From Bacillota bacterium (lineage in GTDB: Bacteria > Sysuimicrobiota > Sysuimicrobiia > Sysuimicrobiales > Segetimicrobiaceae): 40,049 nt of DNA. A program made the translations under genes and the position numbers. Below, piece by piece: positions 1 through 40,049 of this stretch (the stretch's first letter is position 1; each line of letters starts with the position of its first letter). Where the stretch lies: the NCBI GenBank assembly GCA_021324975.1, contig JAJPIA010000113.1, forward strand, positions 1 through 40,049, written 5' to 3'. The notes under the pieces are model-generated. The model saw only the letters and a program-made list of their open reading frames with translations. It was not told the origin of the DNA and searched no databases.

Positions 1-36
1 ATCGGGAAGGAAAGCCGCGTGAAGGAAAAGCGGTAA
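1..36 (+). CDS. rplS: 50S ribosomal protein L19, C-terminal end (partial)
   Basis: The window opens inside a reading frame that reads IGKESRVKEKR and stops with TAA at 34-36. A basic tail of this kind (G-K-x-x-R-x-K-E-K/R) is how bacterial L19 ends, and rplS lies directly upstream of lepB and rnhB in many Firmicutes. L19 is a 50S subunit protein at the interface with the 30S subunit. Only eleven residues are visible, so the call rests on this short tail plus gene order. Confidence 0.65.
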   Translation: MGKESRVKEKR

Positions 37-45
37 CACCGTTCC

Positions 46-654
46 GTGAGCACGCTCAGCGTTCCCACCGTCATCCTCGGGATCTCCGCGCTGCTCGTCG
101 CGTCGCGCATCATCATCAAGCGGGCGGCGCAGATCCCCCAAGCGGCGCGCGCCTCCATCGTCGAGACGCTGGACGCCTGCATCTTCGCCGCGGTTTTGAG
201 CCTCGTCATCATCACGTTCATCGTGCAGGCCTTTTACATCCCGTCGGGCTCGATGGAGCCGACGCTGATGGTGGACGATCGGATCCTCGTGGCCAAGTTT
301 CTCTACCGGTTTGAGCCCGTGCGGCGCGGGGACGTGATCGTGTTCCGCTACCCCCTCAACCCCTCCCGCGACTTCGTCAAGCGCGTCATGGGCCTCCCCG
401 GGCAGACCGTGCAGCTCAAGGAAGGCGTGGTCTACGTCGACGGCAGCCGCGTCTCGGAGAAGGGCTACACGATCCGGCCTGATTTCGGCAACTATGGCCC
501 CGTCAAGGTGCCGCCGAACGAGTACTTCGTACTCGGCGACAATCGCAACAACAGCGAGGACAGCCGGTTCTTTGGCTATGTGCCGCGCGCGAACATCATC
601 GGGCGGGCAGTCTTCATCTACTGGCCGCCCCAACGGATCGGCTTCGTGCACTGA
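46..654 (+). CDS. lepB: Signal peptidase I
   Basis: Membrane serine protease that removes signal peptides from exported proteins on the outer face of the membrane. At 202 residues it has the compact size seen in Gram-positive-type enzymes. It has a hydrophobic N-terminal stretch (about 5-22) and a second membrane helix (about 43-63). The box B motif PSGSMEPTL carries the catalytic Ser69. The general-base lysine is Lys112 in DFVKRVMGLPG, and box E is GDNRNNSEDSR at 164-174. The GTG start lies ten bases after the L19 stop, so it is probably cotranscribed with rplS. The next gene, rnhB, follows after 21 bases. Substrates are likely to include Sec-exported proteins, and the Tat-type binding proteins encoded nearby if they are cleaved rather than lipidated. 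Confidence 0.97.
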   Translation: MSTLSVPTVILGISALLVASRIIIKRAAQIPQAARASIVETLDACIFAAVLSLVIITFIVQAFYIPSGSMEPTLMVDDRILVAKFLYRFEPVRRGDVIVFRYPLNPSRDFVKRVMGLPGQTVQLKEGVVYVDGSRVSEKGYTIRPDFGNYGPVKVPPNEYFVLGDNRNNSEDSRFFGYVPRANIIGRAVFIYWPPQRIGFVH

Positions 655-675
655 CCCCGAGCACGCCCGTCGCGC

Positions 676-1464
676 ATGGACGTCGCGCGCTTGACCGTCG
701 CGGAGATCGCCGCGTATCTTGCGGCGGCGCGACGGGTGCCGGCGGCGACGCTCCGGCAGCTGGCCCGAGATCCCCGCGCGTCCATCGCCCCGCTCCTGGC
801 CCGATACCGCGCGGTCCGGGAGGCGGAACGCCGTGAGCGAGCCCGCCTGCGGGCCCTCTACCGCGAGGACCGCCGCCGGGCTCCCCGGGGACTGCTCGTC
901 GCGGGCGTGGACGAGGTGGGGCGAGGTCCCCTTGCCGGCCCGGTGTTCGCCGCGGCGGTGATCCTGGGATCCGGCGCCGTGATCCCGGGTCTGGACGACA
1001 GCAAGCGGCTCCTTCCCGAGGCGCGCGAAACCCTCGCGGCGGAGATCCGCGCCCGCGCGGCGGCCGTCGCCGTCGGTCACGCCTCCGTGGCGGAGATCGA
1101 CCGCCTCAACATCCTGGGGGCGACGCGGTTGGCGATGCGGCGCGCCGTCGCCGCTCTGGCGCCCCGCCCGGAGTTCCTCTTGATCGACGGCCGTGAGCGG
1201 CTGCCGCTCACGCTGGCGCAGGCCGCGGTGATCGACGGCGACGCAACGTGCGCGTGCGTCGCCGCGGCCTCCATCGTCGCCAAGGTCGCGCGCGACCGCG
1301 TCATGCTGACCCTCCACGAGACGTATCCGGCGTATGGGTTCGCCCGGCACAAGGGCTACGCGACCCAAGAGCACCTGGACGCCCTGCGCCGGCACGGGCC
1401 CTGTCCGGCGCACCGCTACGCGTTCCTGCCGCAGGAACAGATCGGGTTGTTCGACCTGGGGTGA
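676..1464 (+). CDS. rnhB: Ribonuclease HII
   Basis: Cleaves the RNA strand of RNA/DNA hybrids and nicks at ribonucleotides misincorporated in DNA. The protein has 262 residues. The catalytic domain begins near residue 72, after a charged helical N-terminal extension of about 70 residues like that of Bacillus-type RnhB. Visible motifs are GVDEVGRGPLAGPV (Asp79, Glu80), DDSKRL (107-112), LLIDGR (Asp171) and GDATCACVAAASIVAKVARD, with the fourth acidic ligand probably Asp189. The C-terminal HKGYAT and HRYAF blocks are also typical. The ATG start lies 21 bases after lepB. The stop overlaps the GTG start of yraN (GTGA), so the two are translationally coupled. Confidence 0.97.
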   Translation: MDVARLTVAEIAAYLAAARRVPAATLRQLARDPRASIAPLLARYRAVREAERRERARLRALYREDRRRAPRGLLVAGVDEVGRGPLAGPVFAAAVILGSGAVIPGLDDSKRLLPEARETLAAEIRARAAAVAVGHASVAEIDRLNILGATRLAMRRAVAALAPRPEFLLIDGRERLPLTLAQAAVIDGDATCACVAAASIVAKVARDRVMLTLHETYPAYGFARHKGYATQEHLDALRRHGPCPAHRYAFLPQEQIGLFDLG

Positions 1465-1892
1465 CGGCGCAGACGCGTGGAGGGGTGGCCGGGCCGCCCG
1501 CCGGTAGCCCGCCGGGGCGGGCGGCCGATCCCAGGCGCCGGCGCGCCAGGCAGGGCGAGGACGCGGCCGCGGCAGCGCTCCGCGAGCGCGGCTATCGGAT
1601 TGTGGCCCGCAACGTACGCCTGCGCCGCGGGGAGCTCGACATTGTCGCGGATGATCGCGGGACCCTCGTTTTCGTCGAGGTCAAGACACGCCGATCCCGC
1701 GCCTACGGCACGCCCGCGGAGGCCGTGACACCGGCGAAGCAGCGCGCGCTGGCCACGCTCGCCCTCGCGTACCTGGCCCGCCGGGGACTCCACGGCCGTG
1801 TCTGCCGGTTCGACGTGGTCGAGGTCTGGCTCGACACCGCCGATCGCGTGGCTCGTCTCGAGGTGCTGCGCGACGCGTTCGCCGCGTCGTAG
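1461..1892 (+). CDS. yraN: YraN/UPF0102 family endonuclease-like protein
   Basis: 143-residue member of the YraN (UPF0102) family, whose fold resembles Holliday-junction resolvases and restriction endonucleases. Its in vivo role is not established. The core reads GYRIVARNVRLRRGELDIV followed by LVFVEVKTR, the E...D...ExK pattern of a PD-(D/E)XK nuclease site. The start is taken as GTG 1461, which overlaps the rnhB stop by four bases. A longer in-frame extension upstream lies entirely within rnhB and has no family similarity. The first roughly 30 residues are Arg/Pro/Gly-rich and probably disordered. In many genomes this gene is followed by comM and dprA; here the next gene belongs to an unrelated transport block, and comM appears only at 33102. 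Confidence 0.92.
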   Translation: MTAQTRGGVAGPPAGSPPGRAADPRRRRARQGEDAAAAALRERGYRIVARNVRLRRGELDIVADDRGTLVFVEVKTRRSRAYGTPAEAVTPAKQRALATLALAYLARRGLHGRVCRFDVVEVWLDTADRVARLEVLRDAFAAS

Positions 1893-2058
1893 GCGGGTCG
1901 CGGCCTGCCCGCGTTCGCTCGGTCAGCGGGGTGTGCGCCCGCGCGCGCGCCGGCCTGACGCCGTGCGGCCCCGCGGCGCCGGACGCCGGGGCAAAGGAAA
2001 CGATTTCGCGCGACACGAATTGGTTACGCAACGCCACGCACCGGGGCGCCACGGGGAC

Positions 2059-2064
2059 TATACT
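2059..2064 (+). promoter_or_regulatory. Possible -10 element upstream of first importer operon
   Basis: The 231 bases between yraN and the first binding-protein gene (1893-2123) hold no convincing gene. A TATACT hexamer at 2059-2064 is the best -10 candidate in this GC-rich stretch. No good -35 lies 16-18 bases upstream, so the promoter is tentative. A G-rich Shine-Dalgarno-like run, GGGGGGA at 2103-2109, lies 14 bases before the ATG at 2124. Confidence 0.35.
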
Positions 2065-2123
2065 GCTGTTCGAGTTGGGCCGTGCGGGATGGGCGGCGCT
2101 CAGGGGGGACTGGTGCACTGACG

Positions 2124-3794
2124 ATGGATCGATCGGGTGAACGGAGCAAGCCCAACACCGTGCCGCGGCGGATGAGCCGGCGGGCATTCTTGCGGCAGGC
2201 GGGGGCCGGTCTCGCGGCCGGAGCGCTCGGGAGCGCGACGGTCCCGTGGGTGTGGAAGCGGGCCGACGCGGCGGCGACCCCCGACCGCGGCACCTTCATC
2301 GTCGGCGGCAACGCCCAGTTCCGGACGCTGGATCCCGGACGCACCATCGAAGTGACAGGAATGATGGTCGAGAAGGCCACGTACGACACGCTCGTGACCT
2401 TCTACGGCGAAGACCTCCGCACACCGCGGCCGCACCTCGCCACGGCCTGGAAGGCGAGCGCCGATGCCCGCACCTTCACGTTCACCCTGCGGCAGGGCGT
2501 GCGGTTCGCGAGCGGTAACCCGCTCACGTCGGCGGACGTCAAATGGTCCTTCGATCGGGTGCTCAACCTCAAAGCCAACACGTTGTTTCTCTTTGACGGC
2601 GTTACGGGCGTGGACGCGCCCGATCCGCACACGGTGGTCATTCGGACCAAGGCGCCGCAACTGTCCCTCATCCCGATCCTCTCGCATCCGGGCTTGGGCA
2701 TCCTCGACAGCAAATTGATGATGCAAAACGGTGGGGACGCGGGGCCGGACGCGAAGAACGCGGATCACGCCGAGCCGTACCTGTTCCAGCACTCCGCCGG
2801 CAGCGGGCCGTTCATGATCCAAAGCTACACGGCGGGACAGGAACTGGTATTGGTGCGCAACCCGAACTTCTGGGGCAGCCGGGCGAAGCTCGACCGGATC
2901 GTGTTGCGCCACGTGCCGGATCCCGTGACGCAGGCCCTCCAGGTGGTGCGCGGCGATCTGGACATGGCGTCCAACATCGGGCCCGACCAACTGCCCGCGC
3001 TCCGCCGGGCGCCGAACGTCGTCGTGCAAACCAGCCCGTCGGCGACCACGTTCTACGTGCTGATGAACAACGCGTCGGACGTCGGCGGTCCGTTCACCAA
3101 TCCGAAGGTGCAGCAGGCCGTGCGGTACGCGCTGGACTACGACGGGATCATGCGCATCGCGGGGCCCGGCGCGGTCCGGCTCGCCGGCGTGATCCCGACC
3201 CTCCTACCGGGCTCGCTGCCGTCGTCGGCCGCCACAAAGACGGATCGCGACCGGGCGAAGAGCCTCCTCAAAGAGTCGGGACTCGCGAGCGTCAGCGGCA
3301 CGTTTTCGTACTCCAGCGATGCCATCCAGTTCGGGATCCCGACCGCGCTGCTGGCCCAGAAGATCCAGTCCGATCTCGCCACGGTCGGCATCCAGCTGAA
3401 GCTGGACGGCCTGCCGACGGTGACATCGCTCACACTGTACCGCGGCGGCAAGGACCAGTTCGGCGTGTGGGGATGGGCCGCCGACTATCCCGACGCCACG
3501 GACTTCCTCGTATATGCGCCGGGGCGGGTGGTCGGCAAGCGCGCGGGGTGGCTCGCCTCCGCGTCGCCGGACGCCGGGAAGCTCGCGGCGCTCGCGGACG
3601 CCGCGGAGGCGGAGGTCGACGACAAGAAGCGCGTGGCCCTGCTGCAGCAGTTCGAGCGAACGCTCGCGCAGATCGGGCCGTACGCGCCGCTGTTCCAACC
3701 CGCGATCCCGTACGCGTTCCGTTCCAACGTGCAGGGGGTGACCTACAACAGCGTCTGGGCGACGGATCTCTATCCGATTCGCAAGACCTCGTAG
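2124..3794 (+). CDS. ABC transporter substrate-binding protein, family 5 (Opp/Dpp type), copy 1
   Basis: Extracytoplasmic receptor of an oligopeptide/dipeptide/nickel-type importer (SBP_bac_5), 556 residues. The N-terminus carries a twin-arginine signal (MSRRAFLRQ, Arg19-Arg20) and a hydrophobic region, implying Tat export of a folded protein. The mature part shows the family layout: an N-terminal lobe with LDPGRTIEV, then RFASGNPLTSADVKWSFDRV near 130-150, SGPFMIQSY near 230, VRNPNFW and VQQAVRYALDYDGI near 330-345. The C-terminal end reads GVTYNSVW. The start ATG 2124 is preferred over an in-frame upstream start with no ribosome site; ATG 2172, just before the RR motif, is an alternative. 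A second, clearly paralogous binding protein follows at 3876, then two permeases. The ligand cannot be read from sequence; family members bind peptides, opines, metals or glycosides. Confidence 0.93.
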   Translation: MDRSGERSKPNTVPRRMSRRAFLRQAGAGLAAGALGSATVPWVWKRADAAATPDRGTFIVGGNAQFRTLDPGRTIEVTGMMVEKATYDTLVTFYGEDLRTPRPHLATAWKASADARTFTFTLRQGVRFASGNPLTSADVKWSFDRVLNLKANTLFLFDGVTGVDAPDPHTVVIRTKAPQLSLIPILSHPGLGILDSKLMMQNGGDAGPDAKNADHAEPYLFQHSAGSGPFMIQSYTAGQELVLVRNPNFWGSRAKLDRIVLRHVPDPVTQALQVVRGDLDMASNIGPDQLPALRRAPNVVVQTSPSATTFYVLMNNASDVGGPFTNPKVQQAVRYALDYDGIMRIAGPGAVRLAGVIPTLLPGSLPSSAATKTDRDRAKSLLKESGLASVSGTFSYSSDAIQFGIPTALLAQKIQSDLATVGIQLKLDGLPTVTSLTLYRGGKDQFGVWGWAADYPDATDFLVYAPGRVVGKRAGWLASASPDAGKLAALADAAEAEVDDKKRVALLQQFERTLAQIGPYAPLFQPAIPYAFRSNVQGVTYNSVWATDLYPIRKTS

Positions 3795-3811
3795 GCTACG
3801 CACTTCACCAG

Positions 3812-3850
3812 CCCCGGGGAGCACGGTGCCGACGCCGGTGTTCCCCGGGG
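3812..3850 (+). repeat. Inverted repeat between the tandem binding-protein genes
   Basis: CCCCGGGGA at 3812-3820 and TCCCCGGGG at 3842-3850 are perfect complements, enclosing 21 bases that can extend the stem (CACGG against CCGGTG). No T-tract follows. A processing or RNA-stabilising hairpin, or a leaky terminator that raises expression of the first binding protein over the rest of the operon, is more likely than a strict terminator. Confidence 0.6.
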
Positions 3851-3875
3851 CGTACGCTCGCAAAGGGGGACGTGC

Positions 3876-5537
3876 ATGGCAAGCGTAGGACCAGGTCGGG
3901 AGGCCGAGACGGCGGGACGCCTGCGCCTGCGCCGGCGGACATTGTTGCGCGCGGCGGGCGCGGCGGCCGGGATCGCGGTGGTGGGCCGCGCCGGCGCGGG
4001 AGATACCGCGCATGCGGCGGCACCGTCCGGCGGGGCCACGCTCATCATGGCGCCGAGTTTCGTCATCCGCAGCCTCGATCCCGGGCACACGCTCGAGCCC
4101 GACGGCGAGATGGTGACGCACGCGTGCTACGACGCCCTGGTGACGTTCGATGGGTCGGACCTCTCGACCCCTAAACCGCACCTCGCGACGTCGTGGAAGG
4201 TCTCGGGCGGCGGCCGCCTGTACACGTTCACTCTCCGGCCGAACGTGCGATTCGCGAGCGGCAATCCCCTGACCTCGGCGGACGTCAAGTGGTCGTTCGA
4301 CCGCGTGATGAACCTCCAGTCCAACCCGGCATTCTTCCTGGCCAACGTCGAGGAGGTCCAGGCGCCCGATCCGCAGACGGTGGTGTTGCGCCTGCGCACG
4401 CCGCAACCCTCGATCATTCCGATCCTGTCGAACGGCGCGCTCGGGATCGTGGACAGCAAGGTGGTCATGGCGCAGGGCGGCGACGCCGGCCCGGACGCGA
4501 AGACGAAAGACCACGCAGAAGCGTGGCTGCAATCGCACTCCGCCGGCAGCGGGCCGTTCATGATCCAAAGCTACACGCCGACGCAGGAGCTCGTGCTGGT
4601 CCGCAACCCGACCCACTGGCGGGCCCCGGCCCGGATGGAGCGGATCCTCCTCCGTCACGTGCCCGAGGCGTCGACGCAGGCGTTGCAGCTGGAGCGGGGC
4701 GACCTCGACGTGGCGATGAGCCTGGGCCAGGAGAACCTCGGGACGCTGCGTCGCGTGCCGGGCGTGACGATCCAGACCAGCCTGGTCGCGACGTCGTTCG
4801 TCATGATGGTCAACATGGATTCGTCGCTCAGCGGCCAGCTGAGCAATCCCAAGGTGCTGCAGGCGATCCGCTACGCGCTGGACTACGATGGCATCCTGGC
4901 AATCGCCGGGCCCGGCGCGCAGCGGATGGCCGGGGTGATCCCGAACGACCTGCCCGGCGCGCTCGACCCGCGCGAAGCCGTGAAGACCGACCTCGCCAAG
5001 GCCAAGGCGATCCTCAAGGAGGCCGGCCTCGCGGAGGTCAAGGGACGGCTCATGTTCGCGAGCGATTCCACGTCCTACGGGATCCAGTACTCGCTCCTGG
5101 CCCAGAAGATCCAGTCCGACCTCGCGGCCGCGGGGATCACGGTGGCGTTGGACGGCCTGCCGGGGACGATCGAGCTCGGCCAGTACCGGGCGGCCAAGGC
5201 GCCCGCGCTGTTCGGCGGGTACGCGGCGGATTACGCGGATGCCACCGACTTCCTCGTGTACCTGCCGGGCCAGCTTGTCGGTAAGCGGATGAACTGGCCG
5301 GCCAACGCGAGCCCGGCCGCGCAGGAACTGGCGCAGTGGGGTGACCAGGCTACGCAGGAGGCCGATCCCAAGGCTCGGGTCACGCTCCTCCGCAAGATCC
5401 AGCGGCGCCTGCTCGAGATCGGACCCTATGCGCCCCTGTTCACGCCCGCCCTGCCGTTCGGCTACCGATCGGATCTACGCGGCGTGACCTACAACAGCGT
5501 CTGGGAGGTCGACTTCTACACGATCCGCCGCGCCTAG
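3876..5537 (+). CDS. ABC transporter substrate-binding protein, family 5 (Opp/Dpp type), copy 2
   Basis: 553-residue paralogue of the preceding gene. It keeps the same blocks in the same order (RFASGNPLTSADVKWSFDRVMNL, HSAGSGPFMIQSYT, RYALDYDGILAIAGPGA, GVTYNSVW), and parts are identical at DNA level. The N-terminus has a Tat-like signal (RLRLRRRTLLRAAG, arginines around 17-21) ending in an alanine-rich cleavage region (AHAAAP). ATG 3876 follows GGGGGACGTGC, a reasonable ribosome site. It stands 81 bases after copy 1 and 28 bases before the permease gene. Two receptors feeding one permease pair would widen the ligand range; this is inferred from the arrangement. No family-specific ligand motif is visible. 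Confidence 0.93.
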   Translation: MASVGPGREAETAGRLRLRRRTLLRAAGAAAGIAVVGRAGAGDTAHAAAPSGGATLIMAPSFVIRSLDPGHTLEPDGEMVTHACYDALVTFDGSDLSTPKPHLATSWKVSGGGRLYTFTLRPNVRFASGNPLTSADVKWSFDRVMNLQSNPAFFLANVEEVQAPDPQTVVLRLRTPQPSIIPILSNGALGIVDSKVVMAQGGDAGPDAKTKDHAEAWLQSHSAGSGPFMIQSYTPTQELVLVRNPTHWRAPARMERILLRHVPEASTQALQLERGDLDVAMSLGQENLGTLRRVPGVTIQTSLVATSFVMMVNMDSSLSGQLSNPKVLQAIRYALDYDGILAIAGPGAQRMAGVIPNDLPGALDPREAVKTDLAKAKAILKEAGLAEVKGRLMFASDSTSYGIQYSLLAQKIQSDLAAAGITVALDGLPGTIELGQYRAAKAPALFGGYAADYADATDFLVYLPGQLVGKRMNWPANASPAAQELAQWGDQATQEADPKARVTLLRKIQRRLLEIGPYAPLFTPALPFGYRSDLRGVTYNSVWEVDFYTIRRA

Positions 5538-5565
5538 CGGCGGCTCCGGCCAGGCGGCTTCGGCC

Positions 5566-6585
5566 ATGAATCTGCAGACGTACGTGGGGCGGCGCGTGCT
5601 CGTCTTGCCCGCGATGATCCTGGGCATCACGCTGCTTACGTTTGTGCTGTCGCACGCCGTGCCGTCCGATCCCGTCGCGGCCAACCTGGGGGATCAGGCG
5701 GCCGCGGATCCCGCCATCGTGGCGGCGTTCAAGCACCGCTGGGGTTTGGACCGGCCGCTGCCCGAACAGTATCTCGTGTATCTCCGCAACCTGCTCCACG
5801 GCGACATGGGCGTCTCGATCACCACGCACCAGCCGGTGCTGACCGACCTCTCCCAGCACCTGCCGGCCACGATCGAGCTGGCCACGGCCGCGATGCTGCT
5901 GAGCCTGCTCCTCGGCATTCCCCTGGGCATCTTTTCTGCGGTGCGGCGGGACAGCGTGGTCGACCAGATCGGCCGGGGCGTGTCCCTCCTCGGGGTCTCG
6001 ATGCCCGTGTTCTGGCTGGGGCTCGTGGCCCTGTTCGTGTTCTACGCGCGGTTGGGGTGGGCGCCGTCGGCGGGGCAGCTGAGCCCCCGTGTGGCGCTGC
6101 CGCCGTTCGTGACGGGGTTCGTCGTCGTCGACGCGCTGCTTGCCGGCCAGACCGGCACCGCGACGGACGCGATCGCGCACCTGGCGCTGCCCGCGCTCGT
6201 CCTGGCCTCGTCCGCGGTCGGCATCATCACGCGCATGATGCGGGGCAGCATGCTCGAGGTTCTGGGCGAAGATTATGTGCGGACCGCGCGAGCCAAAGGC
6301 CTCGCCCCGCGCCGGATCACGTTTCGCCATGCCGCCCGCAACGCGCTGCTCCCGGTGATCACCGTGATCGGCCTCAGCTTCGGGAGCCTTCTGTCCGGCG
6401 CGGTCGTGACCGAGACGGTGTTTGCGTGGCCCGGCCTGGGATCGTATGCGTTTCTGAGCGCGACCTCCCTCGACTTCCCGGCGATCATGGGCGTGGGCAT
6501 CGTCGTGGCCACCGTCTACATCGTGGTCAACTTGTTCGTCGACGTCGCCTACGCGATGGTCGACCCGCGGATCCGGATGGGCTGA
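5566..6585 (+). CDS. ABC transporter permease, DppB/OppB type (first system)
   Basis: Inner-membrane channel subunit of the importer served by the two preceding binding proteins, 339 residues. The N-terminus YVGRRVLVLPAMILGITLLTFVLSHAVPSDP is replaced here by its key features: an RR pair, one membrane helix, then the SHAVPSDP turn and RWGLDRPLPEQYLVY, all standard for DppB. The cytoplasmic EAA loop is GEDYVRTARAKGLAPRRI around 228-245, the contact site for an ATPase subunit. The protein ends DVAYAMVDPRIRMG, the usual DppB tail. It has about six predicted membrane segments. The stop is followed three bases later by the GTG of the partner permease. An insert around 170-200, between helices, is somewhat long for the family. 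Confidence 0.95.
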   Translation: MNLQTYVGRRVLVLPAMILGITLLTFVLSHAVPSDPVAANLGDQAAADPAIVAAFKHRWGLDRPLPEQYLVYLRNLLHGDMGVSITTHQPVLTDLSQHLPATIELATAAMLLSLLLGIPLGIFSAVRRDSVVDQIGRGVSLLGVSMPVFWLGLVALFVFYARLGWAPSAGQLSPRVALPPFVTGFVVVDALLAGQTGTATDAIAHLALPALVLASSAVGIITRMMRGSMLEVLGEDYVRTARAKGLAPRRITFRHAARNALLPVITVIGLSFGSLLSGAVVTETVFAWPGLGSYAFLSATSLDFPAIMGVGIVVATVYIVVNLFVDVAYAMVDPRIRMG

Positions 6586-6588
6586 GCG

Positions 6589-7467
6589 GTGGCCGAGGAC
6601 GCGTTGCGGCCGGTCGTCCGGCGCCGCGGGGGCCGATCGCTCGTGGTGCCGCGATCGTTCGCCCGGTCGCCGCTGACGGTCGGCTCCGTGGTGGTGGTTG
6701 CCGTGTGGCTCGCGCTCGCCGCGGCGGCGCCCGCGATCGCTCCGCACGGCCCGCTGGCTCAGGACATCGCAAACCGGCTCGCACCGCCCGGTCCGGCGCA
6801 CTGGTGCGGGACCGATCCGCTCGGCCGGGACATCCTGAGCCGTGTGCTGTACGGAGCCCGGCTGTCGATCCCCGTCGGCATCGCTGCGGTGGCGCTGGCG
6901 GTCATGCTCGGCACGCTGATCGGCAGCGTGGCCGGCGCGGCCGGGGGCATCGTGGACGAGGCGATCATGCGCCTGACCGACCTGATGCTCGCGTTCCCCA
7001 CGGTGATCCTGGCCATGATCATCTCCGCGGCGCTCGGCGCCGGCATCCGCAACGCGGTGATCGCCATCATGGTGGCCTGGTGGCCGACGTACGCGCGCTT
7101 CGCGCGCGGCCTCGTGATCGGGGCACGCGACCGAGAGTATGTGGAGGCCGCGCGCGCCGTCGGCGCGTCGCCGCTCAGGGTGTTCCTGCGGCACGTGCTG
7201 CTCAACATCTTGTCGCCGATCGTCATTCTCGGCACGCTCGATGTCGGGCGAGCGATCCTCACGTTCGCGTCGCTGAGCTTCCTGGGGCTCGGGCCGCCGC
7301 CGCAGATTCCCGAGTGGGGCTCGGAGATCGCGGCGGGGCGCGACTACCTCGACCAGTGGTGGATCGCCACGTTTCCGGGCCTCGCGATCTTGACGCTGGT
7401 GGTCGCGCTCAACGTCGTGGGAGACGGGCTGCGCGACGCGCTGGATCCGCGACTGCGGAAAGCGTAA
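6589..7467 (+). CDS. ABC transporter permease, DppC/OppC type (first system)
   Basis: Second channel subunit, 292 residues. It has the DppC signature GTDPLGRDILSRVLYGARLSI near residues 74-94 and the EAA loop REYVEAARAVGASPLRVFLRH near 182-202. The C-terminal block FLGLGPPPQIPEWGSEI and ending LRDALDPRLR are also typical. A GTG start three bases after the dppB-like stop implies tight coupling. The usual DppD and DppF ATPase genes do not follow; the next genes are two small unknown proteins and then a terminator. The complex must therefore recruit ATPases encoded outside this window. Confidence 0.95.
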   Translation: MAEDALRPVVRRRGGRSLVVPRSFARSPLTVGSVVVVAVWLALAAAAPAIAPHGPLAQDIANRLAPPGPAHWCGTDPLGRDILSRVLYGARLSIPVGIAAVALAVMLGTLIGSVAGAAGGIVDEAIMRLTDLMLAFPTVILAMIISAALGAGIRNAVIAIMVAWWPTYARFARGLVIGARDREYVEAARAVGASPLRVFLRHVLLNILSPIVILGTLDVGRAILTFASLSFLGLGPPPQIPEWGSEIAAGRDYLDQWWIATFPGLAILTLVVALNVVGDGLRDALDPRLRKA

Positions 7468-7496
7468 TCAAGTCGGGCGCCGCGGATCGCAGGCAT

Positions 7497-7514
7497 GGGG
7501 CCGGCCGGCGCCCC
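7497..7514 (+). repeat. GC-rich hairpin after the first importer operon
   Basis: GGGGC (7497-7501) and GCCCC (7510-7514) flank a short palindromic GC core, 30 bases after the permease stop. There is no T-run, so it may be only a weak terminator or stabilising stem. The rest of 7468-7648 holds no gene I can support. An isolated AAGGAGGAG at about 7540 has no start codon at the usual distance. Confidence 0.35.
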
Positions 7515-7648
7515 GGCGGATGCGCGTCGCCGCGCCAAGGAGGAGTTTCGACGACCGGGCAGAACCACCACCCGGCACGCCGTTGCAGCATCGTCGCACG
7601 TCGATTCGTATCTTTCGTCACAGCACTCGACGCAGCACCGGAGGGCGT

Positions 7649-7873
7649 ATGAACCGTGAGCAGATTGTGACCACGCTCTTGTCCCGCGGCGCACTCGCAC
7701 TGATTCGGACGATCGAAGACGTCGAAGCCGGGCGCGTGCGCCGTGTCCACATCGACCGCATCCCCGGGGATCCCGCGTTCACCCGCGCCGTCGTCGAGGT
7801 CCTGTACAGCCTTGGCGCGGACGTGCACCTGGCGCTGCCCGCGCGGCGATCGCGTGCGCGCAGCGCCGGGTAG
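7649..7873 (+). CDS. Small hypothetical protein (74 aa)
   Basis: I do not recognise this family. The start is ATG 7649, directly after GGAGGGCGT, a strong but tightly spaced ribosome site. A longer in-frame extension upstream has no ribosome site and low-complexity sequence. The first 60 residues look like a small alpha/beta domain (REQIVTTLLSRGALALIRTIEDVEAG, then a VVEVLYSLGADVHLAL segment); the tail is Arg-rich. There is no signal peptide or membrane segment, so it is probably cytoplasmic. It lies 14 bases before the second small gene and both precede a strong terminator, so the pair is probably one transcription unit. Confidence 0.55.
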   Translation: MNREQIVTTLLSRGALALIRTIEDVEAGRVRRVHIDRIPGDPAFTRAVVEVLYSLGADVHLALPARRSRARSAG

Positions 7874-7887
7874 CGGGGAGCGGCATC

Positions 7888-8100
7888 ATGCGGGACGAGC
7901 TGATCAGGCGCGAGACCCCGCAGGGCACCGTGCGGGTCGTGGTGGCGTACGCGCGCGTGCGCGGCGGCGGCTGGCTGTGGATCGCCCGGCGCTCGCCGTC
8001 GGGCCCCGTGATCGGTCAGGGACGCGGGTCGACCTACGAGATCGTGCGCGCGGCCGTCGAGGAGTGGCTGGAGCAGGAAGCCCAACAGCTCACCCGATGA
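7888..8100 (+). CDS. Small hypothetical protein (70 aa)
   Basis: Not assigned to a family. ATG 7888 follows GGGGAGCGGCATC, a good ribosome site with seven-base spacing. The sequence predicts two or three beta strands (GTVRVVVAYARVRGGGWLWIARR) followed by an amphipathic helix (YEIVRAAVEEWLEQEAQQL), a compact soluble fold. It follows the 74-aa gene after 14 bases and ends 30 bases before the left arm of a long terminator stem. Codon use matches the neighbours, which supports a real gene despite the small size. Confidence 0.55.
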   Translation: MRDELIRRETPQGTVRVVVAYARVRGGGWLWIARRSPSGPVIGQGRGSTYEIVRAAVEEWLEQEAQQLTR

Positions 8101-8130
8101 CTACCCCGCCGGGGAATGGGCCGGCGGATC

Positions 8131-8172
8131 GCATCGCGGCGGGGTCCCGAGGCCGGGATCCCGCCGCGATGC
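8131..8172. terminator. Bidirectional hairpin terminator between convergent genes
   Basis: The arms at 8131-8149 and 8154-8172 form a 19-bp stem with one G-T wobble and the tetraloop AGGC. It sits exactly between the small plus-strand gene ending at 8100 and the DinB-like gene ending at 8195 on the minus strand. No long T-tract flanks it. Its length, position and near-perfect symmetry make it the best candidate terminator in the window. Confidence 0.8.
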
Positions 8173-8194
8173 GTTGGACGATGGTCGGGGCGCC

Positions 8195-8710
8195 TCAGTC
8201 GAGGCGCTCGAACATCAGCATATTGTAGTCCAAATTCTCCGCGGTGACCCCGAGCTGACGCAACATCGCCATCACCTGCGCGCGATGGTGCACCTCGTGA
8301 AACAGGAGTTGGGCGGCCAGGCCACCTGCGGTGGCCCGAAACCGCCGCGGCGGGTCGAACAACCGGCTGGTGTACTCCACCCGGCGGCTGCCGTCCCCGA
8401 GATCGCTCAACGCCCGGCGCGTCCGCGGGTCCAACGCGGACCATGCGGCGACGAACGGCTCGAGTTCCGGCAATTTGCCCACCGAGAACGGGTTGTCGGC
8501 CGCGTTATACTCGCGACCCTCGAGCCGCTGCGTGTACCCCCACTGGGCCGCTGCGGTGTGGAGGAGTGTGGCGCGGATCGAGCCCATCCCGAACGGGAAG
8601 GACCGCGTGTACGCCTCAGCGGGCTGGCTTCCGACCCAGCCTAACAGGGTCGTGCGCGCTTTGCACAGATAGTCGAAGTACTGCGCCAGATCGACGGTGG
8701 ATGTACTCAT
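8195..8710 (-). CDS. DinB family (DfsB-like) metal-binding protein
   Basis: 171-residue four-helix-bundle protein of the DinB/YfiT superfamily. The superfamily includes thiol S-transferases (for example mycothiol- and bacillithiol-dependent) and many uncharacterised members. The three metal-binding histidines are His51 (LLHTAAAQWGY) and His138/His142 (LLFHEVHHRAQ). The start ATG at 8710 is chosen because the domain begins there (DLAQYFDYLCKARTTLL); the longer upstream frame is Arg/Gly-rich and lacks family similarity. The ribosome site is weak. It diverges from the M24 gene at 8904 and converges on the small-protein genes. DinB was named for DNA-damage induction in Bacillus, but no LexA-like site is apparent here. 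Confidence 0.88.
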   Translation of the reverse strand: MSTSTVDLAQYFDYLCKARTTLLGWVGSQPAEAYTRSFPFGMGSIRATLLHTAAAQWGYTQRLEGREYNAADNPFSVGKLPELEPFVAAWSALDPRTRRALSDLGDGSRRVEYTSRLFDPPRRFRATAGGLAAQLLFHEVHHRAQVMAMLRQLGVTAENLDYNMLMFERLD

Positions 8711-8903
8711 AGTAGTGCCGTCATTCGGCTTCGCCCCTCGCTTCCCTCCGTGGGCGCACGCCCGGTCCCGGCGGGCGTCGGTCCACCCCGGCGGTGCGCC
8801 ACGGATACGGAGGACACGCTCACCGGCGCGCGGAAATCCCACGCGGGTCCGTGCCGGCTCTCGAGCGCATCCTCGTGTTTTGGAGTTCTCCGGAGGTGAA
8901 TCG

Positions 8904-10106
8904 ATGGGGTATTTGAGCCGCCGCGTGTTTCACGAGCGTCTCGCCCGCATTCGGCGTGCGCTCGCAGACGCGGATCTCGCCGGCCTCTGCGTCTTGACGC
9001 CCGAAAACTTCCTGTACGTCTCCGGGTACTTCCTCGACGTGCAACCGTGGGAGCGGCCCGTGGCCGCGGTCATCCCGCGCGATGAGGACCCGTTTCTCGT
9101 CATGCACGAGCTGTCCACCAACCACGTGCGCTACGCGACGGAACACCACTCGATGTGGATCACAGACGTCCACTTCTACGCGGAGCACTACCGGCTCCAG
9201 CACCGCACCTATATGACGCCGCAGTGGCCGCAGATGGTCGCGGACCTCTTGCGCCGCAGGGGCCTGCGACGCGGGCGGCTCGGCGTGGACCACGCCGCCG
9301 GTCCAATCGCCGACGTGCCGTCGTGGCTGCCGGGCCTCGAACTCGTGCCGGCCGGGCGGCTCCTGCGGGAGATGCGCGAGGTCAAGGACGAGGAGGAGTT
9401 GACCCTCGTCCGCCAGGGCGCGGAATTGAGCGACTGGGGCCAGGCCCGGTACCGGGAGCACCTGGAGCCGGGCCGGCCGCTCGCCGAGGTCGACACCCTC
9501 GTCGCGCACGAGATCTGCAAGGAGGCGATCCGCCGCTGGCCGGATTACAAGGTGGAGATCCGCGTGGCCGGGCTGACCGGCCCGAACTCGGCGTGCCCGC
9601 ACGGCATCAGCGGCAACTACGGGCAGGTCATCGAGCGCGGGCACGGGATCGTCAACGTCATCATCCCGCGGCTGAACGGGTACGTCTGCGAGAACGAGCG
9701 GACGTTCTTCGTCGGCAGCCCGAGCAGAGAGCAGGCCGCGGCATTCCAGGCCGCCGTGGAGGCCCAGGAAGCTGCGGCGGCCGCGTTCGTCGCCGGGGCC
9801 ACCATGGCGGACGCGGACGCGGCGGCGCAGCAGGTCTTCGAGCGGCACGGCTACGGCGAGTGTGTGATCCACCGGACCGGTCACGGCATCGGACTCGCCG
9901 GCCACGAAACGCCGGACGACATCGCCTTCAACTTCCGGCCGCTCGTCGAGAACGAAGTGTTCAGTTGCGAGCCGGGGATCTACCTCTACGGCGTCGGCGG
10001 GTTCCGGCACGACGACACCGTGATCGTCAAGAACGACCGTCCGGAGATCACGACCAAGTACCCGCGGGACCTCGAGTCGCAGACGATCCCGGTCAAGGAC
10101 GACTGA
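8904..10106 (+). CDS. M24-fold C-N hydrolase, creatinase-like (Xaa-Pro peptidase family)
   Basis: 400-residue two-domain 'pita-bread' protein: a creatinase N-terminal domain (about 8-150) and an M24 catalytic domain (about 170-390). Only part of the five-ligand dimetal site of true M24 peptidases is present. The first Asp is absent (NVIIPRLNGY), the second is Glu263 (YVCENERT), His327 (TGHGIGLAGHE) and Glu356 (CEPGIYLY) are kept, and the last Glu is Asp370 (FRHDD). His233 (CPHGISG), Glu263 and Glu356 line up closely with the catalytic His232/Glu262/Glu358 of metal-free creatinase, and Arg51 may match Arg64. A creatinase- or ectoine-hydrolase-type amidohydrolase is therefore more likely than an aminopeptidase. 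ATG 8904 follows GGAGGTGA, a strong ribosome site. The binding-protein gene of an importer follows 38 bases later, so its substrate may be the imported compound. Confidence 0.88.
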   Translation: MGYLSRRVFHERLARIRRALADADLAGLCVLTPENFLYVSGYFLDVQPWERPVAAVIPRDEDPFLVMHELSTNHVRYATEHHSMWITDVHFYAEHYRLQHRTYMTPQWPQMVADLLRRRGLRRGRLGVDHAAGPIADVPSWLPGLELVPAGRLLREMREVKDEEELTLVRQGAELSDWGQARYREHLEPGRPLAEVDTLVAHEICKEAIRRWPDYKVEIRVAGLTGPNSACPHGISGNYGQVIERGHGIVNVIIPRLNGYVCENERTFFVGSPSREQAAAFQAAVEAQEAAAAAFVAGATMADADAAAQQVFERHGYGECVIHRTGHGIGLAGHETPDDIAFNFRPLVENEVFSCEPGIYLYGVGGFRHDDTVIVKNDRPEITTKYPRDLESQTIPVKDD

Positions 10107-10144
10107 GAAGGAGCGGAACAGCACCGGAGAGGGAGGGGGGCGGC

Positions 10145-11731
10145 ATGTCGACTGAGCACGACGGATCCGATCCACGATCGCCGCGGGGCCGGCGGGTTAC
10201 CAGACGGGCATTCCTCAAGGCCGCGTCGGCGGCGGGTATGGCCGCCGGTGGCCTTGCGCCGGGTTTCGCGCCGGCGCCCGCGCGCGCCCAAGGGCATAAC
10301 CAGGTAACGATCGGGATCGGCAGCGAGCCGCTCACGCTGCTCGGCGCGACGATCGTGGACTGGACGACGAACGCGCAACTCGAGAACGTGTACGATCTGT
10401 TGTTCCAGCGCGATCCGAAGTCGGAAAAGATCATCCCGTGGCTCGCGACCGGCTACAAGATCATCGACGACAAGACGTGGGAGCTCTCGCTGCGCAAGGA
10501 CGTCCGGTTCCACGACGGCGAGCCCTTTGGCGCCAAGGCCGTGAAGTTCACCTTCGATTACCTGCTCGATCCGAAGAATAAGACGCACTACCTACCCCGG
10601 TTCAAGACGATCACGGGGTTGGAGATCGTCAACGACCACACGGTGCGGGTCCACACCTCGCAGCCGTTTCCCGCATTTCTCGACCAGATATCGCTGCCCG
10701 GACCGTTCATGCTCGCGCCGGAGTACGTGCAGAAAGTGGGGATCGAGTACGCTGCCGCGCATCCAATCGGCACCGGTCCGTACCGGTTCAAGGAGTGGGT
10801 CCGCGGGCAATCGTTGACGCTCACGAAAAATCCATCGTACTGGGCGGAGGTGCCGGCGATCGACACCGTCGTCTTCTCGGTGATCCCCGAGTTTAGTGCG
10901 CGGCTCGCCGCGCTGCTCTCGAGCCAGATCGACATCATGAAGGACGTGCCGCCCCAGGCCGTTGACACGGTCAATCGCAGCGGACGCGCCGCGGTCCGGA
11001 CGACGGTCAGCTCCCGGATCGACTACCTGGCCCTGGAGACACTGCATCCGGGACCGATGCAGAATGTCAAGGTTCGGCAGGCGATCAACTACGCGATCGA
11101 CGTGGACCAGCTGCTGCACTCGGTCCTGAGCGGCCAGGCGACGCGGATCTGTGGCTACGTCGGCCGGTATGATGCCGCGTTCGATCCGGCGGTCGCGTGC
11201 TACGGGTACGATGCCAAGAAAGCCGAACAGTTGCTCCGTGAGGCGGGCTACGACCCGAGCCGGCTCACGTTGACCTTGGACACGCCGAACGGACGATACC
11301 CGCTCGACAAGGAAGTCTCCGAGGCCATCGCCGCGCAGCTCAACAAGCTCGGGATCACGGTGCACGTCCAGGTCAACGAGTGGCGTGACCATCTCGACAA
11401 GATCATCAATCGCAAGGCCGGCGACATGTTCTTCCTGGGCTGGGGCCCCGATCTTGCCCCAATCGGCACCGTGGACCAGTTGTTCATGGGGGCGGAGACG
11501 TACAGCAGCTTCGATGACGCCCACACGGACGAGATGATCGCCAAGGCCGTGCAGATCGTCGACCCGGCGACGCGGAACGCCGCGTTCCGGAAGATCCAGG
11601 AGGCCCTCCACCCGATGGCGCCGTGGGTGCCGCTGTGGAATCAGCACGACCTGTACGGCGTCGCCGCCTGGGTCAACTGGACACCACGCCCCGACGAGAA
11701 GCTCTGGATGTGGGAAGCGAAGCCCAAGTAG
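10145..11731 (+). CDS. ABC transporter substrate-binding protein, family 5 (second Opp/Dpp system)
   Basis: 528-residue SBP_bac_5 protein. The Tat signal TRRAFLKAASAAG (Arg20-Arg21) is followed by a hydrophobic segment and a likely cleavage site at APARAQ. Family blocks include LENVYDLLFQRDP, RKDVRFHDGEPFGAKAVKFTFDY, GTGPYRFKEW, LTKNPSYW and VRQAINYAIDVDQLL. The C-terminal half has the MFFLGWGPDLAPIGTVDQLF segment typical of peptide/opine-type binding proteins. ATG 10145 follows an extended purine-rich ribosome site (GGGAGGGGGG). It is only 38 bases after the creatinase-like hydrolase and is probably cotranscribed with it. The permease genes follow after a 330-base gap. Confidence 0.93.
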   Translation: MSTEHDGSDPRSPRGRRVTRRAFLKAASAAGMAAGGLAPGFAPAPARAQGHNQVTIGIGSEPLTLLGATIVDWTTNAQLENVYDLLFQRDPKSEKIIPWLATGYKIIDDKTWELSLRKDVRFHDGEPFGAKAVKFTFDYLLDPKNKTHYLPRFKTITGLEIVNDHTVRVHTSQPFPAFLDQISLPGPFMLAPEYVQKVGIEYAAAHPIGTGPYRFKEWVRGQSLTLTKNPSYWAEVPAIDTVVFSVIPEFSARLAALLSSQIDIMKDVPPQAVDTVNRSGRAAVRTTVSSRIDYLALETLHPGPMQNVKVRQAINYAIDVDQLLHSVLSGQATRICGYVGRYDAAFDPAVACYGYDAKKAEQLLREAGYDPSRLTLTLDTPNGRYPLDKEVSEAIAAQLNKLGITVHVQVNEWRDHLDKIINRKAGDMFFLGWGPDLAPIGTVDQLFMGAETYSSFDDAHTDEMIAKAVQIVDPATRNAAFRKIQEALHPMAPWVPLWNQHDLYGVAAWVNWTPRPDEKLWMWEAKPK

Positions 11732-12061
11732 CGCCGGCCGCGTAGTGCCTCATCTCGCATGTGCGATGAGGGTAGACGGGCCGGGCGGGCCTGGCCGAAG
11801 CGGTGTTGGTCTCGGCCCCCATGAATCCAATCCAATGAGGGCCTCGACCCCTCCGGCGGCTTGGGCCGCCTCCGGTCGACGCCCGCGATGCTCACTGCTG
11901 CGCGGCATCACTTTACTTGCGCTGCGGACGAAGCGAAGGGACGGCATTGGTCAGGCGCCGGGCGCTTTGGCCCACGCCGTAGGCCTCGTGGAGCGGAAGA
12001 CAGGTCCGCCCGGCGCCAGCCCTTGCCGAAGCAATGCGATGACGCACTAGAGCCCGGCCGG
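11732..12061 (+). other. 330-bp non-coding gap with hairpins inside the second importer operon
   Basis: No gene is supported here on either strand. A bulged stem is formed by CCTCAT (11748-11753) plus CGCA (11756-11759) with TGCG (11762-11765) plus ATGAGG (11766-11771), 17 bases after the binding-protein stop. A second stem is GGCGGC (11855-11860)/GCCGCC (11865-11870) with a TTGG loop. Neither has a T-tract. Their position suggests transcript processing or attenuation that keeps binding-protein mRNA more abundant than permease mRNA; this is inference. The gap does not match any riboswitch consensus I know. Confidence 0.5.
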
Positions 12062-12979
12062 ATGACCAGATACGTTGCCGGTCGCGCGGGGCAGGCGATG
12101 GCCGCGGTGTTTCTCGCGCTGACCATCGTCTTCGTCCTCGTCCGCATCACCGGGGACCCGGTCATCCTGTTCCTGCCGCAGGACGTGCAGCCCAAGGACA
12201 TCGCGTACTTTCGCCACCTACTGGGCTTCGACCGGCCGCTGTGGCAACAGTACCTGTCGTTCCTGGGAGGCGCCGTGCGCGGTGATTTCGGGCAGTCGCT
12301 CCGGTACCGGGCGCCGGCGCTGCCGCTCGTGCTCCATCGAGTCCCGGCAACGTTTCAGCTCGCCGTGACGTCGCTCGGGATCGTCGCGTGTCTCGCGGTA
12401 CCGATCGGCATCGCGTCAGCGGCGCGGCGGGGTACGCTCGTCGATCACTTGGGTATCATGCTCACCTCGCTCGGCCAGGCGATCCCCGGGTTCTGGTTGG
12501 GTCTCATGCTGATCTGGGTGTTCGGCGTGTGGCTGCGGTGGCTGCCCGTCTCCGGCTACGGGGACTGGACGCACTTTGTGCTCCCGAGCCTGACGCTGGC
12601 CGCGTTCTATGCCGCGCAGGTCGCCCGCATTACGCGATCGTCGGTCTTGGACGCGCTCGGTCAGGACTATGTGCGCACCGCCCGGGCAAAGGGGCTGCAC
12701 GAGCCCGGCGTGCTGGGCCGCCACGTACTCAAGAACGCCGCGATTCCGATCGTCACGGTGTTCGGCCTCAACGCCGGCCAGCTGTTGGGCGGCGCGGTGG
12801 TGACCGAGACGATCTTCGCCTGGCCGGGCTTGGGGCAGTATATCCTCAACGCGCTTCTGGGGCGAGACTTCCCGGTCGTGATGGTTGGCGTCTTTCTGAC
12901 CTCGGTGATCTACGTCGGCCTCAACTTCCTGGTGGATGTCTCGTACGCCTGGCTCAATCCTCAGGTGCGGTTTGGCTGA
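12062..12979 (+). CDS. ABC transporter permease, DppB/OppB type (second system)
   Basis: 305-residue channel subunit with about six membrane helices. The N-terminus has the DppB pattern: one helix, then RITGDPVILFLPQ, then LLGFDRPLWQQYLSFLGG. The EAA loop is GQDYVRTARAKGLHEPGVLGRH, followed by GGAVVTETIFAWPGLGQY, a hallmark of this subunit. The end is DVSYAWLNPQVRFG. ATG 12062 is used because the conserved sequence starts there; the longer upstream frame runs through the non-coding gap and is unlike the family. It overlaps or abuts the partner permease. Confidence 0.94.
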   Translation: MTRYVAGRAGQAMAAVFLALTIVFVLVRITGDPVILFLPQDVQPKDIAYFRHLLGFDRPLWQQYLSFLGGAVRGDFGQSLRYRAPALPLVLHRVPATFQLAVTSLGIVACLAVPIGIASAARRGTLVDHLGIMLTSLGQAIPGFWLGLMLIWVFGVWLRWLPVSGYGDWTHFVLPSLTLAAFYAAQVARITRSSVLDALGQDYVRTARAKGLHEPGVLGRHVLKNAAIPIVTVFGLNAGQLLGGAVVTETIFAWPGLGQYILNALLGRDFPVVMVGVFLTSVIYVGLNFLVDVSYAWLNPQVRFG

Positions 12980-13850
12980 GTTCGTGGGGGCGGCGGCGCC
13001 GGGCTGGCGGGCTGCCCGGCGGGGTGGAGGACTGGCCGCTCTTTCCCGCAGCCGGACCGGCATGCTCGGCGCCGCGATCGTCGCTGCGGCGGTGCTCTGC
13101 GCCACGTTCGCGCCGGTGCTCGCCCCGTACAATCCCACCCTGGCCGAGTTTGCGGCGACGCTCCGCCCGCCAACGTCGGCGCATCCGTTCGGCACGGATC
13201 AGTTGGGCCGCGACGTGCTGTCGCGCGTGATCTTCGGGGCCCGAATCTCGCTGCTCGTCGGTGCGGTGACGGTGTTCGTGGCAGGGGTGATCGGCTGTGG
13301 GTTCGGCCTGCTGGCGGGTTACCTCGGCGGGTGGCTGGGCGCGGCTGTCATGCGGCTTGCCGACGTTCAGCTGAGCTTTCCCTTCATCCTGCTGGCGCTG
13401 ACGATCAACGCCGTCCTCGGCGCCGGGTTCCGCAACATCATGCTGAGCCTGGCCGTGGCCGGGTGGCCCCTCTACGTGCGGGTCGTGCGCGGGGAGATCC
13501 TCGCGCTCCGCCATCGGGACTACGTCCAGGCTGCCGTGGCGACCGGGGCCGGCAGCGGCCGCGTAATGCGGCGACACGTCCTCCCCAACGTGGCCACGCC
13601 GATCATCGTCGTGAGCACGCTTCAAGTCTCGCAGTTCATCATCGCCGAAGCCACGATCAGCTTCCTCGGATTCGGGATTCAACCGCCGACCGCCGCGTGG
13701 GGCACGATGGTCAGCGACGGGCGGAACTATATCTTTTTCGCCTGGTGGCTGTCCGCGTTCCCCGGCGCCGCACTCGCCCTGACCGCGCTCGGGGTCAACC
13801 TCCTCGGCGACTGGCTACGCGACACGCTCGATCCCCGCCTGCGCACGTAG
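12972..13850 (+). CDS. ABC transporter permease, DppC/OppC type (second system)
   Basis: About 292 residues. The signature GTDQLGRDVLSRVIFGARISLLVG, given here by its core GRDVLSRVIFGARIS, lies near residues 77-91. The EAA loop RDYVQAAVATGAGSGRVMRRH and the block ISFLGFGIQPPTAAWGTM follow, ending LRDTLDPRLRT. No ATG fits the beginning. TTG 12972 (overlapping the upstream stop by eight bases) or GTG 12984 (just after it) are the candidates, and neither has a strong ribosome site, so initiation probably depends on coupling. No ATPase gene follows; the next gene is an FAH-family hydrolase 162 bases downstream. Confidence 0.92.
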   Translation: MAEFVGAAAPGWRAARRGGGLAALSRSRTGMLGAAIVAAAVLCATFAPVLAPYNPTLAEFAATLRPPTSAHPFGTDQLGRDVLSRVIFGARISLLVGAVTVFVAGVIGCGFGLLAGYLGGWLGAAVMRLADVQLSFPFILLALTINAVLGAGFRNIMLSLAVAGWPLYVRVVRGEILALRHRDYVQAAVATGAGSGRVMRRHVLPNVATPIIVVSTLQVSQFIIAEATISFLGFGIQPPTAAWGTMVSDGRNYIFFAWWLSAFPGAALALTALGVNLLGDWLRDTLDPRLRT

Positions 13851-14012
13851 CCGGGACCGGCGGGGTGGGCGGCGGTGTCGTGTGTCGGAGTCCCCGCTCG
13901 CCGGCGTCGCCGCCGAGGGGAGCGTCGCGTACCGGTCGAACCATGACGCAGACGTCCCCGGACGGTACGATCCACGTGCCGACGATCCCGTGCGGATGGG
14001 AGGAGAAGGTCG

Positions 14013-14984
14013 ATGCGATTGGTCACGTTCAAGACCGGTTACGGCGCACGCCTCGGAGCGGTCGACGGAGAACGCGTAGTGGACCTCAACGCCGCCTACG
14101 CCGCGTTGCTGGCATCACAGGGCGTGCGACGAGCGGCCGCGCATGCGCGCGCCGCCCTGCCGGCCGATGCGACCCGCTTCCTCGCGGAGGGGATCGACGC
14201 CGTGCGGCGCGCCGAGGCGGCGGTCGCGTTCGCGCACGACGCTGCCGTCCCGGGGCTGCGGGTGCCGCGGCGCGGTCTTGCGCTGCTGCCCATCGTGCCG
14301 CATCCGCCCAAGGTCATCTGCGTCGGGCTCAACTATCGGGATCACGCCGAGGAGACCGGCATGAAAATCCCGGAGCATCCGGTGTTCTTCTCGAAGTTCA
14401 CCTCGTGCCTGATCGGCGCGGGCGAGCCCATCGTGCTGCCGCGCGTCAGCGAGCAGCTGGACTACGAGGCGGAGCTGGCGGTGGTCGTCGGGCGGCCGGG
14501 CCGCTACATCCCGGAGCGCGAGGCGTTCGGGTACGTCGCCGGCTACACGATCCTCAACGACGTGAGCGTGCGGGACTACCAGATGCGGACGAGCCAGTGG
14601 CTGATCGGGAAGGTGTTCGATCGTTCGACGCCGGTTGGTCCCGAGCTCGTGACCGTGGACGAGGTGCCGCAGCCCGAGGCGCTGCGGCTCTCCACGCGCG
14701 TGAACGGCCGCGTGCTGCAGGATTCCAGCACGAGCAACTTTATCTTCTCCATCCCGCGGGTCATCGCGGCGATCTCCGAGATCCTGACGCTCGAGCCGGG
14801 CGATCTCATCGCCACCGGCACGCCGGCGGGCGTGGGCTTCGTCCGCAAGCCGCCGGTGTTCCTGCGCGACGGCGACACCGTAACGGTCGAGGTGGAGCGC
14901 CTCGGGGCGCTCAGCAATCCGGTGAGCGCCGAACACGCGCCGGCGGGCGCGCGGGGCGCTCGCGCCGCCGCCGAGCGCGCCTAG
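14013..14984 (+). CDS. Fumarylacetoacetate hydrolase (FAH) family protein
   Basis: 323-residue enzyme of the FAH superfamily, which hydrolyses or decarboxylates 2-oxo acids such as acylpyruvates, and hydrates related dienoates. The core begins at VICVGLNYRDHAEETG near residue 105. The metal ligands are Glu152 and Glu154 (LDYEAELAVVVG) and Asp183 (NDVSVRDYQ). The C-terminal motif GDLIATGTPAGVGFVR is also typical. The N-terminal 80 residues form the cap seen in COG0179 proteins (MRLVTFKTGYGARLGAVDG). ATG 14013 follows GGAGGAGAAGG, a strong ribosome site. It is followed 111 bases later by an MFS transporter and may act on the compound that carrier imports. The substrate is unknown; aromatic meta-cleavage or sugar-acid pathways are the usual settings. 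Confidence 0.92.
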   Translation: MRLVTFKTGYGARLGAVDGERVVDLNAAYAALLASQGVRRAAAHARAALPADATRFLAEGIDAVRRAEAAVAFAHDAAVPGLRVPRRGLALLPIVPHPPKVICVGLNYRDHAEETGMKIPEHPVFFSKFTSCLIGAGEPIVLPRVSEQLDYEAELAVVVGRPGRYIPEREAFGYVAGYTILNDVSVRDYQMRTSQWLIGKVFDRSTPVGPELVTVDEVPQPEALRLSTRVNGRVLQDSSTSNFIFSIPRVIAAISEILTLEPGDLIATGTPAGVGFVRKPPVFLRDGDTVTVEVERLGALSNPVSAEHAPAGARGARAAAERA

Positions 14985-15095
14985 CGCCAGGGAGGATCGG
15001 GCGGAGGCGGACAGGCAGGAACCCTCGCGGCAGCCGCGAAGGAGCGGCAACGGGTCGACAAGGCGGATACGCGTCGTGCGGGAGGTGATCGGCTG

Positions 15096-16499
15096 ATGGA
15101 GGCCGTGCTCCGCCTGTTTTCGCACCGCCGCTATCAAGTGCTCGGCACCGCCTGGCTCGCCTGGTTCGTCAACTACATCGATCGCACCAAAACGGCCGCG
15201 CTGCTGCCGTTGATCATCGCCTCGCTCGGCATGACGACGCGGGAGACCGGCCAGGTCCTGTTCTGGTTCTTCCTCGGCTACGCGTGCGTGCAGCCGTTCG
15301 CCGGCTTCTTCACGGATCTCATCGGTCCCAAGAAGATGCTCGCCGTCACGATCGGCGCGTTCTCCGTGTTCACGTGGACGATGGCGTTTGTCGGCAACTG
15401 GCACGAGCTCGCGCTGCGGAACCTCCTGTTCGGCATCGCGCAGGGCTTCGAGGTGACGGCCGGGTCCCGCCTGACCGCGACATGGTTCCCGCCGGCCACG
15501 CGGGGACGGGCGTTTGCCTTTCACCAGACGGCCTACACAATCGCGCCCATCCTGGTGCCGTTCATCGTGGTGCCGATCGCGCAGATCACCGGATCGTGGC
15601 GATGGTCGTTTCTCGTGGTCGCGTTCTTTGGCCTGCCGATCCTCGCGGCCATCAACAAGTTCATCGTGGACCGTCCGGAGCGGGATTCGAAGATCACGCG
15701 CGCCGAGCTGGACGTGATCTTCGGCGAGGCGGAGCTGCAGCGGAAGCACGGCCAGGTCACCGACCCCGCGCGCGCCCACCGCATCGAGGAGTTGCCGCCG
15801 GGCGAGCGGATCACGCCGTACGGCGAGATCTTTGCCAACCGAAACGTCGCGCTCATGTTCGGCGCCGGGTTCTTCTTCCTGCTGGCCGGCTGGGGCCTCA
15901 CGACCTGGCTCCCGACCTACGGGGTGCAGCAGCTCAAGCTGCCGCTACTCATCGCCGCCTCATTGTCGTCGATCTCCTACCTGGGGGCGTTATGCGGCGT
16001 GCTGCTGAGCGGCGTCCTCTCGGACGTCCTGCTCAAGACGAAGCGGACGCCGATCTGGCTCCTCGGCGGGTTGTTGATGGCGGCCACGATCGGCTGGGCG
16101 TCTACGTTCCGGGCCGGCGTCCCGATCGGCACGGCGTACCTCGCGTTTTTCATCGCCGGGTTTGGCGCATCGTGGACGCCGACGGGGACCCTGTTTGCGC
16201 CGTACCTCGCGGAGATTCTCACGCCGGGCGCCGTCGGACGGTCGCTCGGCGTCGTCGTGCTCGGGGGCATGCTGGGCAGCACCGTCGCCCAACCGTTGAC
16301 CGCCGCGATGGTCGTGCAGACGCCGGCGGGTCCCGACTTTCACCGCGCGTTCCTGATGTTTGCCGCCTGCGGCGTGCTCGGATTCTTATGCTGTGCCGGG
16401 CTCATTGAGCCGCGCGTCCGCCGTACGTACCTCGGGTACCTGCTGTCCGGAGGGAGGGAAGGCACATGGCAGCCCACATCGCCCATTCCGGCGGCCTGA
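15096..16499 (+). CDS. MFS transporter
   Basis: 467-residue major facilitator with twelve predicted helices. The loop between helices 2 and 3 reads FAGFFTDLIGPKKMLAVTI, matching the family signature (G-x-x-x-D-x-x-G-x-(K/R)). The cytoplasmic loop between helices 6 and 7 (about 190-245) is long and charged (RPERDSKITRAELDVIF). Charged residues in helix 1 (NYIDRTK) resemble the organic-anion:cation symporter group, whose members carry sugar acids and aromatic acids; specificity is inference. ATG 15096 follows GGGAGGTGATCGGCTG, one of the strongest ribosome sites in the window. The last 34 bases overlap a small membrane-protein gene in another frame. With the FAH hydrolase upstream and the SAF-domain oxidoreductase downstream, it looks like part of a carboxylate-uptake pathway. 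Confidence 0.92.
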   Translation: MEAVLRLFSHRRYQVLGTAWLAWFVNYIDRTKTAALLPLIIASLGMTTRETGQVLFWFFLGYACVQPFAGFFTDLIGPKKMLAVTIGAFSVFTWTMAFVGNWHELALRNLLFGIAQGFEVTAGSRLTATWFPPATRGRAFAFHQTAYTIAPILVPFIVVPIAQITGSWRWSFLVVAFFGLPILAAINKFIVDRPERDSKITRAELDVIFGEAELQRKHGQVTDPARAHRIEELPPGERITPYGEIFANRNVALMFGAGFFFLLAGWGLTTWLPTYGVQQLKLPLLIAASLSSISYLGALCGVLLSGVLSDVLLKTKRTPIWLLGGLLMAATIGWASTFRAGVPIGTAYLAFFIAGFGASWTPTGTLFAPYLAEILTPGAVGRSLGVVVLGGMLGSTVAQPLTAAMVVQTPAGPDFHRAFLMFAACGVLGFLCCAGLIEPRVRRTYLGYLLSGGREGTWQPTSPIPAA

Positions 16500-16693
16500 T
16501 CTTGGCGCTGGCCGGCCCCGCGACGAAGATGCGTGGGGTCGGCCCGGCGAGCCCGGTGCAGGACTTCGGGCCGCTGTGGACCCTTGCGATTGCCCTCAAC
16601 GTCATCAACACGATCATCGTACTCTACTACCTCGTACGCATCTGGCGGCAAGAGGAGCGCCCCGTCACAGACGGCGCGGTACGACCCCGGTGA
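16466..16693 (+). CDS. Small single-helix membrane protein overlapping the MFS gene
   Basis: 75-residue protein with one clear membrane helix (WTLAIALNVINTIIVLYYLV, about 38-57) followed by a basic-acidic tail (RIWRQEERP). The first 35 residues are a mildly hydrophobic Gly/Ala-rich stretch. ATG 16466 is preceded by GGAGGGAGGGAAGG at the right distance, and it lies within the final codons of the MFS gene in a different frame, so coupled translation is likely. Small helices encoded next to MFS carriers are known as accessory subunits in some oxalate/formate-type systems; that this one is such a subunit is inference. I know no named family that it clearly matches. Confidence 0.68.
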   Translation: MAAHIAHSGGLILALAGPATKMRGVGPASPVQDFGPLWTLAIALNVINTIIVLYYLVRIWRQEERPVTDGAVRPR

Positions 16694-16906
16694 GCGCCAA
16701 ACGACGGCGGTAAGGGTCGCGTGGTAGCACGTAGTGGCAGGGCGAGCCCTACGCGATTCGGCGCGGTAGCATCCGGCCGCCCGCGGTCCGTTCTATCCGC
16801 GGCCGAGCCCGGTATTGCGTGAGCGCACCTTCGTTCCCCACCGCGCGCGGTACGGACACGATGAGGCGCCTGCCGGTGTCCCGCGCCGCGACGATCGACC
16901 GAACGG

Positions 16907-17190
16907 CTACGAAAGGATGAAGGCTTCGTTGGTCGTCGCCGGCCGGCCACCGCCGTTCACCAGGCCGCCCGCCGGGATAGATGGCCCCGTCTATCGTTGC
17001 AGCCCCGGTGGCGTGGGCTCCGCATCGGCGTCATCGTGATCCATCGATCGGCTTCGGGCTGGTACGCCTCGTTCTCCGAAACCACACCGCCGGCCGCTCG
17101 CCGCCGAAGATGAAGATCAGCCATCCAGGACGGCCGCCGCGACACGGCTCCGCGCCGTCGGAGCGGTGGGTCTACCACCGGTCCCGACGC
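16907..17190 (-). pseudogene. Decayed Kelch-repeat protein gene (3' relic)
   Basis: Reading the minus strand, pieces of Kelch blades appear in order but in shifting frames. About 17142-17092 gives AAAVLDG then LIFIFGGERP; 17091-17011 gives GGVVSENEAYQPEADRW and ITMTPMRSPRH; 17007-16978 gives GAATIDGAIY; 16954-16907 gives GGGRPATTNEAFILS and a stop (TAG, 16909-16907). Further upstream a DRW fragment is followed by an in-frame stop. This matches the Kelch pattern Y-x-P-x-x-D-x-W ... R-x-x-x-x-x-x-x-x-x-G-x-I-Y-x-x-G-G. At least three frameshifts and one stop interrupt it. It covers roughly two blades, ends naturally at the C-terminus, and is truncated upstream by the neighbouring gene's leader. 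Confidence 0.72.
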
Positions 17191-17243
17191 GCCGGGGTCG
17201 TCTTAGCGCGGTGCGCACGCAGGTGGGGAGAGGAGCCGGCACG

Positions 17244-18608
17244 ATGACCATGTATGAGCGTCTACTCGAGCGCGAAGCAGCCGGACGGCGGCTCGGGATC
17301 GGGCTCGTAGGCGCGGGGAAATTTGGATCCATGTTTCTCGCGCAGGCGCGGCGCACCCCGGGCCTCCACGTCGTCGGGGTCGCGGATCTCGCGCCGGCAC
17401 GCGCGCGGGAGAACCTTCGCCGAACCGGCTGGCCCGAGGAGCGCATCGCGGCGCATTCGCTGGGCGATGCCGCGGACCACGGTACAACCTGGGTGGGCGA
17501 CGACCCGCTCGCGGTGATCACGCATCCCGCCGTCGATGTGGTGATCGACGCGACCGGTCACCCACCCGCAGGCATCGCACACGCGCTGGGCGCGATCGCC
17601 AACGGCAAGCACATTATCATGGTGACCGTGGAAGCCGACGTCCTCGCCGGCCCGTTGCTCGCCCGCAAGGCCAGCCGCGCGGGCGTCGTGTACAGCCTGG
17701 CGTACGGTGACCAGCCGGCGCTGATCATCGAGCAGGTGGAATGGGCACGTACGTCCGGTTTCGAGGTGGTGGCGGCCGGGAAAGGCACGAAATATCTTCC
17801 CGAGTACCATCGGTCGACGCCCGACACCGTGTGGTCGCACTACGGGATCAACGCGGATCAGGCCCGTGCCGGGGGCCTGAACCCGCAGATGTTCAACTCG
17901 TTCATCGACGGCACGAAATCCGCCATCGAGCTGGCCGCCGTCGCCAACGCGACGGGGCTGCTCCCCGCGCCCGACGGGTTGCGCTTTCCCCCCTGCGCGG
18001 TTGAGGATCTCGCCGAAGTGCTGCGCCCCGCGGCGCAGGGAGGCATGCTCCATCATAAGGGTCAAGTCGAGGTAGTCTCGAGCGTGGCGCGCGACGGCGC
18101 GCCCGTGCCGCGCAGCCTCCGCTGGGGCGTGTACGTAACGTTCGAGGCGCCGTCCGACTACGTCGCGCGCTGCTTCGCCGAGTACGGCCTGGTCGCGGAT
18201 TCGAGCGGGCGGTATGCCGCGCTGTACCGGCCGTCGCACCTCGTTGGGCTGGAACTGGGCGTCTCCGTCGCGAGCGTCGGCATCCGCGGCGAGCCCACCG
18301 GCGCGCCTACCGCGTTTCGAGGCGACGTGGTCGCGGTGGCGAAGCGCAATCTCGCGGCCGGAACGGTGCTCGACGGAGAGGGCGGGTTTACCGTGTGGGG
18401 CCGGCTCCTTCCCGCGACCGAGAGCCTGCGGCTGGGCGCACTGCCGATTGGGCTCGCGCACGGCGTCGCGATCCGCGAGGGCGTGGCGGCCGGCGCCGTC
18501 GTCCGGTGGAGCGACGTCGCCGTCGACGAGCGCGCCGATCACGTGCGGGTGCGTCGCGAGATGGAAACCGTGGTCGGCGCCGGGGACAAGAGCGGCGGGC
18601 GGGTCTAA
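17244..18608 (+). CDS. NAD(P)-binding oxidoreductase with C-terminal SAF domain (COG4091-like)
   Basis: 454-residue protein annotated in databases as 'predicted homoserine dehydrogenase with SAF domain'. The Rossmann motif is GLVGAGKFGS (20-29), followed by VADLAPARARENLRRTG. A catalytic/oligomerisation region contains AAGKGTKYLPEYHRSTPDTVW and NPQMFNSFIDGTKSAIELAAVANATGL. The C-terminal SAF-like domain (about 365-435) reads AVAKRNLAAGTVLDGEG and IREGVAAGAVVRWSDVAVDE. Characterised relatives act in catabolism of sugar acids or polyols; true homoserine dehydrogenase activity is doubtful. ATG 17244 follows GGGGAGAGGAG; ATG 17250 is an alternative. The 3' end overlaps the convergent DMT gene by four bases. 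It may process the product of the FAH/MFS cluster upstream. Confidence 0.9.
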   Translation: MTMYERLLEREAAGRRLGIGLVGAGKFGSMFLAQARRTPGLHVVGVADLAPARARENLRRTGWPEERIAAHSLGDAADHGTTWVGDDPLAVITHPAVDVVIDATGHPPAGIAHALGAIANGKHIIMVTVEADVLAGPLLARKASRAGVVYSLAYGDQPALIIEQVEWARTSGFEVVAAGKGTKYLPEYHRSTPDTVWSHYGINADQARAGGLNPQMFNSFIDGTKSAIELAAVANATGLLPAPDGLRFPPCAVEDLAEVLRPAAQGGMLHHKGQVEVVSSVARDGAPVPRSLRWGVYVTFEAPSDYVARCFAEYGLVADSSGRYAALYRPSHLVGLELGVSVASVGIRGEPTGAPTAFRGDVVAVAKRNLAAGTVLDGEGGFTVWGRLLPATESLRLGALPIGLAHGVAIREGVAAGAVVRWSDVAVDERADHVRVRREMETVVGAGDKSGGRV

Positions 18609-19465
18609 CTCACCACGAGCGCGATGAGACCGGCGGCCATCGCCCCGGCCGCGGCCACCCGGCGGCCGGTGTCGCCTTCCTTTAGGAGATGCGCACCCAT
18701 GAGCACGCCGATCAGGATGCTGATCTCGCGAGCCGGCGCCACGTAACTGACCGCGGTGAACGTCATCGCGCTCAAGACGAGGATGTACGAGAGCGGGCTC
18801 AACGCAGCGACCAGCAGGATCTCGCGACGGTGCTGTCGCCACACGTCGGCCATCGTGGCACGCCGCGCCAGGGCCGCGGGCGCAAGCAGCGCTACGCGGC
18901 CGACGTTGCCGCCCCAGTCGAGCAGCACCGGCGGGATCGCGGCCGCGGTCACCGCGCGCTTGTCCCACAGCGTGTAGGCGGCGATAAACACGCCCGTCAG
19001 CAGCGCGTAGAGTGCGGCCCGCCCCGCGTTCGGCCGGCGCCATCCCGCGCGGCCCGTCGCGAGCAGCATGATGCCGCCGCCGATCAGTCCCGCGCCGGCC
19101 AGCCCCACCGGGCCGGGACGCTCGCCCAGGAACGCCACCGCAGCGGCCGTCGCCAGAATCGGGCCGGTGCCGCGGGCGAGCGGATACACAAGCGAGAGAT
19201 CGCCGAGGCGATACCCGCGCTGCAGCAGGAGAAAATAGGCCAGGTGGAGCGCCGCCGTGCCGGCGACAAACATCAGCTGCGCGGCGCCGATGTGGGGGCG
19301 TTGCCATGCCGCGACCGCGGCGGCGAGCGGCGCATAGAGGAGCGACCCGGCCGTCGCGAACAGCCACACAAAGACGACGCCGCCCCCGGCGCGTTTGGCC
19401 ACGAGATTCCACGCCGCGTGGATGACCGCGGCGGCCACCACGAGCGCGAACGCCGCCGCGGTCAC
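18605..19465 (-). CDS. EamA/DMT family transporter
   Basis: 286-residue drug/metabolite-transporter superfamily protein with ten predicted helices arranged as two EamA repeats (about 5-138 and 149-284). Typical features are IHAAWNLVAKRAG in helix 1, YRLGDLSLVYPLARGTGPI at the end of helix 3 and AAAVAFLGERPGPVG, then SPLSYILVLSAMTFTAVSYVAPAREIS in the second repeat. Members export amino acids, nucleosides or other metabolites; the direction and substrate are unknown here. The start is GTG 19465, without a visible ribosome site. Its stop codon overlaps the stop of the convergent SAF-domain gene (18605-18608), leaving no room for a separate terminator. Confidence 0.9.
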   Translation of the reverse strand: MTAAAFALVVAAAVIHAAWNLVAKRAGGGVVFVWLFATAGSLLYAPLAAAVAAWQRPHIGAAQLMFVAGTAALHLAYFLLLQRGYRLGDLSLVYPLARGTGPILATAAAVAFLGERPGPVGLAGAGLIGGGIMLLATGRAGWRRPNAGRAALYALLTGVFIAAYTLWDKRAVTAAAIPPVLLDWGGNVGRVALLAPAALARRATMADVWRQHRREILLVAALSPLSYILVLSAMTFTAVSYVAPAREISILIGVLMGAHLLKEGDTGRRVAAAGAMAAGLIALVVS

Positions 19466-19784
19466 TGGAGGCGACGCACGAGCCCGGGCCTGTGCGCCGA
19501 CCTATGCAGCGCCCTCGTCCTCGGTGGGTCCGCCCGCTTCCAAACCGCGCCTGACCGCTCGTCGTAGCGTCGGCACGCTGCCGTCAATATTCCGCTCCTC
19601 CCGAGTGTTCGGGTTCGTCCTGGAGGGATGCGCTCCCTGGCGCAGCGCGTGTTGGAGGACTTGTCTGTCGCGCCGTTGAACGCTGCGCCAGTCGATCCGC
19701 TCTTGCGGTTCGCGTCGCGTGACGCCGTCCCGGCGGGGCAGGCATGCTGCGGTCACGCGGCGCCGCTGCGCCCCGAGGACGACC
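19466..19784. other. 319-bp divergent intergenic region
   Basis: Lies between the minus-strand DMT gene and the plus-strand FAD-subunit gene and probably holds promoters for both. No consensus -35/-10 pair is convincing; CAATATTCC near 19585-19593 is the most AT-rich spot. One minus-strand frame ending at 19502 (LEAGGPTEDEGAA) and one plus-strand frame from 19628 look briefly protein-like, but neither matches a family, so no gene is called. GAGG six bases before ATG 19785 serves as the ribosome site of the next gene. Confidence 0.45.
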
Positions 19785-20669
19785 ATGAAGCCGGCACCGT
19801 TCGAGTATTTTGCGCCCGAGAGCCTCGAGCATGCGGTCGACCTGTTGCATGCGCACGGAGACGGGGCGAAGCTCCTTGCCGGTGGGCAGAGCCTCGTGCC
19901 GCTCATGAACATGCGATTGGCCCGCCCCGCCGTGGTGGTCGACATCAACCGGATCCCGGCGCTCGCGTACATCGCCGCTGACACGGAGACGATCCGGATC
20001 GGCGCGCTGACCCGACAGCGCGCCGCGGAAACCTCCGAGCTCGTCGCGGCGCGGTGCCCGCTGCTTCGCGACGCGCTGCGCCTCGTCGGCCACGTCCAGA
20101 TTCGCAACCGCGGGACCGTCGGCGGCAGCGTGGCGCACGCGGATCCCGCGGCGGAGCTGACGGCCGTCCTTGCGCTGCTGGACGGCCGCGTCGTCGCCCA
20201 GGGCCGGCGTGGCACGCGTGTGATCCCCGCGGCCGACCTCTTCGTGACGTACTTGACGACATCGCTCGAGGCGGACGAGGTGCTGACCGAGGTGCAGCTT
20301 CCGGCGGTGCCGACCGGCGCGGGCTGGTCGTGGATGGAGGTGGCCCGGCGCTACGGCGATTTCGCCCTGGCGGGCGCTGGGGTCGTCCTGACGATGGCCG
20401 CGGGCGCCATCGCGGAGGCGCGGATCGGCCTGACCGGGCTCGGCCCGGTGCCGGTGCGCGCGCGGGCGGCGGAGCGTGTGCTGGCCGGCCGCACGCCCTC
20501 TGAGGCGCTGTGGGCGGAGGCGGCCGCGGCGGTGCGTGACACGGTCGAGCCGGACGGCGACATCCACGCGACGGCCGAGTATCGCAGGCATGTGGCGGGC
20601 GTCGTGGTGCAGCGCGCGTTGCGCGAAGCGCGCGGACGCGCCGCGGACGCGGCCGGGTCGCACGGATGA
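19785..20669 (+). CDS. Molybdenum hydroxylase FAD-binding subunit (CoxM/CutM type)
   Basis: 294-residue middle subunit of the xanthine dehydrogenase/CO dehydrogenase family. It accepts electrons through the iron-sulfur subunit and passes them to an acceptor via FAD. The N-terminal FAD-binding domain has LLAGGQSLVPLMNMRLARP (about 28-46) and VQIRNRGTVGGSVAHADPAA (about 104-123), the two flavin-contacting loops. The C-terminal part (about 175-285) is the CO-dehydrogenase flavoprotein domain, with ARRYGDFALAGAG near 190. ATG 19785 fits the family N-terminus (MKPAPFEYFAPESLEHAVDL). An upstream in-frame start would add 22 unrelated residues. The stop overlaps the iron-sulfur gene (ATGA). The expected catalytic large subunit is not adjacent. 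Confidence 0.93.
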   Translation: MKPAPFEYFAPESLEHAVDLLHAHGDGAKLLAGGQSLVPLMNMRLARPAVVVDINRIPALAYIAADTETIRIGALTRQRAAETSELVAARCPLLRDALRLVGHVQIRNRGTVGGSVAHADPAAELTAVLALLDGRVVAQGRRGTRVIPAADLFVTYLTTSLEADEVLTEVQLPAVPTGAGWSWMEVARRYGDFALAGAGVVLTMAAGAIAEARIGLTGLGPVPVRARAAERVLAGRTPSEALWAEAAAAVRDTVEPDGDIHATAEYRRHVAGVVVQRALREARGRAADAAGSHG

Positions 20670-21157
20670 CCCATTGTGAGATCACGGTGCGGATCAACGG
20701 CCGGTCCTATGCCGGTCGCGTGGAACCCCGCAAGACGCTCGCCGACTTCATTCGCGAAGACTGCGGGCTCACGGGCACGCACCTCGGATGCGAGCACGGC
20801 GTGTGCGGCGCGTGCACGATCCTCATGGACGGCGAGGCCGTCCGGTCGTGCCTGTTGTTCGCCGTGCAGGCGGTGGGCGCGGAGCTCATGACGGTGGAGG
20901 CGCTCGCGGACGGCGACCGGCTGCACCCGATCCAGCAGGCGTTTCGCGACCACCACGCGCTGCAGTGCGGGTTCTGCACACCGGGGTTCCTGCTGACGAC
21001 GCTTGCGTTCCTGCGCGAGACCCCGCGGCCGACGGATCAGGAGATCCGCGAGGCGCTCGCGGGCAACCTGTGCCGGTGCACCGGCTACCACAACATCGTC
21101 AAGGCGGTGGCGGCAGCCGCAGCGGCCCTCGCCTCGGACCCGCGTCCGGGCGTGTAG
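20666..21157 (+). CDS. Molybdenum hydroxylase 2Fe-2S subunit (CoxS/CutS type)
   Basis: 163-residue small subunit carrying two 2Fe-2S clusters between the molybdopterin site and FAD. The plant-ferredoxin-type cluster is bound by Cys42, Cys47, Cys50 and Cys62 (GCEHGVCGACTILMDG...SC). The second cluster is held by Cys101, Cys104, Cys136 and Cys138 (QCGFCTPG and NLCRCTGY). All eight ligands are intact, so the gene is not decaying. It overlaps the FAD gene by four bases. Downstream, the region where a coxL-type gene would begin has only a ten-codon frame at 21222 with a good ribosome site, then an opposite-strand gene. Confidence 0.96.
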   Translation: MTHCEITVRINGRSYAGRVEPRKTLADFIREDCGLTGTHLGCEHGVCGACTILMDGEAVRSCLLFAVQAVGAELMTVEALADGDRLHPIQQAFRDHHALQCGFCTPGFLLTTLAFLRETPRPTDQEIREALAGNLCRCTGYHNIVKAVAAAAAALASDPRPGV

Positions 21158-21176
21158 CCGCCGGTCGCGCGTCCGC

Positions 21177-21190
21177 CCCGCGATCGCGGG
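21177..21190. repeat. 14-bp perfect palindrome downstream of coxS-like gene
   Basis: CCCGCGATCGCGGG at 21177-21190 is a perfect palindrome, 20 bases after the coxS-like stop; GTCC and GGAC further out can extend the symmetry. It could be part of a terminator or a protein-binding site. The spacing after the last gene of the operon favours a transcript-end role. No T-tract follows. Confidence 0.4.
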
Positions 21191-21220
21191 ACGGGACCCC
21201 GACCGCCGAGGGAGGCGACT

Positions 21221-21311
21221 GATGCCCAAGCGATCGAAGACCTCGTCCGCGTGACCGAGCGCGGCGGGGACCCTGATCGACACGGGAGAGATGCTGGTGG
21301 TCGGCCGATAG
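21221..21311 (+). pseudogene. Possible gene relic with M24-peptidase-like C-terminal motif
   Basis: Plus-strand reading gives AIEDLVRVTERGG from about 21221, then after a one-base shift TLIDTGEMLVVGR and a TAG stop at 21309-21311. The R/IEDLVxVTExG pattern is what the last strand of M24 (Xaa-Pro) peptidases looks like. The match is short, the frame is broken, and nothing upstream continues it. A ten-codon frame beginning ATG 21222 (MPKRSKTSSA) behind GAGGGAGG shares this DNA and may instead be a remnant of a coxL start. The evidence is weak. Confidence 0.3.
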
Positions 21312-21392
21312 CCTCCGCGCGTCCGCGCCGCGGCGCACCGGCGCGGGCCGGGCGCTGTTCTGGGCCCCCGGTTACATGCGGTACGCACGCGG

Positions 21393-22382
21393 TTACGAGC
21401 CTCCGAACACGAAGGCGATCGCGTCGCCGCTCGTTGCGGTGCGGTTGCCCGTCAGCGGATAGGTGATGATCCAGCCGTCGATGGGGCTCGTCACGGTCTC
21501 CACGGCTTCGCCGAAGACATCGTAGAGGACGGCGATCGTGTCGCCGGTCCTGACGCTCGACCCCAACGGCCTCAGCGGCCGGACCAGCCCGCCCTTGTCG
21601 CACGTCAGGTAGTGGCGGTTCGTGAGCCGCGCGGCAATCACCGGAACCTCGGTCTGCGGCTCGAGGGCGCCGTCCAGCATGCCCAGGGCGCGCATCACAT
21701 TCATCACGCCCACCACGCCGGCGCGCACGGACGGCTCCTCCCACACGTATCCTCCAGAGAGCTCCACCGTGAGCGCCGGCTTGCGGCGCTCGATCGCGGC
21801 GTCCTGGAGGGTGCCGGTCAACCCGAGCTGTCCCACGGGCCCGACCGCGACGCTCAGGCCGAACGCGTCCGCGAGAGTCCACTGACCGTCCCAGGCGGGT
21901 CCCGCGCCCCCCGTGCGCACGATGGTGAAGTTGACCGCGCCGATCGCGTTGGAGTGGATGTCGAGGACGGCGTCGGCGCGGACGACGCCCTGGTGAAACA
22001 GATCGTGCGCGATGCGTTGCGTCAGAGTGCCCTTGGCGTCGCCAGGAAAGACGCGGTTGATGTTGACGCCGTCGTGAAGCGTGAACCGCGTGGAGGTCAG
22101 GAACGCGACAGGGTGCTGCACGGGTGCGGCAACCACCGTTCCCCGGAGCGCCCGAGGGTCGAGCCGCTCGCGCACCACGCGCCGGATCACCTCGCAGCCC
22201 GGGATCTCGTCGCCGTGCACCGTGGAGCCGACCCACAGGACAGGGCCGGGTGCCGCGCCGTGTGCGATGATGACCGGGATGCGCACGCGCGTGCCGTCGC
22301 GCAGATACGCGCTCTCGAGGTACCCTGTGCCGATCGCGCCGGAGTCGGCGCGCGCGGTGCCCAGTTCGAACGCTGCGCTCAT
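21393..22382 (-). CDS. Succinylglutamate desuccinylase/aspartoacylase family deacylase
   Basis: 329-residue zinc-dependent hydrolase of the AstE/AspA (M14-like) family, which cleaves N-acyl amino acids or related amides. Zinc ligands are His56 and Glu59 (STVHGDEIPG) and His143 (LDIHSN). The substrate-side DGVNINRVFPG (104-114) and the probable catalytic Glu207 (LTVELSGG) are present. The C-terminal 90 residues form a beta-rich lipoyl-like domain (GDTIAVLYDVFGEAVETV). ATG 22382 follows AAAGGAGGATCGATCACG, a strong ribosome site. It is the last gene of a minus-strand operon headed by a polyamine-type importer, 34 bases after the permease. A natural reading is that the importer brings in an acylated amine or amino acid that this enzyme deacylates; that is inference. 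Confidence 0.9.
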   Translation of the reverse strand: MSAAFELGTARADSGAIGTGYLESAYLRDGTRVRIPVIIAHGAAPGPVLWVGSTVHGDEIPGCEVIRRVVRERLDPRALRGTVVAAPVQHPVAFLTSTRFTLHDGVNINRVFPGDAKGTLTQRIAHDLFHQGVVRADAVLDIHSNAIGAVNFTIVRTGGAGPAWDGQWTLADAFGLSVAVGPVGQLGLTGTLQDAAIERRKPALTVELSGGYVWEEPSVRAGVVGVMNVMRALGMLDGALEPQTEVPVIAARLTNRHYLTCDKGGLVRPLRPLGSSVRTGDTIAVLYDVFGEAVETVTSPIDGWIITYPLTGNRTATSGDAIAFVFGGS

Positions 22383-22416
22383 CGTGATCGATCCTCCTTT
22401 CGCGCCTCGCGCCCCT

Positions 22417-23232
22417 CTATTCCCGTTGTACGAGCCGCCGATACTCCTGCGTCTTCAAGATCGAAACCGCGACCAGCACCAACAGGACCGCGAAGGCGAT
22501 CAACAGCGCCGAGATCGCGGCGAGCGTGGGGTCCTGATAGTTCTGCTCATAGTTGAACATCGCGATCGGCAGGGTGTTGTTGCGGGGCCGCGTGATGAAC
22601 AGCGAGACCTCGACCTGGTCCCAGGACGTGACGAATGCAAACAGCGCGCTCACCGTGAGCCCCGTGCGGATCGACGGCACGGTCACCGCGAAGAACGTGA
22701 CCAGCGGGTTGGCGCCGAGATCCATCGCGGCCTCCTCGTACTCCCGGCCGGTCGTCTGGAGGCTCGCGGTGGTGATGGAGATGACGAACGGCAGGCCTAG
22801 GAGCGCGTGGCCGAGCACGAGCCCGGTGAGCGTCCCGTACAGCCCCACCCGGATGTACAGCAGGAACAGGGCCGCGCCAAAGACGATCGCGGGCACGATG
22901 ATCGGCAGGAGCAGGTAGGAGCGAAGCAGATCGCGGTGGCGGAACCGGTATCGCGCGAGCCCGTACGCGGCGAGCGTGCCCAACACGAGCGCAAGCGCGG
23001 TTGCGCCGATGCCGACGAGGAACGAGTTCTGGAGCCCGATCCGAAAGTCGGGTACCTGCAGGACGTTCTGATACCAACGCAGGGTCAGGCCGGACAGCGG
23101 GAACGTTCCGTACGTGGACGGATTGAAGGAGTCGATCGCCACGAAGGCGAGCGGGGCGAGCATGTACACGCCCACCGCGCCGAGGAACACCCACAGCGCC
23201 ACGGCCACCGGGTCGCGGGGGGCGGCGCTCAT
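22417..23232 (-). CDS. ABC transporter permease, PotC type
   Basis: 271-residue membrane subunit of a spermidine/putrescine-type importer with six predicted helices. It begins with one helix (ALWVFLGAVGVYMLAPLAFVAI is abbreviated here as the first hydrophobic run, about 10-32). FNPSTYGTFPLSGLTLRWY follows, a PotC/PotB-like periplasmic segment. The EAA loop is REYEEAAMDLGANPLVTFF, near residue 175. The stop is followed by the deacylase gene after 34 bases. ATG 23232 overlaps the end of the upstream permease gene by four bases; the longer frame upstream is only the shadow of that neighbour. Confidence 0.94.
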   Translation of the reverse strand: MSAAPRDPVAVALWVFLGAVGVYMLAPLAFVAIDSFNPSTYGTFPLSGLTLRWYQNVLQVPDFRIGLQNSFLVGIGATALALVLGTLAAYGLARYRFRHRDLLRSYLLLPIIVPAIVFGAALFLLYIRVGLYGTLTGLVLGHALLGLPFVISITTASLQTTGREYEEAAMDLGANPLVTFFAVTVPSIRTGLTVSALFAFVTSWDQVEVSLFITRPRNNTLPIAMFNYEQNYQDPTLAAISALLIAFAVLLVLVAVSILKTQEYRRLVQRE

Positions 23233-24122
23233 CGGCGATCCTCCAGGGTCGCCAGGCGCCGGCGAAAGAGGAGGTTGGAGCCGAGCATCGTCGCCCACAC
23301 CAGGACGATGAGCACGGTCGCTTCCACCGCCGCGAGGGGCCAGTCGAGGTCGGAGATGTTCTCGTAGATCAGGAGCGGCAGCACCTGAACGCGGCCGCCG
23401 CCCAGCAACTGTGGGGTGACGTAGGCGTTCATGGCCAGCACGAATGTGAGCTGCGCCGCCGCGTACAGTCCGGGGAACGACAGCGGCCACGTGATCCGGA
23501 AAAATCCTTGCAGGCGCGTCGCGCCGAGGTCGGCCGCGGCCTCGCGGAGCGCAGGGTCGGTCCGGAGGAGCACGCTCAGGATCGGAAAGACGGTGAACGG
23601 CAGCAGCACGTGCACTAGGGCCACGGTCACCCCCGTGACGTCGAAGAGGAGGCGGACCGGAGCGGCGACAAGGTGCAGGCGCAACAGCGCCCAGTTGACA
23701 AGCCCTCCGCGGGCGAGGACCACGAGCCAGCCGTACGCCCGGACGATGCTGCTCGTGAGGAGGGGCGAGAAGATCAAAATGTAGGCCGCGATCACCCAAC
23801 CAGGCCGGCGGATCTTTGTGATCGCGTACGCGGTGGGATAGCCCACGACGAGGCAGATCGCGGTGGTTGTTACTGCAAGACGAATCTCCTGCCAGACGAC
23901 GCCGGCGTAAAAGGGATCGGTAAAGAAGTGCCGGTAGGCTTCAAACGTCAGGGTGGGTTGCACCTGGGTCCCGGTGAAGTGATACGCGCTGTTGACGAGC
24001 AGGATGCAGAGCGCCACAAGCAATACCGCGGCGAGGAACACTGTGGCCGGGCCGAGGAGCCCGGTGAGGGCCAGGGAGCGCCCGCGCGCACCCCGGGGTG
24101 TTGCGGCGTAGGTTGGGCTCAT
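23229..24122 (-). CDS. ABC transporter permease, PotB type
   Basis: 297-residue partner permease. After a short basic N-terminus comes a first helix (about 18-42), a periplasmic loop (FEAYRHFFTDPFY), then a helix block around ATTTAICLVVGYPTAYAIT typical of PotB. The EAA loop is ALREAAADLGATRLQGFFRI, about 199-218. The C-terminal NAYVTPQLLGGGRVQVLPLLIY block is characteristic of this subfamily. ATG 24122 overlaps the ATPase stop (ATGA); an in-frame ATG 11 codons further upstream lies inside the ATPase gene. It forms the channel with the PotC-type subunit that follows. Confidence 0.94.
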   Translation of the reverse strand: MSPTYAATPRGARGRSLALTGLLGPATVFLAAVLLVALCILLVNSAYHFTGTQVQPTLTFEAYRHFFTDPFYAGVVWQEIRLAVTTTAICLVVGYPTAYAITKIRRPGWVIAAYILIFSPLLTSSIVRAYGWLVVLARGGLVNWALLRLHLVAAPVRLLFDVTGVTVALVHVLLPFTVFPILSVLLRTDPALREAAADLGATRLQGFFRITWPLSFPGLYAAAQLTFVLAMNAYVTPQLLGGGRVQVLPLLIYENISDLDWPLAAVEATVLIVLVWATMLGSNLLFRRRLATLEDRR

Positions 24123-25231
24123 TCCGTGAGAAGCACCCCGTCCTCCTTCCGCCACGTCACGGTCACGGCCGCGCCCGGCTCGACCGGACGTGCGGCGTCG
24201 GCGTGCGCCTGGAGGATCAGCCGCGCTCCTGATTCCGTGACGAGGCGGTACTCGATAACAGCCCCCTTGAAGATGGCGTCGCGGACGCGGGCGTCGAGCC
24301 GGTTGCCGTCGTCGCCGCCGCTCGCGGTGCCCGCGCCGGCGAAGCGCAGGCGTTCAGGGCGCACGCACAGCGTCACCGACGAGCCCGGTGTCGCCCCGGC
24401 ATCCGCCGGACCGATCAGGCGCGCAGCGCCCGCTCTCAACACGGTCTGGTCGGCGTTCGACGACTCGACCTGGGCCTCGAGCAGGTTGCTGTCACCCAGG
24501 AACGTTGCCACAAAGCGTGTCCGCGGCCGCTCGTACACGTCGCGGCTGGTGCCGATCTGCTCGACGAAGCCGTGGTTCATCACCGCGATCCGATCCGACA
24601 TGGTCATCGCCTCAGTCTGATCGTGCGTCACGTAGACAAACGTGGTGCCGACCCGATGCTGAATCTCCTTCAGCTCCACCTGCATCTGTATGCGGAGCCG
24701 CAGGTCCAGCGCCCCGAGTGGCTCGTCGAGCAGCAGCACGGCCGGCTCGTTGACGAGGGCCCTGGCGATCGCGATGCGCTGCTTTTGTCCGCCGCTCAAC
24801 TGGTGGATGCGCCGCGTGTCGTACCCCACGAGATCCACGAGCTCCAGCGCCGCGCGGACCTTGCGGGCGATCTCGGGCCGCGGGAGGCGCCGGAGGCGCA
24901 GGCCGAACGCGATGTTATCGTACACGTCCAGGTGCGGGAATAACGCGAGGTGCTGGAAGATCAGGTTGGTATCCCGGCGGTAGGGGGGGATGGCATTGGC
25001 CACCTCCCCCTTGAGGTACACGGTGCCCTCCGTCGGCGTCTCAAAGCCGCTGATCATACGGAGGACCGTGGTCTTGCCGCAGCCGCTCGGGCCGAGGAGG
25101 GAGAAAAATTCGTTCTGAAGGATCCTAAGTGAGATCCCCCGCACCGCATGGATCGACCCGTACCACTTGTGAACGTGCTCCAGCTCGACGGCCGGGAGGG
25201 CCGAGGCTTCCCGGGGCCGGCCCGTGCTCAC
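24119..25231 (-). CDS. ABC transporter ATP-binding protein, PotA type
   Basis: 370-residue cytoplasmic ATPase of the polyamine-type importer. Walker A is GPSGCGKT (47-54), the Q-loop is IFQHLALFPHL (91-101), the signature is LSGGQKQR (145-152), Walker B is VLLLDEPLGALD (165-176) and the H-loop is YVTHDQTEAM. A TOBE-type regulatory domain fills the C-terminal third (VTLCVRPERLRF onward). The start is taken as GTG 25231, giving the usual family length; no good ribosome site is visible. A longer in-frame start overlaps the upstream binding-protein gene. This is the only ABC ATPase gene in the window, and its domain type makes it unlikely to serve the Opp/Dpp-type permeases. Confidence 0.95.
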   Translation of the reverse strand: MSTGRPREASALPAVELEHVHKWYGSIHAVRGISLRILQNEFFSLLGPSGCGKTTVLRMISGFETPTEGTVYLKGEVANAIPPYRRDTNLIFQHLALFPHLDVYDNIAFGLRLRRLPRPEIARKVRAALELVDLVGYDTRRIHQLSGGQKQRIAIARALVNEPAVLLLDEPLGALDLRLRIQMQVELKEIQHRVGTTFVYVTHDQTEAMTMSDRIAVMNHGFVEQIGTSRDVYERPRTRFVATFLGDSNLLEAQVESSNADQTVLRAGAARLIGPADAGATPGSSVTLCVRPERLRFAGAGTASGGDDGNRLDARVRDAIFKGAVIEYRLVTESGARLILQAHADAARPVEPGAAVTVTWRKEDGVLLTE

Positions 25232-25251
25232 GTGGCTGAGGAAGGAGGCCG

Positions 25252-26403
25252 CTACATCTTGCCCTTGACGTCCCGGTCCCACCGCTGCCGCCACGCGGCG
25301 TTTTGCCGGTTCGCGGTGGTCCAGTCCGGCAGGATGGCCGCTTTCACGGCGCTCGGCTGAAACACGGGTTCCCGCTGCAGCTCCGGCTTGAGGGACACCC
25401 CGCTCACGGCCGGAATCGTCGCCGTCAGGTTGCAGTAGCGGCCGATCGTGGGCTTGGAGAGGTAGGTGTTGATGACCGCGGACGCCGCGTCGATCTGATC
25501 GGGCGTGGACCCTTTGATGATATTGAAGTAGTAGGTGTATGCGACCATGCCTTCCTTCGGGATCGCGTAGGCGAACGGACCATCACCGTTCGGGCTCTCT
25601 TGGTTCCAGGTGATCGCGAAGCTCGTGAAGTAGCCGGCGACGAGCGCCTCGCCCCGGGCGAGGGAATCCTTGACCTGTTCGTTGGTCGTAAACAGCGCGA
25701 GGAACTGTCCGTCCTGGGCCGCTTTGCTAAACTTCTCGAAGGCGGCGTCGATGCGTTTCGCATCCCCACCGTTCGCGTATGCCACCCCCAACACGTCGTT
25801 GAACCCGCCGCCCGAGCCGTAGTCGAAGAGCATGACCTTGCCCTTGAAGCGGGGTGCGAAGAGGTCGTTCCAGCTCACGGGGGGCTCCTTGACGAGCTTC
25901 TTATTGTAGAGCAGGCCGTAGCCGCTGAGCCCCCAGCCGATTCCGGTGTTGCCGGGGCGGTGATAGCTTGGGTAGACGCCCGCCATGTTTGGAATCTTCT
26001 GGGGGTCGAGGTTCAGCCACATGCCGTCCAACTCGCCCTTGGTTTGCGCATCCACGTTGAAGAACCCGAAGTTGATCAACGGCTTGTTGGGATCTACTTG
26101 ACGCTGCGCCACCATTTTCGGGTACGTGATCGCGTTCGTGCCCTCGTACAACTCGATCTGCACGTTGGGGTTGGTTTTTTCAAACGACGCTTTGACCTCG
26201 CGCGGCACTATGCCCTGCCCGCCGCCGATCCAGATGAACTCGGTCAGCGCCACCTTGCGACCCCCCGCGGCCGGGGCCGCGGCGGCTGGCGCCAAATCTG
26301 CCACGGCCGCGCCGAGCGCGCCAAGGCCCAGCGTGGCGCCGGCGACGCCGCCTTGGTGCAGCAGCTCCCGTCGCGTGATTCGGTGATGCCGTCGCTTGGT
26401 CAT
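25252..26403 (-). CDS. Polyamine-type extracellular substrate-binding protein (PotD-like)
   Basis: 383-residue binding protein and first gene of the minus-strand importer operon. The N-terminus has a Tat signal (RITRRELLHQGG, Arg11-Arg12), a hydrophobic Gly/Ala/Leu stretch and an alanine-rich cleavage region. The mature protein shows the family I periplasmic layout: EVKASFEKTNPNVQIELYEG, KPLINFGFFNVDAQTKG, GIGWGLSGYGLLYNKKLV, PPVSWNDLFAPRFKGKV and a C-terminal SKPTIGRYCNLTATIPA region. ATG 26403 follows AGGGAGGGAGCACG. It ends 21 bases before the ATPase start. Relatives bind polyamines, iron(III), 2-aminoethylphosphonate or sugars. Linkage to a deacylase hints at an acylated amine, but the ligand is unknown. 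Confidence 0.92.
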   Translation of the reverse strand: MTKRRHHRITRRELLHQGGVAGATLGLGALGAAVADLAPAAAAPAAGGRKVALTEFIWIGGGQGIVPREVKASFEKTNPNVQIELYEGTNAITYPKMVAQRQVDPNKPLINFGFFNVDAQTKGELDGMWLNLDPQKIPNMAGVYPSYHRPGNTGIGWGLSGYGLLYNKKLVKEPPVSWNDLFAPRFKGKVMLFDYGSGGGFNDVLGVAYANGGDAKRIDAAFEKFSKAAQDGQFLALFTTNEQVKDSLARGEALVAGYFTSFAITWNQESPNGDGPFAYAIPKEGMVAYTYYFNIIKGSTPDQIDAASAVINTYLSKPTIGRYCNLTATIPAVSGVSLKPELQREPVFQPSAVKAAILPDWTTANRQNAAWRQRWDRDVKGKM

Positions 26404-26743
26404 CGTGCTCCCTCCCTTGGCGCGGTTCGGCCCACGCCGCGCCGAACCGTGTCTTCGCCGCCAGGGCGTGAAATCCCGGCCCGGCCGCCGGCGGCGGACC
26501 GGCTCCTGGGTCGAGCGCAATCCCGGCTCATCGCCGGCCGGTCAACGGACCGCCTTGTGGCGCGCGAATGCGCCGACGGCGTACCCGTGTCGCTCCCGCT
26601 TCTTATGCGAACCGCGCTGCTCCTGCGTCGTGCGGTGGGGGACCGCCCGGCCATCTGCAGGTACGCGCGGCCGAATGTTATAGATAGTCATATCAACGCA
26701 CGCTACCCACAAGCCCCGCTACCTCCGCGGGGACCCGTGCGCG
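26404..26743. promoter_or_regulatory. 340-bp divergent control region
   Basis: Separates the PotD-like gene (minus) from the Ftr1-like membrane gene (plus); no gene is supported. The only AT-rich island is about 26671-26698 (GTTATAGATAGTCATATCAA), giving a TATAGAT at 26679-26685 on the plus strand and TATAAC at 26682-26677 on the minus strand as candidate -10 elements. The matching -35 regions are weak. A hairpin at 26714-26732 lies just before the plus-strand gene. GC-rich inverted repeats near 26486-26545 have no clear role. Confidence 0.5.
26714..26732 (+). promoter_or_regulatory. Leader hairpin before the Ftr1-like gene
   Basis: CCCCGC (26714-26719) pairs with GCGGGG (26727-26732) around a seven-base loop, TACCTCC. 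The right arm is the only G-rich ribosome-site candidate for ATG 26744, so the stem could mask it, and the loop carries CCTCC, complementary to a Shine-Dalgarno. ATG 26756, preceded by GGGAG, would escape this control. A translational switch is possible but untested. Confidence 0.35.
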
Positions 26744-27529
26744 ATGGGAGCAGCGATGGGCAGCGTTTTCCTCGTCACCGCCGCATTTCTCGCGTCCGCC
26801 GTGGAGATGGTGGAGGCACTGACCATCGTGCTCGCGGTGGGGGTCACGCGCGGCTGGCGGTCCGCGCTCGCCGGCACCGCTGTGGCGACCTTGGCGCTCG
26901 CCGCGACCGTGGCGGGCGTGGGCCCCGCGCTGGTGCGCATCCCGATCGACGATCTCCGACTGGTGGTCGGGGTCCTGCTCCTCGTGTTCGGGCTGCAGTG
27001 GCTGCGCAAGGCGATCTTGCGCGCCAGCGGCCACATCGCGCTGCACGATGAGGACGCGGTGTTCCGGCGTGAACTGGAGGGAGCGCGCGCGGCCGGCGCG
27101 GTTGGGCGCGGAGGGGTGGACTGGTATGCGTTCACGATTGCGTTCAAGGGCGTGTTCCTTGAGGGACTCGAGGTCGCGTTCATCGTGCTGACGTTCGGAA
27201 CCGCCCAGGGTAATATTCCGCTTGCCGCCGCGGGCGCGGCCGCCGCCGTCGTCCTGGTGGGTGTTGCCGGCATGCTGGTGCACCAGCCCCTCAGCCGGGT
27301 GCCTGAAAACACTCTCAAGTTCACGGTGGGGGTGCTGCTCACGACCTTCGGTACATTCTGGAGCGTGGAGGGAACCGGAACCGCGTGGCCCGGGAACGAT
27401 GCGGCGCTGCTGGGCGTGCTCGGCTACGCCCTCGCGGCGTCATTGGGCCTGACGATGTATATGCGCTATGAGCGGCGCCGGCTCACGGCGCCGGCCTACC
27501 TCGCGGGCGCCGGGGGGAGTGAACGATGA
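26744..27529 (+). CDS. Ftr1-like multi-pass membrane protein (COG4280 type)
   Basis: 261-residue membrane protein with about seven helices. Two ExxE motifs lie in helices: EMVEALTIVLAVG (Glu21, Glu24) and FLEGLEVAFIVLTFG (Glu140, Glu143). This repeated acidic pattern resembles the REGLE motif of Ftr1/EfeU iron permeases, but the arginine is missing and the spacing differs. It fits the uncharacterised COG4280 membrane proteins better. A role in metal or cation transport is inference. A charged cytoplasmic loop (about 88-125, LHDEDAVFRRELEGARAAG) separates the halves. ATG 26744 and ATG 26756 are both possible starts. The stop overlaps a small membrane-protein gene (ATGA), suggesting a two-component complex. 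Confidence 0.8.
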   Translation: MGAAMGSVFLVTAAFLASAVEMVEALTIVLAVGVTRGWRSALAGTAVATLALAATVAGVGPALVRIPIDDLRLVVGVLLLVFGLQWLRKAILRASGHIALHDEDAVFRRELEGARAAGAVGRGGVDWYAFTIAFKGVFLEGLEVAFIVLTFGTAQGNIPLAAAGAAAAVVLVGVAGMLVHQPLSRVPENTLKFTVGVLLTTFGTFWSVEGTGTAWPGNDAALLGVLGYALAASLGLTMYMRYERRRLTAPAYLAGAGGSER

Positions 27530-27732
27530 CGCTCGTCACCCGCTTCTTCCGTTTCTGGTACGACTTCATCGTGGGAGACGATTGGACCGTCGCCGCCGCT
27601 GTGGTGGCCGCACTCGTGGTGACGGCGTTTCTGGGACGCCACCGCGTGGCTGCCTGGTGGGTCCTTCCCGTTGTCGTGGTGTTGACCCTGGGTCTGTCGC
27701 TCCGCCGGTCCCTCGGACGCCGCGGATCGTAG
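27526..27732 (+). CDS. Small two-helix membrane protein coupled to the Ftr1-like gene
   Basis: 68-residue protein with an aromatic N-terminal segment (VTRFFRFWYDFIVGDDW) and two membrane helices (about 20-37 and 43-59), ending in a basic tail (SLRRSLGRRGS). The start overlaps the preceding stop by four bases, so translation is coupled. Similar small proteins with an FWYDFIVGDDW-like N-terminus occur next to COG4280 proteins as far as I recall, which would make it an accessory subunit; I could not check this. No catalytic motif is visible. Confidence 0.75.
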   Translation: MTLVTRFFRFWYDFIVGDDWTVAAAVVAALVVTAFLGRHRVAAWWVLPVVVVLTLGLSLRRSLGRRGS

Positions 27733-27828
27733 TCAAGCCACGCGCAGCTGATCACGCCGCCGCGTACAGGACCGCGCCGATTCGAGACGAAAACTCTCCG
27801 GGAGAGCCCTGGGAGGGAGCGACATGGC

Positions 27829-29436
27829 ATGAAGGGACGCGTGCGTGCATGGGACGGTTGTGTCGCGCTGGCGATGGCCGTCGCGATCGTGACCGCGTTG
27901 GCCGGCCCCCGTTTGACGGCGGCCGCGGTTGCGCCGAGTGTCGGGGGGACGTTTGTCCTCCCGGTGCAACAAGATCCAAAGACGCTTGACGCCCCGAAGA
28001 TGACACTCGCGGACGAGGACGAGATCTCGGGGTACATCGGCGCCGCGCTGACCGCGATCGCGCCCGACGGCCGGGTCGTGCCCTGGCTCGCCGACCGATG
28101 GGCCTGGTCCCCGAACGGGAAGACGCTGACGTTCCACATCAAGTCGGGCGTCACGTTTCACAGCGGCCGGCCGATGACCGCTCAGGACATCAAGGCGACC
28201 TTCGAGCGCGACATCGATCCGGCGACCGCGTCGCCGTATGACCGCGATTTCCTCGCGTCCGTGGCGTCGATCGACGCCCCGGACGCCTCGACCCTGGTGC
28301 TGCACCTTCGGGCGCCGGACGGAGGGTTGTTGGAGACGCTCGCGAGCCCGGGCTACCTGCAGCCCGCGGATCCCTCGGCGCTCAGCAAGTGGGGTGCGCA
28401 ATACGCCCAGCACCCCTCGAGCGTCGGGCCGTTCATGCTCAAGGAGTGGCTGTCCGGCCAATCGGTGACGCTCGCGCGGAATCCCGCGTACCGGTGGGGC
28501 CCGCCGTTCGACCATCCGGGGCCCCCGTACCTGGATCAGCTGGTATTCCGCGTCATCCCGCAGCCGACGTCACAGATGGCCGCGTTTGAATCAGGGGCGC
28601 TGTCCGGGTTGTTGAACGTGCCGCCGGAGCATTGGGACGAATTTGCCAAGAATCCCAAGTACCACTTTTTCCAGACGGTCGGCCCCCGCATCTACTACGT
28701 GGAGATGAATCTCCACAACCCGATGTTTCAGGACCTCCGGGTACGGCAGGCCGTGAACTATGCCATGGACCGCGGGGCGATTGTCGCCAGCGCCTTCAAC
28801 GGCCACGCGGTGGCGAACTGGGCGCCGTTCAGCCCCCTTCTCGCCGGCTACTGGAAGGGCACGGAGAACGCTTACCGGTACGATCCCCAGCGTGCGCGCC
28901 AGCTGCTCGCAGAGGCCGGGTTCAGCTACCAGGGGGGCACGCTGCAAAAGGCCGGGCGTCCCGTGACGCTGCGGCTCATAACGCGTTCGTATCAGCCGTT
29001 CACGGATCTCGCCCAGCTGGTCCAGGCCCAGCTGCAGCAGGTCGGGATCGCGACGACGATCACCGCGTACGAGGTGAGCACGACCCTCGCTCGGCTCAAG
29101 GCCGGGGACTACGACGTGTCGGTGTCGAGCTATGCGTGGGATTCGGATCCCGGTCTTGTGTTGCGGCTCGTCTTGCAGCCGAGCGGCTCGCTGGACTACT
29201 CCGGGTACAACAACCCGGGGTTCAACGATCTGCTGCGTCTCTACCAGACGACGGTTTCGCCGACGGTGCGCGGTCAGCTCATGCAGCGCATCCAGGCGCT
29301 GTTCGTCAAGGACGTCCCGTGGGCGATGCTCGCGGCCGAGAATAACGGCCGCGTCGTCCAGGGCGGGTTTGACGGGGTTGTGCTGAACCACGCCACGGGA
29401 GAGCTCCTGGTCGAGAACGCGTACGTCCACAAGTGA
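27829..29436 (+). CDS. ABC transporter substrate-binding protein, family 5 (third Opp/Dpp system)
   Basis: 535-residue SBP_bac_5 protein. Unlike the other two systems it has an ordinary Sec-type signal peptide (basic MKGRVR, hydrophobic run about 11-27, ARLTAAA-like end near 33) and no twin arginine. Family blocks include LTFHIKSGVTFHSGRPMTAQDIKATFERD, shortened here to its core FHSGRPMTAQDIKATFE, then VGPFMLKEW, LARNPAYRWG and VRQAVNYAMDRGAIV. The ATG used is 27829. A second ATG at 27824 sits at better spacing from GGGAGGGAGC but encodes only Met-Ala-stop and overlaps the true start. The stop overlaps the start of a CocE-type hydrolase gene, and two permeases follow. Confidence 0.93.
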   Translation: MKGRVRAWDGCVALAMAVAIVTALAGPRLTAAAVAPSVGGTFVLPVQQDPKTLDAPKMTLADEDEISGYIGAALTAIAPDGRVVPWLADRWAWSPNGKTLTFHIKSGVTFHSGRPMTAQDIKATFERDIDPATASPYDRDFLASVASIDAPDASTLVLHLRAPDGGLLETLASPGYLQPADPSALSKWGAQYAQHPSSVGPFMLKEWLSGQSVTLARNPAYRWGPPFDHPGPPYLDQLVFRVIPQPTSQMAAFESGALSGLLNVPPEHWDEFAKNPKYHFFQTVGPRIYYVEMNLHNPMFQDLRVRQAVNYAMDRGAIVASAFNGHAVANWAPFSPLLAGYWKGTENAYRYDPQRARQLLAEAGFSYQGGTLQKAGRPVTLRLITRSYQPFTDLAQLVQAQLQQVGIATTITAYEVSTTLARLKAGDYDVSVSSYAWDSDPGLVLRLVLQPSGSLDYSGYNNPGFNDLLRLYQTTVSPTVRGQLMQRIQALFVKDVPWAMLAAENNGRVVQGGFDGVVLNHATGELLVENAYVHK

Positions 29437-31181
29437 CGACGCCGGGCGCGCGCATGGGCCACGACGAGCCCGGGGTGAGCCGCACGTGGCTCGACGTCCG
29501 GGTGCGGATGCGAGACGGCGTGGAGCTCTCCGTCGACGTCTTCCTGCCTCCGCTCGGAACGGGCGTGGCGGGCCGCTGGCCTGCCATCCTCCAACGCACC
29601 CCATATGACAACGCCCGCCAGTTGTACCCCGGGTTCTACTGGGTCGAGGTGGCGCGGTACTTCGCGGCGCGCGGCTACGCGTTCGTCAGTCAGGACGTGC
29701 GCGGGCGCGGGGACTCCGACGGGGCGTGGCACCCGTTCGTGGGCGAGGCGGCGGACGGCCACGACACGGTGGAGTGGATTGCGCGCCAGCCCTGGTCGAA
29801 CGGCCGCATCGGGATGATGGGCGGCTCGTACGGCGGGCTCGTCCAGTGGCTCACCGCCCGCGAGCGCCCCCCGCATCTCGTGACGCTCGTCAGCACGGCC
29901 GCGGCCGGCCGCATTATGGAGGAGCTGCCCTACCGGAACGGCAAGCTGCGCCCGCCGTGGGCGATGTGGTGGCTCAACATGGTCGGTGGCCGCACGGTGC
30001 AGGCCCAGGAGCTGCTCGACTGGCCGCGTATCATCCGGGCCCGCCCGGTCAGGGACATCGACCTCGCTGCGGGGCGCCGCAACACGGTGTGGCGGGAATG
30101 GCTGGCGCATCCCACGCTCGACGACTACTGGCGGCAGATGAGCATGCTCGACCGGTTCGGCGAGATCGATCTCCCCGTGCTGCACATCACCGGCTGGTTC
30201 GACGGCGACCAACTGGGCCAGCTGTACTATTGGCGCGAGATGGCGCGGCACTCGCCGGCGCGGGACCGCCAGTACCTGCTCGCCGGACCGTGGGATCACC
30301 GAGGCACGCGCACGCCCGAACCGCGTTTCGGGGGGTTGGAGTTCGGGGCGGCCGCGGTCGTGGACATGAACGCGATCCATTTGCGCTGGTTCGACTACTG
30401 GCTCCGGGGCAAGGGCGACGCGCCGACCGATTTTGCGCCGGGCACGCGCAGCCGCATCTTCCTGATGGGCGAGAACCGCTGGCGGGACGATCCCTCGTGG
30501 CCCCCGCCGGCCGCGATCTCGCAGCGCTGGTACTTCCGCAGCGGCGGACGAGCCAATACCGCCGCGGGCGACGGCCGGCTCGACCCGGAGCCGCCGTCCG
30601 GCGACGAGGAGGCCGACCGGTACACGTACGATCCGGAGCACCCGACGCCGTCCCACCGCAACCCCGACGAGCCGCCCGGGACTCCGCCGGATCTCGACGA
30701 ACAATGGCTCTTGGAGCGCGAGGACGTACTGGTCTACACGTCGGACGCGCTCGGCGCGCCCATTGAGCTCACGGGTGTTCCGGTCGTGAGCCTGGAGGCG
30801 GCGACGGATGCCCCCGATACGGACTTTGCCGCCACGCTCTATGACGTCTTTCCGGATGGGCGGAGCATCGCGTTGTGCGCCGGCATCCTCCGGGCGTCGT
30901 ACCGTCACGATCCGGGCCACCCGGATCCCACGCCGCTCGAGCCCGGCCGCTCCTACACCTATCGCATCGAGCTCACCGCCACGAGCAACGTGTTTCTGCC
31001 GGGCCACCGGATCCGCGTCGCGGTGATGTCGGCGCGCTGGCCCGACTATGACCGCAACCCCAACACGGGCGCACCGCCCGGGGACGACGAGGCGACGCGG
31101 CCCGCCACACAGCGCGTGCTGCACGACCCGGCGCACCCAAGCCACGCCCTCATCCCGGTCGTGCCGCGCGGACCGGCATGA
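29433..31181 (+). CDS. CocE/NonD family hydrolase (X-Pro dipeptidyl-peptidase S15-like)
   Basis: 582-residue serine hydrolase. An alpha/beta-hydrolase domain (about 15-320) carries the nucleophile Ser132 (MGGSYGGLVQW), Asp257 (ITGWFDGD) and His289 (GPWDHRG), the expected catalytic triad. The C-terminal jelly-roll domain (about 340-575) contains DVLVYTSDALGAPIELTG and FLPGHRIRVAVMSARWPDYDRN, typical of the S15/CocE fold. Members hydrolyse esters (such as cocaine), acylated peptides or beta-lactams. No signal peptide is seen, so it is cytoplasmic. GTG 29433 overlaps the binding-protein stop; ATG 29454 is an alternative. Its place between the binding protein and the permeases strongly suggests it processes the imported compound. 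Confidence 0.93.
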   Translation: MTTPGARMGHDEPGVSRTWLDVRVRMRDGVELSVDVFLPPLGTGVAGRWPAILQRTPYDNARQLYPGFYWVEVARYFAARGYAFVSQDVRGRGDSDGAWHPFVGEAADGHDTVEWIARQPWSNGRIGMMGGSYGGLVQWLTARERPPHLVTLVSTAAAGRIMEELPYRNGKLRPPWAMWWLNMVGGRTVQAQELLDWPRIIRARPVRDIDLAAGRRNTVWREWLAHPTLDDYWRQMSMLDRFGEIDLPVLHITGWFDGDQLGQLYYWREMARHSPARDRQYLLAGPWDHRGTRTPEPRFGGLEFGAAAVVDMNAIHLRWFDYWLRGKGDAPTDFAPGTRSRIFLMGENRWRDDPSWPPPAAISQRWYFRSGGRANTAAGDGRLDPEPPSGDEEADRYTYDPEHPTPSHRNPDEPPGTPPDLDEQWLLEREDVLVYTSDALGAPIELTGVPVVSLEAATDAPDTDFAATLYDVFPDGRSIALCAGILRASYRHDPGHPDPTPLEPGRSYTYRIELTATSNVFLPGHRIRVAVMSARWPDYDRNPNTGAPPGDDEATRPATQRVLHDPAHPSHALIPVVPRGPA

Positions 31182-31234
31182 TGCGGGCCCGCCGCGTTGC
31201 CGCGCCGGCGCGCTCGGTGGAGTGATCGCGCCGG

Positions 31235-32152
31235 GTGTACGCGCTTCGACGCATCGCGCTGTTCGTGCCGGTCTGGGTCGGGGTGGCGGTCCTCACGTTT
31301 GCCATCATGCGTCTCATCGGCGGCGACCCGGCCCAGGCCCTGTACGGCGGAAGCGCGCTCAGCGTCGCAGCGCTGCGTGAAGTGCACCACCGGTTGGGAT
31401 TGGACCAACCCGTGCTGGCGCAACTCGCCGGGTTTCTGCTCGGCGCGGCGCGCGGCAATCTCGGTGACTCGTGGCAATCAGGGACGCCGGTCGCGGTGAT
31501 CCTGGCCCAGCGGTTTCCCTACACGATAGAGCTTGCGCTCACCGGGCTCGGCCTCGGTACGCTCCTCGGCCTGGGGCTCGGCGTCATCGCCGCGACCCGG
31601 CAGGGGTCGTCCCTCGACCGCGCCCTGCTGGTCGGATCGCTCCTGTTCCTGTCGGTCCCTGGCTTCTGGCTGGGTATCCTCCTCATCTATCTGTTTTCGG
31701 TCGATCTGGGTTGGCTCCCCGTGGCCGGCGCGGCGGGGTGGCAGTCGCTCGTCATGCCGGCGGCCGTGCTCGCGGTCACCGGAGCGCCCGTGGTCGCGCG
31801 CGTCGCGCGGGCCGGCATGCTCGAGGTGCTGCGGGCCGAATACGTCCGGACGGCGCGGGCGAAGGGGCTCGGTGAACGCATCGTGCTCCTGCGCCACGCG
31901 CTCCGCAATGCCCTCAACCCGATTATGACAATCGTGGGGTTGCTCTTCGGAAACCTCCTGGGCGGCGCCCTCATTGTGGAACAGGTCTTCTCCCGGCCCG
32001 GAATCGGCACGCTGGCCGTGCAGGCGATCTTCGCGCGAGACTATCCCATGATCCAGGGCATCGTGCTGTACACGTCGACCGTGTTCCTCGTCCTCAACCT
32101 GCTCGTCGACCTCGCGTACTCGCTCGTGGATCCCCGGATTCGCTTCGCTTGA
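31235..32152 (+). CDS. ABC transporter permease, DppB/OppB type (third system)
   Basis: 305-residue channel subunit. Its first helix is followed by RLIGGDPAQALYGGSAL and HHRLGLDQPVLAQLAGFL, the DppB pattern. The EAA loop is RAEYVRTARAKGLGERIVLLRH, then GGALIVEQVFSRPGIGTL and the tail DLAYSLVDPRIRFA. The start is GTG 31235, preceded by GGTGGAGTGATC. There are 53 bases between it and the hydrolase gene. It pairs with the DppC-type gene 13 bases downstream. Confidence 0.94.
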   Translation: MYALRRIALFVPVWVGVAVLTFAIMRLIGGDPAQALYGGSALSVAALREVHHRLGLDQPVLAQLAGFLLGAARGNLGDSWQSGTPVAVILAQRFPYTIELALTGLGLGTLLGLGLGVIAATRQGSSLDRALLVGSLLFLSVPGFWLGILLIYLFSVDLGWLPVAGAAGWQSLVMPAAVLAVTGAPVVARVARAGMLEVLRAEYVRTARAKGLGERIVLLRHALRNALNPIMTIVGLLFGNLLGGALIVEQVFSRPGIGTLAVQAIFARDYPMIQGIVLYTSTVFLVLNLLVDLAYSLVDPRIRFA

Positions 32153-32165
32153 CGGCCGCCGACGC

Positions 32166-32996
32166 GTGACGCGCTTTTGGCGTACGGGATGGACCACCAG
32201 GATTGCGAGCGGCGTGCTGGCCGCCGTGGTGCTGGCCGCCGTCGCTGCGCCCGTGCTCGCGCGTGTGAGCCCGCTGCTGATGGATATCCCGGTCCGGTTG
32301 CATCAGCCGTCGCCCGCCCACGTGCTCGGGACGGACGGCATGGGGCGGGACGTCTGGTCCCGCATGCTGTTTGGCGGGCGTCTGTCGCTCACCGTCGGCC
32401 TCGTCGCGGTGGCGATCGAGTTCCTCTGTGGAACACTCCTTGGCCTCGCGGCCGGCTATGCCGGCGGCTGGTTCGACCTCGCGGTGATGCGCGTGATCGA
32501 CATCGCGCTCGGGATCCCGGGGTTGATCCTCGCGCTGCTGATGGTGGCGCTGATCGGGCCCGGCCTGCAAAACATCATGATCGCGCTCGGGATCGGCGGG
32601 ACCCCGGGCGTGGCACGGCTCGTGCGCGGGCTTACGCTCGGCATCCGCGAACGCGACTACGTCGCGGCCGCGGTGGCCGTCGGCCTGCGACCGGTGGGGA
32701 TCGGGCTGCGGTACGTGCTGCCCAACGCGCTGCCGCCGGTGCTGGCGGTGGCGAGCCTGGACACCGCAACGATCATGCTCGCCGCCGCGGCGTTGAGCTT
32801 CATTGGGCTCGGGGCGCAACCGCCGTCGCCTGAGTGGGGGGCCATGCTCGCCGACGCGCAAAAGTACTTTCCCAATGCCTGGTGGCTCAGCGTATTTCCA
32901 GGGCTCGCGATTACGCTCGTCGTGCTCTGCCTCAACATCGTGGGGGACGCGCTGCGCGACGTGCTCGATCCCCACGTGTCCCGGCCCGCCCGGTAG
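32166..32996 (+). CDS. ABC transporter permease, DppC/OppC type (third system)
   Basis: 276-residue channel subunit with GTDGMGRDVWSRMLFGGRLS near residues 55-74, EAA loop RDYVAAAVAVGLRPVGIGLRY, and ALSFIGLGAQPPSPEWGAML. It ends LRDVLDPHVSRPAR. GTG 32166 is the start. No ATPase gene follows: the next feature is an AT-rich promoter region and then comM. This closes the third importer and the accessory block. Confidence 0.94.
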   Translation: MTRFWRTGWTTRIASGVLAAVVLAAVAAPVLARVSPLLMDIPVRLHQPSPAHVLGTDGMGRDVWSRMLFGGRLSLTVGLVAVAIEFLCGTLLGLAAGYAGGWFDLAVMRVIDIALGIPGLILALLMVALIGPGLQNIMIALGIGGTPGVARLVRGLTLGIRERDYVAAAVAVGLRPVGIGLRYVLPNALPPVLAVASLDTATIMLAAAALSFIGLGAQPPSPEWGAMLADAQKYFPNAWWLSVFPGLAITLVVLCLNIVGDALRDVLDPHVSRPAR

Positions 32997-33036
32997 GCGT
33001 GGACATCACCCGTCGGTGAGGGACGGCCCCGGTAAG

Positions 33037-33074
33037 CTAGATATCTAGACATCTTTACATCTTTTCTCTAGAAT
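33037..33074 (+). promoter_or_regulatory. Promoter with palindromic operator-like sites upstream of comM
   Basis: An AT-rich island in GC-rich DNA. TAGACA (33046-33051) and TAGAAT (33069-33074), 17 bases apart, make a near-consensus sigma-70-type promoter. The perfect palindrome CTAGATATCTAG (33037-33048) overlaps the -35, and TCTAGA recurs at 33044-33049 and 33067-33072, 23 bases apart and over both promoter elements. Between them lies a tandem repeat of ACATCTTT (33049-33064). This suggests a repressor or activator binding two sites on one DNA face. Transcription would start near 33081, with GAGGAG before ATG 33102. Confidence 0.7.
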
Positions 33075-33101
33075 ACGCGTACCCTCGAGGAGTGGCTCGA
33101 C

Positions 33102-34661
33102 ATGCTCGCCCGGGTGCGCAGCGCCGCGGTGATCGGTCTGGATGCAGTGCCGGTGGACGTGGAAGTAGACGTCGCCGCCGGCCTCCCGGCATTTGCCATC
33201 GTCGGCCTGCCGGACGCGGCGGTGCGCGAGGCGCGCGAGCGCGTACGCGCGGCCATTCGCAACGCAGGGTATGACATGCCGGCGCGCCGCGTGACCGTGA
33301 ACCTGGCGCCCGCGGATACGCGCAAGGTGGGACCGGCCTTCGACCTGCCGATCGCGCTGGGGATCCTGACCGCCACCGGGCAGTTGCCGGAGACCGCGGT
33401 GCGGGGGTACGTGGCCGTCGGCGAGTTGTCGCTCGACGGGACGATACGCCCCGTCGCGGGGATTCTGAGCATCGCCCAGGACCTGCGGTCGGCTGGCACC
33501 CGCGGCCTCCTCGTGCCGGAGGCAAACGCCCCGGAGGCTGCGATTGTGTCCGGGATGCGCGTTTGCCCCGCGGCCCGGCTCCGCGACGCCGTACGAGCGC
33601 TGCGCGGCGACATCCCGTTTCCGGCGGTCCCCCCGCACGGCGCGGGGCCCGTCGAGACGCCGCCCGCGGTGGACTTTGCCGATGTGCGGGGGCAGGCGCA
33701 TGTCCGGCGCGGCCTCGAGATCGCGGCCGCCGGCGGGCACAACGTCCTCATGGTCGGCCCGCCGGGCTCCGGGAAGACCATGCTGGCGCGCCGGTTGCCG
33801 ACGATCCTGCCGCCGCTGAGCCACGACGAAGCGATCCAGGTTACGCGCATCTACAGCGTGGCCGGGCACCTCGCGTCCCGCGCGGCGCTCATCACAACGC
33901 GGCCATTTCGCGCGCCTCACCACACCGCGAGCGCCGTGGCGCTCGTCGGCGGCGGCGCGATTCCCCGCCCGGGGGAGGCGAGCCTCGCGCACCTTGGGGT
34001 GCTCTTCCTCGACGAGTTGCCGGAGTTCCGCCGCGACGCGCTGGAGGCGCTGCGGCAGCCGTTGGAGGAGGGCCGGGCGGTGATCGCACGGGCCCAGAGT
34101 ACCGTCACGTTTCCCACGCGCTGCGTCGTCGTCGCGGCGCTCAACCCGTGCCCGTGCGGGTATTTGGGCGATGCGGTGAAGCCGTGCGCCTGCACCTCTC
34201 GGCAGCGCGCGCAGTATCTGAGCCGCATCTCCGGCCCGCTGCTCGACCGCATGGACCTGTACCTCGAGGTGCCACGGCTCACGGGCGCGGAGCTCACCGC
34301 GCCTCATCCCGGCGAATCCTCGGATGCGGTCCGCGCGCGCGTCATGCGGGCGCGGCGCCGCCGCTGCGCGGCGAGGCGCGGCCCCGCACCCCAGCCGGAG
34401 CCGACCACGCCGGCCGGCTGGCTCGCCGGTCGCGAGAGCCGGCTGGATGCGGCGGTCGTCGCGTTGTTGCGGAGCGCGATCGACCGGCTCGGGCTGAGCG
34501 CGCGTGGGATGCAGCGCGTGGTGCGCGTTGCGCGCACGATCGCCGATCTGGCAGGCGCGGACCGGATCGGCGCCGATCATCTCGCCGAAGCGCTGTCATA
34601 TCGCGCGCTCGATCGTCCGGGGTTTGCGCCGGCGGCGTGGGGGGCGACGTCCGGCGCATGA
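33102..34661 (+). CDS. comM: YifB/ComM family Mg-chelatase-like AAA+ ATPase
   Basis: 519-residue hexameric helicase-like ATPase; in Vibrio and Acinetobacter ComM promotes branch migration during natural transformation. The N-terminal Lon-protease-like domain (about 1-165) has GLPAFAIVGLPDAAVREARERV and VAVGELSLDG. The AAA+ core follows, with Walker A GPPGSGKT (219-226), Walker B LFLDELPEF (301-309) and the sensor region FPTRCVVVAALNPCPCGYLG. Four cysteines (350, 352, 362, 364) form a likely zinc site. The C-terminal Mg_chelatase_C domain ends near LAEALSYRALDRP. It heads the comM-comF-dprA-topA-hslVU operon and its stop overlaps comF (ATGA). Confidence 0.96.
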   Translation: MLARVRSAAVIGLDAVPVDVEVDVAAGLPAFAIVGLPDAAVREARERVRAAIRNAGYDMPARRVTVNLAPADTRKVGPAFDLPIALGILTATGQLPETAVRGYVAVGELSLDGTIRPVAGILSIAQDLRSAGTRGLLVPEANAPEAAIVSGMRVCPAARLRDAVRALRGDIPFPAVPPHGAGPVETPPAVDFADVRGQAHVRRGLEIAAAGGHNVLMVGPPGSGKTMLARRLPTILPPLSHDEAIQVTRIYSVAGHLASRAALITTRPFRAPHHTASAVALVGGGAIPRPGEASLAHLGVLFLDELPEFRRDALEALRQPLEEGRAVIARAQSTVTFPTRCVVVAALNPCPCGYLGDAVKPCACTSRQRAQYLSRISGPLLDRMDLYLEVPRLTGAELTAPHPGESSDAVRARVMRARRRRCAARRGPAPQPEPTTPAGWLAGRESRLDAAVVALLRSAIDRLGLSARGMQRVVRVARTIADLAGADRIGADHLAEALSYRALDRPGFAPAAWGATSGA

Positions 34662-35425
34662 GCGTGGCGCCGGCGCCGCGCACGCCCGGGTCGCTCGGGG
34701 CGCTCCTGGGGGCGCACCGCACGTGCCGCCGGTGCGGCGGCGGATATCCGATCGCACCGGCGTGCATCGCGGCCGCGCTGGATCCGATTCCCGACAGTGC
34801 GTGCCGGCGATGCGCCCAGCGCCGCGCCGGAGGATGCTGCCCCAGCCTGGGGTGCCGGCGGGGGCGGCTGCGGATCAGCAGGACCCGGTGCGTCCTCGGG
34901 TATCACTGTGGAGCAGCGCGAGCGCTCGTGCTTGCCGCCAAGGATCGCGGCAGCGCGCCCGCGGCGACGCTCCTCGCGCGGCTCCTCGCCGGATGGGTGG
35001 CGGATACCCCGGCCGTGCGAGACTACGACATGATCATCCCCGTGCCGTTTCACCCCGCGACCGTGCGGGGGCGCCGTTGGCATCCGCTGACCGCGGTCTA
35101 TCTCGAGGCCCTGCCGTACCTGCGCCGCCGCCTGCCCTGCGAAGATCTCGCGCCGCCGTTCTTGGTGCAGACGCGGCCCATCACCACCCAGCGCCGGCGG
35201 GCGGAGGCCGCGCGGTGGCACGCCGTGCGCGGCGCGTTTGCGCTCGGGTTTCGAACGCGGATGCTGCGCGGCGCCCGCGTCTTGCTCCTCGACGACGTGA
35301 TGACCTCAGGCGCCACGGCCAGCGAATGCGCCCGCGTGTTGCTGGACGACGGCGGCGCCGCGACCGTCGACGCGTGCGTCTTCGTGCGACAACCGTGGCG
35401 TGGTCGCGCTCGCGGCGTTATTTGA
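34658..35425 (+). CDS. comF: ComF family phosphoribosyltransferase-like protein
   Basis: 255-residue protein of the ComF/GntX family, needed for DNA uptake in competent bacteria. The N-terminal zinc-finger-like region has CRRC (23-26), CRRC (49-52) and a CC...C group (60-66). The phosphoribosyltransferase domain follows with IIPVPFHPATVRGRRWHP and the PRPP-binding loop VLLLDDVMTSGAT (208-220). The N-terminal zinc part is more Arg-rich than usual but keeps the paired cysteines. ATG 34658 overlaps the comM stop. Its last 26 bases overlap the dprA frame. Family members are thought to bind PRPP-like ligands or ssDNA; the enzymatic activity is unproven. Confidence 0.92.
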   Translation: MSVAPAPRTPGSLGALLGAHRTCRRCGGGYPIAPACIAAALDPIPDSACRRCAQRRAGGCCPSLGCRRGRLRISRTRCVLGYHCGAARALVLAAKDRGSAPAATLLARLLAGWVADTPAVRDYDMIIPVPFHPATVRGRRWHPLTAVYLEALPYLRRRLPCEDLAPPFLVQTRPITTQRRRAEAARWHAVRGAFALGFRTRMLRGARVLLLDDVMTSGATASECARVLLDDGGAATVDACVFVRQPWRGRARGVI

Positions 35426-36578
35426 CAATGCGAGACGGCGGGGTATAGAATCCTTGGACGCAGGCGAGCGCCGGTGCTTGATCGCGTTGAGTCTCGCGCC
35501 GGCGCTCGGTCCGGTGCGCATCGGGCGCTTGATGCGCGCGTTTGGATCCGCCCGCGAGGCGTGGCGCGCATCGGCGGCGGCTCTTGCGGCGGTCGAGGGA
35601 ATCGGCGCCCGCGTCGCGGCGTTGATCGCCGCGGGCCGGGGCTCAGTCGACGTGGATCGCGTGCTGCGCCGAGCCGACGCCGCGGGAGCGCGGGTACTCA
35701 CGTGGCTCGACGATGCGTACCCGTCAGCGTGGCGGGATCTTCGCGACGCCCCGCCGGTGGTGTACGTTCGGGGGCGGTGGGCGGCCGACGCTCCCGCGGT
35801 CGCCGTCGTCGGGACGCGTCGCGCGACGCCGTACGGCCTCGGTATCGCGGGCACCCTCGGGGAATCCCTGGGCGCGTCTGGGGCGGTGGTGGTCAGCGGT
35901 CTTGCCCGCGGAGTCGACGGGGCCGCTCACGCCGGCACGTTGCGCGCCGGCGGCGTGACGGTCGGGGTGCTCGCCGGTGGAGTCGACGTGGTGTATCCGC
36001 CTGAGCATCGGTCCCTAATAGAAGCGATGCAGGCGCGAGGCGCGGTGGTCTCCGAGGCGCCCATCGGGGCGCACCCCGACCGCCGGCAATTTGCCCGCCG
36101 CAACCGGCTGATCAGCGGCCTGGCGCGGGCGGTCATCGTCGTGGAGGGAGACGTGGACAGCGGGGCGTTGATCACGGCGCGATACGCGCGGGCGCAGGGA
36201 CGGCCGGTGTTCGCCGTCCCCGGCAACGTGTACGCCGGGCCGAGCCGGGGCCCAAACCGGCTGCTGGCGGAGGGCGCCGGCGCGATCTCCGCGCCGGCCG
36301 AGGCGGCTCGGGTGCTGGGGCTCCCGGTCCCGGCGCAGCCGGTGCGAAACGTGACACCGCGCCCGCCGGCGTCGGTCCCGGCCAGGGTGCTTGTCGCCCT
36401 GGGAGATGAATTTGTGCATATTGACGATGTGGTCGCGCGGTCCGGGCTCGGGACCGCGCAGGTAGCGGCGGCACTCGCGGTGCTGGAGATCGACGGCCTG
36501 GTGCAGCGCGGGGCCGGCCAGCGCTTTGCCCGAGCCGGGCCCGCCCGCTCGGGACACTTCGAGCCTGGAGGCGTGTAG
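35400..36578 (+). CDS. dprA: DNA-processing protein DprA
   Basis: 392-residue protein that binds incoming single-stranded DNA and loads RecA during transformation. An N-terminal SAM/helix-hairpin-helix-like region (about 22-85) includes LAPALGPVRIGRLMRAFGS. The Rossmann-like core reads AVVGTRRATPYG, VVSGLARGVDGAAH, GGVDVVYPPEH, RNRLISGLARAVIVVEG and SGALITARYARAQGRPVFAVPG. A C-terminal winged helix is seen near 328-375 (FVHIDDVVARSGLGTAQVAAAL). GTG 35400 overlaps comF by 26 bases; TTG 35454, just before the conserved region, is an alternative start. The stop shares one base with the topA GTG. Confidence 0.95.
   Translation: MVALAALFDNARRRGIESLDAGERRCLIALSLAPALGPVRIGRLMRAFGSAREAWRASAAALAAVEGIGARVAALIAAGRGSVDVDRVLRRADAAGARVLTWLDDAYPSAWRDLRDAPPVVYVRGRWAADAPAVAVVGTRRATPYGLGIAGTLGESLGASGAVVVSGLARGVDGAAHAGTLRAGGVTVGVLAGGVDVVYPPEHRSLIEAMQARGAVVSEAPIGAHPDRRQFARRNRLISGLARAVIVVEGDVDSGALITARYARAQGRPVFAVPGNVYAGPSRGPNRLLAEGAGAISAPAEAARVLGLPVPAQPVRNVTPRPPASVPARVLVALGDEFVHIDDVVARSGLGTAQVAAALAVLEIDGLVQRGAGQRFARAGPARSGHFEPGGV
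35422..35451 (+). promoter_or_regulatory. Near-consensus sigma-70 promoter at the comF/dprA junction
   Basis: A perfect TTGACA (35422-35427) is followed by TATAGAAT (35444-35451), giving 16-base spacing to TATAGA or 18-base to TAGAAT. It spans the comF stop and the first codons of the dprA frame. A start near 35458 would lie within dprA, so it would serve a shorter DprA (TTG start) or the downstream topA-hslVU genes. It stands out in this GC-rich sequence. Confidence 0.55.
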
Positions 36579-38695
36579 TGGCGAAATCTCTCGTAGTCGT
36601 GGAGTCGCCGACCAAGGCGCGCACGCTGAAAAAGCTCTTGGATCGGCGATACGACGTGGTCGCATCCATGGGGCACGTCAAAGATCTGCCTCGCAGCCAG
36701 CTCGGTGTGGACATCGAGCACGAATTCACACCGAAGTACGTCGTGCCGAAGGGCAAGGGACCGGTCATCAAAGAACTCAAGTCGGCGGCGAAGAAGGCGT
36801 CGGCCATCTATCTCGCCACCGACCCCGACCGGGAAGGGGAAGCCATCTCCTGGCACCTCGCGACCATCCTTGAGCGCGTCAACCCGAAGATCAAACGCAT
36901 CGAATTCCACGAGGTCACGAAGGACGCGGTCCGGCGGGCCCTGGCGGTGCCGCGGGACATCGACGTGAGCCGGGTGAACGCGCAGCAGGCGCGCCGCGTG
37001 CTCGATCGCCTCGTGGGCTACAAGCTCAGCCCGCTCCTCTGGCGCAAGGTCCGCGGCGGGCTCAGCGCCGGGCGCGTGCAGTCTGTCGCCGTGCGGCTCA
37101 TCTGCGAGCGCGAGAGCGAGATCGAAGCGTTCGTTCCGCAGGAGTACTGGTCGATCGCCGCGCGGCTCGCCCGGCTCGGCGAGGACGTGCCGTTCGTGGC
37201 GCGGCTCGTCACGAAGGACGGCGACAAGATCGCCATCGGCAACCAGGCCGAGGCGGAGGTCCTGATCCGGGACCTGGAACGGCTGCCCTACACCGTGACG
37301 GAAGTTCGACGCCGGGACCAGCAGCGGCATCCCGCGGCGCCGTTCACGACGAGCACCCTGCAGCAGGAGGCGAACCGCAAGATCGGCTACTCGGCGGCGC
37401 GGACCATGGTCGTCGCCCAGCAACTCTACGAGGGCCTCGATGTCGGCCCCGAAGGCACGGTGGGCCTGATCACGTACATGCGCACGGACGCCGTGTACGT
37501 CGCCGCCGAGGCGCAGGCCCAGGCGCGGACCTTTATCGCGGACACCTACGGCGCATCCTATGTGCCGGCGGAGCCGCGCCGGTACACGTCCCGCCGTGAT
37601 GCGCAGGGCGCGCACGAGGCGATCCGGCCGACGTCCGTGACGCGCACGCCGGACTCGGTCAAGCCGTACCTCAAAGCGGACCAGTACAAGGTGTACAAGC
37701 TCATCTGGGAGCGCTTCATCGCCAGCCAGATGGCGTCGGCCGTCATGGACACGCTCGTGGTGGACATCAGCGCCGGCCCGTTCGGGTTCCGGGCGACCGG
37801 CTCCCGCGTGAAATTCCCGGGGTTCCTTCGCGTCTACCTCGAGGGACGCGACAACGGCGAGGAGGAACCCGCCGAGGGATGGCTGCCGGAGTTGCAGCAG
37901 GGCGAGCGCCTGCGTCTCCTCGGGCTCGACCCGGCGCAGCACTTCACGCAGCCGCCGCCGCGCTACACCGAGGCGACGCTCGTCCGCGCGCTCGAAGAGC
38001 GCGGCATCGGCCGGCCGAGCACGTACGCGCCGATCATCGAGACGATCAAGCACCGCGGGTACGTGGAGCTGGAGGACCGCCGCCTCTATCCCACGGATCT
38101 GGGGATCCTGGTCAACACGCTCCTGGTCGAGCACTTCCCGGACGTCCTCGACGTAGAGTTCACCGCGCACATGGAGGCGGATCTCGATCGGGTCGAGGAG
38201 GGGGCGGAGGATTGGGTCGGCGTCGTCCGGGCGTTCTACGGGCCGTTTGCGGAAGTGCTGCACAAAGCCGAGCAGAACATCGAGGAAGTCGAGATGGCGC
38301 CGGAGGAGATCGGCGAGCCCTGCCCGCAGTGCGGGCGGCCGCTGGTGAAGCGGCGGGGCCGCTACGGCGAGTTCATCGCCTGCTCGGGGTACCCCGCCTG
38401 CTCCTACACGCGACCTGTGGGCATCGGCGTGAGGTGCCCGCTCGACAACGGCGAGGTCGTGGAGCGGCGCACGCGTAAGGGACGCGTTTTCTACGGCTGC
38501 GCCAACTACCCGGCGTGCACCTTCACGTCGTGGGATCGACCCGTGGGGCGGACGTGTCCGCAGTGCGGCCACATCCTCGTGACAAAGCGGGCGCGTCGCG
38601 GTGTGACCCCGCCCGTCGTATGCAGCAACAAGGAGTGCACGTACAAGGAGGTGGCGGCGGCCCGCGAGCCCGAGCAGGTAGGCACGCCGTCGTGA
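36578..38695 (+). CDS. topA: DNA topoisomerase I (type IA)
   Basis: 705-residue enzyme that relaxes negative supercoils by passing strands through a transient single-strand break. The Toprim domain shows [16 protein letters not shown] (Glu9) and [14 protein letters not shown] (Asp82, Asp84, Glu86). The active-site tyrosine is Tyr300 in [11 protein letters not shown], with Arg302. The block [19 protein letters not shown] is typical. The C-terminus has three Cys4 zinc ribbons beginning at Cys582, Cys620 and Cys660. GTG 36578 shares one base with the dprA stop and follows GGAGGCG. The stop overlaps the hslV GTG. The usual trmFO and xerC genes between topA and hslV are absent. Confidence 0.98.
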
Positions 38696-39267
38696 TCGCT
38701 AGACGCCGGGCGGCACCCGCGCATCCGGGTGCGGCGCCGCCCGTCCGGTCCACCACGGTCGTGGCCGTTCGCCGGGACGGCCGGGTGGCCCTGGCCGGCG
38801 ACGGCCAGGTGAGCCTCGGGAATACGGTGCTCAAGCACGGCGCGCGGAAGATTCGCCGCATCGGCGAGGGCGTGATCGCCGGGTTCGCCGGGTCCGCGGC
38901 GGACGGGCTCACGCTGTTCGAGCGCCTCGAGAAAAAGCTCGGCGAGACGCACGGGCATCTGGCCCGCGCGGTCGTGGCGCTCGCGAAAGACTGGCGCACC
39001 GACCGCATCCTGCGACGGCTCGAGGCCCTCCTCCTCGTGGCCGACCGCGACCATCTCTTCGTGCTCTCCGGGAGCGGCGACATCATCGAGCCTGACGACG
39101 GCCTGGCCGCGATCGGGTCCGGAGGGCCGTACGCGCTGGCCGCCGCCCGCGCGCTCGTGCGGCACGCGCCGCTTCCCGCGGAGGAGATTGCCCGGGAGGC
39201 GCTGCGTATTGCCAGCGAGATCTGCGTGTTTACGAACGATCAGATGACGGTGGAGGTGTTGCCGTAA
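38692..39267 (+). CDS. hslV: ATP-dependent protease subunit HslV (ClpQ)
   Basis: 191-residue threonine peptidase that stacks as two hexameric rings and degrades proteins unfolded by HslU. The mature N-terminus is [10 protein letters not shown] at Thr21/Thr22, then [21 protein letters not shown] and [20 protein letters not shown], all standard. GTG 38692 overlaps the topA stop (GTGA). It is the only reasonable start, because no other start codon lies between it and the catalytic threonine. That leaves a 20-residue Ala/Pro/Arg-rich leader to be removed, where many bacteria have only Met. The C-terminal [14 protein letters not shown] is intact. Confidence 0.95.
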
Positions 39268-39270
39268 CCG

Positions 39271-40049
39271 ATGGCGGCGCAGGGGCCGGAGGCGGGGCTG
39301 GCGATCGAAGGGCTGACGCCGCGGCGTATCGTGGAGGAACTCGACAAGTACATCGTCGGGCAGGCCGCCGCGAAGCGCGCGGTCGCGATCGCGCTGCGAA
39401 ACCGCTACCGGCGGAGCCGGCTCGGGCCCGACATGCGCGACGAGGTCATCCCCAAGAATATCCTCATGATCGGCCCGACCGGAGTCGGCAAGACGGAGAT
39501 CGCGCGGCGCCTGGCCCGCCTGGCCGCGGCGCCGTTTGTGAAGGTGGAGGCCACCAAGTTCACGGAGGTCGGTTACGTCGGGCGCGACGTCGACTCGATG
39601 ATCCGCGACTTGGTCGAAACCGCCATCCAGATGGTCCGGAGCGAACAGGTGGGCAAGGTGCGCGAGCGGGCCGCCGAGCATGCCCGCGACCGGCTCGTCG
39701 AGATTCTCGTCCCGGCGCCGCGGCGGGAGCCCGGGTTTACGAACCCGTTCGAGACGCTGTTTGGCGGCGGGCGTCCCCCGGCCGCCCCGCCGGCGTCCCC
39801 CGGCCCGGCCGTCCCCGATCTTGCCGAGCGCCGCGCAGCCATGCGCGCGCGCCTCGATCGCGGGGAGCTCGACCGTGAGACCGTGGAGATCGAGACCGAG
39901 GAGAGCGCGCTGCCGACCGTCGAGGTGTTTTCGGGGCAGGGCGTGGAGGAGATGGGCATCAACCTCCAGGATCTGTTCGGCAACATCCTGCCGCGCCGGC
40001 GGAAACGGCGGCGCATGCCGGTGCCGGACGCGCTTCGCGTGCTCACCAA
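39271..40049 (+). CDS. hslU: ATP-dependent protease ATPase subunit HslU (ClpY), 5' part
   Basis: AAA+ unfoldase that feeds HslV. ATG 39271 begins three bases after the hslV stop, and the frame stays open to the window end (259 full codons). The N-terminal [17 protein letters not shown], Walker A GPTGVGKT (68-75), [19 protein letters not shown] with the pore loop GYVG (101-104), and the start of the I-domain ([14 protein letters not shown], then a Pro/Gly-rich linker and [14 protein letters not shown]) are all typical. GGAGGT at 39252-39257 is rather far upstream, so translation is probably coupled to hslV. The Walker B and C-terminal parts lie beyond the window. Confidence 0.96.

Follow-up and report, generated by a model that had tools for sequence, protein, structure and literature searches.

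Several described enzymes share the M24 (pita-bread) fold and differ in their metal centres. The two-metal set of M24 ligands is Asp, Asp, His, Glu and Glu, and the tight metal site in prolidase consists of the second Asp, the His and the two Glu residues. Creatinase and the ectoine hydrolase DoeA act without metal. In E. coli PepQ, an Xaa-Pro dipeptidase, metal binding is tighter at the His-containing site (PMC4213023), and M24-fold non-enzymes of the Ebp1 type are also known (PMC3888471). The DMSP lyase DddP puts the fold to a non-peptidase use while retaining all metal ligands (PMC4108388), unlike the group described here, termed ENERT after its motif. The member analysed is encoded in a window of 40,049 nucleotides (the whole stretch of DNA examined), with the following features:

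8904..10106, + strand: predicted M24-fold hydrolase of the ENERT group, 400 aa, with His233, Val252 (first Asp lost), Glu263, Glu265, His327, Glu356 and Asp370
9660..9704, + strand: codons 253-267, covering the strand without its metal ligand and the motif E263-N-E265-R-T267
10145..11731, + strand: family-5 solute-binding protein (SBP), 528 aa, with a twin-arginine type leader (RRAFLK)
11861..12979, + strand: DppB/NikB-type permease, whose start may be internal (domain from residue 68)
12936..13850, + strand: DppC/NikC-type permease
2082..7467, + strand: second, separate Dpp-type importer set upstream (two SBPs, DppB, DppC)

The open reading frame at 8904-10106 starts with ATG, preceded by a strong ribosome-binding sequence (GGAGGTGA), and its product matches the Peptidase_M24 (134 bits) and Creatinase_N (49 bits) profiles. 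An AlphaFold2 model built with 72 homologues has a mean pLDDT of 95.6 and a pTM of 0.93, and the domain match, the model and a foldseek search of that model all place the pita-bread fold in this protein, which is a real member of the M24 fold. Among the foldseek matches, prolidases lead by E-value (4EGE, 1.2e-32) and creatinases by TM-score (0.85-0.86; 1CHM, 1KP0, 7YTO), with DoeA/EutD (6TWJ, 6TWK) at 0.80; the nearest solved relatives by sequence search are proline dipeptidases (8e-33). The likeness in length to creatinase that a preliminary description had pointed out holds at 400 aa, as does the likeness in fold. No signal peptide was seen in the protein, and an NCBIfam scan placed it in no model at its cut-off, peptidase models included. 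Around the gene, no riboswitch or other known RNA was found, and promoter and terminator scans gave chance-level results only. The DinB-family gene upstream of it (8195-8842, − strand) is also retained in most genomes of the family.

Active-site columns were assigned by MAFFT alignment with creatinase (reference sequence verified against 1CHM), DoeA and 12 M24 paralogues of the same genome, and by hhalign profile comparison. In both, the register against canonical M24 proteins is gap-free around the motif: the first Asp is replaced by Val252, the second by Glu263 and the last Glu by Asp370, and His327 and Glu356 are kept, leaving two of five ligands unchanged. The earlier proposal that three of the five are altered is thereby upheld, and family-wide. 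Asn251 was considered as the replacement for the first Asp and rejected, as Val252 occupies the gap-free column, next to an almost invariant Asn251. The same proposal took Glu263 for the creatinase catalytic Glu, which is two residues out of register and was likewise rejected: the Glu263 column holds creatinase Ala260, and creatinase Glu262 aligns with Glu265 in three alignments. The Glu265 column is occupied by Thr in peptidases (within T-R-T) and by Glu262 in creatinase (within ALERT). As had been suggested, creatinase His232 and Glu358 have His233 and Glu356 as their aligned partners, but these are not diagnostic, being present also in the genome's ordinary M24 paralogues. The creatinase triad His232/Glu262/Glu358 thus has counterparts in His233/Glu265/Glu356, of which Glu265 is the only creatinase-like signature. 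Of the creatinase-type active site first proposed, the acidic residue (as Glu265) and the loss of an intact two-metal centre stand, and the identification with Glu263 does not.

These substitutions are not peculiar to one genome. Among the 72 aligned homologues, Glu263, Glu265, His233, His327, His334 and Glu356 are each present in 72/72, position 252 is hydrophobic (I, V, L, M or F) in all, and position 370 holds Asp in 70, the other two having Ser. Because the same changes are fixed across the homologues, the alignment marks them as a family trait rather than chance or sequencing error. ENERT proteins occur in Sysuimicrobiota-like bacteria, Thermomicrobiota, Bacillota, Acidobacteria and Acetobacteraceae, and in Rhizobium, Burkholderia, Cupriavidus, Achromobacter and Pseudomonas. 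Where annotated, they are named Xaa-Pro peptidase, a label that the predicted active site contradicts. No report on the group was found in the open-access literature, itself weak evidence of absence, and ENERT is a widespread, apparently uncharacterised branch of the M24 fold.

A sister M24 paralogue with the motif ELERT occurs in the same genome, apparently split over two contig ends (C99:8954-9811 and C93:1-378 of assembly G000). Its full-length relatives (L137-L147) have Gly at the first Asp, Glu at both motif positions and the His and Glu kept; their fifth ligand is Ser, as in more distant E-x-E-R-T proteins. In the tree, ENERT and ELERT are joined (86/96) and the position of creatinase is not fixed; ENERT and creatinase do not group, yet a topology uniting them as one clade is not rejected (AU p 0.41). 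Plasmids of Neorhizobium and Microvirga (L019:4911-6098, L021:4911-6098) encode a distant M24 protein with AENERT, Cys for His233 and Ser for Asp370.

The preliminary description also placed a binding protein and permeases directly after the enzyme gene, and they are there: the SBP starts 39 bases beyond the M24 stop codon, and two Dpp-type permeases follow. The segment 10145-13850 therefore encodes the family-5 SBP and the B and C permeases of a Dpp/Opp-type importer, and no ATPase gene of its own was found within it. Eleven oligo_HPY ATPase matches exceed the cut-off, all on other contigs of the genome. Three separate Dpp-type sets lie within the 40 kb (2082-7467, 10145-13850 and 27829-32996). 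No ATPase gene was identified in any of the three, which probably rely on common ATPases from other loci. The set at 2082-7467 is probably outside the conserved unit, because it is retained only within the genus. Downstream genes for an FAH-family hydrolase, an MFS protein and a DRL-type protein were considered as members of the unit and rejected, being absent beyond the genus.

The order M24-SBP-DppB-DppC is retained in four other genomes of the family at 74-88% identity (M24 80-88%), and in G004 and G006 it persists though the upstream importer and the downstream genes were not detected. In order-level relatives and Thermomicrobiales the order is SBP-DppB-DppC-M24, with the importer on the enzyme's other side; identity is 39-50% for the SBPs and about 45-63% for the permeases. 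Two of these relatives have the ELERT sister next to the same importer in divergent orientation. SBPs encoded next to the genome's other M24 paralogues are 28-31% identical, well under the 39-50% of the linked SBPs. An SBP at least 49% identical is found in 12/14 relatives with the enzyme vs 1/133 without it (Fisher p 9e-15, not corrected for kinship). Proteobacterial loci have TctC-type, Pot-type or Liv-type parts instead of the Dpp set, a change of importer type with the enzyme retained. Overall, an importer part lies within 2 kb of the enzyme in 63/90 loci; as a control, 7/13 of the genome's other M24 genes likewise have importers close by, so adjacency alone is weak evidence, and the argument is carried by the conserved set and the co-occurrence. 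On these grounds the enzyme-importer link is real. Two distant genomes (G126, G139) have a related SBP and permeases with this M24 gene not beside them. In the nearest relative (G002; L022:10083-10430), the importer genes between the M24 and FAH-family genes are gone down to about 100 bases of the SBP, with the M24 gene intact and no N in the record, reflecting either a deletion or an assembly fault.

The fold, the ligand losses and exchanges fixed throughout the group, and the conserved importer linkage are best accommodated, in our estimate with somewhat better than even likelihood, by a cytoplasmic hydrolase without the standard two-metal M24 centre that acts on a C-N bond of a compound delivered by the Dpp-type importer. 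The importer would bring in a small, probably carboxylate-bearing compound, and the pita-bread-fold hydrolase would then cut an amide, lactam or amidine C-N bond in it. By analogy with their creatinase counterparts, His233, Glu265 and Glu356 may do the acid-base and substrate-holding work. We infer from the same evidence that the protein is an active hydrolase, and the linkage suggests that its substrate, or a precursor of it, enters through the importer. The prolidases that lead by sequence and by foldseek E-value speak against this account, as do the importers near other M24 genes, the lack of a kinship correction in the co-occurrence count, the two distant genomes whose importer set stands apart from this M24 gene and the importer remnant in the nearest relative. 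As residues 263, 327, 356 and 370 of the tight metal site remain acidic or His, a metal-free mechanism is no more than possible; Ser at the fifth ligand in the ELERT and distant E-x-E-R-T relatives argues against a full metal site, and a two-metal peptidase is disfavoured.

The strongest alternative, one we consider unlikely, is a one-metal hydrolase in which Glu263, His327, Glu356 and Asp370 hold the tight site by an Asp/Glu swap, only the weaker second site having gone with the first Asp, and an amide or peptide is cut by one metal-bound water. The near-complete conservation of these four residues (72/72 for the first three, 70/72 for Asp370) is in its favour, as is the loss of most of these columns from metal-free creatinase (Ala260, His376) and DoeA (Pro, Tyr, Met, Thr). 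The tighter binding at the His-containing site of PepQ (PMC4213023) is also consistent with it, and the Dpp importers would suit peptide-like substrates, as would the gamma-glutamyltransferase (3 loci) and the relative of amidohydrolase-type Xaa-Pro dipeptidases (4 loci) found as neighbours. Glu265 in place of Thr, however, adds an acidic residue at the creatinase position, and Ser for Asp370 in the E-x-E-R-T relatives shows the fourth ligand to be dispensable across the wider group. A complete metal site is therefore unlikely in that wider group; ENERT proteins themselves retain the full acidic set and could hold one metal ion. An ordinary Xaa-Pro dipeptidase that tolerates the ligand swaps and receives peptides through the Dpp-type importer is very improbable: prolidases (PepQ; 4EGE, 5CDL) are nearest by sequence and share His327, His334, Glu356 and His233, and hhalign scores are stronger to two canonical same-genome paralogues (6.7e-45) than to creatinase (8.3e-24), but three of the five metal ligands are changed group-wide with the first Asp hydrophobic in every homologue, Glu265 replaces Thr, and no NCBIfam peptidase model reached its cut-off. 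A pseudoenzyme role, with binding of the imported compound leading to signalling or regulation, finds support in Ebp1-type proteins (PMC3888471), a foldseek match to Spt16 and a linked GAF-domain-like small protein in many proteobacterial loci, but is very improbable given full conservation of the whole active-site set, beyond the expected need of a bare binding pocket.

For a hydrolase lacking the standard two-metal centre, comparison with creatinase and DoeA bears on the possible substrate. The linked uptake-and-hydrolysis route of the preliminary description keeps its genetic tie to the importer, but the creatine and ectoine guesses that came with it are not supported. The protein shares with creatinase the fold, the length and the loss of the first metal Asp, and differs in having Glu263 and Asp370 where creatinase has Ala260 and His376; identity is about 20-25%. 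Creatinase Arg64 and Arg335, which we take to be substrate-binding residues, fare differently: Arg64 aligns with Arg51, also present in canonical M24 paralogues, and Arg335 has no aligned Arg, the conserved Arg345 lying near that column in a region with an insertion. With DoeA the protein shares the M24 fold, a dismantled metal centre and the His of the PH motif, but has other residues at nearly every active-site column: Glu263, Glu265, His327, Glu356 and Asp370 correspond to Pro, Ser, Tyr, Met and Thr in DoeA. It scores 60.8 bits against the DoeA model TIGR02993 (NCBIfam), whose cut-off of 613 is reached by no gene of this genome, and doeB, doeC, doeD and doeX were not found beside it; an ectoine pathway was accordingly rejected. 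A distant DoeB relative, an AstE/AspA-type protein (21393-22382, − strand, opposite to the M24 gene; 92 bits vs a cut-off of 403), lies 11 kb off.

Other recurrent neighbours include a small GAF-like protein linked to the M24 gene in 21 loci (L055:10179-10667 and 20 more), with a Pfam match just under the cut-off; in proteobacteria its gene often follows the M24 gene directly. The Rhizobium neighbours also include a C45 acyltransferase/hydrolase, an ATP-grasp ligase and an amino acid kinase. Together with the two peptide-related neighbours above, these fit amide or peptide-like chemistry and point to no single compound. More speculatively, and on balance doubtfully, ENERT may be a third independent turn of M24 to a non-peptidase hydrolase beside creatinase and DoeA, with paired glutamates (E-x-E-R-T) in its active site and a link to importers of several types in many bacterial phyla; its substrate would then be a common natural amide or amidine.

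The substrate question is directly testable in cultured carriers (Rhizobium tropici CIAT 899, Cupriavidus metallidurans CH34 and Alicyclobacillus), and its answer would reveal what ENERT carriers import and how an M24 centre gets rebuilt. Plasmid b of Rhizobium tropici also encodes a DoeA relative (L020:508-1722, − strand; 407 bits vs the cut-off of 613) in the same island as the ENERT homologue, adjoining an Lrp-type regulator, a carboxymuconolactone decarboxylase-family gene and an aminotransferase.
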